Shown: positions 1 through 64,000 of the stretch, one piece after another | Position numbering within the stretch: position 1 is the stretch's first letter | How the letters are laid out: each line of letters begins with the position of its first letter | Origin: Candidatus Halocynthiibacter alkanivorans | GTDB lineage: Bacteria > Pseudomonadota > Alphaproteobacteria > Rhodobacterales > Rhodobacteraceae | DNA: 64,000 bases | Assembly: GCF_003333265.1 (NCBI RefSeq) | Contig: NZ_QOLB01000169.1 | Location: 32,079 to 96,078, forward strand | Direction of reading: 5' to 3' | Made by a program: the position numbers and the translations under genes | The notes under the pieces: generated by a model | What the model saw: only the letters and a program-made list of their open reading frames with translations | What the model was told of the DNA's origin: nothing | Databases searched by the model: none

Positions 1-249
1 GATGCGGGCGGATCTTCGCTAAAGGATTATAAGCAAGTTAATGGAAAGCTTGGATATTTTCAACATTCCTTTGCGGTATACGGTCGCGAGGCCTGCCCCT
101 GCGTCACTCCGGGTTGCGACGGGGTTATCGTCAGAATTAACCAGTCGGGTCGTTCAAGTTTCTTCTGCCCGCTATGTCAAAGATAGCTTGCGGGAAACGT
201 CTGGGATGCTAGGACTCGCAGTCAACGGAAACCAAAGAAGGCGTCACAG
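1..249. other. Non-coding lead-in before the first gene
   Basis: No convincing gene is visible here. A short open frame from 41 to 268 runs into the start of the enoyl-CoA hydratase gene in another frame, has no recognisable motif and is taken as spurious. The last bases carry AGAAGG about nine bases before the ATG at 250, a usable ribosome binding site for that gene. Confidence 0.5.
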
Positions 250-1026
250 ATGGCCTATAAGACTCTGATCGTCGAGGTTGAAGACCACGTTGCCCTGATC
301 CGGCTGCACCGGCCGGACGCGCTGAATGCGCTGAATTCGGAATTGCTGGGCGAACTGGCCGTGGCGCTGGAGAGCGCCCAGAAAAATGACAAAGTCCGGG
401 CGATTGTCCTGACCGGGTCGGAAAAAGCCTTTGCCGCAGGTGCGGACATCAAGGAAATGGCGGACAAAACGTTTAATGACGTGTTCACCGACGATTTGTT
501 TGGCGCCCAGGCGACGGCCATCCAGACGGTGCGCAAACCTGTGATCGCCGCTGTGGCCGGCTATGCGCTGGGCGGGGGCTGCGAACTGGCGATGATGTGT
601 GATTTCATTATCGCGGCAGACACGGCCAAATTTGGTCAGCCTGAAATCAATCTGGGTGTGATTGCCGGCATTGGTGGTACCCAGCGCCTGACTCGCTTTG
701 TCGGCAAGTCTAAAGCGATGGAAATGCACCTGACCGGGCGTTTCATGGATGCGGAAGAAGCCGAACGCTCCGGCCTGGTGTCGCGCATCGTGCCCGCCAA
801 GAAACTGGTCGAAGAAGCGCTGGCCGCCGCTGGCAAAATAGCCGAAAAATCGATGCCGTCGATTCTGGCAGCCAAAGAAGCGGTGAACCGCGCCTATGAG
901 GGCACGCTGGCTGAAGGGCTTTTGTTTGAGCGCCGTCTGTTCCATTCGATGTTTGCCACCGAAGACCAGAAAGAAGGCATGCAGGCGTTTCTGGAGAAGC
1001 GTCAGCCGCAATTCCGCGATAAATAA
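250..1026 (+). CDS. Enoyl-CoA hydratase (crotonase family)
   Basis: This 258-residue protein is a full-length crotonase of the size usual for monofunctional enoyl-CoA hydratases, which add water to trans-2-enoyl-CoA in fatty-acid beta-oxidation or related acyl-CoA degradation. The oxyanion-hole segment [11 protein letters not shown] lies at residues 60-70. The two catalytic glutamates fit Glu112 (in [11 protein letters not shown]) and Glu132 (in FGQPEINLG), 20 residues apart as in well-studied hydratases. The start is supported by AGAAGG just upstream. A crotonase directly before rpsT and dnaA is a familiar arrangement in Rhodobacteraceae. Members with both glutamates are usually hydratases, but the exact chain length or branched substrate cannot be read from the sequence. 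Confidence 0.93.
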
Positions 1027-1069
1027 AGCTCTGGACGGCTGCCAGCCGGCGAAAAGTGGTTGCTGGCAG

Positions 1070-1098
1070 TTGACTCACCCCCGACTCGTCTCTAAAGG
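1070..1098 (+). promoter_or_regulatory. Candidate sigma-70 promoter of rpsT
   Basis: TTGACT at 1070-1075 and TAAAGG at 1093-1098 are separated by exactly 17 bases, and the -10 element ends 45 bases before the rpsT start codon. The -35 is close to consensus, the -10 weaker. A separate promoter here would let the ribosomal protein gene be expressed independently of the crotonase gene. Confidence 0.5.
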
Positions 1099-1143
1099 CT
1101 CAGTCTCAGATTTCAACGAACCCGAACAGTGGGAACTCGCATC

Positions 1144-1410
1144 ATGGCAAATACGCCTCAGGCTAAAAAACGTGCCCGCCAAAACGAACGTCGGGCTGCA
1201 GTAAACAAAGCGCGTCGCTCGCGCATCCGGACCTTCCTGCGTAAAGTAGAAGAAGCGCTCGAAGGTGGCGACAAAGCAGTGGCAGCAGCCGCACTTCGCG
1301 AAGCTCAGCCTGAGCTGATGCGCGGCGTGACCAAAGGCATCATGCACAAGAATACTGTCGCACGCAAAATTTCGCGTCTGTCGGCACGGGTTAAAGCAAT
1401 CGCTGCTTAA
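1144..1410 (+). CDS. rpsT: 30S ribosomal protein S20
   Basis: The 88-residue lysine- and arginine-rich protein begins [13 protein letters not shown] and continues with [15 protein letters not shown], the typical S20 pattern, and has normal length. It binds 16S rRNA during early small-subunit assembly. An in-frame ATG lies five codons upstream at 1129, but MANT is the conserved N-terminus of the family, so 1144 is chosen. The gene has its own candidate promoter (1070-1098) and a strong intrinsic terminator (1441-1463), so it behaves as a single-gene transcription unit between the crotonase and the rhodanese and dnaA. Confidence 0.97.
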
Positions 1411-1440
1411 AACCAATTCCTGATCTTTCAGGACTGAAGA

Positions 1441-1463
1441 GCGCGCCCCAGGGCGCGCTTTTT
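1441..1463 (+). terminator. Intrinsic terminator after rpsT
   Basis: A GC-only stem GCGCGCC pairs with GGCGCGC around a CCAG loop, followed directly by five T residues. This is a textbook Rho-independent terminator 30 bases after the rpsT stop codon. Confidence 0.9.
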
Positions 1464-1625
1464 GCGTTCCAGGTCGGTGGTGCAAAAAACACGGTTTTTG
1501 CCGATTTGCCGCAGTCAGGGATTCTTTTCCTCAAAGCCTGAGTCAAGATCAGAGTTCTGTTGCGCGGTCACTTTGCTGATTGCTAGTTTACAGGTGCGAT
1601 TCACGATCGATTTGAGGACATCTAT

Positions 1626-2075
1626 ATGAACACCGGCTCTGGCCCGGGCATCGGCGCGGTTAACCCGTCCGAAGCGTGGGAACTTTTGACTAATGACACA
1701 GGGGCCATGCTCGTAGATGTTAGGACGCAGGCGGAATGGGCTTTCGTCGGTGTTCCTGACCTTTCGGCTTTGGGCCGTTCACTCATCTGTGTTGAGTGGG
1801 CCCGCTATCCCGGGATGTCCGCAAATCAGGCTTTTTGTGAGCAAGTTATTGAGGCTCTCGGGGGGGACGTTCCCGATACGCTTTTGTTCATGTGCCGATC
1901 AGGTGTCCGTTCTCTGCATGCAGCAGAGGCGATAGTCGCCCATTTGTCCGCTGCGGGCAAACAGGTGACGTGTCTGAATGTGGCAGAAGGTTTTGAAGGC
2001 GATCTTGATCCGCAACATCACCGGGGAGCCAGCAACGGCTGGAAATCCCGTGGGCTGGCCTGGTGTCAGTCCTAA
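1626..2075 (+). CDS. Rhodanese-like domain protein
   Basis: The 149-residue single-domain protein has the rhodanese fold signatures: an LVDVRTQAEW segment at residues 29-38 and an active-site loop CRSGVRS with cysteine at about residue 90. Such proteins carry sulfane sulfur as a cysteine persulfide, for sulfur transfer or thiosulfate/cyanide chemistry. There is no signal peptide, so it is probably cytosolic. The start follows GAGG about ten bases upstream. It lies between the rpsT terminator and dnaA, 27 bases before the dnaA start, and may be co-transcribed with dnaA. The physiological sulfur donor and acceptor are unknown. Confidence 0.88.
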   Translation: MNTGSGPGIGAVNPSEAWELLTNDTGAMLVDVRTQAEWAFVGVPDLSALGRSLICVEWARYPGMSANQAFCEQVIEALGGDVPDTLLFMCRSGVRSLHAAEAIVAHLSAAGKQVTCLNVAEGFEGDLDPQHHRGASNGWKSRGLAWCQS

Positions 2076-2102
2076 ACTAACGAATAATAATATTGGGTCG
2101 AT

Positions 2103-3503
2103 GTGGACATGACGGAAGAAACGTGGGGACGCGTGCGCGAAGAGCTGCTTGGGGTTGTTGGGCGGAACAATTACACCAATTGGATTGAGCCACTTGAATT
2201 CAGCGGGCTGGAAGAAGGGGTTGCCACCTTCTTTGTGCCGACAAATTTTATGGGGGACTGGGTGTCGCGCAATTTTGGCGACCAGATCCTGCAGCGGATG
2301 GTGGCGACCGGAAAATCGGTCAGCCGGGTGGAGTTCACGGTGCCCGCACGGGGCGGTGCTGTTGTGAAACCAGCGGCTGTCAGAGTGGACGCGGTCAGAC
2401 CCGTCGCCGGGAACGCGCCAACGCTTTCGGCCAGGGCCGCACCAGCGCGCAGCGTCTCGGAATTGCCTGGTGCACCGATTGACCCGCGTTTCACCTTTGA
2501 CAATTTTGTTGTCGGCAAGCCAAACGAACTGGCCCACGCCGCCGCCCGCCGCGTTGGCGAAGGCGGACCGGTCACTTTCAACCCGCTGTTCCTCTATGGC
2601 GGCGTCGGGCTTGGCAAAACCCATCTGATGCATGCGATTGCAAATGAGCTGAAGACCCGCAGCCCGGAGCTTCGCGTGGTCTATTTGTCGGCTGAGCAGT
2701 TCATGTACCGGTTTGTCCAGGCACTGCGTGACAAGCAGATGATGGATTTCAAACAGATCTTCCGCTCGGTTGATGTTCTGATGGTGGATGATGTGCAGTT
2801 CATCGCCGGCAAGGATTCCACTCAGGAAGAATTTTTCCACACCTTTAATGCGCTGGTGGATCAGAACAAACAGATCATCATTTCCGCCGACCGTGCCCCC
2901 GGCGAAATCAAAGACCTGGAAGACCGGATCAAATCGCGTCTGCAATGTGGCCTGGTTGTCGACCTGCACCCGACGGATTATGAATTGCGTCTGGGTGTGC
3001 TGCAGACCAAGGTCGAAAATTACCGGGTGCAATATCCGGGGCTGGAAATCACCCCCGGCGTACTGGAATTCCTCGCCCACCGGATCACCACCAATGTGCG
3101 TGTGCTTGAAGGCGCGCTGATGCGGCTGTTTGCCTTTGCGTCGCTGGTGGGGCGTGAGATTACCCTGGAACTGGCTCAGGACTGTCTGGCCGACGTGTTG
3201 CGCGCCTCTGACCGCAAAGTTACCATTGAAGAAATCCAGCGCAAAGTGTCGGAGCATTACAACATTCGCCTCTCCGATATGATCGGCCCAAAGCGGGTGC
3301 GTGCCATTGCGCGTCCACGTCAGATGGCGATGTATCTGTCAAAACAGCTGACCTCGCGCAGCCTGCCAGAAATCGGCCGGCGCTTTGGCGGTCGCGACCA
3401 TACCACCGTGATGCACGGGGTGAAAAAGATCGAAGAACTCAAAGGCCTCGACAATCAGCTTGCCGAAGACCTGGAACTGTTGCGCCGGGCCCTCGAAGCC
3501 TGA
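2103..3503 (+). CDS. dnaA: Chromosomal replication initiator DnaA
   Basis: The 466-residue protein has all four DnaA domains. Domain I starts at the N-terminus (WGRVREELLG) and is followed by a variable alanine-rich linker. The AAA+ ATPase domain has Walker A GGVGLGKTH and Walker B LMVDDVQF. The C-terminal DNA-binding domain contains the DnaA signature DHTTVMHG. It opens the origin and also acts as a transcription factor. The frame opens at GTG 2103; an ATG two codons later (2109) is an equally possible start because no strong ribosome binding site separates them. dnaN follows after a gap that contains a stem-loop. Confidence 0.97.
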   Translation: MDMTEETWGRVREELLGVVGRNNYTNWIEPLEFSGLEEGVATFFVPTNFMGDWVSRNFGDQILQRMVATGKSVSRVEFTVPARGGAVVKPAAVRVDAVRPVAGNAPTLSARAAPARSVSELPGAPIDPRFTFDNFVVGKPNELAHAAARRVGEGGPVTFNPLFLYGGVGLGKTHLMHAIANELKTRSPELRVVYLSAEQFMYRFVQALRDKQMMDFKQIFRSVDVLMVDDVQFIAGKDSTQEEFFHTFNALVDQNKQIIISADRAPGEIKDLEDRIKSRLQCGLVVDLHPTDYELRLGVLQTKVENYRVQYPGLEITPGVLEFLAHRITTNVRVLEGALMRLFAFASLVGREITLELAQDCLADVLRASDRKVTIEEIQRKVSEHYNIRLSDMIGPKRVRAIARPRQMAMYLSKQLTSRSLPEIGRRFGGRDHTTVMHGVKKIEELKGLDNQLAEDLELLRRALEA

Positions 3504-3507
3504 AACA

Positions 3508-3541
3508 AGTGGCGCGGGGGTCTTGACGCCCCCGTCACTTC
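3508..3541 (+). other. Stem-loop between dnaA and dnaN
   Basis: Outer arms AAGTG and CACTT and inner arms CGGGGG and CCCCCG pair around a short loop, with a small bulge. No T-run follows, so it is not a standard intrinsic terminator. It may partially uncouple dnaA from dnaN transcription or stabilise the upstream mRNA end. Confidence 0.5.
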
Positions 3542-3628
3542 AACAGAAAGTCCGTTTCAAAGAAAAGACTTGAGCCGGGCGGCAATTGCGTTACTTTCGT
3601 CCACCCGGATTATGTTTGCGAGGGTGGC

Positions 3629-4747
3629 ATGAAAATCAGCATTGAACGCGGTACGCTTCTGAAGGCCATTGGCCAGGCACAGTCAGTTGTCGAACGCCGC
3701 AACACTATTCCGATCCTTGCCAATGTGCTGATCGAAGCCGAAGGCGCCAGCGCGTCCTTCCGGGCCACGGATCTGGATATTGAAGTGATCGACAAGGGCG
3801 CCGCGATGGTTGAGCGCGCCGGATCAACCACGGTTTCGGCAGTGACCCTGCATGAAATCGTGCGCAAACTGCCTGACGGCGCTTTGGTCACGCTGACCGA
3901 TGACGGCACCACCGGGCGTCTGACGGTCGAGGCCGGCCGTTCCAACTTCTCGCTGGCGACGTTGCCAAAAGAAGATTTTCCAGTGATGGCCTCTTCTGAA
4001 TATTCGTCAAACTTCACCATCCTGGCGCCTGTGTTGCGGCGCTTGTTTGACAAGTCCAGATTTGCCATCTCGACAGAAGAGACCCGGTATTACCTGAACG
4101 GTGTTTATATGCATATCGCCGATGGCGAAAACGGTCGTGTGCTGCGCTGTGTCGCCACTGACGGGCACCGGCTGGCGCGGATTGATGCTCCGATGCCTGA
4201 CAATGCGCTGGATATGCCCGGTGTGATTGTGCCGCGTAAAACTGTCGGCGAGTTGCGCAAACTGCTGGATGATGACGAGATGATGATTGCTGTTTCTGTC
4301 TCTGAAACCAAAGTGCGCTTTGCCACCCCGGACGTCACGCTGACGTCCAAAGTGATCGACGGCACGTTCCCGGATTACACACGGGTGATTCCCCAGGGCA
4401 ACACCCGCAAGCTGGAAGTCGATGCGGCCGAGTTTGCCAAGGCGGTTGACCGGGTGGCCACGGTGTCTTCTGAGCGTTCCCGCGCAGTCAAGCTGTCGCT
4501 GGACGAAGACCGTTTGGTTCTGTCGGTGAACGCGCCGGATTCCGGGGCTGCCGAAGAAGAACTGGCAGTGGCTTACGGGGATGAGCGGCTGGAAATCGGC
4601 TTTAACGCCAAATACCTGCTGGAAATTGCCAATCAGGTTGATCGTGAAAACGCGGTGTTCATGTTCAACAGTTCCGGCGACCCGACCCTGATGCGTGAAG
4701 GCAATGACACCTCCGCGCTATATGTGGTCATGCCGATGCGGGTTTAG
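3629..4747 (+). CDS. dnaN: DNA polymerase III beta sliding clamp
   Basis: The 372-residue protein has normal beta-clamp length. It begins MKISIERGTLLKAIGQAQSVVE and ends with the conserved ALYVVMPMRV, the C-terminal segment typical of DnaN. As a ring-shaped dimer it tethers polymerase III to DNA and is a docking site for replication and repair proteins. A GAGGGTGG ribosome binding site precedes the ATG. The position between dnaA and recF is the conserved bacterial order. Confidence 0.97.
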   Translation: MKISIERGTLLKAIGQAQSVVERRNTIPILANVLIEAEGASASFRATDLDIEVIDKGAAMVERAGSTTVSAVTLHEIVRKLPDGALVTLTDDGTTGRLTVEAGRSNFSLATLPKEDFPVMASSEYSSNFTILAPVLRRLFDKSRFAISTEETRYYLNGVYMHIADGENGRVLRCVATDGHRLARIDAPMPDNALDMPGVIVPRKTVGELRKLLDDDEMMIAVSVSETKVRFATPDVTLTSKVIDGTFPDYTRVIPQGNTRKLEVDAAEFAKAVDRVATVSSERSRAVKLSLDEDRLVLSVNAPDSGAAEEELAVAYGDERLEIGFNAKYLLEIANQVDRENAVFMFNSSGDPTLMREGNDTSALYVVMPMRV

Positions 4748-4829
4748 CCGCCGCTGCGCCGTCGGTCTTGCCTGCGGCGCGGATATTTGTGCCAAAAAGA
4801 AACTCAGAAACGAAACAAGGGGATGCCGC

Positions 4830-5930
4830 GTGGCGGGTCTGTCTCTCAGATCACTGACAGTGTCGCATTTCCGATCTCATAAGGCCGCTTGTCTGGAACT
4901 GGACGGGCGGCCTGTTGTGATTTATGGCGCCAACGGCGCCGGTAAAACCAACCTGTTGGAGGCGGTGTCGCTGCTGTCGCCAGGGCGGGGTATGCGCCGT
5001 GCTGCCAGTGATGACATTGCGCGCAGACCCGAACGGCTGGGGTGGAAAGTTTCGGCGGTGCTGGACCGGCTTGGCCAGCAGTATGAGATCGAAACCCGCG
5101 CCGCACCGGGTGCGGCGCGCCAGGTGCGCATTGACGGCAAAGCGGCGACACAAAGCGCGCTCGGACGCCTGGTGCAGGTGGTCTGGCTGATTCCGGCGAT
5201 GGACCGGCTGTGGATCGAAGGTGCTGAGGGGCGGAGGCGGTTTCTGGACCGGCTGGTGCTGAGCTTTGAGCCGGGCCATGGCGACGCGGCGCTCAGCTAT
5301 GAGAAATCCATGCGCGAGCGCAACCGCATGCTGAAGGATCAGGTGCGGGACCCTCATTGGTACAATGCGGTTGAAGATCAGATGGCCCGCGCTGGTGCTT
5401 TGATGATTGCCAGTCGCGCAAGGGTGCTTGAGCGTCTGCGCCTGGCGCAACAGGGGGCGCAGACCGCTTTTCCGGCCGCCGGGCTTTGTATTGAGGCCCC
5501 TGAAGAGGGCAATGATCCGCAGGGCGTCGACGAGTTGCGCTCCGCCTGGATGGAGGGACGCAGCCGGGATCTGGCCGCCGGACGCACCCTGGTCGGGCCG
5601 CACCGCATTGACCTGGCCGCCACTTATGAGGCCAAAGGCGTTGAAGCGCGTCACTGTTCCACCGGGGAGCAGAAAGCGCTGCTGATCTCACTTATACTGG
5701 CCAATGGCCGGGCGTTGGCGCAGGACCGGGGCACGCCGCCGGTCTTGCTGTTGGATGAGGTCGCGGCGCATCTGGATGCAGAACGCCGGACGGCCCTGTA
5801 TGACGAGATATGCGCGCTGGGGGCTCAGGCCTTTATGACCGGCACCGAAGACAGCCTGTTTGCCGCGCTCGGCCCCCGTGCCGGGCGCATTCACGTCAGT
5901 GAAAACGGCGGTCTGTCCTCGCTCGGATGA
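4830..5930 (+). CDS. recF: DNA replication and repair protein RecF
   Basis: The 366-residue ABC-type ATPase has a Walker A motif (GANGAGKTNLLEA) near residue 30, a C-terminal signature STGEQKALL and Walker B VLLLDEVAAHLD, as in RecF, which helps load RecA at gapped DNA. The frame is open upstream into dnaN, but the start chosen is GTG 4830, preceded by AAGGGGA at ideal spacing and giving the usual RecF N-terminus (LSLRSLTVSHFRSH). Gene order dnaN-recF-gyrB is conserved except for the exporter gene inserted after it. Confidence 0.95.
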   Translation: MAGLSLRSLTVSHFRSHKAACLELDGRPVVIYGANGAGKTNLLEAVSLLSPGRGMRRAASDDIARRPERLGWKVSAVLDRLGQQYEIETRAAPGAARQVRIDGKAATQSALGRLVQVVWLIPAMDRLWIEGAEGRRRFLDRLVLSFEPGHGDAALSYEKSMRERNRMLKDQVRDPHWYNAVEDQMARAGALMIASRARVLERLRLAQQGAQTAFPAAGLCIEAPEEGNDPQGVDELRSAWMEGRSRDLAAGRTLVGPHRIDLAATYEAKGVEARHCSTGEQKALLISLILANGRALAQDRGTPPVLLLDEVAAHLDAERRTALYDEICALGAQAFMTGTEDSLFAALGPRAGRIHVSENGGLSSLG

Positions 5931-6037
5931 CGTTTGGGCCGGCCGTTGTAGAACTGTGCTTGCAACTGAAATCGAAAATCGCAATGGTCGGGCCTCTCAG
6001 GGGGCGTCCCGGCCCGGTTATTCAAAGCGCAGGTCCC

Positions 6038-6658
6038 ATGACAATATCCCCTTTTGATCTTCTGCTTTATGCTGGTGCGCTGTTTCTGATCTTTCTGACG
6101 CCGGGGCCGGTCTGGGTTGCACTGGTGGCGCGCTCGCTGTCCGGTGGCTTTGCCGCAGCCTGGCCGTTGGCGCTCGGAGTGGTGATCGGAGACGGTCTCT
6201 GGCCGTTGCTGGCAATACTTGGCGTGGCCTGGGCGGTGCAGGAGATTGAAGGGTTCCTTTTGATCCTGCGATATGTCGCCAGCGCAGTGTTTCTGGTCAT
6301 GGGCGGTCTGATCCTGCGCCACGCGGATAAAACCATTTCCAGTGACAGCCGTCTGACCCGTCCCGGTGTATTGGCCGGTTTTCTGGCCGGGCTGGTGGTG
6401 ATCATTGGCAACCCCAAAGCGATACTGTTTTATATGGGGGTGCTGCCCGGGTTTTTCGACATCAGTCAGATCACCCGATACGACATCGCTGCCATCGTGG
6501 CGATGTCGATGGTGGTGCCGTTTCTGGGCAACCTGGTTTTCGCCTTTTCGATCCACCACGTGTGCAATGTGCTCAGCTCGCCCCGGGCGCTGAAGCGGAT
6601 GAACAGGACCGCTGGAATCCTGCTGATCTTTGTGGCGTTTGTTCTCCCCTTTACCTGA
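6038..6658 (+). CDS. LysE/RhtB-family amino-acid exporter
   Basis: The 206-residue, strongly hydrophobic protein has about six membrane segments and the family hallmarks FLTPGPVWVAL near the N-terminus and GNPKAILFYMGVLPGF mid-protein. LysE/RhtB proteins export amino acids or similar small metabolites across the inner membrane. The frame is open further upstream, but the ATG at 6038 gives the standard N-terminus (MTISPFDLLLYAGALF). It lies between recF and gyrB and is unlikely to be linked to replication; gyrB has its own promoter afterwards. The substrate cannot be predicted. Confidence 0.9.
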   Translation: MTISPFDLLLYAGALFLIFLTPGPVWVALVARSLSGGFAAAWPLALGVVIGDGLWPLLAILGVAWAVQEIEGFLLILRYVASAVFLVMGGLILRHADKTISSDSRLTRPGVLAGFLAGLVVIIGNPKAILFYMGVLPGFFDISQITRYDIAAIVAMSMVVPFLGNLVFAFSIHHVCNVLSSPRALKRMNRTAGILLIFVAFVLPFT

Positions 6659-6690
6659 GCTGCAGTCCCGGCAAAAACGTGCTGATCTGC

Positions 6691-9165
<2,475 letters not shown>

Positions 9166-9576
9166 TCCACTGAGAGGATGCACATAGATTTGCGTTCCGA
9201 GCCAGGCTTTGCGTAGATGTGCCCTGGTCTTTCGCGCCATTTTTGTTGGTGCGAAAGACAATTTATATACTTTCGTATCCGCCTTTTTTGCTCAGATCCG
9301 TGTTGAATGGAACAGCTGGCGCGGCTGCGCCCCGATCAAGCGATTCAGTAGCACAGTTTGCTTTTGGTACAGTTTGTCGCCAATGGGGAAAGACCTGTAG
9401 GCCGACTTCGCGGCGCTCCGGTCTAGACCGACAAATAGCACCGAAATACCCCAAAAGCGCTGCTCAGTTTTTATTTCTGTCTAATTCTTTGCTGCAGTGT
9501 CACTACATTCCGGTGCGCTTGACCCAATCTAGAAGTTCCACTAACTGTAAGCTTTTCAAATCGATTGGCTAATTCA
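9166..9576. other. Long intergenic region after gyrB
   Basis: About 400 bases without a supportable gene. Short open frames here have no ribosome binding site or recognisable domain. A 12-base perfect palindrome CGGTCTAGACCG sits at 9419-9430. No clear intrinsic terminator for gyrB and no DnaA-box cluster is visible by eye. Confidence 0.5.
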
Positions 9577-10101
9577 ATGAAAAACCTTCTGATCTTGGCT
9601 GCGTCTGTTCTTCTGGTTGTCGGATGCGGCGATGGCTCCAGTAATTTGCGTACACCAGTTTATGAGTATTCAGGCGCATACGGTAACGGGCTTACATCCG
9701 CTCAGATCGCAGAAGCGGACGCCCGGTTTAGCAGGGGCGCCAAACGCCGGGCTGCGGGCGAAACATTCGAAAGCATGCTTGCTGACCAGGCTCCGAGCAG
9801 CCGTACCACATCGTCACCTGTTGCCAATACGAGCTACTGTTCAACGGGTTGGTTCCGTGGAGCTGACGGGATATGCCACTTCGCAGGCAGTGCACCGGCG
9901 CCATCAAATGCCACTTCCACACAGAGGGTGGCTTTAGACGAATATTCGCCTTCGCGATTTGAAGCGCCCTGTTTCCGTGAACTCCATGTCTATGAGGATC
10001 CGGTAACTCGCAGACTGACTGAATTTACCACTAACCCAAACAACTGCACGGATAAATCTCCGACTCAATCGGCTGGACCGTCAACCGCTGTTAGCAGATA
10101 A
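9577..10101 (+). CDS. Small predicted lipoprotein of unknown function
   Basis: The 174-residue protein starts MKNLLILAASVLLVVGCG: a hydrophobic signal peptide and a lipobox ending at cysteine 17, so it is probably processed by signal peptidase II and anchored in a membrane. The mature part is rich in Ser, Thr, Ala and Pro and has several cysteines (in SYCSTGW, GICHF, APCFREL and NNCTD) that may form disulfides. I recognise no domain. The frame also opens at an upstream TTG (9565), but the ATG at 9577 gives a proper signal peptide. Nothing around it suggests a partner; it lies alone between gyrB and the nitrate locus. Confidence 0.65.
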   Translation: MKNLLILAASVLLVVGCGDGSSNLRTPVYEYSGAYGNGLTSAQIAEADARFSRGAKRRAAGETFESMLADQAPSSRTTSSPVANTSYCSTGWFRGADGICHFAGSAPAPSNATSTQRVALDEYSPSRFEAPCFRELHVYEDPVTRRLTEFTTNPNNCTDKSPTQSAGPSTAVSR

Positions 10102-10283
10102 ACAACAGCGCTGGCGATCAATGGCGCAACATTATTTGAGTAGCACGAAACCCGTTGCCACCAAGGCAAAACCATAAGTTTGCCTACAGAGTGGGAACGG
10201 GGATTCCCTCCAAAGAGTGGAACTCATAGGCCAGCTGAGCAACCGTGGTTGCCGGCGCCCAGCCTGCGGGCGGGAGGCCACAG

Positions 10284-10310
10284 CACAGGTTTTGAAACCA
10301 GCCACCTGTG
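10284..10310. other. Inverted repeat beyond the LysR gene end
   Basis: CACAGGT and ACCTGTG form a 7-base perfect inverted repeat with a 13-base loop, 17 bases beyond the stop of the minus-strand LysR gene. No T-run follows on either strand, so a terminator role is only possible. Confidence 0.3.
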
Positions 10311-10327
10311 GTCGCTGTTGCCAGGCG

Positions 10328-11230
10328 TCACGAATATTTCAGCGCCAGGATTTTGCTTACATTTTCCAGAAAACGCGCCGCGGCGACAGGGAGCGTTCGC
10401 CCACGCAGATGACCGGCAACCAGCAGGCCTTTTGCAAGGCCCTGTGAATCAAGCGGCACCGCCACCAGCCGGTCTTTCGCAAGTTCCGGGCGCAAATTTA
10501 CCTCCAGCGCGAAAGTTAAAGCCTGGCTGTCCTGGGCCATCAGGCGCAACAGATCCAGACTGTTGGATTCCAGCGCCGGCGCCAATGTGATGCCGACCTT
10601 TGCCGCGATACTGTCGAGCACCTGACGAATGCCTTCCGGGCGTTTGGGAAGATACATCGGGTAATCGGCGCAATCATAGATTTTCAGCCATTCCTTGCCG
10701 GCCAGCGGGTGCTCTGTGGACATGATGCAATACATTTGCTGAGCAACAGAGGCGACCGTCTGCAGCTCTTTCTGCCTCAGGGGGTCAAAGACGATGGCAA
10801 TGTCATTACTGTTGTCCAGCAGTGAAGCTTCTGCTTCGCCACGCTCACAAAGATTGACGCCAAAGGTCACCGCTGGAAATTCAGCCATGTGTTGTTTGAT
10901 CAGCGCCGGCAGAAAAAATTGCACCACCTCGCGTGTGGTGGCGATGTTGATATGGCCGGCACGCATGCCAGACAAGTCTGCAATGCGCGACTTGACCCGG
11001 TCCATGTCGGCAAGCTGGTCACGGATATGTTTGAGCAGAATCTCACCGGCGATATTGGGGCGAAGACCGGCGGGGTGGCGTTCAAATATTTCGACGCCCA
11101 GCTCTTCTTCAATGCTCAGAATCCGCCGGTTCAGGGCGGAGGCTGTAATGCCCAGCTCTTCGGCAGCGCTGCGCAGCGAGCCGGTGCGGGCGATTTTTTC
11201 GATGTATTTCAGGACCAGAAGGTGTCGCAT
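10328..11230 (-). CDS. LysR-family transcriptional regulator, probably of nitrate assimilation
   Basis: The protein of about 300 residues has an N-terminal winged helix-turn-helix (RTGSLRSAAEELGITASALNR, residues about 14-34, interrupted only by normal family variation) and a C-terminal periplasmic-binding-like effector domain. LysR regulators bind T-N11-A sites near divergent promoters and respond to a small ligand. The frame is open upstream to 11302; ATG 11230 gives the usual N-terminus with the helix-turn-helix starting within 20 residues. It is transcribed away from nirB and shares a 147-base gap with it that contains a palindrome at 11262-11278. Control of the nitrate operon is an inference from position; the effector is unknown. 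Confidence 0.85.
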   Translation of the reverse strand: MRHLLVLKYIEKIARTGSLRSAAEELGITASALNRRILSIEEELGVEIFERHPAGLRPNIAGEILLKHIRDQLADMDRVKSRIADLSGMRAGHINIATTREVVQFFLPALIKQHMAEFPAVTFGVNLCERGEAEASLLDNSNDIAIVFDPLRQKELQTVASVAQQMYCIMSTEHPLAGKEWLKIYDCADYPMYLPKRPEGIRQVLDSIAAKVGITLAPALESNSLDLLRLMAQDSQALTFALEVNLRPELAKDRLVAVPLDSQGLAKGLLVAGHLRGRTLPVAAARFLENVSKILALKYS

Positions 11231-11261
11231 CTCTGCTTTGGATCCGTGTCTTAGCTGTTGT

Positions 11262-11278
11262 GTTGCAGTTTTTGCAAC
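11262..11278. promoter_or_regulatory. Candidate LysR operator between lysR-type gene and nirB
   Basis: GTTGCA and TGCAAC form a perfect inverted repeat with a 5-base spacer, and the inner bases satisfy the LysR T-N11-A rule with a palindromic flank. It lies 32 bases upstream of the LysR start and about 100 bases upstream of nirB, the usual place for a recognition site of a divergent LysR pair. Confidence 0.55.
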
Positions 11279-11377
11279 GCATGGCTGATTTCTTAGCAAC
11301 ATACAGCAACGCGCTCAAGCCGTATCACAGGTCAACAAGCCTTGTTCTGAGTCGATACCCCTGAAGGAGATCCCCCC

Positions 11378-13822
11378 ATGACCCGCAAACTTGTCGTTAT
11401 TGGTGCTGGCATGGCATCGGGCCAGATGCTGGAGAGCCTGACCGGGATCGCACCAGATGCTTATGACATCACCCTGTTTGGCGCCGAGCCGCGCGGCAAT
11501 TATAACCGCATCATGCTGAGCCCGGTTCTGGCCGGCGAAAAATCTTATGATGAGATCGTCACCCATGATGCGGCCTGGTACCGCGATCAGGGCATTACCT
11601 GCCGTTTTGGCGAACCAGTGGTGAAAATTGACCGCTCGCAAAAACACATTGTCAGCGCTGCGGGTGTGACGCCGTACGACAAGTTGGTGATCGCCACCGG
11701 CTCGGCCTCTTTCATCATTCCGGTGTCGGGCAATGATCTGCCTGGCGTTATCGGCTTCCGCGATATGGATGACGTGGAGCAGATGCTTGCCGCCGCCCGT
11801 AAACCCGGCGGCAAAGCGGTTATTATTGGCGGTGGTCTGCTGGGGCTTGAGGCCGCGGCGGCGCTGAACGGGCAGGGCATGGAAGTGACCGTGCTGCACC
11901 TGATGGGCAATCTGATGGAGCGTCAACTTGACCCTGCCGCGGGGTATCTACTGCAGAAAGAGCTGGAAAGCCGCGGCATCACGGTGATCTGCAAAGCCTT
12001 CACCAAAGCCATCCTGGGCAAAGAGCACGTCGATGCGGTGTTGCTTGAAGACGGCACGATTCTGGGCGCTGATCTGGTGGTTATGGCCGCGGGTATCCGC
12101 CCTGAAACCCGCGTTGCCACCGACGCCGGGCTGCATGTGGAGCGCGGCATCGTTGTGGATGATGCAATGCAGACGTCCGACCCGGATATCCTGGCGGTGG
12201 GCGAATGTGTCGAGCACAATGAAACGGTCTATGGCCTGGTGGCGCCGCTGTTTGATATGGCAAAGGTGCTGGCGCAGAGCCTGATTGATGAACCGGCCGC
12301 CTTCGTGGCGCCTGCTGTGTCGACCAAGCTGAAGGTCACCGGCGTTGATCTGTTCTCAGTCGGTGATTTTGCCGAGGGCGAGGGGCGCGAAGATATCGTG
12401 TTCCGCGACCCGGCGCGTGGCATTTACAAACGTATCATTCTGCGCGACGACAAAATCATCGGTGTGGTGATGTATGGCGATACCAGCGACAGCAGCTGGT
12501 TCTTTGCCAAGCTGAAAGCGGGCGAAGACATCGGCGACATCCGCGACACGCTGATCTTTGGTCCTGCGTTTCAGGGTGGGGCCCAGGCCGACCCGCTGGC
12601 GGCTGTTGCGGCATTGCCGCTGGACGCGGAAATTTGCGGCTGCAACGGCGTGTGCAAAGGCAGTATCGTCACCGCGATCAGCGATGGTGCCACCGATCTT
12701 GCTGCCATCAAAGCGGTGACCAAAGCTTCGGCTTCCTGCGGCAATTGTTCTGGCCTGGTGGAGCAGGTGCTGGCCAGCACCCTGGGGGATGGTTTTGTCG
12801 TTCCGGCTGAGTCGCCAATGTGTGGTTGCACCACTCTGACTCATGAGGACGTGCGCCGGATCATCAAATCCCAGGCGTTGAAAACGATGCCGGCGGTGAT
12901 GCAGGAATGCGGCTGGAGCTCGCTTTGCGGCTGTGCCAGCTGTCGCCCGGCGCTGAACTTCTATCTGATCGCGGAATGGCCGCTGGACTATGCGGACGAT
13001 GCGCAAAGCCGGTTTGTGAATGAGCGCAACCACGCCAATATCCAGAAAGACGGCACATTTTCGGTGCTGCCACGGATGTGGGGTGGCATGACCACGCCGG
13101 ACGAGTTGCGCGCGATTGCCGATGCGGCGGACAAATACAACGTACCGGCGGTGAAAGTCACCGGTGGTCAGCGGATCGATCTGCTGGGGGTGAAGAAGGA
13201 AGACCTTCCTGACATCTGGGCCGATCTGAACGAGGCCGGCATGGTGTCGGGGCACGCGTATTCCAAAGGGCTGCGCACGGTGAAAACCTGCGTCGGCACT
13301 GATTTCTGCCGCTTTGGCACCCAGGACAGCACCGGGCTTGGCGTCAAGCTGGAAAAAATCCTCTGGGGCAGCTGGACGCCACACAAGGTAAAACTGGGCG
13401 TGTCGGGCTGTCCGCGCAACTGCGCCGAAGCCACCTGTAAAGACATTGGTATCATCTGTGTCGACAGCGGCTTTGAAGTCAGCGTTGCAGGCGCGGCGGG
13501 CATGGAGCTGAAACAGACCGAAGCGCTGGCCAAAGTCGCAACCGAACAAGAGGCCATCGATGTCACCGTCGCTTTTGTGCAGCTCTATCGTGAAAACGCC
13601 CGCTATCTGCACCGGGCCTATAAATGGGTCGCCAAAGTGGGGCTGGACTGGGTGAAGGCCCGTGTTGTTGACGATCCGGAACAGCGCGCCGCGCTTTGTG
13701 CCCGGTTTGAACTTTCCCAGTCGGTCTATCGCCAGGATCCCTGGGCTGCCGAATCCACCCCTGAATTCAAAGAGAAAAAATGGGCACCCCTGACTGACCT
13801 GACCCTGGAGGCTGCAGAATGA
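11378..13822 (+). CDS. nirB: Assimilatory nitrite reductase [NAD(P)H], large subunit
   Basis: The 814-residue protein reduces nitrite to ammonium in the cytoplasm. An N-terminal FAD/NAD(P)H module shows GAGMASGQM at residues 9-17 and a second dinucleotide fold around IIGGGLLGLEAA. Two BFD-like [2Fe-2S] segments follow (CGCNGVCKG...CGNC and CGCTTLT...CGCASC). The C-terminal sulfite/nitrite reductase module carries the siroheme-[4Fe-4S] ligands in CVGTDFC and GCPRNC. Length is close to NirB of enterobacteria. AAGGAGA stands at good spacing before the ATG. Its stop overlaps the nirD start by four bases, so the two subunits are translationally coupled. Confidence 0.96.
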   Translation: MTRKLVVIGAGMASGQMLESLTGIAPDAYDITLFGAEPRGNYNRIMLSPVLAGEKSYDEIVTHDAAWYRDQGITCRFGEPVVKIDRSQKHIVSAAGVTPYDKLVIATGSASFIIPVSGNDLPGVIGFRDMDDVEQMLAAARKPGGKAVIIGGGLLGLEAAAALNGQGMEVTVLHLMGNLMERQLDPAAGYLLQKELESRGITVICKAFTKAILGKEHVDAVLLEDGTILGADLVVMAAGIRPETRVATDAGLHVERGIVVDDAMQTSDPDILAVGECVEHNETVYGLVAPLFDMAKVLAQSLIDEPAAFVAPAVSTKLKVTGVDLFSVGDFAEGEGREDIVFRDPARGIYKRIILRDDKIIGVVMYGDTSDSSWFFAKLKAGEDIGDIRDTLIFGPAFQGGAQADPLAAVAALPLDAEICGCNGVCKGSIVTAISDGATDLAAIKAVTKASASCGNCSGLVEQVLASTLGDGFVVPAESPMCGCTTLTHEDVRRIIKSQALKTMPAVMQECGWSSLCGCASCRPALNFYLIAEWPLDYADDAQSRFVNERNHANIQKDGTFSVLPRMWGGMTTPDELRAIADAADKYNVPAVKVTGGQRIDLLGVKKEDLPDIWADLNEAGMVSGHAYSKGLRTVKTCVGTDFCRFGTQDSTGLGVKLEKILWGSWTPHKVKLGVSGCPRNCAEATCKDIGIICVDSGFEVSVAGAAGMELKQTEALAKVATEQEAIDVTVAFVQLYRENARYLHRAYKWVAKVGLDWVKARVVDDPEQRAALCARFELSQSVYRQDPWAAESTPEFKEKKWAPLTDLTLEAAE

Positions 13823-14154
13823 ATGCCTGGATCGATATTGCCGCTTTAAATGACATCCCCCGCCAGGGCGCACGTGTTGTCAAAACCCGGCTGGGCTGTG
13901 TGGCGATTTTTCGCACTGGTGAGGATCAGGTCTTTGCGCTGGACGATTCCTGCCCCCATAAAAACGGCGCCCTCTCTGAAGGCATCGTGCATGGCGCCTC
14001 AGTAACCTGCCCCCTGCACAGCTGGGTGATCAGCCTGGAAACTGGCCTGGCACTGGGCGCGGATGAAGGTCAGGTGGCCACCCATCAGGTCCGGGTAGAA
14101 CAGGGCCGTATCCTGCTGGACGCGACCCGGCTGGCGGCAAAGGCAGTCGCATGA
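13819..14154 (+). CDS. nirD: Nitrite reductase small subunit with Rieske motif
   Basis: The 111-residue protein has a Rieske fold with both ligand pairs intact: Cys45-x-His47 in SCPHKNG and Cys64-x-x-His67 in CPLHSW. It should therefore bind a [2Fe-2S] cluster, unlike NirD proteins that have lost the ligands. It is the partner of NirB in NAD(P)H-dependent nitrite reduction. It overlaps nirB upstream and the nitrate reductase gene downstream by four bases each (ATGA), showing a tightly coupled operon. Confidence 0.94.
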   Translation: MNAWIDIAALNDIPRQGARVVKTRLGCVAIFRTGEDQVFALDDSCPHKNGALSEGIVHGASVTCPLHSWVISLETGLALGADEGQVATHQVRVEQGRILLDATRLAAKAVA

Positions 14155-16757
14155 GCGAGACACGCACCACCTGCGCCTATTGCGGTGTCGGCTGTGGCTT
14201 GCTGGTCAGTGCCGACGGCAGCATAAAGGGCGATCCGGAACACCCCGCCAACTTTGGCCGCCTGTGCTCCAAGGGCGCCGCCCTGGGCGAAACTCTGGGT
14301 TTGGAGGGGCGGGTGCTGGCACCTCGCATTCATACCAAGCAGGCAAGCTGGGCAGAGGCGCTTGATCTGGTAGCTGGCAAGTTCAGCGACGCGATCCGAG
14401 ATCACGGGCCGGACAGCGTGGCATTTTATGTTTCGGGTCAGATGCTGACTGAAGATTATTACGTCGCCAACAAGCTGATGAAAGGGTTTATCGGCTCCGC
14501 CAATATCGACACCAATTCGCGGCTCTGCATGGCCTCCACCGTCGCCGGCCACAAACGCGCCTTTGGTACAGATACGGTTCCCGGAAATTACGAGGATATC
14601 GAGCAGGCGGATCTGGTGGTTCTGGTCGGCTCCAACCTGGCCTGGTGCCACCCGGTGCTGTTTCAGCGCCTGAGCGCGGCCCGGGCAGAGCGGCCGCAGA
14701 TGAAACTTGTGGTGATTGATCCCCGTCGCACCAAAACCGCTGACGGCGCCGATCTGCACCTGCCAGTCCGGGCGGACGGGGACAGCGCGCTGTTCAACAG
14801 CCTGCTTGCCGAAATCGAGCGTCGCGGCGCGGTCGACAGGGCTTATGTCGAACGCCACGTCAGTGGTTTTGACGCCGCACTTGCGGCTGCGCGCGACAGT
14901 GATCCGACGGATGCGGGTCTGAGTGCAGAGGAGATTTCTGCCTTTCACGATCTCTGGATCGGATCGCGCAAAGTGGTGACCATCTTTTCCCAGGGCGTAA
15001 ACCAGTCGGCCTGTGGCAGCGACAAGGTGAACGCGATCATCAACTGCCATCTGGCGACCGGCCGTATCGGGCACCCTGGCATGGGGCCGTTTTCCGTCAC
15101 CGGCCAGCCCAATGCAATGGGTGGGCGCGAAGTGGGCGGCCTGGCCAATATGCTGGCCTGCCATCTGGACATTGAGAACCCGGCGCACCGCGACGTGGTG
15201 CAGCAGGCCTGGCAGTCGCCGACGATCTGCACCCGTCCGGGTCTGAAAGCGGTGGACCTGTTTAACGCCTGTGACAGCGGCAAAATTAAAGCCCTGTGGA
15301 TCATTGGCACCAACCCGGCCGTGTCGATGCCGGATTCTGATTTTGTGGCTCAGGCCATCGCCAAAGTACCGTTCTGCGTGGCCTCTGATGTCACCGACAC
15401 CGATACCACCGCACTGGCGGACGTGCTGCTGCCCGCCACCACCTGGGGTGAAAAAACCGGTACCGTCACCAACTCTGAGCGCCGCATCAGCCTGCAACGC
15501 GCCTTTTTGCCGGCACCGGGCGAGGCCCGCGCGGACTGGCAGATCCTGTGCCAGGTGGCGCAGCGCATGGGCTGGGAGGATGCGTTCTCCTACAGTGGCC
15601 CGGCAGAGATATTTCGCGAATACGCTGCGCTTTCGGGTCAGGCGGCGGCACTGGGCCGCGATTTTGACATAAGTGGCCTCGCCAGAATAAGCGACGCCAA
15701 TTATGCCGCTTTCACCCCGGTGCAGTGGCCGGTCACCGTTGATCAGCCCGCTGGCGGACGCTTGTTTGGTAAGGGCGGCTTTTTTCACGCCGATAGCAGG
15801 GCACAGATGCTGCCCATCGCCCCGACGCCCGTCCCCGCGGCCGTTGGTGGGATATATCTTCTGAACACCGGTCGCATCCGCGACCAGTGGCACACCATGA
15901 CCCGCAGCGGTAAATCTGCTCGGCTGAGCCAGCACCTGAGTGAACCGTTCGCGGAAATCCACCCGCAGGACGCTGCGGATGCCGGCGTGGAGGAGGGCGC
16001 GCTGGTGGAGCTCAACGCGCCGCAGGGACGCGCGGTGGTGCGCATCAGGATCTCCGCGGATATCCGCCGCGGCATGGTGTTTGTGCCGATGCACTGGAGC
16101 GGCAGCAACGCTTCTGCCGGGCGGGTCAACGCTCTGGTTGAGGGGCGTGTCGATCCGGTCTCGGGTCAGCCGGCGTTGAAGGCGAGCCGGGTCACGTTGC
16201 GCCCGTTCAGGGCGCGCTGGTACGGCTTCGCGGTGTCCACTGCCATAATGCAGCCCGCGCATGCCTATAGCGCGGTGGCGCGCAGCAGCACCGGCTGGAG
16301 CTGTGAACTGGCCGGATTCACGCCCGTCACAGACTGGGAATTTGAGGCCCGCGCGGTGCTGAACCTGCCCGCAGGCGACGCCAGCATCCTGTGCGATACT
16401 GCCAAAGGCGTTGTGCGGGTCGCCATTTATGACGGCAAGACACTTAAGGGGCTGTTTTTTGCGGCGCCGCACCCGCTGGACGTGGCGCGTGCCCATTCGA
16501 TTGCACAGGTCAATGGCGAACTGCCGGCGCTGGTGGCGCTGGCGGGGTCACCGATGTCCGATCAGCCCGATCCCGGCCGCACCGTCTGCGCCTGTTTCAA
16601 CGTCGGCATCCACACGATTGAAGCCGCGATCCAGGGCGGCGCCTGCAGCACGAGCGCGTTGGGCCGAAAAACCGCTGCCGGCACCAACTGCGGCTCCTGC
16701 AAGCCGGAGTTGCAGGCGCTGCTGGCCGCCACACCGATGTTAACCGCAGCAGAATGA
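14151..16757 (+). CDS. nasA: Assimilatory nitrate reductase catalytic subunit
   Basis: The 868-residue molybdopterin enzyme reduces nitrate to nitrite. The N-terminal [4Fe-4S] cluster is bound by Cys8, Cys11, Cys15 and Cys39, with the family lysine soon after. The Mo-bis-MGD oxidoreductase domain follows (NTNSRLCMAST type segment; VVIDPRRTKTADGADLHLPVR) and then the molydopterin-dinucleotide-binding domain. The C-terminus is a BFD-like [2Fe-2S] domain (CACFNVG...GTNCGSCKPEL), typical of cytoplasmic NasA-type enzymes. No twin-arginine signal is present, which fits assimilation rather than respiration. The ATGA overlap with nirD couples it to nitrite reduction. No separate NasB-like electron-transfer subunit is seen in the operon. 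Confidence 0.95.
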   Translation: MSETRTTCAYCGVGCGLLVSADGSIKGDPEHPANFGRLCSKGAALGETLGLEGRVLAPRIHTKQASWAEALDLVAGKFSDAIRDHGPDSVAFYVSGQMLTEDYYVANKLMKGFIGSANIDTNSRLCMASTVAGHKRAFGTDTVPGNYEDIEQADLVVLVGSNLAWCHPVLFQRLSAARAERPQMKLVVIDPRRTKTADGADLHLPVRADGDSALFNSLLAEIERRGAVDRAYVERHVSGFDAALAAARDSDPTDAGLSAEEISAFHDLWIGSRKVVTIFSQGVNQSACGSDKVNAIINCHLATGRIGHPGMGPFSVTGQPNAMGGREVGGLANMLACHLDIENPAHRDVVQQAWQSPTICTRPGLKAVDLFNACDSGKIKALWIIGTNPAVSMPDSDFVAQAIAKVPFCVASDVTDTDTTALADVLLPATTWGEKTGTVTNSERRISLQRAFLPAPGEARADWQILCQVAQRMGWEDAFSYSGPAEIFREYAALSGQAAALGRDFDISGLARISDANYAAFTPVQWPVTVDQPAGGRLFGKGGFFHADSRAQMLPIAPTPVPAAVGGIYLLNTGRIRDQWHTMTRSGKSARLSQHLSEPFAEIHPQDAADAGVEEGALVELNAPQGRAVVRIRISADIRRGMVFVPMHWSGSNASAGRVNALVEGRVDPVSGQPALKASRVTLRPFRARWYGFAVSTAIMQPAHAYSAVARSSTGWSCELAGFTPVTDWEFEARAVLNLPAGDASILCDTAKGVVRVAIYDGKTLKGLFFAAPHPLDVARAHSIAQVNGELPALVALAGSPMSDQPDPGRTVCACFNVGIHTIEAAIQGGACSTSALGRKTAAGTNCGSCKPELQALLAATPMLTAAE

Positions 16758-16769
16758 CAGGAGCCTGAC

Positions 16770-18047
16770 ATGCAGAGCACCGCCACTCCTCAAACCAAAG
16801 AACAATACCGGGCGCTGGGTCTGAGCACCTTTGCGTTCACCGTCTGCTTTGCGGTTTGGACACTTTTTTCAATCATCGGGGTCAGCATCAAACAAGATCT
16901 CGGCCTGTCGGATACCCAGTTTGGTTTGCTGGTGGCCACGCCGGTGCTGACCGGTTCGGTCAGCCGCATCTTTCTGGGCATCTGGACGGAACGCTTTGGC
17001 GGCCGGGTGGTGTTTCCGCTGCAGATGTTGATCACCGCGCTGGCGGTCTGGCTGCTGACTTCGGTGCAGAGTTATGAGGTGTTTTTGCTGGCCGCGCTTG
17101 GGCTCGGGCTTGCGGGTGGTTCGTTCATTGTCGGTGTCGCCTATGTATCGCGCTGGTTTGAGCCGGCAAAACAAGGCACTGCGCTGGGTATTTTCGGAGC
17201 CGGCAATGTCGGCGCTGCGGTGACCAATTTTGCCGCGCCTTTTCTGGTGCTGGCGCTGGGCTGGGAAGGAACGGCGCGCATCTATGCGGTTGCTCTGGCG
17301 GCAACAGCGGTACTGTATTTTCTCCTCGCCAAAACCGACCCGGTGCAAGAGCGCCGCCAGCGTTCTGGCGGGCAGCAGGCGACGCTTGCCCAGCAGCTGG
17401 CACCGCTGAAAAATCTCCAGGTCTGGCGCTTCTCCATCTACTACTTCTTTGTTTTCGGGGCCTTTGTGGCGCTCGCTTCTTTCCTGCCGCGATATTATGT
17501 TGGTGCCCATGGGCTGGAGCTGACCAGCGCAGGTTTTCTGGCCGGTCTGTTTTCGCTGCCCGGTTCGGTTTTCCGGGCGCTCGGGGGGTGGATGTCTGAC
17601 CGGTGGGGCGCGCGCAACGTGATCTATTTCACCTTTTTCACCTCAATGCTGGTGCTGTTTTTGATGGGGGTTCCGGGCGGCCGCTATATGGTGCAGGGCA
17701 TCTACGGGCTGGTCGAATTTGATTTCAGCGTCTCGCTGGGATTTTTTGTTGCCCTGACGGTGGCGCTGGGGTTTGTCATGAGCCTGGGCTCAGCAGCGGT
17801 TTTTAAACATATCCCGGTCTATTATCCGCAACATGTGGGCGCTGTCGGTGGCCTGGTGGGCATGATCGGCGGGCTGGGCGGATTCGTTCTGCCGATTGCG
17901 TTCGGCATGCTGCTTGACGCCACCGGGATCTGGACGGCGCCCTTTATGCTGCTGTTTTTGCTGGTGGCGGTTTCGACCCTCTGGATGCACCTGGCCATCC
18001 GCCGGATGGAACGCGCCCCGGAAACGGCGCTTGCAGCGGAGGCCTGA
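16770..18047 (+). CDS. NarK/NasA-type MFS nitrate/nitrite transporter
   Basis: The 425-residue protein has about twelve membrane segments and MFS features such as RIFLGIWTERFGGR after TM2 and GGWMSDRWGAR after TM8. Glycine-rich helices (GLGLAGGSFIVGVAYVSRW and VGGLVGMIGGLGGF) match the nitrate-signature segments of NarK/NasA transporters. It should import nitrate for the cytoplasmic reductases encoded just upstream. It follows nasA by 12 bases with an AGGAG site, and is the last gene of the nirB-nirD-nasA operon, the reverse of the common order with the transporter first. Confidence 0.92.
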   Translation: MQSTATPQTKEQYRALGLSTFAFTVCFAVWTLFSIIGVSIKQDLGLSDTQFGLLVATPVLTGSVSRIFLGIWTERFGGRVVFPLQMLITALAVWLLTSVQSYEVFLLAALGLGLAGGSFIVGVAYVSRWFEPAKQGTALGIFGAGNVGAAVTNFAAPFLVLALGWEGTARIYAVALAATAVLYFLLAKTDPVQERRQRSGGQQATLAQQLAPLKNLQVWRFSIYYFFVFGAFVALASFLPRYYVGAHGLELTSAGFLAGLFSLPGSVFRALGGWMSDRWGARNVIYFTFFTSMLVLFLMGVPGGRYMVQGIYGLVEFDFSVSLGFFVALTVALGFVMSLGSAAVFKHIPVYYPQHVGAVGGLVGMIGGLGGFVLPIAFGMLLDATGIWTAPFMLLFLLVAVSTLWMHLAIRRMERAPETALAAEA

Positions 18048-18127
18048 TCCGCAGCGGTTCCAGCGGTTGTTCGCCCCATACGAGGTCGCAAAGACTGTCG
18101 GAGCGGACGGAGCGGGGCGACGGAACG

Positions 18128-18670
18128 CTACTGCGGATAAGGGCAGATTTCGCAGTTTTCCATCTGATAGCCAATTAATTCCCTGAAGGCATTGCCGTGG
18201 CCGACAACTGCGATGGGGCGGGGCGACATGGCTGTAAGCGTGCTGGCAAAGGCACGCATCCTGTCCGCAAACAAGTCCTGTGGTTCAATGGTATATCCAA
18301 GCTCGTTCGGGACGCCGTGATGCCACCATGTGTCGTCGAGATCCTCAAATGAAAGCGCGGGAAAATCGGCCTGCAACTCACTTGGCGGGCGGCCGACGTC
18401 GCAGCTGTGCAGCAGTTTTTCACGCGGGTCGGCCATGACTTTTATCGGCGCTGTATCGCCAAAAATATGCTGCGCGGTCTGCAAGGCGCGGGTCAGCGGT
18501 GAGACGATGACCAGCTGAACACCAAGCGCCTGCGCCCGGACACGTGCGCCTCTGGCCTGGTCCACGCCTTTTGCAGTAAGCCGTGCGTCAAAGATCATCG
18601 GATCCGGGGCGCCTTCGGTATGGGCGGCGTTGAATTCGGATTGTCCGTGGCGGATCAGGTAAATGGGCAT
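18128..18670 (-). CDS. Histidine phosphatase (phosphoglycerate-mutase-like) family protein
   Basis: The 180-residue protein begins MPIYLIRHGQSEFN with the catalytic RHG motif at residues 7-9, has a second conserved segment SPLTRALQTA and a GHGNAFREL segment with the second histidine. These are hallmarks of the histidine phosphatase superfamily, which hydrolyses phosphate esters by a phosphohistidine intermediate. The frame is open upstream to 18718, but the ATG at 18670 places RHG at the normal distance from the N-terminus. It is shorter than glycolytic mutases and is more likely a phosphatase. Substrate and role are unknown, and neighbours give no clue. Confidence 0.85.
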   Translation of the reverse strand: MPIYLIRHGQSEFNAAHTEGAPDPMIFDARLTAKGVDQARGARVRAQALGVQLVIVSPLTRALQTAQHIFGDTAPIKVMADPREKLLHSCDVGRPPSELQADFPALSFEDLDDTWWHHGVPNELGYTIEPQDLFADRMRAFASTLTAMSPRPIAVVGHGNAFRELIGYQMENCEICPYPQ

Positions 18671-19054
18671 GTAATTTAATAACCTTTGGTCTCGGGTGTC
18701 GGGCGGAGTCGTTTGCAAAACGTATCACCGTTGTCCCGTGCCGTCCTTTTAATATTCAGAGCGCGGACCTGAAGGCGCAAATATGTGGCGCCCGGATCAA
18801 TTTCCGGAATTTCGCATATATCAATGCCCTACGGCGCCGGTCAGCGCCGCCAGCATCAGGTCGGGGGAATGCGGGATCGCGGCCGGGTCGCCGGTGAAGC
18901 GTCGGGGCCTTTCGTGCGCGTGGTGCTTCCGGCGCGACGTCCGGAATTTCTGCCTGACGATCTTTAGCCTCGCTGAGGTTTGTCACCCATGTGCCAGTGT
19001 TTTTTGCGCACTGGCTGGAATGGGCTGGGAACCCTTAGTTGTCAGGCCGTTGCC
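18671..19054. other. Intergenic region with one inverted repeat
   Basis: No supportable gene is seen in these 384 bases; small open frames lack start signals and motifs. GCCAGTG (18993-18999) and CACTGGC (19009-19015) form a perfect 7-base inverted repeat around a T-rich loop, close to the end of the minus-strand Gfo/Idh gene. It may help end that transcript but lacks a T-run after the stem. Confidence 0.4.
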
Positions 19055-20242
19055 TCAGCTCCCCGGTGCTGAAGGCAGGCTGATCCAGGCGCTGTTTTCA
19101 CGCGAGGAATGCACGCAGGCCTCAATAAAGGCCACGCCTTGCACACCATCTGCAATCGTGGGGAAAATGACGTCATCCGGGACGGCCTGACCGCTGCGCC
19201 GCGCCTGGATCGCGCGCGCCGCCTCGGCGTAGATCGTCGCAAAACCTTCAAGATACCCCTCGGGGTGCCCCGCCGGTATCCGGCTGACCCTGGCAGCGGA
19301 CGGCCCGGATCCGGCACCATTGCGGGTGATCAGTCGTTTGGGCTCGCCAAAGGGCGTATACCAGAGATAATTCGGGTCTTCCTGGGCCCATTCCAACCCG
19401 CCTTTCGCGCCATAGATGCGCAGCCGTAGCCCGTTTTCATTGCCCGGCGCCACCTGGCTGGACCATAACATGCCACGCGCGCCTCCCAGGAAGCGCAGCA
19501 TCACATGCGCATTGTCATCCAGCCGCCGCCCGGCGACAAAGCTCTGCAGGTCCGCCGACAGCGTGTCGACCTGCAGCCCGGTGACAAAACTCAGCAGATT
19601 GAATGCATGGGTGCCAATATCGCCGATGCAACCACCCGCGCCAGACCGGGCCGGGTCGGTGCGCCACTGCGCCTGCTGGTTGCCCTGATCCTCCTGCGCT
19701 TCCGTCAGCCAGTCCTGGGCGTATTCCGCCTGCACCACACGTAATGCCCCAAGCTCCCCGGCGGCAATCATCTCCCTGGCCTGGCGGATCATCGGGAACC
19801 CGGTGTAGTTATGGGTCAGGATGAACAAGGCGTCAGAACTGGCCGCGACGTCTGCCAACTTGTGCGCGTCTTCAAGTGTTGAGGTCAGGGGTTTATCGCA
19901 AATGACATGGATGCCGCGTTTGAGAAACTCGCAGGCCGCCGCAAAATGAACGTGGTTTGGAGTGACGATGGACACCGCCTCGATCCCGTCCGGCCGCGCG
20001 CTCTCGCGTTCTGCCATGGTGGCGAAGTCATCATAGCTGCGCTCCGGATCCAGACCAAGCGCGCGGCCCGACGCCCGGGCTTTTTCAGGCGTTGAAGACA
20101 GCGCGCCGGCAACCAGTTGAAACTGGCCGTCGATCCGTGCCGCGATCCGGTGCACGCCACCAATAAACGCGTCGTTACCACCGCCGACCATGCCAAGCCG
20201 GATGGGCCCTGTTTGAAGTTCACTCATAGATTCGCCCGCCAT
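19055..20242 (-). CDS. Gfo/Idh/MocA-family NAD(P)-dependent sugar dehydrogenase
   Basis: The 395-residue protein has an N-terminal Rossmann fold (RLGMVGGGNDAFIGGVHR, residues 15-32), the family catalytic lysine in CDKP (Lys117) and the GDIGTHAFNL segment with Asp208 and His212. Such enzymes oxidise a sugar or inositol hydroxyl (or C3 of a glycoside) using NAD(P). It is the last gene of a minus-strand operon with a CUT2 sugar ABC transporter and a sugar isomerase, so it should act on the imported compound. The start at 20242 has GAGGG eight bases upstream; an ATG five codons inside (20227) is the alternative. It is MocA-like in family, but the substrate is not determined. Confidence 0.9.
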   Translation of the reverse strand: MAGESMSELQTGPIRLGMVGGGNDAFIGGVHRIAARIDGQFQLVAGALSSTPEKARASGRALGLDPERSYDDFATMAERESARPDGIEAVSIVTPNHVHFAAACEFLKRGIHVICDKPLTSTLEDAHKLADVAASSDALFILTHNYTGFPMIRQAREMIAAGELGALRVVQAEYAQDWLTEAQEDQGNQQAQWRTDPARSGAGGCIGDIGTHAFNLLSFVTGLQVDTLSADLQSFVAGRRLDDNAHVMLRFLGGARGMLWSSQVAPGNENGLRLRIYGAKGGLEWAQEDPNYLWYTPFGEPKRLITRNGAGSGPSAARVSRIPAGHPEGYLEGFATIYAEAARAIQARRSGQAVPDDVIFPTIADGVQGVAFIEACVHSSRENSAWISLPSAPGS

Positions 20243-20284
20243 TTTGCCGCCCTCTGTTCACGCTGTGCCCGTATGTGCCTGGTG

Positions 20285-21337
20285 TCAGATCCCCAACATA
20301 CGCCGGTTTGCGGCGTCGTCACTGCCAGTATCTGCAAAATCATCAAACGCCTTTTCGGTCACCCGGATGATGTGATCCTTTACGAACTGCGCGCCTTCGC
20401 GGGCGCCGTCTTCAGGATGTTTCAGACAGCATTCCCATTCAACCACGGCCCAGCCGTCGAAATCATTGGCGGCCATTTTGGAAAATATCGCGCCGAAATC
20501 CACCTGTCCGTCGCCCAGCGAGCGGAAACGGCCGGCCCGGTCGGTCCAGCTCTGGTAGCCGGAATATACACCCTGGCGCCCGGTCGGGTTGAACTCTGCA
20601 TCCTTGACGTGGAACATTTTTATCCGGTCGCGGTAGATGTCGATATTGTCGAGGTAGTCGAGGCACTGCAGAACATAATGCGACGGATCATAAAGCATGT
20701 TGGCGCGGGGATGGTTGTCGACACGCTCAAGGAACATTTCAAAAGTGACGCCGTCATGCAGGTCTTCGCCGGGGTGGATTTCGTAACAGACATCAACACC
20801 CATGTTTTCAGCGTGGTCCAGGATCGGTCGCCAGCGCCGCGCCAATTCGTCAAAAGCGGTCTCTACCAGGCCGGCAGGGCGCTGGGGCCAAGGGTAAAGG
20901 TATGGCCAGGCCAGGGCGCCGGAAAAAGTCGCATGGGCGGTCAGGCCCAGATTATAACTTGCGGTGATCGCCAGTTTTACCTGCTCAACCGCCCAGGCTT
21001 GCCGGGCAGCGGGATTGCCGCGCACTTCGGGAGCGGCAAAGCCGTCAAAGGCTTCGTCATAGGCAGGATGAACCGCCACCAGCTGCCCCTGAAGGTGGGT
21101 GGACAGTTCGGTGACCGTGACGCCGTTTTCCTGCGCAATACCCAGGAAATCATCGCAATACTGCCGCGAACTGGCCGCTTTGGTGAGGTCAATTAAACGC
21201 CTGTCCCAGCTGGGAACCTGGACGCCTTTATACCCACATTCAGCAGCCCATCTGGTGATGCCTGACCAGGTGTTGAACGGGGCGGCGTCGCCTGCAAACT
21301 GCGCCAGAAACAGCGCGGGACCTTTCAAAGTCTTCAT
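20285..21337 (-). CDS. Sugar phosphate isomerase/epimerase (AP endonuclease 2-like TIM barrel)
   Basis: The 350-residue protein has the xylose-isomerase-like TIM-barrel pattern: CYEIHPGED (metal ligand Glu), YDPSHYVLQ, FHVKDAEFNPTG and VEWECC near the C-terminus. These four positions carry the usual metal-binding Glu/Asp/His set. Such proteins isomerise or dehydrate keto-sugars or inosose intermediates and are commonly paired with a Gfo/Idh enzyme, here encoded 42 bases downstream. AAAGGAA precedes the start. The conserved pairing suggests that the dehydrogenase makes a keto intermediate that this enzyme rearranges; the exact reaction is not known. Confidence 0.88.
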   Translation of the reverse strand: MKTLKGPALFLAQFAGDAAPFNTWSGITRWAAECGYKGVQVPSWDRRLIDLTKAASSRQYCDDFLGIAQENGVTVTELSTHLQGQLVAVHPAYDEAFDGFAAPEVRGNPAARQAWAVEQVKLAITASYNLGLTAHATFSGALAWPYLYPWPQRPAGLVETAFDELARRWRPILDHAENMGVDVCYEIHPGEDLHDGVTFEMFLERVDNHPRANMLYDPSHYVLQCLDYLDNIDIYRDRIKMFHVKDAEFNPTGRQGVYSGYQSWTDRAGRFRSLGDGQVDFGAIFSKMAANDFDGWAVVEWECCLKHPEDGAREGAQFVKDHIIRVTEKAFDDFADTGSDDAANRRMLGI

Positions 21338-21364
21338 CGGACAATTCCTTTTGCGTGGGGGGAA

Positions 21365-21382
21365 AGGGGCACGAATGCCCCT
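21365..21382 (-). terminator. Hairpin between binding-protein and isomerase genes
   Basis: On the minus strand AGGGGCA and TGCCCCT form a perfect 7-bp stem closed by a TTCG tetraloop, followed by TTTCC. It sits in the gap after the binding-protein gene, a position where such hairpins commonly raise the level of the binding-protein mRNA relative to downstream genes by partial termination or 3' protection. Confidence 0.6.
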
Positions 21383-21405
21383 CTCATTTTCAAAGTCGGG
21401 AGGAC

Positions 21406-22362
21406 TTAGAAAGGCGAGTCCGGGAAGTAGAAAGCTTCTGCGTTCTCCGGGGTGATCAGCGTGGCGCCGAGAATGTAGCGCCCGGCAACGGGACCGTTTG
21501 ACTTGAATGCGGCCACGGTGACATCCATCGCAGTTGCGATCATTGACGGTGGATACAGCACGTCCACGGGGATCAGCTCATCGCCGTCCATGATGCTCTT
21601 GATGGTTTCTTTCATACCGGCACCGCCGACCACGAACATGCCGTTGCCATCGCGGCCCGCCTGTTTCAGTGCCGCAACTACGCCGATGGCAATGTCGTCA
21701 TCCTGAGCCCAGACCGCATCGATATCGGGGAAACGGCTGAGGAAATCCTGCATCACTTCAAAACCGTCATCGCGGTTCCAGTTGGCGTGTTTCTGGTCCA
21801 GTACATTGATGCCGGAGCCTTCGATCTCCGCCATGAAGGCATCATAACGTTCGTTGTCGATCAGCGTCGGAATGCCGCGCAGCACAACGATATTATCGCC
21901 TTCTTTCAGGCGGGTCTTCATATAGACGGCGGAGACGCGGCCCAGTTCCGGGTTGTTGCCGGCGACATAGATGTCCTCAATCCCCGGCAGGCTGAGGCCA
22001 CGGTCAACCACGGTGATCAACGCGCCGCTTTTCTTGACGTTCAAAACCGGATCGGTCAGCGGCTCAGATTCAAAGGGCAGGACCACCAGCGCGTCGATCT
22101 GGTGGATCGAGACAAGGTCTTCCAGAGCGCTGGCCTGCGCGCTTGGGTCCGGTGAGTTGATCAGGATCAGATCCACATCCGGGTACAGCGCTTCCAGCCG
22201 TATCTCCGCTTGCTCGGCGTGCCAGTTCATCCCGGCGGCCCAGGCGTGGGTCGGTGTCGGATAACTCACACCAATCTTGATCGATCTTTCTTGTGCCGTG
22301 GCGCCAGAGAAAGCCAGCGCACCGGTCAGGGCGATTGCACCCAGGGTCATAATAGGTTTCAT
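21406..22362 (-). CDS. Sugar ABC transporter periplasmic binding protein (CUT2, RbsB/MocB-like)
   Basis: The 318-residue protein has a signal peptide ending near ATA-QE (residues 1-23) and a type I periplasmic binding fold (IKIGVSYPTPTHAW; DALVVLPFESEPL; VVDRGLSLPG; DAVWAQDDDIAIGV). It delivers a sugar-like ligand to the permease encoded upstream. AAGGAG precedes ATG 22362; the frame is open further upstream, but a signal peptide begins here. RbsB-type proteins bind pentoses, hexoses, inositols and rhizopine; the ligand cannot be read from the sequence. An intercistronic hairpin follows the gene. Confidence 0.92.
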   Translation of the reverse strand: MKPIMTLGAIALTGALAFSGATAQERSIKIGVSYPTPTHAWAAGMNWHAEQAEIRLEALYPDVDLILINSPDPSAQASALEDLVSIHQIDALVVLPFESEPLTDPVLNVKKSGALITVVDRGLSLPGIEDIYVAGNNPELGRVSAVYMKTRLKEGDNIVVLRGIPTLIDNERYDAFMAEIEGSGINVLDQKHANWNRDDGFEVMQDFLSRFPDIDAVWAQDDDIAIGVVAALKQAGRDGNGMFVVGGAGMKETIKSIMDGDELIPVDVLYPPSMIATAMDVTVAAFKSNGPVAGRYILGATLITPENAEAFYFPDSPF

Positions 22363-22462
22363 CTCAGTTCCTCCTTGTTGATTGGACGCACCTTTCCTGT
22401 CCGGTTGCGCCCGGTTCTTTCGTTCTTTGGAAGGACAGGGTCCTCGCTTCTTAGTGAAACGC

Positions 22463-23482
22463 TTACGTTTTCTTGCGCCTGGCGCTGCCCCAGTCACCGC
22501 GCTGTAACCAAACAGCGATGATGATGATCAGGCCCTGCATCGTGCCGTTCAGATAATTCGAAATAATGTCGGTGAAATTCAGGATGTTGCCGATGGTGGT
22601 CAGGATCAGAGCGCCAAGGATGGTGCCACCGACGCGGCCGTAGCCACCTTTGAGCACCGTGCCGCCGATGATCACCGCAGCGATCGCTTCCAGTTCCCAC
22701 ATCACGCCGGTCGAGGCAGATGCGGAGCCCAGCCGTGGCACGTAAATGATCGTCGCCAGCGAGACACACAGCCCCTGGATGACATAGGTCATGGTCTTTA
22801 TCCGGTCGACTTTGATGGCGGAATATACCGCAACCGCCTCGTTCGATCCGATTGCAGTGCAGTAGCGTCCGAATGCGGTGCGGTTGAGCAGCAGCCAGCC
22901 CAGAACCGAAACCACTGCAAAGACCCAGACCGGAATGGGGAGGCCGATAAAGCTGTCGTAATAGATCGGGCGGTAAGTGCCGCGCACCGCGAAATCGAGC
23001 GACAGGGTGCCGCCATCGGCAAAATACGTCACCAGTGAGCGATAGATCCCCATGGTGCCGAGCGTCACAATAAAGGCTTCGATCTTACCCTTGGTCGTCA
23101 GGATGCCATTGACCCAGCCGGCGCCAAGACCCAGCAGGATGCTCGAACCGGCGCCGATCAACACCGTTGTCACACCACCGCCGAACGTTTCCACGGCGCT
23201 GTTCATGATGATGATCATAACACCCGCGATCGCGGCGGCCATGGAACCCACCGACAGGTCGATACCGCCGGCGGTGATAACAAAAGTTGCGCCAATCGCA
23301 ATAATGCCGATAAAAGCCGAACGCGTGAGCAGATTGGCCAGATTGCCCTCGCTCAGAAAGGCCGGGTTCAGCAAGTATCCGATAATGCAAAGCAGGATCA
23401 ACGCGATAGCAGGGCCGGCTGTCTTGATGTCAAAGCGCATTTGCTGTCCCTTCTTGCCGCTGTTTGTGGCCGCTGCGGTCAT
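22463..23482 (-). CDS. Sugar ABC transporter permease (CUT2, RbsC-like)
   Basis: The 339-residue membrane protein has about eight to ten hydrophobic segments and the CUT2 permease signatures ITAGGIDLSVGSMAA and GRYCTAIGSNEAVAVYSAIKVDRIK, the coupling region, followed by LEAIAAVIIGGTVLKGGYGRV. It forms the (homodimeric) channel of the importer with the ATPase encoded upstream. Its start overlaps the ATPase stop by four bases. The binding-protein gene follows after 100 bases. Confidence 0.94.
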   Translation of the reverse strand: MTAAATNSGKKGQQMRFDIKTAGPAIALILLCIIGYLLNPAFLSEGNLANLLTRSAFIGIIAIGATFVITAGGIDLSVGSMAAAIAGVMIIIMNSAVETFGGGVTTVLIGAGSSILLGLGAGWVNGILTTKGKIEAFIVTLGTMGIYRSLVTYFADGGTLSLDFAVRGTYRPIYYDSFIGLPIPVWVFAVVSVLGWLLLNRTAFGRYCTAIGSNEAVAVYSAIKVDRIKTMTYVIQGLCVSLATIIYVPRLGSASASTGVMWELEAIAAVIIGGTVLKGGYGRVGGTILGALILTTIGNILNFTDIISNYLNGTMQGLIIIIAVWLQRGDWGSARRKKT

Positions 23483-25002
23483 ATCGTCGCCTCCTGTTTC
23501 AACCCTGCGGCATAACGCACGATTTCGTTTTCGTTGATGTCGTCGCCGGTCAAAACGCCCATGATCTGCCCTTCGCGCATCACCACCACCCGGTGGCTGA
23601 TGCCAATGATCTCGGGCATCTCTGACGAGATCACCACGACCGACACGCCCTCGGCTGCCAGTGCAGCAATGAAATGGTAAATCTGTTGCTTGGTGCCGAC
23701 GTCGATGCCGCGGGTGGGTTCGTCAATGATGACAATACGCGGTTCGCTTTCCATCACCTTGGCCAGCAACAGTTTCTGCTGGTTGCCGCCGGAGAGGTCC
23801 CCGACTTTGGTTTTGTGATCGAGTGCACGGATGTCGAACCGGCGGATGGCCCGCTCCAGCGCAGCCTCTTCCGCCGCCACGACAATGCCCAGACGGCGGA
23901 TGAATTTTGGCAGCGACAGCAGGGTGAGGTTCAGCCGCATCTGCTTGCTGAGCAGCAGGCCTTTGGCTTTGCGGTCTTTGGTCAGATAGGCAATACCGGC
24001 GTCCCGCGCCGCGGCCACTGAGGCAAAACGGGTCTCTTTTCCATCGACCAGGATCTGGCCGCTTTCAATATGTGTAAGACCACAGATTGCTTCGAACACC
24101 GCCGTGCGACCGGCGCCGATCAGGCCGGAAAACCCCAGCACTTCTCCCTTGCGAAGATCAAAAGACACATCACGCACGCCATCGCAGCACAGGTTTTTGA
24201 CCCTGAGAACACGGTCCGCATCCACGTCGGCCTCTTTCAGGGGCGGATAGAGATCAGAAAGTTCACGTCCCACCATCATCTGTGCCATCGCATCCGGGGT
24301 CAGGGCTGCTGCGGGTTTGGTGGCGATCCATTGCCCGTCCCGCAGGATGGTGATGCGGTCGGCAATCTCTTTCACTTCGGAGAGTTTGTGCGACACAAAA
24401 ACAATGGCCACGCCGGTGGCTTTTAACCGTCTGACCTGGCGGAAAAACAACTCGGTCTCGGCCTGGGTCAACACCGCTGTCGGTTCGTCCATGATAAGGA
24501 CGCACGCATCACGGCTGATCGCTTTGACGATTTCAACCATTTGTTTTTCTGCAATTGAGAGGTCGGAAATGCGCGCGGTGGGGGCAATATTCAGGCCGAC
24601 CTCATCCAGATAGCGCTGCACTGTTTGGCGCATTTCATCGCGTTTCAGAATGCCGTTGCGGCTGATCTCGCGGCCAAGAAAAACGTTCTCTTCTACGGTC
24701 ATCTGTTCGGCCAGGTTGAGTTCCTGGTGGATCAGCACAATGCCCATTTCTTCGGCTTCGCCATTGGCGGGCAGCGATATTTCTGCGCCCTGAAAGCGAA
24801 TGCTGCCGGAGGTCGGGTTGTGAAAGCCGGAGAGGATTTTCATCAGCGTGGATTTGCCGGCGCCATTCTCGCCAATCAGGGCGTGAACTTCACCGGAACG
24901 GATCTGCATGTTGACGCTGAACAGAACCGGGATAGCCCCGAAGGACTTGCTGATCCTGTCGGCTTCCAGCACTGAGTGGTTCTCCATCCGCCCGTCAGGC
25001 AT
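23479..25002 (-). CDS. Sugar ABC transporter ATPase with two nucleotide-binding domains (CUT2, RbsA-like)
   Basis: The 507-residue protein has two ABC domains in tandem, as in RbsA and MglA. The first has Walker A GENGAGKSTLMK near residue 45 and Walker B VLIMDEPTAVLT. The second has the degenerate Walker A GLIGAGRTAVFEA, signature LSGGNQQKLLLAK and Walker B IVIIDEPTRGID. A degenerate second P-loop is normal in this family. GGGAG lies six bases before ATG 25002. It is the first gene of the minus-strand operon and is transcribed away from a LacI regulator across three palindromic operators at 25053-25110. Confidence 0.95.
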   Translation of the reverse strand: MPDGRMENHSVLEADRISKSFGAIPVLFSVNMQIRSGEVHALIGENGAGKSTLMKILSGFHNPTSGSIRFQGAEISLPANGEAEEMGIVLIHQELNLAEQMTVEENVFLGREISRNGILKRDEMRQTVQRYLDEVGLNIAPTARISDLSIAEKQMVEIVKAISRDACVLIMDEPTAVLTQAETELFFRQVRRLKATGVAIVFVSHKLSEVKEIADRITILRDGQWIATKPAAALTPDAMAQMMVGRELSDLYPPLKEADVDADRVLRVKNLCCDGVRDVSFDLRKGEVLGFSGLIGAGRTAVFEAICGLTHIESGQILVDGKETRFASVAAARDAGIAYLTKDRKAKGLLLSKQMRLNLTLLSLPKFIRRLGIVVAAEEAALERAIRRFDIRALDHKTKVGDLSGGNQQKLLLAKVMESEPRIVIIDEPTRGIDVGTKQQIYHFIAALAAEGVSVVVISSEMPEIIGISHRVVVMREGQIMGVLTGDDINENEIVRYAAGLKQEATI

Positions 25003-25052
25003 CCCGTTCTCCCGTCACAGATTTTCGGCATTTGAACATGCATCCTTCCATC

Positions 25053-25110
25053 TGTGTAAACCTTTTCACAACTTATGTAAACCTTTACATTGGGGCTGTA
25101 AACCTTTTCA
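25053..25110. promoter_or_regulatory. Triple palindromic operator array, 21-bp spacing
   Basis: Three copies of a TGTAAACCTTTTCA/TGTAAACCTTTACA-like palindrome lie at 25053-25070, 25075-25090 and 25097-25110. The middle one is a perfect inverted repeat (ATGTAAA-CC-TTTACAT). Their centres are 61.5, 82.5 and 103.5 (25000 added), exactly 21 bp apart, so all face the same side of the helix. They lie between the divergent ATPase and LacI genes, as expected for cooperative LacI-family binding. Confidence 0.8.
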
Positions 25111-25201
25111 CCCAGCGGAAATACGGGTATGGTCAGAGATAAGACTACCAAATACAACGTCTAACAAGGCCCCTTGGGTGCTGGATCTGAGGCAAAAACA
25201 C

Positions 25202-26272
25202 GTGCAGGACCAATCAAATAAACCGGCGACAATCGAAGATGTAGCGAAGCTCGCAGGTGTGTCCATTGCGACGGTCAGCCGCGCGATTCGCAAACCGGAA
25301 AAAGTCGCCGAAAGCACCCGGAAAAAGGTGACCGCCGCCATCGCCAGGACGGGTTACACCGCGAATGCGATGGCGCAGAATTTGCGCATGCAGCGCTCGC
25401 GCATGGTCATGGTGCTGACCCAGTCCATTGCCGACCCGAATTTTCCGGGCATCCTGATCGGGCTGGAAAAAGTCGCCAATGAGCGGGGTTACGGTGTTCT
25501 GATCGGCAATACCGAAGGCTCAGTGTCGCTGGAAGAAAACCATATGCGCTTCCTGTCCTCAGGCATGGTCGACGGCGTGGTGCTGCTGACCGGCCATTTG
25601 CCGGTTGCCGGCTGGGCCAAGTCCCCGGTGGCTTCCTATCCGCCGCTGGTGGCCGCAACCAGCCCTGTCAGCCAGGCAAACGTGACCTTTGTTGGCGTCG
25701 ATGATGTTGCCGCCTCAAAAATGGCGACCGAATATCTGGTGTCACTCGGGCACCGGGACATTGTCTATGTCTCTTCGGACGGCAGCGATATTGTGTCGGA
25801 CCTGCGGTATGATGGCTATCGGAAAGGCCTGGCAGAAGCCGCGGCGCCGCTCAGAGACTGGCGCATTGAAGGCGACGGCACCAGTGAAGGCGGGCGGGCA
25901 GCGGTGGAACGTCTGTTCATCAAGGACACGCTGCCGACGGCGTTCTTTTGTTACAATGACAACACTGCCATCGGGGTGATCAGCGCCCTGCATTTGCGGG
26001 GATACCGGGTGCCCGAAGATTTTTCGGTCATTGGGTTTGACGATATTCCGTTTGCAAACAATATCACCCCCGCGCTTACGACCATCCGCCAGCCCCGCGG
26101 TCAGATTGGCGAGTTGGCGATGGGTTTTTTGCTGGACAGCCTGACCGGCGGCGACAGACCTCCGGCGTCAAGCCTGCTGCACGGCGATCTGGTCGTACGT
26201 GAGAGTTGCGGGGCGGTGCCCAACCGTTCGCTTCGTCGTGGGGGCCATCCGGGGCCTTCCGCCACCGGCTGA
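25202..26272 (+). CDS. LacI-family regulator of the CUT2 sugar operon
   Basis: The 356-residue protein has an N-terminal LacI helix-turn-helix ([20 protein letters not shown]) and hinge ([15 protein letters not shown]), then a type I periplasmic-binding-like effector domain ([44 protein letters not shown]). The frame is open far upstream, but GTG 25202 preceded by GAGG at nine bases gives a normal LacI N-terminus. It is divergent from the sugar ABC operon, and the triple operator lies between, so it most likely represses that operon and itself until the imported sugar or a product binds. Confidence 0.9.
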
Positions 26273-26361
26273 GCCAAATGAATTTGGTGCCTGGCCCGGT
26301 CGGCTTTGCAAACCGGGCGGCCACACGATGTGTGCGCAAAAAGGAGACGGCCCGCAGGTCA

Positions 26362-27174
26362 TCAGCGCGGATCTGAGCTGGTCTCCTGCAGCCAGCTTCG
26401 GAATTCAGACAGGACAGAGGCTTTGACCGGGACTTTGTGTTCCGGTCCCGGGTAGGCGCCGCTCCCCACTTCGTCCTTGTACGACTGATAGGCTTTGACG
26501 CGTGCTTTTTGCAGTTTTTCAAGTTCCGCCTGGAAATTGTCATAGGCTTTTGCGTGGCGTGGTACGTGTCCGCGGGTTTGCCCCAGCACATCCTCGGAAA
26601 ACAGATATTGCGCGTGACACCCGCTTCCGGCCCCCATCGATATCAAAAACAAAGACGTATGGGCGGCAATTTCGGACGCGATTTCTTCCGGCACGACTTC
26701 GATTTCAGCCGCCACTGCGCCGGCCTCTTCCAGGGCGCGGACTTGCTGCCAGACTAGCCGGGCGGTCTCCATCGTTTTCCCAACCGCTTTGAATCCACCG
26801 GTCCAGGTTGCCTTTGAGGGAATAAGACCGGTGTGGCCGCAGGCCGGGATGCCTTCTTCCGTCAGGCGGCGGATGGTTTGCGGTCGTTGTGGGCAATAGA
26901 TCATATCAGCGCCGGCCCCAATCAGCTGAAATGCGGCTCTCAGGCATTCTTCTTCCGTGATGTAGACCCCAAGATCGAGGCCAGGGCAGGCGAACACGGA
27001 TGGCGCGATTGAACGGAATCCGGGGTTCAGCAGCAAAGACGGCGGCACAGACACCATGTCAATTCCGGCCTGTTCCGCGGCGGCGGCTTCGTCGAGCGTA
27101 TCGACCCGCAACATCGAAAGCTGTTTTTTACCCCGCAGGGCGCGCAAATCGGCAATTGTCATCGGCTGGGTCAT
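26362..27174 (-). CDS. PanB-family (ketopantoate hydroxymethyltransferase-like) protein, divergent
   Basis: The 270-residue protein matches the PanB TIM-barrel family in its later part: GHTGLIPS at 113-120, GGFKAVGKT at 126-134, a glutamate in IEVVPEEIA (Glu159, aligned with the PanB catalytic glutamate) and SMGAGSGCHAQYLFSEDVLG. PanB normally transfers a hydroxymethyl group from methylene-tetrahydrofolate to a 2-keto acid. However, the metal-binding GDS aspartate of true PanB is replaced here (region IDMVSVPPSLL) and the second metal-binding aspartate is not evident. It directly abuts mocF (stop and start adjacent), the last gene of a MocDEF operon. A C1 role in O-demethylation is an inference; it is probably not the pantothenate enzyme. 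Confidence 0.75.
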   Translation of the reverse strand: MTQPMTIADLRALRGKKQLSMLRVDTLDEAAAAEQAGIDMVSVPPSLLLNPGFRSIAPSVFACPGLDLGVYITEEECLRAAFQLIGAGADMIYCPQRPQTIRRLTEEGIPACGHTGLIPSKATWTGGFKAVGKTMETARLVWQQVRALEEAGAVAAEIEVVPEEIASEIAAHTSLFLISMGAGSGCHAQYLFSEDVLGQTRGHVPRHAKAYDNFQAELEKLQKARVKAYQSYKDEVGSGAYPGPEHKVPVKASVLSEFRSWLQETSSDPR

Positions 27175-28392
27175 CTATCCGGTCCTCAAAAGTTTTTTCA
27201 AATTGCTCTGTGCATCTGCCAGAAGGCGCGGGTCGGGACGGGCGCCGCGCTCGATCAGCATCTCGGCAATCCGGATTTCTTTCGCGACAGAGCCGGAGGG
27301 GCCGAGACCACTGGCCGAGACCAGCCGACCGTCATCGTCAAACTGAAACAGGAGTGTGGCGCCGGAGCCTGGTTCCCGCCGCACAAACGGCCGCCCGGGT
27401 TGCGGCAACCCCGCGACCTGCAGCGTAAGGTCATATTGCTCGCTCCAGAACCAGGGGGTTTTCTGATATTCCCTGGATGCGCCAAGCATATTCGCCGCCG
27501 CATGTTCCCCCTGATCCAGCGCATTGCGCCAGGATTCAAGCCGGACGGGCGCGCCGGTGCGTGGCGAGGGAAAGTTGCAGCAGTCGCCGGCCGCAAAGAT
27601 GTTCTGATCAGATGTTGCCAGCGTGACGTTGACCGTGATGCCATTCCGCACCTCCAACCCTGCCTGTTCTGCAAGCCCGGTTTCGGGCTCTGCGCCGATG
27701 GCGGCGACGATCAGGTCGGCGGTGAATTGCGATCCATCCAACAGGGCAATTGTCCTGTCGGTGATCGCGGTGATCTCCGCGTCAAATTCAAATCTGACGC
27801 CTTCATTGCGGTGGCGCTGCACCAGGCGTGCGGCAAGTTCGGGCGGAACCGCACGCCCAAGCGCCGCAGAGCTCACTTCAATTATTGTAACATCAACATC
27901 TCCGGCGCGAAGCCGGGCGGCCAGTTCCAGACCGATCAGTCCGGCCCCTATAATGGCGACATGGCTGCCGGGCACTGCGATCGAAGAAATATGCTGTGCA
28001 TCGGACATCGTGCGCAAAGTGGCCACAGGGGCAGTGGTCGCCAAAGGCAGTCTGCGGGCGCGGGCGCCAGTGGCAAACAGCAGCTTGTCATAGTGCATTA
28101 TGCGCCCGTCAGCCAGGCGAACAACGCGATCCGCCCGGTCCACCTCAGTCACCTTTGTGCCGAGGCTCAGTGAGATCTCCGCACTGTCCCATTGCGCCTG
28201 TGTGGCAATTTCCTTGAGCGGCACGGCGCCACCTGGTCTGCCCTTGGACAGTGGCGGGCGTTCGTAAGGGCGATGTTCCTCCTCGCCCAGCACATCTATC
28301 GGGCCGGAATACCCGTTTTCGCGCAGCGCAAACGCGGCGCGGGCGCCACACTCGCCAGCCCCGACAATCACCATGCCTCTGTGTTGGGTCAT
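27175..28392 (-). CDS. mocF: FAD-dependent ferredoxin reductase (MocF-like)
   Basis: The 405-residue protein is a ferredoxin-NAD(P)H reductase of the type serving Rieske systems: FAD site IVGAGECGARAAFALRE at the N-terminus, a second dinucleotide site IIGAGLIGLELAARLRAG around residue 150, and FAD-contacting NIFAAGDCCNFP. It passes electrons from NAD(P)H to the MocE ferredoxin encoded upstream. Start and mocE stop overlap by four bases; the PanB-like gene starts immediately after its stop. In rhizobia MocF works with MocD and MocE in rhizopine demethylation; that role is inferred from the gene set. Confidence 0.88.
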   Translation of the reverse strand: MTQHRGMVIVGAGECGARAAFALRENGYSGPIDVLGEEEHRPYERPPLSKGRPGGAVPLKEIATQAQWDSAEISLSLGTKVTEVDRADRVVRLADGRIMHYDKLLFATGARARRLPLATTAPVATLRTMSDAQHISSIAVPGSHVAIIGAGLIGLELAARLRAGDVDVTIIEVSSAALGRAVPPELAARLVQRHRNEGVRFEFDAEITAITDRTIALLDGSQFTADLIVAAIGAEPETGLAEQAGLEVRNGITVNVTLATSDQNIFAAGDCCNFPSPRTGAPVRLESWRNALDQGEHAAANMLGASREYQKTPWFWSEQYDLTLQVAGLPQPGRPFVRREPGSGATLLFQFDDDGRLVSASGLGPSGSVAKEIRIAEMLIERGARPDPRLLADAQSNLKKLLRTG

Positions 28393-28712
28393 TGCGCGCC
28401 CATCAGCTCGATCAGGACGCGCCCGTTTTCGATCTTCGTTGCATAGGTGCGCAGATTGACACAGACCGGTGCCGCTTTGGCCTCGCCGGTGCGGTAGTCA
28501 AAGCGTGCGTTATGTTTGGGGCATTCGATGATTTCATCCATGACCAGGCCATCCGCCAAAGACACTTTTTCATGGGTGCACAGGCCATCAGTGCAATAAA
28601 AGCGATCATCCGGGCTGCGGTAAATCGCAAATACCGCGCCGTCATGGTCAAAGCGGATCACATCTTCTTCTTCGATATCGTCGGTCGCGCAAGCGTCAAT
28701 CCAGCTGGGCAT
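28389..28712 (-). CDS. mocE: MocE-type Rieske [2Fe-2S] ferredoxin
   Basis: The 107-residue protein has a complete Rieske motif: Cys45-x-His47 (LCTHEKV) and Cys64-x-x-His67 (ECPKHNARFD). The start WIDACATDDIEEEDVIRFDH and the segment DGLVMDEIIECPKH closely resemble what I know of MocE-family ferredoxins. It should carry electrons from MocF to the MocD oxygenase. It lies between mocD (41-base gap) and mocF (four-base overlap), in a minus-strand operon. Confidence 0.88.
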   Translation of the reverse strand: MPSWIDACATDDIEEEDVIRFDHDGAVFAIYRSPDDRFYCTDGLCTHEKVSLADGLVMDEIIECPKHNARFDYRTGEAKAAPVCVNLRTYATKIENGRVLIELMGAQ

Positions 28713-28753
28713 TGGCAGGTCTCCAGGTGTTTTAATTTGGAAGTTTTCGGCGG

Positions 28754-29848
28754 CTATTGCGCGGCCATGGCGGGTTCAACCTGACCGTGGAACTCGGGTC
28801 GGTAGGGGCGTGCCGTTTCGGGCAGGCTTTGTTTGAGGAACCAGTTTTCGTGTCTGAGCTGGCGGCGCAGCACTGGCAGAACTTCACTGTAGGCCTGCCA
28901 TATTCCTGTGCTGGCGGGTGGCAGGTCGTGTTTAATCGCCGCATGCAGCGCGGGAAGCTGGTGATAGGGCACCATTGGAAACATGTGGTGTTCGATGTGG
29001 TAATTCATGTTCCAGTAGATAAAGCGGCTGACCGGGTTCATGTGGACAGTGCGGCTGTTGAGCCGGTGATCCAGCACGTTGTCGGCCAGCCCTGCATGTT
29101 GCAACACTCCGGTCATGACGTGGTGCCAGGCGCCGTAAAGCCGGGGCAGGCCTATGACCATCAGTGGCAATATCGATCCCAGCCAGAGGGCCAGCGCGAG
29201 CGTTGCCGCGTAAATGATGGTCCAGATCCGCGCCACGAAGATGAGCCTGGCGTGCTCGCTTTGTGGCACATAGGTGGCTTCCTGCGGGTTCAGCCTGCCA
29301 GAGGCATTGCGTAGCATATTCCCCATCGCCTGCCACGCATCCACCACGCCAAATAGGTTGAGAATGATCCGCCGCATGGCGGGCGGCCGCATGGCGACAA
29401 TTTCAGGGTCGCGGCCAACGATCAGCGTATCAGTGTGATGGCGGGTATGGCTCCAGCGCCAGGACACAGGGTTGCGCATCATCATGAAGCTGGCGATCTG
29501 ATAGACCCAATCATTCATCCAGCGGGTGCGGAAGGCCGTGCCGTGGGAACATTCATGCCACCGCGAATCCGCAGCCGAGCCGTAAAGCACGCCGTATGCC
29601 AGCCAGAACGGCACCGACCAGAGGCCTGGCCACAACAAGATGCCAAAGGCGGCAAACAGCAACATGCAGCCCAGCCAGATCACGGTATCGCGGATGGCGG
29701 GCTGATCAGAGCGGCGCATCAGCGCTTTCATCTCTTTGCGCGAAATTTCCGAATGATACCATTCTGCTGCGGTAAGACCGGCGTCGACGGCGTGTTGGGC
29801 ACTCGGACCCAATAAGTCGTAGTCCCGTTTACCTGCTGACATAACCAT
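28754..29848 (-). CDS. mocD: MocD-like membrane diiron hydroxylase (fatty-acid desaturase fold)
   Basis: The 364-residue membrane protein has several hydrophobic segments and three histidine boxes of the desaturase/alkane hydroxylase family: HECSH near residue 98, HTRHH about 35 residues later and HIEHH in the last third. These bind a diiron centre at the cytoplasmic face. With MocE and MocF as electron donors it should form an oxygenase. In rhizobia MocDEF is associated with O-demethylation of the rhizopine 3-O-methyl-scyllo-inosamine. A hydrocarbon or lipid substrate cannot be excluded from sequence alone. ATG 29848 is first; ATG 29842 is an alternative. The gene faces a LacI regulator. Confidence 0.85.
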   Translation of the reverse strand: MVMSAGKRDYDLLGPSAQHAVDAGLTAAEWYHSEISRKEMKALMRRSDQPAIRDTVIWLGCMLLFAAFGILLWPGLWSVPFWLAYGVLYGSAADSRWHECSHGTAFRTRWMNDWVYQIASFMMMRNPVSWRWSHTRHHTDTLIVGRDPEIVAMRPPAMRRIILNLFGVVDAWQAMGNMLRNASGRLNPQEATYVPQSEHARLIFVARIWTIIYAATLALALWLGSILPLMVIGLPRLYGAWHHVMTGVLQHAGLADNVLDHRLNSRTVHMNPVSRFIYWNMNYHIEHHMFPMVPYHQLPALHAAIKHDLPPASTGIWQAYSEVLPVLRRQLRHENWFLKQSLPETARPYRPEFHGQVEPAMAAQ

Positions 29849-30076
29849 AGGAACCTAACCTCTCAGAAAACATCACCCGTACTTAGCTGCGTCCTGCTGA
29901 TCCCGATCATTCGGGCGGTCAGATAACACCAGATACCGGGCCGTAACTTGGTAAAATGAAGATATCATCTGAGGTTGCGAATTCAAATTTTCATGAATTT
30001 TCCTATCAATAACTATCATCCTTGATTGGCATTTGTGATATAAACCTATCAGGGATGGTTTCAGAGGAATTAGACA
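29849..30076. promoter_or_regulatory. Divergent promoter region between mocD-like gene and LacI gene
   Basis: This AT-rich gap should hold promoters for both directions. CTATCA occurs three times in the same direction (30003-30008, 30013-30018, 30046-30051), the first two 10 bp apart and the third 33 bp further, with one opposite TGATAT at 30036-30041. CCCGA/TCGGG around TCAT (29902-29915) is a small perfect inverted repeat. These are candidates for regulator sites, but no single clear LacI operator stands out. Confidence 0.4.
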
Positions 30077-31114
30077 TTGGCCAAAAGACCAACGATGCAG
30101 GACGTTGCTGACGCAGCCGGCGTGGGGGTGGCAACGGTTGACCGGGTGCTGAACAACCGCGCCGCCGTGCGGACCGCAACCGCCGCAAGCGTGATCAACG
30201 CGGCGCAGAAACTGGGCTATTATTCGGTTCCGGTCATTCGCCATCGCCTGACCTCCAAATTGCCCCTGTGCCGGCTTGGCTTCGTTTTGCAGAAGGCGGG
30301 TGACAGTTTTTATCAGCAGCTTGCAGAACAGCTGCAGGCCTGCACCGAAAACGCACCGCAGGTGCGCGGGCGTGCCATAATTGAGTTTGTTGACGATTTG
30401 TCGGCGGAAAAAATTTCGGCAGCTATGCTGGCGATGCAGGACAGTGTGGATGTGATCGCCTGTGTTCCCATTGAGCACCCGATTGTGTCGCGCACCATTT
30501 CAGAGCTGGCAGAAAAAGGCATTCCGGTCGTTGCCCTGCTGACGACGCTGGGCGCACAATCACTTGCCGGATATATTGGCGTCGACAACCGGCAGCTGGG
30601 GCGGACCGCCGGTTGGCTGATGTCGCATCTCGTATCCAGTCCGGGCAAGATTGCGGTTTTTGTCGGCAGTCACCGCTATGTCGGCCAGGAGATGAGCGAG
30701 ATCGGATTCCGCTCTTATTGCCGCGAGAACCCCCGGGGCCATGAGCTTCTTGAAACCTCGATCAATCTTGATGACCCCGCCGTGGCCGAAGGGGTCACGC
30801 TTGACCTGTTGCGCAAACATCCTGATCTGGCCGGGATCTATGATGCGGGGGGCGGGCGCGAAGGTATAATCTCGGCGCTTCGCAGTGATGGTCAGGGGCG
30901 GAATGTGGCTGTTATCTGCAGTCAACTGACACCGGCGACGCAGTCTGCCCTTATTGACGGGGTGATCTCTGCGGTGCTTTCGCTGCCCGTCAACGCGTTT
31001 TGCGCGACCACCGTTGAGACGATGGTGGCCGCCTTTCAGGGCGACCCAAACAAGCATCAGCATCAGCATATCATTCCGTTCGACATCATCACGTCGGAAA
31101 ACATCAGGTCCTGA
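30077..31114 (+). CDS. LacI-family regulator, probably of the mocDEF-panB-like operon
   Basis: The 345-residue protein has a LacI helix-turn-helix at the N-terminus (TMQDVADAAGVGVATVDRVLNN) and a sugar-binding-like effector domain (YIGVDNRQLGRTAGWLMSH; GIYDAGGGREGIISAL). TTG 30077 is taken as start because GAGGAA lies seven bases upstream; the first ATG is six codons further (30095) and would cut into the helix-turn-helix. It is divergent from mocD, so it most likely controls that operon. The 'VDRVLNN' variant of the recognition helix is common in LacI proteins linked to inositol-type and pentose catabolism; the ligand is unknown. Confidence 0.88.
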   Translation: MAKRPTMQDVADAAGVGVATVDRVLNNRAAVRTATAASVINAAQKLGYYSVPVIRHRLTSKLPLCRLGFVLQKAGDSFYQQLAEQLQACTENAPQVRGRAIIEFVDDLSAEKISAAMLAMQDSVDVIACVPIEHPIVSRTISELAEKGIPVVALLTTLGAQSLAGYIGVDNRQLGRTAGWLMSHLVSSPGKIAVFVGSHRYVGQEMSEIGFRSYCRENPRGHELLETSINLDDPAVAEGVTLDLLRKHPDLAGIYDAGGGREGIISALRSDGQGRNVAVICSQLTPATQSALIDGVISAVLSLPVNAFCATTVETMVAAFQGDPNKHQHQHIIPFDIITSENIRS

Positions 31115-31280
31115 TGCCAGGCCCCGGGGCAGTGCATGCGGTCCCGGGTTCCGCGGTGTGGGATGGCCGCGACATGCCCCACAGACCATCCGGCAGGTGA
31201 CCCGGTCCAGGTGGTGGGCAAAGCTCTGACGGGGCTGCAAGCTGAAAACCCGCACTTGTTCCCGCCGCAAAAACGATTCT

Positions 31281-31361
31281 GTTCCAGCGTTTCCAGCGTT
31301 TCCAGCGTTTCCAGCGTTTCCAGCGTTTCCAGCGTTTCCAGCGTTTCCAGCGTTTCCAGCG
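31281..31361. repeat. Nine-copy 9-bp tandem repeat (minisatellite)
   Basis: The unit TTTCCAGCG is repeated nine times without interruption over 81 bases; only the first copy differs (G for the first T). It lies in the 445-base gap between the LacI gene and the amino-acid transporter genes. No convincing gene covers it; open frames through it would encode SSV or LET tripeptide repeats. Such arrays are prone to copy-number change. The rest of the gap (31115-31559) shows no gene. Confidence 0.95.
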
Positions 31362-31469
31362 TCCCGGACCGCATCCCGGGAAGGTCGTGAAGTTTACTTC
31401 GTGATATTGGGATGCTTCAGATTGCCCCCGGTTATTACTCTCCCCTCACAAGACCTGTCATAGCCACGA

Positions 31470-31487
31470 CCGCAAATTCAATTGCGG
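31470..31487. promoter_or_regulatory. Inverted repeat upstream of amino-acid transporter operon
   Basis: CCGCAA and TTGCGG form a perfect 6-base inverted repeat around ATTCAA, 72 bases before the binding-protein start. Its place and symmetry suit an operator for the operon that follows; the regulator is not known. Confidence 0.4.
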
Positions 31488-31559
31488 CAAATTTCACCAA
31501 GAGCGGAGACCCTGACAGTGGTTTTCTGCCTCTGATGTTCACGCCTGGGAGAATACTGA

Positions 31560-32306
31560 ATGAAACTTACTTCGCTCATTGCCGCCGCCGCGCTGACGGT
31601 TGCCGCATCCGGAACCGCTTTTGCTGAGGAATATAAAATTGGCGTTGATGCCAGCTTTCCACCCTTCAGCGAAGTAAAAGGCGACGGCTCGGTTGTCGGG
31701 CTTGAGGTCGACTTCATTAACGAGCTGTGTACCCGCATCGATGCTGAGTGCGAGATCGTGCCAATGCAGTTTGACGCGCTGATTTCCGGGCTGCAGGCCC
31801 GCAAAATCGATATGATTATCGGCTCGATGTCGATCACCGGCGAACGCGCCAAAGTGATCAATTTTTCCGACCGTTACTACAATGCGCCGATCCAGTTTGT
31901 GACCAGGTTTGACGCGCCTTCGGACATGGCGGCCGATGCGGTGATCGGTGTTGAACGCGGCTCCATCAGTGCCACATATGCGGACAACGAGCTGAAGAGC
32001 GCGACAGTCAAAACGTATGACGCCCAGCTGGCAGCGATGAAAGACCTGGAAGTGGGTCGCGTTGATTATGTTCTGGGTGATCTGCTGACGATCTACGACT
32101 GGCTGGAAGAGGGTGCGAAAGCACAATTCATCCTGACCGGGGAGTCGATTTCTGATCCGGCATTCGTTGGTGACGGCATTGGAATTGGCTTGCGCAAATC
32201 CGACGATGAGCTGCTGGCAACCGTCAATGCGGCCATTGCTGGTATCGCGGATGATGGCACATTTGATGAAATCACATCGGACTATTTCCCCTTCTCAATC
32301 CGCTGA
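31560..32306 (+). CDS. Polar amino-acid ABC transporter binding protein
   Basis: The 248-residue protein has a signal peptide ending near AFA-EE (residue 22) and the type II binding fold of the HisJ/ArgT family: [49 protein letters not shown] and [21 protein letters not shown]. The MSIT-x-ER segment matches the part that contacts the ligand amino and carboxyl groups in this family. GGGAGAA precedes the ATG. It starts an operon of ATPase and two permeases. The exact amino acid is uncertain. Confidence 0.92.
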
Positions 32307-32335
32307 TTGAAGCAAGCAACAAATTAACGTCGCCT

Positions 32336-32351
32336 CCCGGGTTGGTCCGGG
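32336..32351 (+). other. Short hairpin after the binding-protein gene
   Basis: CCCGG and CCGGG pair around GTTGGT in the gap between the binding-protein and ATPase genes. It is small, with no T-run, but is in the position where transporter operons often carry a differential-expression stem-loop. Confidence 0.35.
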
Positions 32352-32377
32352 TGGTGACCGAAAGACAGGAGAGAGAC

Positions 32378-33157
32378 GTGTCCGAGAGCCCCGTCAACGT
32401 ATTGAACGCCACGAATATCCACAAATCCTTCGGCCAGGTGGACGTTCTGCACGGAATTGATCTGCAGGCAGCTGAACACGAGGTGATCAGTGTGCTTGGC
32501 AGAAGTGGCTCGGGCAAAAGTACCTTGCTCAGATGCCTGTCCTTCCTTGAAACCCCCAGCGCCGGCCGGATTGAGATTTGTGGCAAGACCATCGATATGG
32601 GATCGGTTGCAGACAAGCGGCAACCCTCTGCCAAAGACATACGCGCGTTGCGACGCTCGATCGGGTTTGTATTTCAGTCCTTCAATCTCTGGTCCCACCG
32701 GACCGTGCTTGAGAATGTAATTGAAGCACCGATGCATGTGCTCGGCCTCTCCAAAGCAGAAGCGACTGAAAAAGCCGAGGCGCTGCTGCATAAAGTCGGA
32801 ATTTATGAGCGCAAGGACTACCACCCGAAACACCTGTCGGGGGGCCAGCAGCAGCGGGTGGCAATCGCCCGGGCACTGGCCATGGAACCGGCGCTGCTGC
32901 TGTTTGATGAGCCCACCTCGGCGCTGGATCCTGAGCTTGTAAACGAAGTGCTGCAGGTGATGCGCCAGCTGGCAGACGAGGGGCGCACGATGATTGTGGT
33001 CACCCATGAAATGCGTTTTGCCCGCGAAGTATCCAGCCGCACGGTGTTCTGCCAGGGCGGGACAGTGGCCTTTGACGCGCCGTCAGAAGACGCGTTCCAC
33101 CCTGATTTCAATGAAGGCAATTTCAGGCAGTTCATCGCCGCGGGTGGAAACGAGTGA
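32378..33157 (+). CDS. Polar amino-acid ABC transporter ATPase
   Basis: The 259-residue ATPase has Walker [14 protein letters not shown] near residue 40, signature [15 protein letters not shown] and Walker [17 protein letters not shown], with the HisP/GlnQ-type segment [16 protein letters not shown]. The open frame extends to a TTG at 32342, but GTG 32378 is chosen because GGAG lies just upstream. Its stop overlaps the first permease start by four bases. It energises amino-acid uptake with the two permeases that follow. Confidence 0.94.
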
Positions 33158-33828
33158 TGAACTTTGAAGGCATTATCGAATATTCGCCACTGTTTCTGAC
33201 GGGCATAGTGACCACGGTCTTGCTGGCATTGTCGTCGCTGGCACTTGGCCTTCTGGGCGGGATATTGCTGGCACTGGCAAAACTGTCCTCCATCTGGCCG
33301 CTGCGCGCCCTTGCCAATGTCTTTTCAGATTTTTTTCGCGGTATTCCTGAAATTCTGGTGCTGATGGTAGTGTTCTTCGCGCTGCCTGTGGTGCTGGCGG
33401 ATCTCACCGGAACCTATGTGGAAATCACCCCCTTTGTTGCCGGCCTGCTGACCCTGAGCATCGCGTTTGCCTCCTTTGCATCCGAAACGATCCGGGCGGC
33501 CTTTCAGGCGATTTCAAAAGGCGAGTTGGAGGCGGCAGCGGTCTATGGGTTTTCGGACTGGCAGGTCTTCTACCGGATCAAATTGCCCTTGATGTGGCGC
33601 AACGCAGTGCCGGGACTGGGCAATATCTGGCAGACCATGCTGAAAGACACCGCGCTGATCTCTGTCATTGGGTTGTCTGACGTGATGCGGGCGGCAAAGG
33701 CCGGTGGTGACGCCTTTCGTGACCCCTTTAGTTTCTTGCTGGTCGCCGCGCTGATCTATCTGGTGATCACTCTGTTCTCCGAAGCTGTTCAGCGCCGTCT
33801 CGAAGCACATCTGCGTCAGGAAGCGTGA
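33154..33828 (+). CDS. Polar amino-acid ABC transporter permease 1 (HisQ-like)
   Basis: The 224-residue membrane protein has about five hydrophobic segments and the family coupling segment [25 protein letters not shown] (EAA loop), plus [17 protein letters not shown] near residue 60, typical of the HisQM/GlnP type. It pairs with the next permease. It overlaps the ATPase gene upstream and the second permease gene downstream by four bases each. Confidence 0.92.
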
Positions 33829-34526
33829 CCATGTCGAATATATTCTCCATAGAACGCCTGCTCAGTATCTACACTGATTACGGATACCTGCTGCTTGAAG
33901 GCCTGTATGTGACGGGCTTTGTCTTTGGGCTGGGGCTGATCTTTGCCGCCATGCTGAGTGTGGTTGTCGCCTTTGCCAAACTGTCGGGCAACTGGGCGGT
34001 CCGCATGGCCGCCGGTGTCTATGTCACCTTTTTCAGAGGCACACCGCTGCTGGTGCAGTTGTTTCTGATCTACTTCGGCCTGGCGCAGTTTGACCTGTTC
34101 CGCGAGTCGTTTTTGTGGGTGGCGTTTTCAAACCCGCTGTTCTGTGCGGTGCTGGCGCTGGCTTTGAATGAAGCGGCCTATATGGGCGAAGTGCTGCGCG
34201 GCGGCCTGCTGGCAATCCCCAAAGGCGAAGTCGAAGCGGCGGATGTCTATGGATTTTCCTTTGTCGCCAGGGCCAGACGTATTCTGCTGCCGCAGGCGAT
34301 CCGGATTGCATGGGGCCCGCTCAGCAATGAGGTGATTTACCTGCTGAAATCATCGGCTCTGGTGTCCACAATCACCGTTCTGGACCTGATGGGGCAGGCG
34401 CGTATCATCTCGCTGAAAACCTTTGCGCCACTGGAAACCTATGTGCTTGCAGGTGCCATGTATTACCTGGTCGCAAAACTTTTGTCCTGGAGCTTCAAGC
34501 TGGGCGAACGAAAACTGAGCTACTAG
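33825..34526 (+). CDS. Polar amino-acid ABC transporter permease 2 (HisM-like)
   Basis: The 233-residue membrane protein has the matching signatures FFRGTPLLVQLFLIYFGL and the EAA loop EVEAADVYGFSFVARARRILLPQA. It forms a heterodimer with the permease encoded just upstream. The operon continues after 58 bases with RidA and a class V aminotransferase, which suggests that the imported amino compound is metabolised by PLP chemistry. Confidence 0.92.
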   Translation: MTMSNIFSIERLLSIYTDYGYLLLEGLYVTGFVFGLGLIFAAMLSVVVAFAKLSGNWAVRMAAGVYVTFFRGTPLLVQLFLIYFGLAQFDLFRESFLWVAFSNPLFCAVLALALNEAAYMGEVLRGGLLAIPKGEVEAADVYGFSFVARARRILLPQAIRIAWGPLSNEVIYLLKSSALVSTITVLDLMGQARIISLKTFAPLETYVLAGAMYYLVAKLLSWSFKLGERKLSY

Positions 34527-34584
34527 GCCGGCGCTCTCCCAATGAGCAGCCGACCCAATCCCAACAGACTCCGCAGGAGAAACC

Positions 34585-35073
34585 ATGTCTGATCAAATCG
34601 AAACACGTCTGAAAACACTCGGAATTACTTTGCCCGATCTGGTGGCTCCTGTGGCCAATTATGTGCCCTGGGTGATCAGTGGCAACCTGGTATTCATCTC
34701 CGGTCAGATCACCGTGGAAAACGGCGAACTTGCCTATGTGGGCAAGCTTGGCGACAGCGTTTCGACCGAAGTGGGCGTGCGGGCTGCCAACCTCTGCGCG
34801 CGCAATCTTCTGGCACAGCTGAAAGCGGCCTGTGGCGGGGATCTGAACCGGGTCAGCCGCGTGGTTAAACTTGGCGGTTTTGTGAACTGCACCGCGGAAT
34901 TCACCGACCAGCCGAAGGTGATCAACGGCGCTTCTGACCTGATGGTTGAGGTGTTCGGTGATGCGGGACGTCATGCGCGCGCCGCCGTCGGCGTCGCCTC
35001 ACTTCCGCTCGGCGTCGCCTCACTTCCGCTCGGCGTTTCGGTGGAAATTGACGCCGTTTTCGAAATCGACTGA
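34585..35073 (+). CDS. RidA-family protein with an internal 7-residue duplication
   Basis: The 162-residue protein belongs to the RidA (YjgF) family, which hydrolyses reactive enamine/imine intermediates released by PLP enzymes. SGNLVFISGQIT at 32-43 and the C-terminal region with Arg132 and Glu154 are typical. The segment GVASLPL occurs twice (136-142 and 143-149), caused by an exact 21-bp repeat at 34990-35031. In canonical RidA the conserved Arg and Glu are 15 residues apart; here they are 22, so removing one copy restores normal spacing. The insert may alter the active site or be a recent or assembly-made duplication. It lies before an aminotransferase gene, its likely functional partner. 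Confidence 0.88.
   Translation: MSDQIETRLKTLGITLPDLVAPVANYVPWVISGNLVFISGQITVENGELAYVGKLGDSVSTEVGVRAANLCARNLLAQLKAACGGDLNRVSRVVKLGGFVNCTAEFTDQPKVINGASDLMVEVFGDAGRHARAAVGVASLPLGVASLPLGVSVEIDAVFEID
34990..35031 (+). repeat. Exact 21-bp tandem duplication within the RidA gene
   Basis: The 21-base unit starting GGCGTCGCCTCACTT occurs twice head-to-tail with no mismatch (34990-35010, 35011-35031). It is in frame and adds seven residues to the protein. Confidence 0.95.
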
Positions 35074-35131
35074 TCCTGGCACGCGTTATCCGCGTACGCT
35101 CTAATAGTTTGTTACAATAAGTGGACTTCTC

Positions 35132-36271
35132 ATGATTTCTTCTCTGTCAGATCGCGCTGAATACAGCAGCCTTGCCGACGCCATATATCTGAACCAGGCT
35201 TCGCTGGGGCTGATGGGCCAGCCGGCAGTGACGGCTATGCATACCTATCTGGATGATATTGGCCGCCACGGGAATATGAACCTGACGGACGCTGAAGAAG
35301 TTGCGTTGTTCACGCCACTGCGTGAAAATGCGGCGGCCCTGATGAACTGCGCGCCGGAACAGCTTGCGATCATGTTCAGTGCGGGCGACATGCTCAATCA
35401 GCTGCCCTCTCTGTTTCAGCCGCGTGCCGGCAGCAAGTTCCTTTCGGTGTCCACTGACTTCCCCGCCATCACCCGGCCCTGGATCGCCTATGCTGAAACC
35501 CATGACCTGGAGCTGCAGTTCGTAGATGAGCGCGGCGATACCGATCTGACCGACGCGCTGATCGCGGCGATCGACGACCGCACTTCTGTGGTTGCCGTCA
35601 GCTATGTGCAGTTTTCCACCGGCAGCCGCAGCGACATTCATCGCCTGCGCGACGCCACGCGCAAAGTCGGTGCCCGTCTGGTGGTCGATGTCACCCAGGC
35701 GGCCGGGGCGGTTCCGATCGATACGCGCGGCTGGCAGGCCGACATCGTGGTCTGCAGCGGCTACAAATGGCTGGGCGGGCACGGCGGGGTCGGCTTCGCC
35801 GTGGTGGCGCCGGACCTGTTGTTGCACACACCGCCAGCCCCAGGATGGATGGGGGCCGCAGATCCGTTTGATATGCAGGCGACCAGGCTGCCGCTGGCCG
35901 GCGACGCCCGGCGTTTCACCCAGTCGACCATGTCCTACATCTCTATGGCGGGGCTGACAGTTGCGATCAGGGAGCTGCTTGCGATGGGCGCGCCAAAGAT
36001 CGAAGCCCATGCGCGCACTTTGGCCAGCCTGTTGGATGAAGAGCTGCAAGGCACCGGCTGGACGCCATTCCGCGCCGCACACGATCGGGCCGCATCGTCC
36101 CATATTATTACGCTGGGCAACCCATCGGGTGACGTCGACACCACGCTGGGCAACATTCGGGATGCAAATATTGTCTGTGGCAACCGCAACGGCCGCATCC
36201 GGGTTTCAATCGCGCATTTCAATGATGAAAGCGACATCCGGGCACTTGTTGCACAGCTGAAACACGGCTGA
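35132..36271 (+). CDS. Class V aminotransferase (cysteine desulfurase/epimerase-like PLP enzyme)
   Basis: The 379-residue PLP enzyme has the class V pattern: DVTQAAGAVPID (Asp186, Gln189) and the Schiff-base lysine Lys212 in SGYKWLGGHGG. The family includes cysteine desulfurases, kynureninases and isopenicillin-N-epimerase-like proteins, so reaction type is not certain. It follows RidA by 58 bases in an amino-acid uptake operon, which suggests deamination or cleavage of the imported compound, with RidA removing reactive enamines. A long hairpin at 36285-36319 follows the stop codon. Confidence 0.86.
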   Translation: MISSLSDRAEYSSLADAIYLNQASLGLMGQPAVTAMHTYLDDIGRHGNMNLTDAEEVALFTPLRENAAALMNCAPEQLAIMFSAGDMLNQLPSLFQPRAGSKFLSVSTDFPAITRPWIAYAETHDLELQFVDERGDTDLTDALIAAIDDRTSVVAVSYVQFSTGSRSDIHRLRDATRKVGARLVVDVTQAAGAVPIDTRGWQADIVVCSGYKWLGGHGGVGFAVVAPDLLLHTPPAPGWMGAADPFDMQATRLPLAGDARRFTQSTMSYISMAGLTVAIRELLAMGAPKIEAHARTLASLLDEELQGTGWTPFRAAHDRAASSHIITLGNPSGDVDTTLGNIRDANIVCGNRNGRIRVSIAHFNDESDIRALVAQLKHG

Positions 36272-36284
36272 ATACACCCATGAC

Positions 36285-36319
36285 CCCGGGGCGGAACGGA
36301 TCTGAAGTTCCGCCCCGGG
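36285..36319 (+). terminator. Strong 13-bp hairpin after the aminotransferase gene
   Basis: CCCGGGGCGGAAC pairs perfectly with GTTCCGCCCCGGG around a 9-base loop. No T-run follows, so it is an atypical terminator or an mRNA-protecting stem. It separates the aminotransferase gene from the small transporter gene. Confidence 0.6.
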
Positions 36320-36370
36320 CCTGCTCACTATGGCGCCGGAAAACCGTGGTGCCAGGAAAAAGGAAAGACG

Positions 36371-36844
36371 ATGGCCGGACTGATACTGCTTGCGACAGTG
36401 ACTTTGCTCTACGCGGGATATAATCTTTTTGTCAAAATGGCCGGTGTCCAGGTGCCGGCGGAGGCCACTACGACGATCCTGGCGACCATCAGCATTCAGC
36501 TGGCAGCCTTGTTTACCTCCGGCGTGTTCCTGAGCGTGCTGCTGATGCGGGGCGGTCAGGTGTTTTCACTGTCAAACGGCACCTACTTCTGGGCGGCACT
36601 GGCGGGGATCTGCATTGGCGGTGCTGAGATTGGCTATCTGTATCTGTTCGGTGGTGTCGGCCTTGCCAAACCGATGGACGCAAGTGTTGCCATCCCGACC
36701 GTGGTCAGCGGCACGATCGTGATCGCGATGTTGTTCGCTTATTTCGTGCTCAAAGAGACTATTTCCTGGAATCAGGTGCTGGGCAGCCTGCTGATCATCG
36801 GCGGCATCATCATGTTCTTTGTGAAAGGGCAGGCTCAGAGCTGA
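36371..36844 (+). CDS. Small EamA/DMT-like membrane transporter
   Basis: The 157-residue protein has about five hydrophobic segments and a C-terminal half typical of the drug/metabolite transporter superfamily (SGTIVIAMLFAYFVLKETISWNQVLGSLLIIGGIIMFF). It is half the length of standard ten-helix EamA proteins, so it may act as a dimer like small multidrug resistance proteins. It lies after the aminotransferase and may export a product or excess substrate. Its stop overlaps the end of the convergent LysR gene by ten bases. Confidence 0.78.
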   Translation: MAGLILLATVTLLYAGYNLFVKMAGVQVPAEATTTILATISIQLAALFTSGVFLSVLLMRGGQVFSLSNGTYFWAALAGICIGGAEIGYLYLFGGVGLAKPMDASVAIPTVVSGTIVIAMLFAYFVLKETISWNQVLGSLLIIGGIIMFFVKGQAQS

Positions 36845-37755
36845 GACGGCGGCGTTGTCAGCAGACCGGCTTTCGCGTCTTTGAGAATTGAGGCGATGAG
36901 CGGGTTCTGCTCGCGGCCCTTTTTGATGACGATACCCAGCGGCACATCAATGAAGATCTCGTCCGGCTTCAGCGCGCGGATCTGACCGTTGTCGACGTAG
37001 CGTTTTGCGTAATGAACCGGCAAAAACCCCGCATGACGGCCGCTGAGGATCAGCATGCCGGCGGACTCGATGTGGTGCACCACGGTGCGGTGGGAGTCCG
37101 GGTTGAAAAATTCTTCGTCAAACCGGTCGATATAGCCACGCGCGATCGGCCCCCCGGCTTCGATCATTTCAATCGAAATATCCTGGTCCGGGATCAGAAA
37201 ATGCGGGTGAGTCCTGCCGCAGTAAAACTGGTTCCGCTCCTCGGTGAGTACCAGAAATTCCAACCCGGCGACGCTGCGGTGCCGGGCAGAGATCGCGCAG
37301 TGAATTTTTTCATCTACCAGCAGTCGCTCCAGCACCCGGGGCGTGTCCTGGATGATTTCGATGCTCATGTCGGGCTTCTGGTCGGACACATGAGATAGCC
37401 AGTCCGAAATAAACAAGCTGTCATGGGAAATCATACCGTCGGGCATGCCAATGCGTAAAGTGCCGCCCATATGGGTTTTCACCAACGCCAGACGTTCGCG
37501 GAATTCATCCATCCGGTCAAACAGGGCCAGGGTTTCCTGGTACACTTCCTGGCCGCGCTGAGTGACCCGAAATCCGCCGCGCCCGCGTTCGCACAACCGG
37601 ATGCCCAGACGGGTTTCCAGGTCGGTCATATGGGTGCTGATGGTCGATTCAGCGACGTTCAGACGGGCCGTTGCAAGTGAGAACCCGCCCGATTCCACAA
37701 CTGTGATGAACACACGAAGCAGTCTTAGATCTTTGTCGCTGACGCGGCCCAACAT
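36835..37755 (-). CDS. LysR-family transcriptional regulator
   Basis: The protein of about 306 residues has a LysR winged helix-turn-helix (SGGFSLATARLNVAESTISTHMTDLE) and an effector domain (GTLRIGMPDGMIS onward). The frame opens at 37785, but ATG 37755 is preferred because AGGGG lies nine bases upstream. It is convergent with the transporter gene and overlaps its 3' end by ten bases; it faces away toward the 38279 sugar locus. Either neighbouring locus could be its target; the RidA/aminotransferase operon seems more likely for a LysR protein, but nothing proves it. Confidence 0.87.
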   Translation of the reverse strand: MLGRVSDKDLRLLRVFITVVESGGFSLATARLNVAESTISTHMTDLETRLGIRLCERGRGGFRVTQRGQEVYQETLALFDRMDEFRERLALVKTHMGGTLRIGMPDGMISHDSLFISDWLSHVSDQKPDMSIEIIQDTPRVLERLLVDEKIHCAISARHRSVAGLEFLVLTEERNQFYCGRTHPHFLIPDQDISIEMIEAGGPIARGYIDRFDEEFFNPDSHRTVVHHIESAGMLILSGRHAGFLPVHYAKRYVDNGQIRALKPDEIFIDVPLGIVIKKGREQNPLIASILKDAKAGLLTTPPSQL

Positions 37756-38278
37756 TATCGGATGCCCCTGGAAAATCCTGGTCAAATTGACTTTTTACAT
37801 ATGGCGTTCTCCGTGGGCGGAGTAAAGATTTATCGGATCCTGCCGGTTCACGCGGAGAAAGTTTTGATTCTGCACCGGCCTGGAACTTAATTCAGCCCAT
37901 TTAAATTGTGTCACCAGAGCTGCCAGAGCGAGGCCAGCAGACGGTCGCAGGGGCTCTGAACTGATATTTCCGGAGCAAGTTATGCCTGCTGCTGGTGAGG
38001 CGCCGGAGGTTGGGCCGGTGAAAAAATTCTGCCTGGCGCGGACGTTACTCAGAAATCACTGCTGAAGCTGAAGCCTCGCAATGGGGGCGGCGGCTGGTGT
38101 GCCATGACCCGGGCCGGAGGCTGAATCGTCGCGGCTGCTCGGTATGCCCTGAAACGGGCGACGCAGGTCAGCTTTGCACACGTGTGTAAAATTTCTTGCA
38201 CACGTGTCCAAGATATGGCTAACTGAGCGTCATTCGGCGTTGAGGAGCGCCCGAATTCAAATCTCTGGGAGGATTAAA
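37756..38278. other. Intergenic region upstream of the CUT1 transporter operon
   Basis: About 520 bases without a supportable gene. An open frame continuous with the binding-protein gene reaches back to 38174 but lacks a start signal there. The last 110 bases carry the paired operators at 38174-38211 and a GGGAGGA ribosome binding site for the gene at 38279. The first 400 bases show nothing I can name. Confidence 0.5.
38174..38211. promoter_or_regulatory. Paired ACACGTGT operators, 22-bp spacing
   Basis: TTGCACACGTGTGTAA and TTGCACACGTGTCCAA each contain the perfect palindrome ACACGTGT, with centres at 38181.5 and 38203.5. The central CpG symmetry is typical of LacI-family operators, and the 22-bp spacing is close to two helical turns. 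They lie about 70-105 bases before the CUT1 binding-protein start; the LacI gene at 44526 in the same operon is the likely binder. Confidence 0.72.
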
Positions 38279-39631
38279 ATGAATAAACGTTATAAAGCGA
38301 CCCTGGCAGCTTTGGCGACCACGGCCCTTATTTCCATCGGGTCAGGTGCCGCTCTGGCTCAGCAATACGACATCGACATTTGGTTCGTTGGCGGGGACTC
38401 CGACAGCTATCGCGGTGAAGCCATCGAGATCGCAGCTGACTTTCTGCAACGCGAAGCCGCCGTCCGGGGCGAAGATCTGAGCATCAATGTGGTGACCAAA
38501 TCCTTTTCGGGCTGGGAAGAGATGAAGCAGGGTGTGACCCTTGCGGCGGAGGCTGGTGCTGCACCAGCTATTGTGGCTGCCGGCCATGAAGATATCGCGC
38601 CCTGGGCTCAGTCCGGCCTGATCGTTCCGATTGAAGATTACATTGACGTAGATGCCTGGCCCGTCAATGACATCTACCCCAACCTGCTTGAAATCGCCTC
38701 CTTTGACGGTCAGCTTTACGGCCTGCCACAGGATGCAGAGTCGCGCCCGTTCTTCTTCTGGAAGGACTATATGCGCGAAATCGGCTATTCAGATGCGGAT
38801 ATCGACGGCCTGCCTGATCTCATTCAGTCCGGCGGCTACACGCTGCAGGATGTGCTGGCCGACGCCAAGAAAATCCAGGATGCAGGACTGGTAGCAGAAG
38901 GCTACGGCTTCTATCCACGGGTGTCCAACGGGCCGGACTACTGGCAGTTCTATACCAGCTTCGGCGGCACCATTGAAAACGACGAAGGCAAACTGGTATT
39001 CGACAAAGAGGCAATGACCGGCTTCTACCAGTTCTTTGTTGATGCAGTTGAGCTGGGTGTTACCCGCAAAAACCACCTCGGGACTCCCTGGGACCAGTGG
39101 TACGCAGAAGTTGCCAACGGCAAAGCGGGTCTGTGGCATGGCGGCACCTGGCACTATGCACGTTACACCGGCAAAGAAGGTCAGGACGATTTCTTTGGTA
39201 ACATCCAGTTCTCGCTGATCCCGGCTGGTAATGCGGGCGGCCAACCCAACACCCTGACCCACCCGGTCGTATACCTTCTGACGCAGCAGGAAAATGACGA
39301 CGCGATCGCCATCGCTGCCGATCTGGTTAAAATCGCATCTGAGCCGCGCATCAATGCGCTGCACGCGATCAAGTCCGCCCACCTGGGCATCACTAAGGCG
39401 GAATCGTCTGTGGATCTCTATGCTGGCGACCGCTGGGCACGGGAAGCAACTGAACGCCTGCTGCCTTTCGCCACCGCGATGCCAAATAACGTGAACTTCG
39501 GTCAGTACTGGGAGATCATGTTTGGCGGTCTGGAAGCCTCCTGGACGGGTCAGAAAACAGTGGCAGCCGCCATTGCTGATGTCGAAACAGAGCTGGCAAC
39601 CACCCTTGGCGACGACATCGTCATTCGCTGA
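38279..39631 (+). CDS. ABC transporter solute-binding protein (CUT1 family)
   Basis: The 450-residue protein has a signal peptide ending near ALA-QQ (residue 27) and a large type of periplasmic solute-binding fold (family 1): WAQSGLIVPIEDYI, DGQLYGLPQDAESRPFFFWKDYM, GKAGLWHGGTWHYARYT. Its size fits CUT1 binding proteins for di- or oligosaccharides and glycerol-phosphate diesters. GGGAGGA stands before ATG 38279. It heads an operon with two permeases, an ATPase and a glycerophosphodiesterase. A perfect 9-bp hairpin follows the stop codon. Confidence 0.92.
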   Translation: MNKRYKATLAALATTALISIGSGAALAQQYDIDIWFVGGDSDSYRGEAIEIAADFLQREAAVRGEDLSINVVTKSFSGWEEMKQGVTLAAEAGAAPAIVAAGHEDIAPWAQSGLIVPIEDYIDVDAWPVNDIYPNLLEIASFDGQLYGLPQDAESRPFFFWKDYMREIGYSDADIDGLPDLIQSGGYTLQDVLADAKKIQDAGLVAEGYGFYPRVSNGPDYWQFYTSFGGTIENDEGKLVFDKEAMTGFYQFFVDAVELGVTRKNHLGTPWDQWYAEVANGKAGLWHGGTWHYARYTGKEGQDDFFGNIQFSLIPAGNAGGQPNTLTHPVVYLLTQQENDDAIAIAADLVKIASEPRINALHAIKSAHLGITKAESSVDLYAGDRWAREATERLLPFATAMPNNVNFGQYWEIMFGGLEASWTGQKTVAAAIADVETELATTLGDDIVIR

Positions 39632-39644
39632 TTAATCACTGGTT

Positions 39645-39668
39645 GGCGGCGCACAGGTTTGCGCCGCC
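39645..39668 (+). terminator. Hairpin after the CUT1 binding-protein gene
   Basis: GGCGGCGCA pairs perfectly with TGCGCCGCC around a six-base loop, 14 bases after the stop codon. No T-run follows directly. It is placed to give more binding-protein mRNA than permease mRNA. Confidence 0.6.
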
Positions 39669-39701
39669 GCCACTCTACTTTCCAGAATTTCGGGGGCACC
39701 A

Positions 39702-41102
39702 ATGGGAAATTCAAATGCTGAAATTGCCGCGAGCGGCCGTGTGAGCGCGCCAGATCTGCGTGGCGGCGCGCCTCAACTGACAAGATTGCAGAAGATCGGA
39801 AATTCCAGGCACCTTGGCCTCTATCTGATGGCGCCGGCGTTTTTGTTTGTTGTATTATTCTTTGTCGCACCAGTGCTGCTGACCGGCGTATTCGGTTTTA
39901 CCAATATGAGCACCGCTACGGGCATCTCCGGCGGCGCTTATCTGGCGAACCAGTCGTCAATGCGCGCGCTCAGAGACAAACATGATTTCGGTGAACTTGC
40001 CGATCAGATCAACCGGGTCGTTTTCACGATTGACGAAGCCGGGCTGGAAGCAGCTGCACAGGCTGGCGCCAGCGCGGCGACGCTGAAGGAGCTGAACGCA
40101 AAGTTTTTCGGCCAGAGCTTTGGCAAGCGGCGCGACGTGGAGCGGGCGATCAAAACGCTGGACAACCGGCCGTCAAGCACCCGTGCCATCAAGGCCATAT
40201 CGAAACATTTCGAGCGCTCCGTTTTTAACATCCGCTTTGACAGCGCTGACGATCTCCTGGCAGCACTCAACAAGTTTGGGATCAGTCTGGACCCGCAGCA
40301 GCAGGCGGCTGTGATCGATGTGACCTATACCGGCTGGGTGTTCACTACAGACAATTTCAAACGGATGATCTCGCTGCCGGATACAAGAACAACGCTGTAC
40401 AACACGCTGTTTTATGTCTTCACCACTCTGATCCTGTTTAACGTCGGCTTCGCGCTCGTACTGGCAATCAGCACCCATTATATGGACGCCGCACCTGCCG
40501 GGTTCTTTCGTTCTGTGTGGCTGCTGCCCCGCATTACGCCGCCGGTGCTCTATGTGCTGATGTGGAAATGGCTGGCCTGGGACACCGGGTTCATTTCCGC
40601 AGTGCTCGGCCCGTTCGGCATCGCGCCCAAGAACTGGATGCTGGACAGCCCGACGAACGCCTGGACATTTATCATCCTGATCAATGGCATGGTCGGGGCT
40701 TCCATGGGTATGCTGATCTTCGCCTCGGCGATCAAAGCCATCCCAACATCGCTGTTTTACGCCAGCGAAGTGGACGGGGCGACCCGGGCCCAGCAGATCC
40801 GCCATATCATCCTGCCGCAACTTCGCTTTCCGATCCTGTTCATCACCAGCTATCAGACCCTGTCGCTGCTGACATCGTTTGAATTTATCCTGCTGGCGAC
40901 AGAGGGCGGTCCTGGCGGATCAACCGAGGTCTGGGCACTGTCCACCTATTTCAAAGCGCTGAACAACTATGCCGGATCGCTGGAATACGGCTATGGCGCG
41001 GCGCTGGCCCTTGTGCTGGTAGTCGTGGGGGTCGCCATGTCGATCCTCTATCTGAAGCTGTTTGACTTCAAAACGCTGACAGCCCCACCGAAAATTGAGT
41101 AA
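39702..41102 (+). CDS. ABC transporter permease with MalF-like periplasmic insert (CUT1)
   Basis: The 466-residue permease is about 150 residues longer than a usual CUT1 permease. The first membrane helix is at about 38-62; the core then resumes at about 215 (DNFKRMISLPDTRTTLYNTLFYVF). Between them, residues about 70-212 form a charged, mostly helical extracytoplasmic insert (RDKHDFGELADQINRV; KFFGQSFGKRRDVERAIKTL). The EAA loop ASEVDGATRAQQIRHIILPQL is intact. MalF has a comparable insert (P2) that contacts the binding protein, but this insert does not look like P2 in sequence. It pairs with the next permease and imports the compound bound by the product of the previous gene. Confidence 0.9.
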   Translation: MGNSNAEIAASGRVSAPDLRGGAPQLTRLQKIGNSRHLGLYLMAPAFLFVVLFFVAPVLLTGVFGFTNMSTATGISGGAYLANQSSMRALRDKHDFGELADQINRVVFTIDEAGLEAAAQAGASAATLKELNAKFFGQSFGKRRDVERAIKTLDNRPSSTRAIKAISKHFERSVFNIRFDSADDLLAALNKFGISLDPQQQAAVIDVTYTGWVFTTDNFKRMISLPDTRTTLYNTLFYVFTTLILFNVGFALVLAISTHYMDAAPAGFFRSVWLLPRITPPVLYVLMWKWLAWDTGFISAVLGPFGIAPKNWMLDSPTNAWTFIILINGMVGASMGMLIFASAIKAIPTSLFYASEVDGATRAQQIRHIILPQLRFPILFITSYQTLSLLTSFEFILLATEGGPGGSTEVWALSTYFKALNNYAGSLEYGYGAALALVLVVVGVAMSILYLKLFDFKTLTAPPKIE

Positions 41103-41117
41103 CAGGAGAATTTTGTC

Positions 41118-41942
41118 ATGACTGGCAACTACCGCAAATGGCCGATGATCCTGTTTCTGGGGATTTTGACCGCACCGATCATTCTGATGTATTTCTACCT
41201 GTTCGTAGATACCGTCACCAATTCACCGCCGGGATCAATGATCCCCAACGAGTGGACCGCAGAACACTGGCGTTTCCTGTTCACCACCATTCCCGGCCGG
41301 CCTTCAATCTGGACCGCAACTTTGAACACGCTCCTGTTTGCGACCACCACCACTTCGATCGTGCTGGTGGTGTCCTCCGCCGCAGGCTACGCCCTGTCGC
41401 GGCTGAATATGCCGGGACGCTCTTTGTTCCTTGGCGGCGTGTTGGTTCTGCATGCGTTTCCCACGGTGACGCTGCTGATCGCGATCTTTCTGATCCTGCA
41501 GATGGTCGGTCTCTATAACACGCTGATCGGGGTCATCCTGGTCAAGACGGCGCTGGAACTGCCGTTCGGTATCTGGATCATGAAAGGGTTTTACGACACC
41601 GTGCCCTGGGAAATCGAGATGGCCGGGCTGCAGGACGGGGCAACCCGGTTTCAGGTCTGGACCAAACTGGTGCTGCCGCAGGTGAAGCCTGCGATCATGG
41701 CACTGGGGATCTTTTCGTTCCTTGCCGGCTGGTCAGAGTTCATTCTGCCACTGGTGCTGGCGCCGGACAACAACGTCCAGGTGCTGTCGGTCTACCTTGC
41801 CGGATTGATTTCGGATGACACCAATTTCGACATGGCAATGTTCAAATCTGTCGGCGTTTTCTACGTGCTCCCGGTGATCATCCTGTTCACCTTCTTCCAG
41901 AGCAAACTCATGAATATCTACAGCGGGGGTAATAAAGGCTGA
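41118..41942 (+). CDS. ABC transporter permease (CUT1, MalG-like)
   Basis: The 274-residue membrane protein has about six helices and the EAA loop WEIEMAGLQDGATRFQVWTKLVLPQVKPAI of CUT1 permeases. It forms a heterodimer with the insert-bearing permease. The stop overlaps the ATPase start by one base, indicating a coupled operon. AGGAG precedes the ATG. Confidence 0.93.
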   Translation: MTGNYRKWPMILFLGILTAPIILMYFYLFVDTVTNSPPGSMIPNEWTAEHWRFLFTTIPGRPSIWTATLNTLLFATTTTSIVLVVSSAAGYALSRLNMPGRSLFLGGVLVLHAFPTVTLLIAIFLILQMVGLYNTLIGVILVKTALELPFGIWIMKGFYDTVPWEIEMAGLQDGATRFQVWTKLVLPQVKPAIMALGIFSFLAGWSEFILPLVLAPDNNVQVLSVYLAGLISDDTNFDMAMFKSVGVFYVLPVIILFTFFQSKLMNIYSGGNKG

Positions 41943-43000
41943 TGCGTATATTACTGGACAACTTCACTAAAAAATTCGGCACGCTCACGGTGATCGACCA
42001 GATGGATCTGGAAATTCACTCAGGCGAAATGATCGCGCTTCTGGGTGGATCGGGCTGCGGTAAATCCACCACGCTGTTTTCGATCTGCGGCATTCACAAG
42101 ATCAACGGCGGGCGCATTCTGTTTGGCGACAAGGATGTCACCAACATCACCTCGCAGGAGCGCAACGTTGGCGTTGTATTCCAGTCCTTTGCGCTTTACC
42201 CGCATATGACCGTGGAACAGAATATCGGCTTCCCGCTGAAACTGCGCAAAGAATCCGCGTCTGAGGTCAAGCGCAAGGTCGATGAGATCGCCGAAATGGT
42301 GCATATCGAAGCACTGATACATCGCCGTCCCGGTGAATTGTCGGGCGGGCAACAACAACGGGTAGCCCTGGCACGCGCCCTGGTGCGGCGGCCGGATGTG
42401 CTGCTGCTGGATGAACCTCTGGCCAATCTTGATGCCACGCTGCGTCTTGAAATGCGCTCCGAGATCCGGCGCATCCAGCAGGAAACCGGCATCACCGCAG
42501 TTCTGGTGACCCATGATCAGGTGGAAGCCATGAGCATGTGTGACCGTATCGCCATCATGGACGCTGGCAAAATTGTGCAGATCTCTGAGCCACGGGAAAT
42601 GTACAACAACCCGGTGTCCGACTTTGTGGCTGGTTTTCTGGGCAGTCCGCCGATCGCATTCCTGCAGGGGCGGATCACCGACGGCATCTTTGTTGAACCC
42701 AGCACCGGAACAAAAATGCCCGTCAACGCAGATATTGCCAAAAGGGCCAATGGTGGTGAAGTGCGGGTCGGAATCCGGCCTGAGTTTTTTCAACCCGGCG
42801 CTGGTGCGGCGATCAAAGGACGGGTGTCCTTCATCGAGTCCCAGGGACGCGAAACCCTGTACAATGTCACTTTGCCTGACGGCAATATCCTGCGCTCGAT
42901 TCAAGGCAGTCAGTCTTCTGCGAGGATCGGTGACGAGGTGGAATGGGGTGTTGATTCTTCACAGATGCTGGTCTTTGGCCGGGACGGTATGAGACTATGA
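41942..43000 (+). CDS. ABC transporter ATPase (CUT1, UgpC/MalK-like)
   Basis: The 352-residue ATPase has Walker A GGSGCGKST (35-43), the Q-loop VVFQSFALYPHMTV, signature [15 protein letters not shown], Walker B VLLLDEPLANLD and H-loop VLVTHDQVEAMS. A C-terminal TOBE-type regulatory domain follows. UgpC/MalK-type ATPases share this layout. It overlaps the permease upstream by one base and the glycerophosphodiesterase gene downstream by four, strongly linking transport and phosphodiester cleavage. Confidence 0.95.
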   Translation: MRILLDNFTKKFGTLTVIDQMDLEIHSGEMIALLGGSGCGKSTTLFSICGIHKINGGRILFGDKDVTNITSQERNVGVVFQSFALYPHMTVEQNIGFPLKLRKESASEVKRKVDEIAEMVHIEALIHRRPGELSGGQQQRVALARALVRRPDVLLLDEPLANLDATLRLEMRSEIRRIQQETGITAVLVTHDQVEAMSMCDRIAIMDAGKIVQISEPREMYNNPVSDFVAGFLGSPPIAFLQGRITDGIFVEPSTGTKMPVNADIAKRANGGEVRVGIRPEFFQPGAGAAIKGRVSFIESQGRETLYNVTLPDGNILRSIQGSQSSARIGDEVEWGVDSSQMLVFGRDGMRL

Positions 43001-44529
43001 CCCTCACCCGGGAGTGGTTGGAACGTTTTGGCTGGCCGGCAACTTTGCTGACCGGCCATCCTCTGGCGGTCGCCCATCGCGGCGCCAGTGACCACGCGCC
43101 GGAGAACACGCTGAAAGCCTTCCGGGTTGCCGCTGATCTGTGCTCAGAAATGTGGGAGCTGGATGTGCGCCTGTCTGCGGACGGGGTCTGTGTGGTTGTC
43201 CACGACGACAATCTGACCCGGGTCGCACGGCGGGGTCTGCGGGTGTCAGAAGCCAGCTGGGACGAGATTTCTGAATTGAGATTGCCGGAAGGACAGCGCA
43301 TCCCACGCCTGGAGCAGGTCATTGAACTGGCGAAAGAAACCGGATGCGGACTGTATATCGAGATAAAGTCCGACGGCGCCGGGCCTGTGGCCTGGGAGTT
43401 GTTGAAAGAAGCAGGGTTGCAGTTTGCATGCCTGGCATCGTTCAATGTCGGCTGGGTCCGGGAGTTGCATCAGCTGGGTTGTGAATACCCGCTGGGCGTG
43501 CTTGTGCCGGCCGGGATGGAACCATTCACCTATCTGGATGGGGCCGAGGTCGACATCGTGCATCTCTGCTGGCGGGACGCATCAGATGCCCCGCATGAAT
43601 TGCTGACCAGCGAACTGATGCAGCGTTTTCAGGGCAGTGGCCACCAGATCGTGATCTGGGACGAGGATCGCAGAGAGGTTGTGGATGCGCTTTTGCAGCA
43701 GCCGGTGATGGGAATTTGTTCCAACCGGCCGGAGCTGTTGAAACCCTATCGTCCGGATCCGGCGCATCCGGTTGATATTGTCTGCCATCGCGGCGCCAAC
43801 GCGCTTGCACCGGAAAACACCCTGGAGGCAGCGCGCATATGCGCCGATCAGCGGTTTCAATATGTCGAACTGGATGTGCGCACCACGACAGACGGGGAGC
43901 TTGTGGTTATCCATGACGCCGACGTGAAACGCACCAGCGATGGCAGCGGCCTGGTCATTGATATGACACTGGAGCAGATCAAGTCGCTTGACGCCGGGGG
44001 GTGGTTCCGTGAAGGTTCGGCCGGATACCGGGTCCCGACCCTGCGCCAGATGCTGGATCTGGTGCGCGGGTCCGCCGGTCTCTACATCGAAGTTAAGGAT
44101 GCCGACCCTGTGAAGCTGCTGGACGTTGTGAGTAAAGCCGACATGCTCGGCCAGTGTTTTTTCTGGGGATATGACATCGGAAAAATGCGCCAGATCCGCG
44201 AACTGGCACCCGAAGCTGTGCTGATGGCCACCCGCTGGATGTATACTTCTGTCCGCGAGGCGGTTGCGGCTTACGGCGCTCAGATAGTTGAATTTGACGC
44301 GGAAAAGGATGATCTGTCCGAGATGTCTGAGTGCGAGTCGCTTGGCGTGCGGTCGATGATTTTCAGCAAACAGCATCAGTGGGATGACCTGGAAACCTGT
44401 CTGAGTTTCCGGCCGGATCTGGCCAATCTCGATCGTCCGGACCGCTATAAAATTCTGACGTCATATCCGCGGGTCCGCCAACATTTCCAGGCCAGCAATC
44501 AGGACCAGTACACAAGGGCAGTCGTATGA
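42997..44529 (+). CDS. Double-domain glycerophosphodiester phosphodiesterase
   Basis: The 510-residue protein has two GDPD TIM-barrel domains in tandem. Domain 1 has His27-Arg28 (HRGASDHAPENT), Glu54 and Asp56 (ELDVR) and His69 (VHDDN). Domain 2 has His264-Arg265 (HRGANALAPENT), Glu291 and Asp293 (ELDVR) and His306 (IHDAD). Both appear catalytically complete. GDPD enzymes cut glycerophosphodiesters to glycerol-3-phosphate (or glycerol) plus an alcohol or phosphorylated headgroup. No signal peptide is seen, so it acts on imported substrate in the cytoplasm. It overlaps the ATPase gene and the LacI gene by four bases each. Confidence 0.93.
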   Translation: MTLTREWLERFGWPATLLTGHPLAVAHRGASDHAPENTLKAFRVAADLCSEMWELDVRLSADGVCVVVHDDNLTRVARRGLRVSEASWDEISELRLPEGQRIPRLEQVIELAKETGCGLYIEIKSDGAGPVAWELLKEAGLQFACLASFNVGWVRELHQLGCEYPLGVLVPAGMEPFTYLDGAEVDIVHLCWRDASDAPHELLTSELMQRFQGSGHQIVIWDEDRREVVDALLQQPVMGICSNRPELLKPYRPDPAHPVDIVCHRGANALAPENTLEAARICADQRFQYVELDVRTTTDGELVVIHDADVKRTSDGSGLVIDMTLEQIKSLDAGGWFREGSAGYRVPTLRQMLDLVRGSAGLYIEVKDADPVKLLDVVSKADMLGQCFFWGYDIGKMRQIRELAPEAVLMATRWMYTSVREAVAAYGAQIVEFDAEKDDLSEMSECESLGVRSMIFSKQHQWDDLETCLSFRPDLANLDRPDRYKILTSYPRVRQHFQASNQDQYTRAVV

Positions 44530-45536
44530 GCTTTGATCCCGATAAAACATCTGCGGTTACGTCTTTTGATGTGGCCCGCAGAGCGGGGGTATCCCGCTCT
44601 GCCGTGTCGCGATGTTTTACGCCGGGTGCCAGTATTTCCGCCAAGAGCCGTGAGAAGATTCTCAAAGCGGCCTCCGAGCTTGGGTACCGGGTCAACCTTG
44701 TTGCCAGAGGGCTGAACAAACAACGCACCGATCTGGTGGGCATGATCGTCTCCAGTCTGACCACCTCCTACCGGGCGGCTTCGGTCGACGCGCTGGCGAA
44801 ACAGCTGGTGCAGCAAGGGTTCCGACCCATGTTGTTCTGCATCGACGAGGGAAAAGACGTTGAGCAATTGCTGTCGATCCTGCTGAATTACCAGGTCTCC
44901 GGAGTTGTTATTACCTCAGATGCGCCCCCGGCAAAGATCTGCGAGGAATGCGCCCGCATGCGGGTGCCGCTGGTGATGGTGCACCGGATGGACGATCTGC
45001 CGTTTGTGGACCTGATCAATGGCGATGATGTTAAAGGTGCCCGCCTGGCCGCCGATGCGCTGGTTGAGGCTGGGCGTAAACATTTGATCGTCGTGGAACA
45101 GGGCGTGCTGGGGTATTCCGGAGAGGTCCGGGTCGCAGCATTTCGCGCGCGTGCCGCCGAACTTGGCGTGCTGTGCAGCACTGTCGCCGTGAACCCTGTC
45201 GAATATGAGGCTGGCGTAGAGGCTGCAGCAGGAGTTATCGCACAGTTGGACAAAACGCCCGGCGTATTCTGCACGACCGACACGGTGGCGCTGGGACTGC
45301 TTGATACTTTGCGCAACAAACATGGCGTGCGCATTCCCGAACAGATGAGTCTGGTCGGCTACGATGACATCCCGGAGTCCAGCTGGGCTTTCGCGGAACT
45401 GACCACCATCAAACAGTCGTCAAAGGAATTCGCCCGCGTCACGGTTGAGCTGCTGAAAGAGCGGATCAAAAACCCCGGCGCGGAGCCCAAGAATGAAATC
45501 GTTGATGTGCAACTGGTTACGCGGGGCACGGTCTAG
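44526..45536 (+). CDS. LacI-family regulator of the CUT1/phosphodiesterase operon
   Basis: The 336-residue protein has a LacI helix-turn-helix (SFDVARRAGVSRSAVSRCF) and hinge (VNLVARGLNKQRTDLVGMIV), followed by an effector domain (SGVVITSDAPP; LVGYDDIPESSWAFAELTTIKQ). It is co-transcribed with the transport operon (four-base overlap with the GDPD gene), so control is likely autoregulatory, by binding the paired palindromes at 38174-38211. The effector is probably the imported compound or a breakdown product. Confidence 0.9.
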   Translation: MSFDPDKTSAVTSFDVARRAGVSRSAVSRCFTPGASISAKSREKILKAASELGYRVNLVARGLNKQRTDLVGMIVSSLTTSYRAASVDALAKQLVQQGFRPMLFCIDEGKDVEQLLSILLNYQVSGVVITSDAPPAKICEECARMRVPLVMVHRMDDLPFVDLINGDDVKGARLAADALVEAGRKHLIVVEQGVLGYSGEVRVAAFRARAAELGVLCSTVAVNPVEYEAGVEAAAGVIAQLDKTPGVFCTTDTVALGLLDTLRNKHGVRIPEQMSLVGYDDIPESSWAFAELTTIKQSSKEFARVTVELLKERIKNPGAEPKNEIVDVQLVTRGTV

Positions 45537-45540
45537 AATT

Positions 45541-45579
45541 GCGGCACAGGTGAACACCGCCTGAAAACCGCTGTGCCGC
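45541..45579 (+). other. Inverted repeat after the LacI gene
   Basis: GCGGCACAG (45541-45549) and CTGTGCCGC (45571-45579) are a perfect 9-base inverted repeat with a 21-base loop, starting four bases after the LacI stop. No T-run follows. It may be a weak terminator or an mRNA stem before the hydrolase genes. Confidence 0.45.
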
Positions 45580-45668
45580 TGTGCGGCTGCGCATGCCTGC
45601 GGATCATCTGGCAGACAGCCACTGGCCGAAGTTCTGTTCGTTTTGGATATCAGGAGCTAATCCAACAA

Positions 45669-46565
45669 ATGAAACTCGTTACCTTAAATATTCAGTTCGG
45701 TTTTGGTGCCGACGGAAAATTTGACCTGACCCGGACCGCGGATGCGGTGCGCGGGGCTGATATCATTACGCTGCAAGAAGTCGAACGCCACTGGAAACGC
45801 TCTGACTACAGCGACCAGCCTGCGGAACTGGCCCGTTTGCTGCCGGACTACCATTGGACCTACGCCGCCAATCTTGATCTGGACGCCAGTTATAAAGATG
45901 CGGGCGGCAGTCTGGTTCAGCGCCGGCGTCAGTTTGGCGTGATGGTTCTGTCGCGCTGGCCGATCATTTCCAAAAGAGTTTTCCCACTGCCAAAATTTGG
46001 CGCGGTGGCGCATCACAGCATTCAGACCGGGCTGTTGGAAACGGTGATCGATGTGCCGTCCGGGCCGATCCGGGTCTATACGGTTCACCTCAGCCATCTG
46101 GGCGACGAACTCCGGCAACCGCAGATCGATATGATGCTGGATATTATCGCAAGAGCGCCGGGAGAAGGCGGCGTCTGGTGTGGCACACACCCGGTGGAAG
46201 CTGATGGCTGGACCGAAGGTGGTGTGCCGCCGATGCCATATAAAGCGCTGATCGCAGGCGATTTCAATTTCACCACAAAAATGGCGGGCTATGAGTGCTT
46301 TACCGGACCGCTGAATGAAAACTATGGCCGGTTGACCAGCAGAACCGGATATCGCGACGCCTGGGTGGTGGCGGGCAATGCCGAAGATCAGGGCGTGACG
46401 TTCCCGGCGATCAAAGGCGCGGAAGAGGTCTCCAAACAGGTGTCCTCACGCCTCGACTATTGTTTTGTCAATTCTGGCCTGTGGGACCAGGTCACAGATG
46501 TCCGGATTGACGACGAGTCACCGGCATCAGACCACCTGCCGCTCTGGGTCGAGTTCAATGCATAA
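45669..46565 (+). CDS. Endonuclease/exonuclease/phosphatase-family hydrolase
   Basis: The 298-residue protein has the EEP family motifs in order: N7 in TLNIQF, E37 in LQEVE, LSRWPI, YTVHLSH, IAGDFNF and the C-terminal SDHLPLWV with catalytic Asp-His. The family includes nucleases, sphingomyelinases and inositol-polyphosphate phosphatases, so a phosphodiester or phosphomonoester is the likely target here. The chosen ATG follows AGGAG at twelve bases, slightly long. There is no signal peptide. It lies between the GDPD operon and an inositol monophosphatase-family gene, which favours small-molecule phosphoester breakdown over DNA cleavage. Confidence 0.85.
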   Translation: MKLVTLNIQFGFGADGKFDLTRTADAVRGADIITLQEVERHWKRSDYSDQPAELARLLPDYHWTYAANLDLDASYKDAGGSLVQRRRQFGVMVLSRWPIISKRVFPLPKFGAVAHHSIQTGLLETVIDVPSGPIRVYTVHLSHLGDELRQPQIDMMLDIIARAPGEGGVWCGTHPVEADGWTEGGVPPMPYKALIAGDFNFTTKMAGYECFTGPLNENYGRLTSRTGYRDAWVVAGNAEDQGVTFPAIKGAEEVSKQVSSRLDYCFVNSGLWDQVTDVRIDDESPASDHLPLWVEFNA

Positions 46566-46688
46566 CAGATTGCCGGTGATCTTGCTTCAAAGGCTCGCGC
46601 CTCGGAGTGTCGCGGGCCGCGAACACGCTGGGGCAAGGTCAGAAGACCACAAACATTCAACCAGGACGACTGTCTGGAAGCGGGTGCT

Positions 46689-47495
46689 ATGACGATCAAA
46701 ACCGACCAAACTGATACACTTGCCGCGCGGCTTGAATTTGCCAGCATCCTGGCCCGAAACGTGGGCCTTGAGGCACTGCGCTATTGGAATGAACAAGGTG
46801 CCGACGGGCTGGGCACTGAGACCAAGGGCCTGCAGGATTTCGTGACCAAAGCCGACAAGGCGGCGGAACACACCATCCGGTCTGAATTGGCGCGCCGCTT
46901 CCCGCAAGATGGTTTTATCGGCGAAGAAACCGGCGGCACCACCGGAACCGGCGGATATTGGGTGGTCGATCCGATTGACGGCACCGCCAATTATCTGCGC
47001 GGATTACGGCACTGGGGCGTGTCGATCGCCTATGTGTCTGGCGGTCAGATGCAGCTTGGCCTTGTACATGATTCACCGACCGACCGGCTGTATCACGCAC
47101 AGGCGGGGCAGGGGGCATTTCGCGACGGGCAGCCGATCTCTGTATCGCCGACCAGCGATCCGCACGCAGCGCTGGGCATTCTCGGGGCGTCGCGCCGGCT
47201 GCCGGTCGAGGGGTATCTGCGTCAGATCAAATCGCTTTATGACGCCGGTATCGAGCACCGAAAAATCGGCTCCGCCGCCATTGGCATCATTCGCGTGGCC
47301 GAAGGTACGGTTGATTTCTATTATGAAGGCCACCTGAACAGCTGGGACGCGCTGGCCGCGGTACTGATCACCCGCGAAGCCGGCGGCACGATCCGGCTGC
47401 CTGAAATGGATAAATTTATCGCCCGCGGTGGCGAGGTTTTCTGCGCCACCCCGGCGCTGTCAGATCTGTTGGCCGGAATATTGGCCGCCAAATAG
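46689..47495 (+). CDS. Inositol monophosphatase-family phosphatase
   Basis: The 268-residue protein has the metal-binding motifs of the family: GEET (Glu79/80), WVVDPIDGTANYLRG (Asp94, Asp97, Gly98, Thr99) and SWDALAAVLITREAGG near the C-terminus. Members hydrolyse inositol phosphates, sugar phosphates or histidinol phosphate with Mg2+. Sitting after a GDPD and an EEP hydrolase it could remove the last phosphate from the released headgroup, for example inositol phosphate; this is inference. It is followed after 10 bases by the UroD-like gene. Confidence 0.9.
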   Translation: MTIKTDQTDTLAARLEFASILARNVGLEALRYWNEQGADGLGTETKGLQDFVTKADKAAEHTIRSELARRFPQDGFIGEETGGTTGTGGYWVVDPIDGTANYLRGLRHWGVSIAYVSGGQMQLGLVHDSPTDRLYHAQAGQGAFRDGQPISVSPTSDPHAALGILGASRRLPVEGYLRQIKSLYDAGIEHRKIGSAAIGIIRVAEGTVDFYYEGHLNSWDALAAVLITREAGGTIRLPEMDKFIARGGEVFCATPALSDLLAGILAAK

Positions 47496-47505
47496 GAGAG
47501 ATTGC

Positions 47506-48798
47506 ATGTCAGATGCCATTGCACAGGACTGGGCGCAGGTAACCGGACCAGGAGGGCTGGATCTTCTGCGTCGTTATCTTGACGGCGACCAGACCGCGGC
47601 GCCGGAGTTGACGGCGATCTTTGAGGCGGCGGATGCGGGCCGCTATGACGCGGAGTATGCGGGTGATCCGGACCCGGAAAAAATTCATGTCACCACGTCC
47701 TGTCATCTGATGGTAATGGCGCTGCTCAACCGGCTGACCGGGCTGGACGCTGAGGATTTCTATAAAGGTGACGCGCTGCGCTACGTGCGTACAAATTGTC
47801 TGATACAACGGATGCTGGGGCTGGAACGGCTGACACTTGGCGGCCCGGCTTATGGCTTTGGCGCCGAACTTCTGGGCCAGGTGATGATCTACCCCAGAGA
47901 CCAGGCTCCGGGGTCTGACCCGGAGGTGCCGCTGCTGGATTTTGACAGCTGGCGTGACATGCCGGCCTATGATCCCGATCACCCTGTGGCCCGCGTCATC
48001 CGCGAAAACCTGCAACATATGGCGCGTCTTGGCGGCATTGAGCCCGTTGCCCATATGCCGGCACCCTATTCGCTTGCCGCAGAGATATTTGGCCAGGAAC
48101 CGCTGATTGGTGCGCTGGCGCTTGAGCCGGATTTTGTGCATGAATTCCTCGACCTGATCGTGACGCGGGTGCTGGTACCCTGGTGTGAGGACCTGGTTGC
48201 CAATGTGCCCGATGTCTGGTTGGAGTTTTCGGATGCCAGCGGATCGCCGATGTTCGTCGGGCCGGAGAATTTTCTGAAATTCGTCGTGGATCCGGTGCGC
48301 CGGATAATTGTGGAAAACCCCTGGGGGGACCGGGTGTTTGTCGCCAATTACCGGGGCGATCTGCCCGCAGGGGCACCAAGCCGGGGGCGGCGGAAAAAAA
48401 GCCCGGCTGCGGTATCGTCGATTTCTTTTGACAGTCTGCTGCAAGCAAAAAAGCTGTGTTGCCCGCATTTCCTTATGCGGCTGGAGGCGGACGCGGCGCC
48501 GCTGCAGGACTATATTCGGGCAGCGACCGATCTGGGCATGCCGCTGTATCTGGGCATCGGTGCTGTCCGGCTGGATCGTAATTCAGTGCCCGATCTGGCA
48601 GCGGCCGGAATTGAGCTGCGCCAGGTAGCAAAAGAACGCGCCGGCGTTATCCGCCAGATATCGGACGTATTGCGGGGACAGGAACGGCCAAGACCGGTCC
48701 TGTCCTGGCCCGGTGATATCTACATTGAGGACACCAATGTAGAGACCAGCATTGATCTGATGCAGCAGGTACTGGCCGGGGTGTCGGACATTCGCTGA
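47506..48798 (+). CDS. UroD-like (uroporphyrinogen decarboxylase/methyltransferase superfamily) protein
   Basis: The 430-residue protein resembles the UroD superfamily in its middle part (HMPAPYSLAAEIFGQEPLIGAL, residues about 183-204, and WLEFSDASGSPMFVGPENF at 238-256). Superfamily members are heme-pathway decarboxylases or corrinoid-linked methyltransferases. I see neither the catalytic HemE aspartate context nor the His-x-Cys...Cys zinc motif of MtaA/MtbA-type methyltransferases; cysteines occur at 66, 98, 227, 318 and 319. AGGAG precedes ATG 47506. It ends the phosphoester operon. Function is unknown; a role in catabolism of a modified (for example methylated) headgroup is possible. Confidence 0.7.
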   Translation: MSDAIAQDWAQVTGPGGLDLLRRYLDGDQTAAPELTAIFEAADAGRYDAEYAGDPDPEKIHVTTSCHLMVMALLNRLTGLDAEDFYKGDALRYVRTNCLIQRMLGLERLTLGGPAYGFGAELLGQVMIYPRDQAPGSDPEVPLLDFDSWRDMPAYDPDHPVARVIRENLQHMARLGGIEPVAHMPAPYSLAAEIFGQEPLIGALALEPDFVHEFLDLIVTRVLVPWCEDLVANVPDVWLEFSDASGSPMFVGPENFLKFVVDPVRRIIVENPWGDRVFVANYRGDLPAGAPSRGRRKKSPAAVSSISFDSLLQAKKLCCPHFLMRLEADAAPLQDYIRAATDLGMPLYLGIGAVRLDRNSVPDLAAAGIELRQVAKERAGVIRQISDVLRGQERPRPVLSWPGDIYIEDTNVETSIDLMQQVLAGVSDIR

Positions 48799-48993
48799 GG
48801 GGCGGGCCCGGCTGCCGGGACCTCATTAAAGATCAACGGATCCGGCGCTCCGTTCGCAAAGGTGGCTTTGCTATCGGGCCGGTGGTGCCGGATCAGGTGA
48901 GCAGGCGCTGTGTTCAAAAACTCTGGAATTTTGCATCGGGTGGCGCTGTTTGCAGCGCGTATCACCGTTGCCTTGCGCTGTCCTTTTTTGTCT
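48799..48993. other. Gap between the UroD-like gene and the polysaccharide locus
   Basis: This 195-base stretch separates two convergent transcription units. I see no gene and no clear intrinsic terminator in it. Confidence 0.4.
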
Positions 48994-50325
48994 TCAGGTT
49001 GATTTTCGCACGCTGTCCTGGTCGCCGCGCCCGGTTTTGCGCCCGGTCCCAGGGCCGGAGCACCCAGCGTGCATTTCGCGGGCGTGAATGCCAAGCATCA
49101 CCAGGCCGGGCCAGAGCAGGTAGACCTGAATTTCCAGGTTCTCGCCAAAAGACAGCAGCATGATGGTCATCAGAATGCCAAGCGGCAGGCGGCCGCGCGC
49201 GTGGCGGGTTGCATCCACCAGTGCCAGACCAGTGTTCCACACCAAGGGGATCAGCAGGGCGCAGAACCCGGCGAGCCCTTTGATAAACAACAGCCCGTAC
49301 CAGGTGTGATGCGATCCGATCGGCATGTATTCCACCAGATGAGAGCCGGGCTGAATGGTGCCGTGACCAAACCAGGGCGCCTCGTTTTGCCAGCGCTCTT
49401 CGGCAATGCGCTGCAAGGTGGCGCGCACCCTTGTGCTGTCGGCACGGGCCATTTTGAACGCATACACCCCATCGCCCAAAGCAGTGGCAAGCGTGGTGCC
49501 AAACACGGCCAGCGAGGCAATCAGCGCCGCTCCCACATGCCAGGCCCAGCCGCGCAGCAACAGCGGCATCAGTCGCGGACCCACAGGACAGATGAGCAGC
49601 CCCACCAGCCCCATGCGGGATTTTGAGGCAAAGACCATCAGCATGCCAGCCAGCAGGCCGGCCCCCCTCCAGCCGCGGTGTTTCTCCTCCAGTGCAAACA
49701 AGAACATCATCACCCCGAGCAGGGCGGCAAAGGGCGACCAGGGGGCAAAAAACTGCCAGCGTGGTGTCCAGGTTGCCGGGTCCCAGGTGAACAGGAAGAC
49801 GGTGAAATATTCCGGCCCGGGCCCGCCGACGGCGCGCAGGGGGGAGACAAATATCCGCTCCGGCAATCCCAGAGTGGGTGCCAGCAACATGAGGGGCGCC
49901 AGCGCCAGCGTCCAGGCCCCGACCACACACTGACCGCGCACTAGCAGCGCGCGGCGTACCGGCAGCACCGCACCCGCCAGCGGAAACAACGCCAGCAATG
50001 CCCAGCCCTTGGCCCAGCCGACAGTGGATTTTATGGTCTGGCGCAGGCTCAGATCCCAGTCCACATGGCCGATCAGGAGTACGATCAGCATCAGGATCAT
50101 GCCAAGGATCCAACCGGTGACAACCGGGGGCACAGGGCCTGCAGGGCGTAAGTCAGCGCGGATGGCCGGTCCCAGATAGAGCGCCAGCACCGCCAGGCCG
50201 CCCATCAGCCAGGCCAGCACCGGGCCCACCACATAGAGCGCGCCTATAAAATAGAACGGCCAGGTCCAGATCAGCGCCCGCCACAACATGGTTTCGGCCG
50301 GGTTGCGGGGCGAGAAAGCGCTCAT
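48994..50325 (-). CDS. O-antigen ligase/Wzy-type polysaccharide polymerase-like membrane protein
   Basis: The 443-residue protein has about ten to twelve hydrophobic segments and a large periplasmic loop in the C-terminal half containing GHGTIQPGSHLVEYMPIGSHHTWYGLLF, the pattern of the O-antigen ligase/polymerase family (a conserved H near the loop end before GLLF). It probably polymerises or ligates repeat units at the periplasmic face of the inner membrane. Its start overlaps the stop of the chain-length gene by four bases, a usual polymerase-copolymerase pairing. Confidence 0.82.
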   Translation of the reverse strand: MSAFSPRNPAETMLWRALIWTWPFYFIGALYVVGPVLAWLMGGLAVLALYLGPAIRADLRPAGPVPPVVTGWILGMILMLIVLLIGHVDWDLSLRQTIKSTVGWAKGWALLALFPLAGAVLPVRRALLVRGQCVVGAWTLALAPLMLLAPTLGLPERIFVSPLRAVGGPGPEYFTVFLFTWDPATWTPRWQFFAPWSPFAALLGVMMFLFALEEKHRGWRGAGLLAGMLMVFASKSRMGLVGLLICPVGPRLMPLLLRGWAWHVGAALIASLAVFGTTLATALGDGVYAFKMARADSTRVRATLQRIAEERWQNEAPWFGHGTIQPGSHLVEYMPIGSHHTWYGLLFIKGLAGFCALLIPLVWNTGLALVDATRHARGRLPLGILMTIMLLSFGENLEIQVYLLWPGLVMLGIHAREMHAGCSGPGTGRKTGRGDQDSVRKST

Positions 50326-51800
50326 GGGGCGTCCCGCTCCGGGCGGGCCAGCACGCGGGCGATCAGCGCGCGGCGGACCCAGCCCAGCATCATACCAATC
50401 AGCAGCATCAGAGTTGCGCCACCGCCGGCGGCCAGCGCCAGCTTGCGTTTCGGCGACGAAGGCGCGTCCGGCAGGGACGGGTTTTCCAGCACCTGCACCA
50501 GCGGATATGAGGCGTAAATATCGGATTTGGTGGATTGAGACCGCGCAATGGCGGAGGTAAAGACTGCTTCTGACACCGAAAAATCCCGTTGCAGGTCTTC
50601 GAGCCGCGCTGCTGCCGGAGACAGGATTTTCAGCCGGGTTGTCTCCTCCGTCAGGCGGGCACTCAGCGTTTCGAATTCGCGCCGGACGCCGGCGGCTTCC
50701 GCCTCCATCCGCACCAGTTCGGCCAGCAGGTCTGCCCGGGCTTCAGACGCGGTCAGGTCCAGCTCTGCAAGCGCTTCGGCCGACAATCCGGTCACCAGAC
50801 TCGCTTGTTGCAGCGCCCCCTGGCGGGCGGTCTGATATGCAGAGCCTGCGCGCAGCACCTCGGGGTGGCGCGGCCCGTAATGCGCGCGTGCTTCTGCCAG
50901 TTCAGCGGCATGGGAGGACATTTCCCTGATCAGGGCGGAAAACTCACTGTTCGCGTTCAGGTTCAGCACTGTGGCGGCCAGCTGCGGCGTGGTGCCCAGC
51001 ACCTGTTGCAGGCTGCGCAGGGATTCGGTCTTCTGGTCTAACTCACATTCCAGGATTTCGACGGTGTTGTGCAGGGTGTCATTGGCGGCGACCTGGGCGT
51101 TAAATTGCCCTTTGGACAACAGCCCGGTACTGGCCTGCAGATCGGCAATGTTCTGGCGGGTGGCGGCGACCGAACGTTTGTAATCTTCGATCGCCCCTTT
51201 GCCACCGTCCTCTCTGGTGACCAGCTCGTCCTGACGCAACGTGTCCAGGTCACTGAAAAAGGCGCGCAGCACGGCTTCGGTGCGCGCCTGGGCGGCGCGC
51301 GGGCTGGGGCCGGTCATCTCCACATGGATCAGGCTGGTCTGGTCCACCAGCAGGATCCGCGGCCCATTCAGTGCGGGCCGTTCAATGCCCAGCTCGAGGG
51401 CCGCTGTCACCAATATACGCTCTGCGCCAATCAACCGTTTGTAGGTCTCGGTGGGGCTGACAGAAGGGCTGGTAAATGCGGAGTTGGCGTAGGAGGACGA
51501 CTGACCGATGCCTTCAAGATTGAGCGAAGCAGCGGCACCGGATCCCGGCAGGATCAGGGAGGCCTGACTGGAAAAGCTCAGCGGTGCGGTTTTGAGATAA
51601 CCTATGATCGGGGCCCAGATCATCGCGCTGCCCAGCAGGCCAAAGGCGAGGTAACGCGGCAGGCGGCCCAGGTCGCCGGTCCGGCCCCCCCGGATCAGCC
51701 GGTGCCAGCTCAGTTGACGCAGCGGGGTCCGATAGATTTCCGGCACCCGGGGGCGCGGGCCGGCTGTGGTGGTGTTTCCGCATTTTATGTCACTGGTCAT
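50322..51800 (-). CDS. Wzz/GumC-type polysaccharide chain-length determinant
   Basis: The 492-residue protein has a transmembrane helix at about residues 49-68 (YLAFGLLGSAMIWAPIIGYL) and another near the C-terminus (LALAAGGGATLMLLIGMMLGW), enclosing a long periplasmic region rich in heptad-like coiled coil (ARADLLAELVRMEAEAAGVRREFE) with the SYPLVQVLENPSLPDAPSSPKR segment before the last helix. This is the Wzz/GumC (PCP) layout. No C-terminal tyrosine kinase domain is present. It regulates polymer length together with the polymerase encoded downstream. Confidence 0.88.
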   Translation of the reverse strand: MTSDIKCGNTTTAGPRPRVPEIYRTPLRQLSWHRLIRGGRTGDLGRLPRYLAFGLLGSAMIWAPIIGYLKTAPLSFSSQASLILPGSGAAASLNLEGIGQSSSYANSAFTSPSVSPTETYKRLIGAERILVTAALELGIERPALNGPRILLVDQTSLIHVEMTGPSPRAAQARTEAVLRAFFSDLDTLRQDELVTREDGGKGAIEDYKRSVAATRQNIADLQASTGLLSKGQFNAQVAANDTLHNTVEILECELDQKTESLRSLQQVLGTTPQLAATVLNLNANSEFSALIREMSSHAAELAEARAHYGPRHPEVLRAGSAYQTARQGALQQASLVTGLSAEALAELDLTASEARADLLAELVRMEAEAAGVRREFETLSARLTEETTRLKILSPAAARLEDLQRDFSVSEAVFTSAIARSQSTKSDIYASYPLVQVLENPSLPDAPSSPKRKLALAAGGGATLMLLIGMMLGWVRRALIARVLARPERDAP

Positions 51801-51857
51801 GGGCGCTCCTTTGCCCAGAGCGTGACATGTTGCAGTCCGGAAAACTGCGGCACCGGT

Positions 51858-51868
51858 GGATAGGGTCC
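51858..51868 (-). promoter_or_regulatory. CCCTATCC-type motif, copy a
   Basis: Read toward the chain-length gene this is GGACCCTATCC, 58 bases upstream of its start. A second, opposite CCCTATACC lies at 51887-51895. It is one of five copies of a related motif in the gaps of the polysaccharide locus (others at 52602, 55107, 59342, 63940). Confidence 0.5.
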
Positions 51869-51905
51869 CCGGCTTTACGGGCGCAGCCCTATACCGGCGG
51901 ACAGG

Positions 51906-52520
51906 TCAGAACAGCCCGGCTTCGCGCGCGATCAGCGCCGCCTGGGTGCGGTTTTTCGCGCCGACTTTGCGATAGAGTGTTTTCACATGCAGTTTCACGG
52001 TCGGTTCCTGAATGCCCAGGTCCCGGGCGATCTCCTTGTTGGCCTTGCCCTGGGTCAGCCCGCCGAGAACCTGCAACTCGCGCCGGGTCAGTTTTTCCGC
52101 CAGCGGGTTGGTGACCGGTTCTGGCGGCGCGGTCATAAAGGCGATCGGGGCATATTGCTCGCCCATCGCCATGAATTTGACCGCATTGATCAGCGAGGGC
52201 GCTGAGAGCGTTTTGGGCACAAACCCGGCGGCACCGGCTTCAAGCGCCTGTTCTGCGATCTCACGGGTGGCTTCGCCTGACATCAGCGCCACCCGTTGGC
52301 CACCTTCCATCGCCAGCGCCTGTTTCAGACCGCTGAGCCCGTTCATTCCCGGCATGTTATAATCCAGCAGGATCAGATCATATGTCTCGTCGGCGCGGAT
52401 GCGTGCGCAGGCGTCTTCAAGGTTTGCGGCAGTATGGGTTTCGACCCCGCCTTCTGATTCCAGGTACAATACCAATGTGTCGCGGAGAAGATCGTGATCG
52501 TCGGCAATCAAAACTCTCAT
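51906..52520 (-). CDS. LuxR-type response regulator (receiver plus helix-turn-helix)
   Basis: The 204-residue protein has an N-terminal receiver domain (VLIADDHDLL; phosphoacceptor Asp in ILLDYNMPGMNG; lysine in GFVPKTL) and a C-terminal LuxR/NarL helix-turn-helix (LTRRELQVLGGLTQGKANKEIARDLGIQEPTVKLHVKTLYRKV). It should bind DNA when phosphorylated. ATG 52520 has GAGG six bases upstream; the adjacent ATG 52523 and a GTG at 52532 are alternatives. It sits inside the exopolysaccharide locus, which also encodes a hybrid kinase with an HPt domain, so a phosphorelay between them is likely. Confidence 0.92.
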   Translation of the reverse strand: MRVLIADDHDLLRDTLVLYLESEGGVETHTAANLEDACARIRADETYDLILLDYNMPGMNGLSGLKQALAMEGGQRVALMSGEATREIAEQALEAGAAGFVPKTLSAPSLINAVKFMAMGEQYAPIAFMTAPPEPVTNPLAEKLTRRELQVLGGLTQGKANKEIARDLGIQEPTVKLHVKTLYRKVGAKNRTQAALIAREAGLF

Positions 52521-52765
52521 CATAATCCTCACTTGTTACAATAGCTTCTGTGCCCTGATTGTGCCTGAAGTTGTGCGCAAAGCCAGCACCAATTCGGCGA
52601 GCCCCCTATTCCTAAGCATAGATCCCCCCTCCGGTGGAGCAGGAAACCCCGGCCAGAGGGACAGTTTGGTCCCGAACGCCCCCACGTCCTGTCCGCCCGA
52701 CCGTTTGAGTGAAGCAACGGCGTGAGGCAGCCTGAGACCAGGCGTTTCACATGAGGAGCACAGGG
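52521..52765. promoter_or_regulatory. Divergent promoter region with motif copy b
   Basis: This gap lies between the response regulator (minus) and the sugar-transferase fusion (plus). CCCCCTATTCC at 52602-52612 is the second copy of the motif described at 51858 and reads toward the plus-strand gene. A GC-rich CCCCCTCCGG follows at about 52623-52632. No clear -10/-35 pair stands out. Confidence 0.45.
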
Positions 52766-54160
52766 ATGAAACATACAAATCAAACCCACTTCGAACTGGG
52801 AGCGCCACGAGATTCTGACGCTGGCAGATTTTCTACCCGACACCTGAGCGCACTGGGGTTGCAGCTGGTGGATGCCAGCCCGCAAGCCGCTGTCCGCGCC
52901 CTGCTGACGCCGGGATCAAAAATGGGGTTTTTCATCAATGCCCATTGTTGCAATATCCGCCAGCGTGACTCGTCTTACGCCGCGGCGCTGGAGCGCGCCA
53001 CAATGTTGTTGCCCGATGGTGCGGGCATTGAACTGGCGGCCAGAATGGGCGGCGAGACCCTGAGTTCTAATCTGAACGGCACTGATCTGGTGCCCCGACT
53101 GCTGGTTGAGGCGGCAAAGCGAGGCCTGTCGGTGTTTCTGTTTGGGGCCCGTCCCGGCACCGCCGAAGCCGCCGCAGATGCCCTGATCGCAAAAATCCCC
53201 CATCTGCAGATTGCCGGCACCCGCGACGGTTTTGACGGTGCTGAAGATGCGGATGCGGCGGTCGCTGCAATCAATGCCTCTGGCGCTGATATCTTGCTTG
53301 TGGCGATGGGGGTTCCGCGTCAGGAGCTCTGGCTGGCGCGCCATCAGCACAGGCTTTCCGCGCGGGTGACACTTGCGGTGGGGGCTTTGTTCGATTTTCT
53401 TGCGGGCAACGTCAGCCGCGCGCCGGTGCTGGTGCGCAAAGCCAGGCTGGAATGGGTCTGGCGGCTGGCGCAGGAGCCGCGTCGCCTGGCGCAACGTTAT
53501 TTGATCGGCAATGTCACATTTCTGGCGCGGGCCGCTAAAACCGTGCTGGCACAGAGCTCTGCCAATGCGTTGCAGCGGCGTCTGCTGGATCTGGCGCTGG
53601 CGGGAAGTGCCCTGCTTTTCCTCGCACCCTTGTTGCTGGCGGTGATGGCTTTGATCCGGCTGGAAAGCCCGGGGGCGGTGCTGTTCCGCCAGATCCGCGT
53701 CGGCAAAGATGGCCGCCGCTTTGAAATGCTGAAATTCCGTTCCATGTATCTCGACGCCGAAGCCCGCCGGGCGCAATTGCTCGCCACCTCTGACCGTGCT
53801 GGAATTTGTTTTAAATCCAAAGCGGATCCGCGCATCACCCGGGTCGGGCGCTTTATCCGTCGCTTTTCCATCGATGAACTTCCGCAGATCCTGAATGTCA
53901 TACGGGGCGAGATGTCGATTGTCGGCCCGCGCCCGGCCTTGCCGGAAGAAGCGGCAGCCTACCCACGTCGCGCGCTGGGCCGGCTAGCGGTAAAACCGGG
54001 TATCACCGGCATCTGGCAAGTGTCCGGCCGCGCCGATATTGGCTTTGAAAAAATGATCGACATGGACCTTGCCTATACGAAATCACGCACGCTGCTGCTT
54101 GATTTCATGCTGATCGCGCTGACTGTACGTGCGGTTTTCTCGGGGCGTGGCGCTTATTAA
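52766..54160 (+). CDS. WecG-type glycosyltransferase fused to polyprenyl-phosphate sugar transferase
   Basis: The 464-residue protein has two enzymes in one chain. Residues about 50-220 are a WecG/TagA/CpsF glycosyltransferase (GFFINAHCCNIRQRD; LLPDGAGIELAARM; DILLVAMGVPRQELWLARH). Residues about 260-460 are a bacterial sugar transferase (WcaJ-like): a hydrophobic helix, then VLFRQIRVGKDGRRFEMLKFRSM, SIDELPQILNVIRGEMSIVGPRPALPEE and KPGITGIWQVSGR. The second enzyme would load the first sugar phosphate on undecaprenyl phosphate and the first add the next sugar. A frame-internal ATG five codons into the open frame (52766) is the better start. galU follows. Confidence 0.92.
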   Translation: MKHTNQTHFELGAPRDSDAGRFSTRHLSALGLQLVDASPQAAVRALLTPGSKMGFFINAHCCNIRQRDSSYAAALERATMLLPDGAGIELAARMGGETLSSNLNGTDLVPRLLVEAAKRGLSVFLFGARPGTAEAAADALIAKIPHLQIAGTRDGFDGAEDADAAVAAINASGADILLVAMGVPRQELWLARHQHRLSARVTLAVGALFDFLAGNVSRAPVLVRKARLEWVWRLAQEPRRLAQRYLIGNVTFLARAAKTVLAQSSANALQRRLLDLALAGSALLFLAPLLLAVMALIRLESPGAVLFRQIRVGKDGRRFEMLKFRSMYLDAEARRAQLLATSDRAGICFKSKADPRITRVGRFIRRFSIDELPQILNVIRGEMSIVGPRPALPEEAAAYPRRALGRLAVKPGITGIWQVSGRADIGFEKMIDMDLAYTKSRTLLLDFMLIALTVRAVFSGRGAY

Positions 54161-54194
54161 ACTGCCCCATCCATCTGCTCAAACGGAGATTGAT

Positions 54195-55082
54195 ATGACA
54201 CGTATTCGCAAAGCTGTTTTCCCTGTTGCCGGTCTGGGCACGCGATTTCTGCCCGCAACCAAATCGGTGCCCAAGGAAATGCTGCCACTGCTGGACCGGC
54301 CGTTGATTCAATATGCGGTGGACGAGGCGCGCGCGGCGGGGATCGAGGAGTTCATCTTCATTACCTCCGCCGGAAAATCTGCGCTGGAAGATTATTTTGA
54401 TACCGCAGCGGCGCTGGAGATGCGGCTGGAACGCGCCGGAAAAACCGAAGCGCTGGCGGCGCTGGGGCGCACAAGAATGCCGGCAGGCACGCTTTCTTTT
54501 ATACGTCAGGACAGGCCCAAAGGGCTGGGGCACGCGGTCAGCCTGGCCCGCAGACTGGTGGGGGATGAACCTTTCGCCGTGCTTTTGCCTGATGATGTGA
54601 TCCGCGCGCCGCGCCCGGCGCTGGCGCAGATGGTGGATGCCTATGAGCATAACCGCGGCCATATGGTGGCAACGATGACCGTGCCCCGGGCCAAAACCGC
54701 CTCTTACGGAGTGCTGGACGTGCTGTCGGAAAACGGTCGTATCGCCAAAGTGCGCGGCTTGGTGGAAAAACCCGATCCAGGCAAAGCGCCTTCCGCCAAA
54801 GCGGTAATCGGACGCTATATTCTGGAACCTTCAATCTTTGATAAACTGGATATGATCACCCCGGGCAGTGGAGGCGAGTTACAGCTGACCGACGCGATCA
54901 ACGCCGACCTGAGCACCGCCGGGGTGAGCGGCTACCGATTCTCCGGCGAGCGCTTTGACTGCGGTTCAATCCAGGGTCTGATACAGGCCACGGTGGCCTT
55001 TGGACTGGACCGCCCAGACCTGTGCGAAGAGTTCGACAAGTTCGTACATCAGCGGTTTTTCCCCTGGCGTTCTATCGCCTGA
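54195..55082 (+). CDS. galU: UTP-glucose-1-phosphate uridylyltransferase
   Basis: The 295-residue protein matches GalU throughout: KAVFPVAGLGTRFLPATKS (nucleotide-binding signature), PKEMLPLLDRPLIQYAVDEA and GRYILEPSIFDKLD. It makes UDP-glucose, the sugar donor for polysaccharide synthesis. The frame is open upstream into the previous gene; ATG 54195 begins the standard N-terminus MTRIRKAVFP. Co-location with the first glycosyltransferases suggests a glucose- or galactose-containing polymer. Confidence 0.95.
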   Translation: MTRIRKAVFPVAGLGTRFLPATKSVPKEMLPLLDRPLIQYAVDEARAAGIEEFIFITSAGKSALEDYFDTAAALEMRLERAGKTEALAALGRTRMPAGTLSFIRQDRPKGLGHAVSLARRLVGDEPFAVLLPDDVIRAPRPALAQMVDAYEHNRGHMVATMTVPRAKTASYGVLDVLSENGRIAKVRGLVEKPDPGKAPSAKAVIGRYILEPSIFDKLDMITPGSGGELQLTDAINADLSTAGVSGYRFSGERFDCGSIQGLIQATVAFGLDRPDLCEEFDKFVHQRFFPWRSIA

Positions 55083-55409
55083 GCCCAAATCCTACCCGTT
55101 GTGATAGGACCCTATCCCTCAGCCTGGCTGCACCTGCGGCCAGCGCTGTGGCATATTGTTGTATGTCAGCAAAGGATTAGAAACGTGGTCCGTTATTTTG
55201 TGACCGCGACTTCAGTATTTTTGAGCGTTGATCGCATGAGCAGGACACAAACATCAGGCCAGCCCGGTTAAGGGCCTCTGCCCGCTCCGGCGCCACAGGG
55301 CGCAAGGGGGGCGAAGGCCTGAGGTGCACCACCGGCCGCACAGTGTGCCCGTTTCCGCCACAGTGCTGCGCTTTCGGCACCAACTGTGAGAAAAGGAAAG
55401 GCAGAACAC
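55083..55409. promoter_or_regulatory. Promoter region of the hybrid kinase gene with motif copy c
   Basis: No gene is seen in this 327-base gap. GATAGGACCCTATC (55103-55116) is a perfect inverted repeat, and GGACCCTATCCC (55107-55118) is the third copy of the locus motif, reading toward the kinase gene. AAAAGGAAAGG stands just upstream of the kinase start. Confidence 0.5.
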
Positions 55410-58148
<2,739 letters not shown>

Positions 58149-59341
58149 CAGATACGGGTCAAAATCATCCCGGTCCGCGCGCCGCAGCAGATCTTCAATA
58201 TCGCGTTCAATCACCACAGACACGCCGGTCACCGGATTGCGCGTGAACAGCACCGCCGAGCGGTCGGCACTGCTGACCCGCGGCCCCCCCACACAGTTGG
58301 TGTCGATCACCGCCTGCAGATAGCGGGTGCCATAAGGCATTTCACGCACTTCCCGCGCAATGGCAGAACTGGCGTTGTCGGTGGCAGGCTGGGTCAGATT
58401 GGACAGAAACAGGGTAATGCCGGGCGGGCTGACCGGGCTGGGACGCATTAAATCATCCTGAAAGCACTGGCGGTCAGGCACCCGGATATCGTCGCCGGTC
58501 AGCAACATGATATCGACCGGGTTGCGGCCTTCAAACACGCCGCGCAGATCAAGCCGGTACAGCCGCCCGTTCCGGCGCAATTCAACCGCGGACAGATCCG
58601 CATCGGGGCGCACGCCGCCGACCGCACGCAGCGCGGCGGAGAGATTGCGCGCCTCGGTGGAGGCGCCAAGCGCCTGCTGGCGTCCAGGGTCCAGTTGATT
58701 GCCTGCCACGCCGCCAATCTCGACCAGATGGGGCTCAAAGACCGCGCCTGACACGCCCACACTGACCGATGCGAAATCCGCAACCCGCACCGACAGGCGC
58801 GGCAGGCTGCTGTAAAACTCATTGGCAATCAGCTGGCGCGCTATCGCCGATTCCACTTCATCGGCGCTGCGGCCCTGGGCGGCCACCGGTTGCAGGTAGG
58901 GCAGTTTTAATGTGCCGTCCCGTGACACCACGTAGGTTCCGGTAAAGGTCTCATCCCCGTCAATGCGGATGTCCAGCAGGTCATTGCGCGACAGGCGTTC
59001 GCCGCGCAGCTCAAAGGCGGGAATAGCGTTGCCTTTGCCGCTGTTGCTGTCAAACGCGTCGCCGCGGGCGGGTAGGCATTTTTGCCGGTTCATTGCTGCT
59101 GACCGCAGGAAACCCGCGTTGGCGCGTGCCACGTCCGGCGTGCGGTATTGCGCCTGATAACCACCGCCGCTCTCGACCGGAGCGATATTGTCAGGGCGGT
59201 CAAATCCGGTGCACCCGGCCAGAAAAACGCCCGCGCTCAGTCCCAGAACATGTTTGCCTGCAATCATTTACTGCCCTCCGGCCCAATTGTCAGCCCATTC
59301 AATCACCGGGAGCTGCGATAAATCAACTGCAGGTATACTTT

Positions 59342-59354
59342 GGTCCCGTATCCC
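59342..59354 (+). promoter_or_regulatory. CCCTATCC-type motif, copy d
   Basis: GGTCCCGTATCCC in the gap between the divergent export-lipoprotein and flippase genes, 118 bases before the flippase start. It differs from copies a and c at one core base (G for T). It is the fourth copy of the locus motif. Confidence 0.42.
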
Positions 59355-59472
59355 TGACCGGAGGGGTAGGCCCTGTCACCAAAACCCCACAGTCCCCGCC
59401 GGGCGCGCTGGCGATTTCGCGCCGCCACAGCTTTAGGCTGATTGGGACATCATGTGTCGGGACGGGAGATTT

Positions 59473-60714
59473 ATGAACATGCAGGACAATAAGCAGACAG
59501 GCCGCTTTGCCGGCAACCTGATGGCCTACGGGGCCTCAGAAGCAGCGGCAAAAGCATCGCGCCTGATTGTCGTGGTGGTCATCGCCCGCACGCTCGACGC
59601 CGGTCAGATCGGACTGGCTGCGGCGGCGCTTGCTGCTGCGGATATATTGAAGTCCCTGACGGAAAATGGTGTTGGCCAGCGCATCATTGCAGCTCCTCAG
59701 GAGAGGCTGAAGCGTGTCTGCGCCACCGCTCAGATCCTGTTCTGGGTGTGGTGTGTTGGTCTGTTCATTCTGCAGGTCTCCATCGGTTTTGCGCTCTATC
59801 TGAGCGGCGGCAGCCTCTTGTTGCTGGCGCTGATCCTGACCCTGGCCGGGGAATATCTGTTCATGCCGCCGGGCCTGGTGCAGGCGGCGCTGGCGATGCG
59901 GGAAGGCAAACTGCGCCAGACCGCAGCGATTTCTGCCGGGCAGACGGTGATTGCGAATTTCCTGTCCGTGGTGCTGGCACTGCTCTGGCCCAGCGCGCTG
60001 GCGCTGGTGCTGCCACGGCTGCTGACCGCGCCGCTCTGGCTGCTGGCAATGCGCCGGCTGCGACCCTGGCGTGCGGATCGCTCGCAGGGCTATGAACCGC
60101 TGAAACCGTTCCTGCGCTTTGGCTGGGCAGTGCTGGGGGTGGAAGTGCTGAAAGCGGCACGCCTTCAGGCTGACAAGCTGGTGATCGGCATGATGATGGG
60201 TGCCGAAGCGCTGGGGCTGTATTTCCTCGCCTTTAACGCCGGGCTTGGCCTCGCCAATTCTTTTTCCATGGCGTTTTCCACCGTGCTGTTTCCCCATCTC
60301 TGCGCCGCCCGGGACCGGGTGCTGGCACTGCGCCAGGCGATGATGCTGTCGCTGGGGCTGATCGTGCCGGTTGTTTTGCTGCAAGCGGCACTGGCGCCCT
60401 GGTATGTGCCGATCCTGTTTGGCGATGGCTGGGAGGGCATTTCGCCGGTGGTCGCAATACTTTGCCTGGTGGCAATCCCGACCACGCTCTGGTCTTCTGC
60501 CGCCGGCTGGCTGCGGGCCCATGAGCGGCCGCAGACCGAATTGCTGGTCACCTTCCTGCTGACCCTGGCGCTGATCGCCAACACCGTCATCCTGGCCGAA
60601 CACGGCCTCACCGCCATCGCCACTGGTTATGCGCTGATCACATCACTGGTGCTGTTCACCGCATCCCTTCCCGCCATCACCACCGCCTTTGGTGCCAAAC
60701 TGAAAGAGGTCTGA
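59473..60714 (+). CDS. Polysaccharide flippase (Wzx/MATE-like oligosaccharide transporter)
   Basis: The 413-residue membrane protein has about twelve helices and the Wzx/polysaccharide-synthesis pattern: FAGNLMAYGASEAAAKASRLIVVVVIARTLDAGQIG at the N-terminus written here only as its ends FAGNLMAYG and ARTLDAGQIG, then FGWAVLGVEVLKAARLQADKLVIG mid-protein. It should flip lipid-linked repeat units across the inner membrane. ATG 59473 follows GGGAGA; an upstream frame start at 59452 lacks a site. Two bases after its stop begins the first glycosyltransferase gene. Confidence 0.88.
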   Translation: MNMQDNKQTGRFAGNLMAYGASEAAAKASRLIVVVVIARTLDAGQIGLAAAALAAADILKSLTENGVGQRIIAAPQERLKRVCATAQILFWVWCVGLFILQVSIGFALYLSGGSLLLLALILTLAGEYLFMPPGLVQAALAMREGKLRQTAAISAGQTVIANFLSVVLALLWPSALALVLPRLLTAPLWLLAMRRLRPWRADRSQGYEPLKPFLRFGWAVLGVEVLKAARLQADKLVIGMMMGAEALGLYFLAFNAGLGLANSFSMAFSTVLFPHLCAARDRVLALRQAMMLSLGLIVPVVLLQAALAPWYVPILFGDGWEGISPVVAILCLVAIPTTLWSSAAGWLRAHERPQTELLVTFLLTLALIANTVILAEHGLTAIATGYALITSLVLFTASLPAITTAFGAKLKEV

Positions 60715-60716
60715 AC

Positions 60717-61640
60717 ATGCCCCGATTTTCTGTCATCTTGCCTTGTTTTAACGCGGCGGACACGATTTTGGAGACGCTTAACAGTCTGCGTGAACAGAGT
60801 TTTGAAAATTGGGAGCTCATCTGCATTGATGACGGTTCCAGCGACAACACCCGCGCGTTAATCCGCGGCCTGGCGGTACAGGACCGGCGTATCTCGCTGA
60901 TCCGCAATCCGGGCAAAGGCCCGTCTGAGGCGCGCAACCACGGGGCGTTGATTGCCTCATCGGGCGAATTGATCGCCTTTTGTGACGCCGATGATCTTTG
61001 GCACAAGGACAAACTCTCCAGTCTGAACCGCTGTTTTGACGATTGCTGGGTCGACGGGGCTTATGGGCGCATTGCGTTCTTCTCCGAGGCCCCGCAAGCC
61101 GCGCAGGTGGTGTCCACGGTGCCGCCTGGGGATCTCAGCATTCCGGTTCTGCTGGGGGAAAACCCGGTTTGCACCCTGTCCAACCTGACGCTGCGCCGCC
61201 GGGTGTTTGAAGCGGCCTCGGGGTTTGACCCGCAGATTTCCCACAATGAGGATCTGGAATTTCTGATCCGGGTGATCGGCCGGGGCGCGCGCATTGTCGG
61301 CATCAATAAAACTCAGGTCTATTACCGGGCCAGCCCTGGCGGCTTGTCGGCGGATCTGCCGGCGATGCGCCGGGGCCGCCGCGCCGCGATGGCGACCGCC
61401 GCCCGCTTTGGCTTTCTGCCGGACGCGCGCAATGAAGCAGTGCATCTGCGCTATCTGGCCCGGCGCGCGTTGCGTCTGGGCACCGGCGGCGGTGCCGCGC
61501 TGCGCTTTACGCTCGAAGGTCTGTGCCAGAGCCCGGCCGGTTTCTTGCATCCCTGGCGTCGCGGCGGCGCAACCGTGATCGCCGCTTTCTGCGCACCCCT
61601 TATGCCACGCGTTCTGCGTCGCCATTTATTTTCAACCTGA
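60717..61640 (+). CDS. Family 2 glycosyltransferase
   Basis: The 307-residue protein has the GT-A fold of family 2: FSVILPCFNAADTILETLNSL, ICIDDGSSDNTRALI and AFCDADDLWHKDKL with the DxD-type metal site. It should transfer a sugar from a nucleotide donor to the growing lipid-linked unit in the cytoplasm. It starts two bases after the flippase stop and precedes a second, related family 2 enzyme; the two are similar in layout and may be ancient duplicates. Confidence 0.93.
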   Translation: MPRFSVILPCFNAADTILETLNSLREQSFENWELICIDDGSSDNTRALIRGLAVQDRRISLIRNPGKGPSEARNHGALIASSGELIAFCDADDLWHKDKLSSLNRCFDDCWVDGAYGRIAFFSEAPQAAQVVSTVPPGDLSIPVLLGENPVCTLSNLTLRRRVFEAASGFDPQISHNEDLEFLIRVIGRGARIVGINKTQVYYRASPGGLSADLPAMRRGRRAAMATAARFGFLPDARNEAVHLRYLARRALRLGTGGGAALRFTLEGLCQSPAGFLHPWRRGGATVIAAFCAPLMPRVLRRHLFST

Positions 61641-61659
61641 ACCGGTAAAGGAGTTTTTC

Positions 61660-62652
61660 ATGCCCCTGGCCAGTATTATTGTCCCCGCCTTTAATGTCGA
61701 AGCCACCCTGGCAGAGACCCTGACCTCTTTGCTGGGGCAGAGTTTCGATGATTTTGAAGTGCTGGTTGTTGATGACGGCTCTTCTGATTCGACTCTGGAG
61801 GTTGCCGGTCAGTTTTCAGACGATGCCCGGTTGCGGGTCATCAGCCAGCCCAACCGGGGGCTCGCCGGCGCGCGCAACAGCGGTATCGCGGCGGCGCAGT
61901 CGGAGTATATCGGGTTTTGCGATGCGGATGACCTGTGGACGCCGGGCAAACTTGCCGCCCATGTGGAACAGTTGAACGCGCAGCCCCGCGTCGGGATCAG
62001 CTATTCTGGTTCGGCGCTGATTAATGACAACAGTGCGTTGATCGGCCAGACACAGAGGCCCCGGCTGGCGGGGGTCACCTGCGCCCATATGTTCAAGCGT
62101 AACCCGGTGGGCAACGGTTCCGCAGCGGTGATGCGGCGCAAAGCATTGCGGGACATCGCCTGGCGCCCGGATCATGAAAGCGAGCGCGACTGGTATTTTG
62201 ATGAGACCTTTCGCCAGTCCGAAGATATCGAATGCTGGTTGCGGCTGATGCTGACCACGGACTGGGACGTGCGCGGCGTGCCGGGCCTGCTGACCCGTTA
62301 CCGGATCAGTTCGGGCGGCCTGTCTGCCGCCACAGACCGCCAGTTGATTGCGTGGGAGCGCATGGTGGTCAAACTGCAGACGCTGGACCCGGAGTTCTTC
62401 CGGCGCCACACCCCGGCGGCACGGGCCTATCAATTGCGCTATCTCAGCCGGCGTGCGGTGCAGGATCTGGATGCAGATGGCGCCTGGGAGTTCACCCGGG
62501 CCTGGCTGGGCTCCTCACTGCGCCCACTGGTCGAAGAACCGCTGAAATCGGCGGTCACCCTTGCTGCCACCGGGACGCTGGCCGTGTTCGGCGCGCCGCC
62601 CCTGCGGGCCGCCAGGGCGCTTCTCTCCCAACCAAAAAGGAAAGACCAATGA
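61660..62652 (+). CDS. Family 2 glycosyltransferase
   Basis: The 330-residue protein again shows the GT-2 pattern: SIIVPAFNVEATLAETLTSLLG, VVDDGSSDSTLEVA and GFCDADDLWTPGKL. A C-terminal extension beyond the catalytic core has the same style as the preceding enzyme. AAAGGAG lies before the ATG. Its stop overlaps the next start by four bases (ATGA). Sugar specificity is unknown. Confidence 0.93.
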   Translation: MPLASIIVPAFNVEATLAETLTSLLGQSFDDFEVLVVDDGSSDSTLEVAGQFSDDARLRVISQPNRGLAGARNSGIAAAQSEYIGFCDADDLWTPGKLAAHVEQLNAQPRVGISYSGSALINDNSALIGQTQRPRLAGVTCAHMFKRNPVGNGSAAVMRRKALRDIAWRPDHESERDWYFDETFRQSEDIECWLRLMLTTDWDVRGVPGLLTRYRISSGGLSAATDRQLIAWERMVVKLQTLDPEFFRRHTPAARAYQLRYLSRRAVQDLDADGAWEFTRAWLGSSLRPLVEEPLKSAVTLAATGTLAVFGAPPLRAARALLSQPKRKDQ

Positions 62653-63686
62653 GCCGTCCTGTCGTAGCCCACCTCGTTGATGACACCACGCCTGGCGGTG
62701 TGATGCGCGTCCTGAACCATATTGTAACCTCAAAGGAGATGGCGCAGACCGGGCAGCATCAGCTGCATCCGGTGCGCCGTGGCGCGCTGCCCTTCCGACG
62801 GATCAAAGCCGATGTGATCGTCTCTCACCTGGCGGTTAGCTGGCGCACCTTGCCCAGCCTGATTGCGCTCAGGGCGCTGCATGCAGATCTGCGGCTGATC
62901 CATGTGGAACACAGCTATACCGAATGCTCCACCGCCCTGAACGTAAAACACAAACACAGGTTTATGACCCTGCTCAGAACCGCCTATTCCCTGTTTGACC
63001 GGGTGGTGGCCGTCAGCCATGACCAGGCGCGCTGGTTTGGCGCACGCAGCCTGGTGGCCCGTGCCAATCTTGTCGTAATCCCATCAACCGTTGATCTGGA
63101 TCAGTTCCGCGTTCTGGCCACGCCTGGCCCGGAGATCCGGGTGGTCGGTGCCATGGGGCGGCTGCACCGGCAAAAAGGCTTTGATACTCTGATCCGGGCT
63201 TTTGTGGCGTGTGAACCGCGCGATATGGAATTGCATATTCACGGTGACGGCCCCGAGCGTGCCGCGCTTGAAACCCTGGCCGAAGGCGACCCCCGGATCC
63301 GGTTTTTTGGCCACAGCGACGACCCGGTGGCGGTGATGGCGACGCTGGACGCGGTGGCGGTGCCGTCGCGCTGGGAGGCCTACGGTCTGGTGGCGCTTGA
63401 AGCCCGCGCAGCGGGCCGGCTGGTTCTGGCGGCAAATGTGGATGGGCTAAAAGATCAGATCTCGGAGGGCGCGTCCGGAGTCGCCTGCGCCTCGGTGGCT
63501 GCCTGGAGCCACGCATTAAACGGGCTGGCATATCTGACGGTGCCGCAAAGCGCGCGCGGGGTACAAAACACCCGCATGGCGCAGCGCGAACAGCAATTCG
63601 CCGCGCAGTGGGAAACTGTGATCTCGGGGCAGGATGTGCGGCACGTTATGCCCCGGCGGGTGACCAGGACGCCGGTCCAAAGATGA
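62649..63686 (+). CDS. Family 4 (GT-B) glycosyltransferase
   Basis: The 345-residue protein has the GT-4 layout: an N-terminal acceptor domain with VAHLVDDTTPGGVMRVL, then VGAMGRLHRQKGFDTLIRAF, HIHGDGPERAALE and VPSRWEAYGLVALEARAAG with the E-x7-E type donor-binding motif. It should add a sugar in repeat-unit synthesis. ATG 62649 is chosen because it overlaps the previous stop and AAAGGA lies upstream; the frame is open earlier inside the previous gene. Its stop overlaps the small downstream gene start. Confidence 0.92.
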   Translation: MSRPVVAHLVDDTTPGGVMRVLNHIVTSKEMAQTGQHQLHPVRRGALPFRRIKADVIVSHLAVSWRTLPSLIALRALHADLRLIHVEHSYTECSTALNVKHKHRFMTLLRTAYSLFDRVVAVSHDQARWFGARSLVARANLVVIPSTVDLDQFRVLATPGPEIRVVGAMGRLHRQKGFDTLIRAFVACEPRDMELHIHGDGPERAALETLAEGDPRIRFFGHSDDPVAVMATLDAVAVPSRWEAYGLVALEARAAGRLVLAANVDGLKDQISEGASGVACASVAAWSHALNGLAYLTVPQSARGVQNTRMAQREQQFAAQWETVISGQDVRHVMPRRVTRTPVQR

Positions 63687-63913
63687 CCCGCCTGCGCTTT
63701 GACCCGAAATACGCGTCACCATTGCGCGATAACCCGTTGGAACGCGGGCTGAAACTGCTGCGTCATCAGGGCTGCCGTCAAATTGCGCCAGTCCCGGAAA
63801 ACGCCTTGGTGGCCAAGTTGAGATTTTGTCGTGCCCACAGTGCCGGTGCCCGGATGTCCGGCCAGTGGTCCGCGGCGCGCAGTCCGGGCGCAGCAGGTGT
63901 TGTGCTGGTCTGA
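63683..63913 (+). CDS. Small uncharacterised protein coupled to the GT-4 gene
   Basis: The ATG at 63683 overlaps the glycosyltransferase stop by four bases, the same coupling used between the two preceding genes, which argues for real translation. The product would be 76 residues, basic (MTRLRFDPKYASPLRDNPLERG at its start, given only as far as MTRLRFDPKY and DNPLERG), with no recognised domain and no membrane helix. It could be a short accessory protein or the intact start of a gene broken by a frameshift, since it ends before the contig end. Function unknown. Confidence 0.45.
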   Translation: MTRLRFDPKYASPLRDNPLERGLKLLRHQGCRQIAPVPENALVAKLRFCRAHSAGARMSGQWSAARSPGAAGVVLV

Positions 63914-63939
63914 AACCGGCCACGCCTCACTTCAGACCA

Positions 63940-63950
63940 CCCCCTATTCC
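63940..63950 (+). promoter_or_regulatory. CCCTATTCC-type motif, copy e
   Basis: CCCCCTATTCC is identical over eleven bases to copy b at 52602-52612. It lies after the last gene of the locus and four bases before the adapter sequence, so the gene it may serve lies beyond the end of this contig. Confidence 0.42.
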
Positions 63951-63954
63951 AAGA

Positions 63955-64000
63955 CTGCCTCTTATACACATCCGACGCTGCCGACGCTACCCCTTCTGTA
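63955..64000 (+). other. Nextera sequencing-adapter read-through (artefact)
   Basis: 63955-63973 matches the Nextera mosaic end (CTGTCTCTTATACACATCT) at 17 of 19 bases; 63974-63986 matches the next adapter bases GACGCTGCCGACG exactly. After one mismatch, an 8-base block TACCCCTT (63988-63995) is one base from the reverse complement of the common i5 index 507 (TACTCCTT, from memory), and CTGTA fits the start of the following adapter GTGTA. All mismatches are changes to C, as in low-quality read ends. This stretch is not genomic. Confidence 0.95.

Follow-up and report, generated by a model that had tools for sequence, protein, structure and literature searches.

A conserved mocDEF operon with a PanB-like fourth gene, predicted to couple O-demethylation to one-carbon transfer, beside a probably separate sugar-importer module in Candidatus Halocynthiibacter alkanivorans

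The window analysed here is the whole 64,000-nucleotide stretch of DNA. Between its positions 19055 and 31114 every named gene is present as an intact open reading frame matching its expected family in a profile scan, as an earlier note on this sequence had described. The 12-kb stretch is made up of two units; each has a LacI gene of its own, from which its operon diverges, and its own operator-like sites. The earlier reading of one LacI regulator for each operon is borne out. The first unit matches the families Gfo/Idh, AP_endonuc_2 TIM barrel, Peripla_BP_4, BPD_transp_2, ABC ATPase and LacI, and the second PF02548 (PanB-like), ferredoxin reductase, MocE-family ferredoxin, FA_desaturase (MocD) and LacI. 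The features are as follows.

19055..20242, minus strand: Gfo/Idh oxidoreductase (PF01408; best PDB match 3v5n, 613 bits)
20285..21337, minus strand: 2-hydroxy-3-keto-glucal hydratase-like TIM barrel (8ro4, 597 bits, residues 1-350)
21406..22362, minus strand: CUT2 sugar-binding protein (PF13407; 4joq, 369 bits)
22463..23482, minus strand: CUT2 permease (PF02653)
23479..25002, minus strand: CUT2 ATPase (PF00005, two stretches)
25055..25110, plus strand: three copies of TGTAAACCTTTNCA at intervals of 21 bp, candidate operators for the importer module
25202..26272, plus strand: importer-module LacI (PF00356 and PF13377 on 25208-26272); the GTG start at 25202 is a guess, the open reading frame opening at 24908
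26362..27174, minus strand: PanB-like protein, last gene of its operon, without the PanB metal ligands; predicted one-carbon (hydroxymethyl) transferase
27175..28392, minus strand: mocF, FAD-dependent ferredoxin reductase (PF07992 and PF14759)
28389..28712, minus strand: mocE, Rieske-type 2Fe-2S ferredoxin (TIGR02377 MocE_fam_FeS, 170.7 bits, cut-off 136.15)
28754..29848, minus strand: mocD, membrane di-iron oxygenase of the FA_desaturase family (PF00487, 124.5 bits), predicted O-demethylase component
30036..30051, no strand assigned: candidate operator of the mocDEF unit, TGATAN6TATCA
30077..31114, plus strand: LacI2, LacI-family regulator divergent from mocD, distantly related to the FixV / rhizobial moc LacI group

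The naming of MocD, MocE and MocF as true moc-type proteins is supported. The score of MocE exceeds the curated TIGR02377 cut-off. The genes mocF and mocE overlap by 4 bases. MocD carries the histidine boxes HECSH, HTRHH and NYHIEHH and is 68.6% identical to a protein of R. etli CFN42 p42e. In a quick tree, built from a set without characterised desaturases or alkane hydroxylases, the window MocD lies in a starred clade with four MocR-regulated (rhizopine-type) and 18 LacI/PanB-like-locus MocD proteins, and 12 desaturase-family homologues make up one side of a starred branch, apart from it; for MocD, the phylogenetic check proposed earlier groups it with the rhizopine-type proteins. MocD has no sequence match in the PDB, and its predicted structure, of low confidence (pLDDT 67.2) and with no Foldseek match at E 0.001 or better, was set aside as uninformative. 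Removal of methyl groups from methylated inositols or sugars is the likely function of this three-part oxygenase.

The unit mocD-mocE-mocF-PanB-like is conserved as an operon, and the order mocD-mocE-(mocF)-PanB-like is kept in most relatives. Among the best 80 of 253 named PanB-like loci, mocD lies on the same strand within 6 kb in 77 (74 of 75 when only loci with 6 kb or more upstream are counted); mocE is found in 77 and mocF in 72, and a divergent LacI related to FixV is usual at those with mocD. Of the 198 genomes of the window's family, 34 have both MocD and the PanB-like protein (odds ratio 29; p 7e-17, uncorrected for kinship). MocD is on the same strand at less than 1 kb from 30 of the 63 PanB-like places of the family and within 15 kb of 38. 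Two counts speak against the scheme proposed below: MocD is missing within 15 kb of 25 of the 63, and 32 of 69 MocD places lack a PanB-like gene. The co-occurrence of the PanB-like gene with mocDEF, which had been put forward for checking in other genomes, is therefore recurrent.

The PanB-like protein has the PanB fold and scores 102.4 bits against TIGR00222, the panB equivalog, for which the cut-off is 207.55. The residues D45, D84 and E114 (E. coli numbering), which we take to be the metal ligands of PanB, are P, G and P in the window protein, and across 107 aligned PanB-like rows D84 and E114 are each kept in none and D45 in two. The catalytic glutamate E181 is kept in all 107. Compared with PanB, K112 is replaced along with all three metal ligands, the loop after GDSLG is absent, and the family has acquired invariant W124, E157, R206 and H207. 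A canonical panB is present elsewhere in the same genome (339 bits). In PanB the metal ligands hold and enolise the keto acid, and because the PanB-like protein is without them ordinary PanB chemistry is unlikely; it is probably not a ketopantoate hydroxymethyltransferase. A role closer to PanB would be that of a formaldehyde aldolase or 2-oxo-acid hydroxymethyltransferase that detoxifies formaldehyde via a keto acid. We consider this unlikely, given that the enolising ligands are gone in 105 to 107 of the 107 rows and that the score falls below the equivalog cut-off.

A one-carbon role for the PanB-like protein, as had been suggested, fits instead its neighbours in relatives, among which the identities of purU and folD were confirmed. 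In the best 80 of 253 PanB-like loci, purU is present in 28 (in 21 of those on the same strand and within 3 kb downstream) and folD in seven. One locus has the run PanB-like-folD-purU-inositol dehydrogenase, and A. tumefaciens HAMBI 105 the run mocDEF-PanB-like-purU-folD. At mocD-less PanB-like places, of which 18 of 25 were read, five have a PF04116 hydroxylase no more than 4 kb away; the other 13 have no PF04116 gene within 4 kb, which counts against the scheme proposed below. The PF04116 family includes the ether-cleaving alkylglycerol monooxygenase. Together, purU and folD, the inositol dehydrogenase and the second hydroxylase family at some mocD-less places suggest oxidative O-demethylation with one-carbon transfer to tetrahydrofolate, and the PanB-like protein is predicted to pass the released one-carbon unit to folate. 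Since 52 of the best 80 of 253 loci hold no purU and no gene of the window's own genome exceeds the purU cut-off of 285.95 (best score 81 bits), the evidence for the folate step comes from neighbours in other genomes.

The first unit gives a different picture. The gene that the earlier note called an isomerase matches the 2-hydroxy-3-keto-glucal hydratase 8ro4 over its full length (597 bits), as an orthologue would. The Gfo/Idh protein, which had been labelled MocA-like, is 27% identical to MocA of an S. meliloti rhizopine-type locus, and the importer binding protein is likewise 27% identical to MocB of that locus. The adjacent CUT2 system was considered as the moc importer and rejected, a binding protein at least 40% identical to its own being present at none of the best 80 of 253 PanB-like loci. 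If the whole 12 kb were one pathway, the CUT2 system would import a methylated glucoside or sugar, MocDEF would demethylate it, and the hydratase and Gfo protein would degrade the product. The two units do adjoin in the window, and one relative (G010) has the entire hydratase-Gfo-CUT2-LacI module at some 12 kb from mocD-mocE-PanB-like; in a Mesorhizobium the PanB-like gene is followed by a Gfo relative (53%), in genome G185 MocD and the PanB-like gene have a GH4 gene between them, and there is some overlap between the genomes with MocD and those with the hydratase (odds ratio 2.9, p 0.001). However, the units have separate LacI genes and differing operator-like sites, the hydratase is within 20 kb of mocD at only 2 of 95 places in the window's family and does not occur near any of the best 80 of 253 named PanB-like loci, and in a Sulfitobacter the module adjoins xylA and xylB without moc genes. 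A single pathway is, we judge, quite improbable. The earlier proposal of one gene set that imports and demethylates one compound is not supported, as the importer module recurs without moc genes; of the recurrent linkage sought for that set, the MocDEF-PanB-like half was found and the importer half was not, both in relatives' loci and in the family genomes. The CUT2/hydratase/Gfo operon is probably a separate system, not moc, and we read it as a putative glycoside or keto-sugar module.

No inositol gene adjoins the mocDEF operon of the window. The importer linked to mocDEF in other genomes is MocB-like, and in this genome a moc-type inositol importer is found on another contig, C116, in a cluster LacI-TIM-MocB-CUT2-iolG (MocB 68% identical). 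The same genome has iolD (903 bits). The MocD/PanB-like genes of G185 sit with sugar-acid and GH4 genes, so that a methylated sugar is another possible substrate.

The candidate operators of the two units differ. TGTAAACCTTTNCA has three matches against 0.00 expected. The pattern TGATAN{4,6}TATCA, found post hoc, has its sole match in the 64 kb between mocD and LacI2 (0.02 expected); a similar TGATA palindrome occurs in 30 of 92 LacI-MocD regions (shuffled mean 0.0) and is missing in the other 62, including the C116 LacI region and the seven Rhodobacterales regions shown. TGGTATCACA, common both upstream of mocD and at it, was rejected as an operator, being MocD coding sequence. LacI2 shares 41% identity with the moc LacI of R. 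etli and, in the LacI tree, lies within a starred 40-row set, on a long branch (support 85) outside the main moc/FixV clade.

We propose that the LacI-linked operon at 26362-31114 encodes a system in which MocDEF hydroxylates a cyclitol or sugar ether at its O-methyl group and the PanB-like protein moves the one-carbon unit to tetrahydrofolate, a scheme with about an even chance of being right. Electrons would flow from NAD(P)H through MocF and MocE to MocD, which would oxidise the O-methyl group to a hemiacetal; the predicted task of the PanB-like enzyme is to pass the hydroxymethyl or formaldehyde unit so formed to tetrahydrofolate, so that free formaldehyde would not be released. The substrate is probably an O-methyl inositol, perhaps pinitol, ononitol or a relative, and uptake would be via the MocB-type CUT2 importer on C116, not the adjacent one. 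MocDEF might instead act on an N-methylated or non-methylated small molecule, the one-carbon genes being coincidental neighbours; the R. etli operon adjoins nadA, L-aspartate oxidase and nadC genes, and P. syringae has mocDEF beside xylA2 with the rest of moc absent (PMC5132102). The recurrent iolG, MocB-type importer and purU/folD neighbours speak against this, as does the rhizopine-inducible mocD promoter of S. meliloti L5-30, where mocDEF is part of rhizopine catabolism (PMC10107442). We find such a substrate distinctly unlikely.

Among known systems, the Agrobacterium non-hydrolytic glucoside pathway (OGE, hydratase, Gfo; PMC10628242) shares with the window a hydratase orthologue beside a Gfo gene. 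GlycDH and OGE genes were not seen among the genes at 19-31 kb, none of the five module genes is a second TIM barrel or a GlycDH, and unlike the Agrobacterium operon the module has its own CUT2 importer.

The mocDEF genes of S. meliloti L5-30 and Rhizobium, which serve the rhizopine 3-O-methyl-scyllo-inosamine, encode the three redox proteins found here, in the same order, and MocR-type loci share the MocD clade; three rhizopine-type loci (L006, L036 and L037) also have the PanB-like gene, followed by purU. In contrast, the window has LacI and no MocR, no adjoining purU, and no MocB or MocA orthologue beside mocDEF (27% each), and so lacks beside mocDEF the MocR, MocB and MocA of a rhizopine (moc) catabolic locus. 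In the literature excerpts available, mocDEF is described as a three-gene unit, and a match for rhizopine with hydroxymethyltransferase concerns serine hydroxymethyltransferase. The usual fourth gene bears the name of a pantothenate enzyme in public records though the PanB metal site is gone; if the methyl carbon is channelled to folate, this would amount to a route for methyl ethers that spares formaldehyde, and a widespread mis-annotation would be replaced.

FixV (Msi119) of Mesorhizobium loti is a LacI activator of nifA2 whose inducer was called 'possibly an inositol derivative' in 2013 (PMC3538637). The wider group into which LacI2 falls also contains the moc LacI proteins and, from a symbiosis island, a LacI with the FixV type of arrangement, which lies with a TIM barrel beside nodC, nodI, nodJ and dctA (L173). 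LacI2 itself branches deeper, at about 41-44% identity, and the stretches read of this genome hold no nif or nod gene. A bolder reading, which we offer tentatively and consider doubtful, is that the PanB-like family is a new class of metal-free hydroxymethyl:tetrahydrofolate transferase, derived from PanB minus its keto-acid half; that it would partner two unrelated membrane oxygenase families (MocD and the FA_hydroxylase type) in methyl-ether cleavage, from rhizobia to streamlined alphaproteobacteria of 1.4-1.6 Mb; and that FixV, which switches on nifA2, would be a captured regulator with an O-methyl inositol (pinitol or a derivative) as the long-sought nodule signal. Channelling of the methyl carbon to folate would provide a concrete class of candidate ligands for FixV, and since Lotus nodules accumulate both pinitol and ononitol (PMC8730688), the test of a FixV ligand would be direct.

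The genes that the earlier note had named are all present between 19055 and 31114 (ORF reading; Pfam and NCBIfam), in two units, here the importer half and the moc half:

19055-26272, importer half: Gfo/Idh oxidoreductase, TIM-barrel protein (20285-21337), CUT2 importer and LacI regulator
26362-31114, moc half: PanB-like protein (a PanB relative without the PanB metal ligands), ferredoxin reductase, MocE-family ferredoxin, MocD and a second, divergent LacI, LacI2 (30077-31114)

Upstream of the two units lies a predicted nitrate assimilation set (11378-18047): Pfam identifies a NirB-like nitrite reductase, and next come ORFs whose translations read as a nitrate reductase of the molybdopterin type and an MFS nitrate transporter. 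At 31560-36271 ABC transporter genes of the amino-acid type precede a RidA-like ORF (by translation reading) and a class-V aminotransferase (PF00266). Genes for a binding-protein-dependent ABC transporter at 38174-47495 lie with those for an Exo_endo_phos protein and a member of the inositol-monophosphatase family, and may serve uptake of a phosphoinositol-like compound.

The linkage of the PanB-like gene to mocDEF, whose recurrence the earlier note had left to be checked, is borne out. A scan of named genomes gave 253 PanB-like relatives, and among the best 80, retained for neighbourhood counts, MocD is found on the same strand within 6 kb at 77 loci, MocE at 77 and MocF at 72. These 80 loci also carry a divergent FixV-like LacI (at least 45%; 70 loci), a 270-residue TIM barrel (54), a MocB-type binding protein (at least 60%; 46), purU (28), iolG (at least 70%; 21) and folD (7; 5 in the count within 10 kb). 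A quick 59-row tree, which included no characterised desaturase or alkane hydroxylase, places the window MocD in a starred 31-row clade with MocD of 4 MocR-type and 18 LacI/PanB-like loci, apart from 12 weak desaturase-family homologues; the AlphaFold model of the window MocD is poor (pLDDT 67.2). At a Sinorhizobium alkalisoli locus (L032, 8956-10781) PanB-like and iolG lie without mocDEF alongside, and in S. meliloti RCAM1115 (L006, about 6200-7300) mocD is unannotated and appears as two ORFs, possibly disrupted.

Of 198 genomes of the window's family, Rhodobacteraceae-like judging by the names of its relatives, 54 have MocD, 42 PanB-like and 34 both. Within 15 kb of PanB-like, MocD is missing at 25 of 63 places; PanB-like is missing at 32 of 69 MocD places. 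Eighteen of the 25 were read, giving a PF04116 hydroxylase within 4 kb of PanB-like at 5, a weaker MocD at 2 and a MocE ferredoxin at 8. At L202, L204, L207 and L210 the adjoining PF04116 FA_hydroxylase-family genes represent a second membrane hydroxylase family, and at L208 (4817-8576), where MocD is absent within 4 kb, PanB-like shares a run with folD, purU and inositol dehydrogenase. At six Rhodobacterales loci (L180-L183, L185, L186) MocD and MocE adjoin LacI-TIM-MocB-CUT2, with PanB-like at all except L180, iolG at four (L180, L182, L185, L186), and purU and MocF also at L185. The window's genome has a moc-type importer cluster on contig C116 (LacI 51%, TIM 48%, MocB 66%, iolG 69%) with no mocD, and iolD on contig C95.

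An alphaproteobacterial genome of 1.6 Mb (G185) carries six MocD-like genes and four PanB-like ones. One of its operons reads MocD-MocF-MocE-PanB-like-MocD-FA_hydroxylase-lactonase-dehydratase, and in a 1.4 Mb genome (G054) PanB-like is adjacent to MocD; these arrangements suggest methylated sugars as further substrates. The G185 loci (L144-L147) place MocD-like/PanB-like genes in operons for sugars, together with CUT2, GH4, PhyH, lactonase and IlvD/EDD.

The protein that the earlier note had called an isomerase is instead matched over its full length by 2-hydroxy-3-keto-glucal hydratase (8ro4, 597 bits). An Agrobacterium operon with such a hydratase is described as degrading glucosides through oxidation at C3 followed by beta-elimination, hydration and reduction (PMC10628242). 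In Sulfitobacter (W002) orthologues of the hydratase (87%), Gfo (71%) and CUT2 (54-61%) adjoin xylA and xylB, with no moc gene alongside. The hydratase occurs at 95 places in 91 of the 198 family genomes, within 20 kb of MocD at only two, the window and G010; the best 80 of the 253 PanB-like loci lack both the hydratase and the window importer's binding protein (at least 40%), and 2 of them have a Gfo relative (at least 40%). These counts do not support the proposal of a single gene set importing and demethylating one compound.

The operator-like sites differ as well: the importer half has TGTAAACCTTTNCA three times at 21-bp spacing ahead of its LacI gene (0.00 expected), the moc half a single TGATAN6TATCA ahead of its own (0.02 expected). 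Because the hydratase is rarely near MocD or PanB-like and the sites differ, we read the halves, from sequence, as two regulons side by side. A minority reading, that they cooperate, draws on G010, where an importer-type module again pairs with moc genes, 12 kb apart. The TGATA palindrome, a pattern found post hoc, is present in 30 of the 92 LacI-MocD regions, a set with some overlapping loci; among these 92 it is missing from R. etli, the FixV-type region, the C116 region and Rhodobacterales L180, L181 and L183-L186.

M. loti FixV is described as a LacI activator of nifA2, with FixV homologues divergent from mocD operons (PMC3538637). At a Mesorhizobium locus (L173, G214:C242, 4191-6313) a FixV-type LacI and TIM barrel (52%) adjoin nodC, nodI, nodJ and dctA; this LacI matches the moc LacI of R. 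etli at 57% and, in a quick LacI tree, is nested among mocD-linked LacI proteins, with the window LacI2 branching deeper. Since Lotus nodules accumulate pinitol and ononitol (PMC8730688), we propose O-methyl inositols as natural candidates for the FixV signal.
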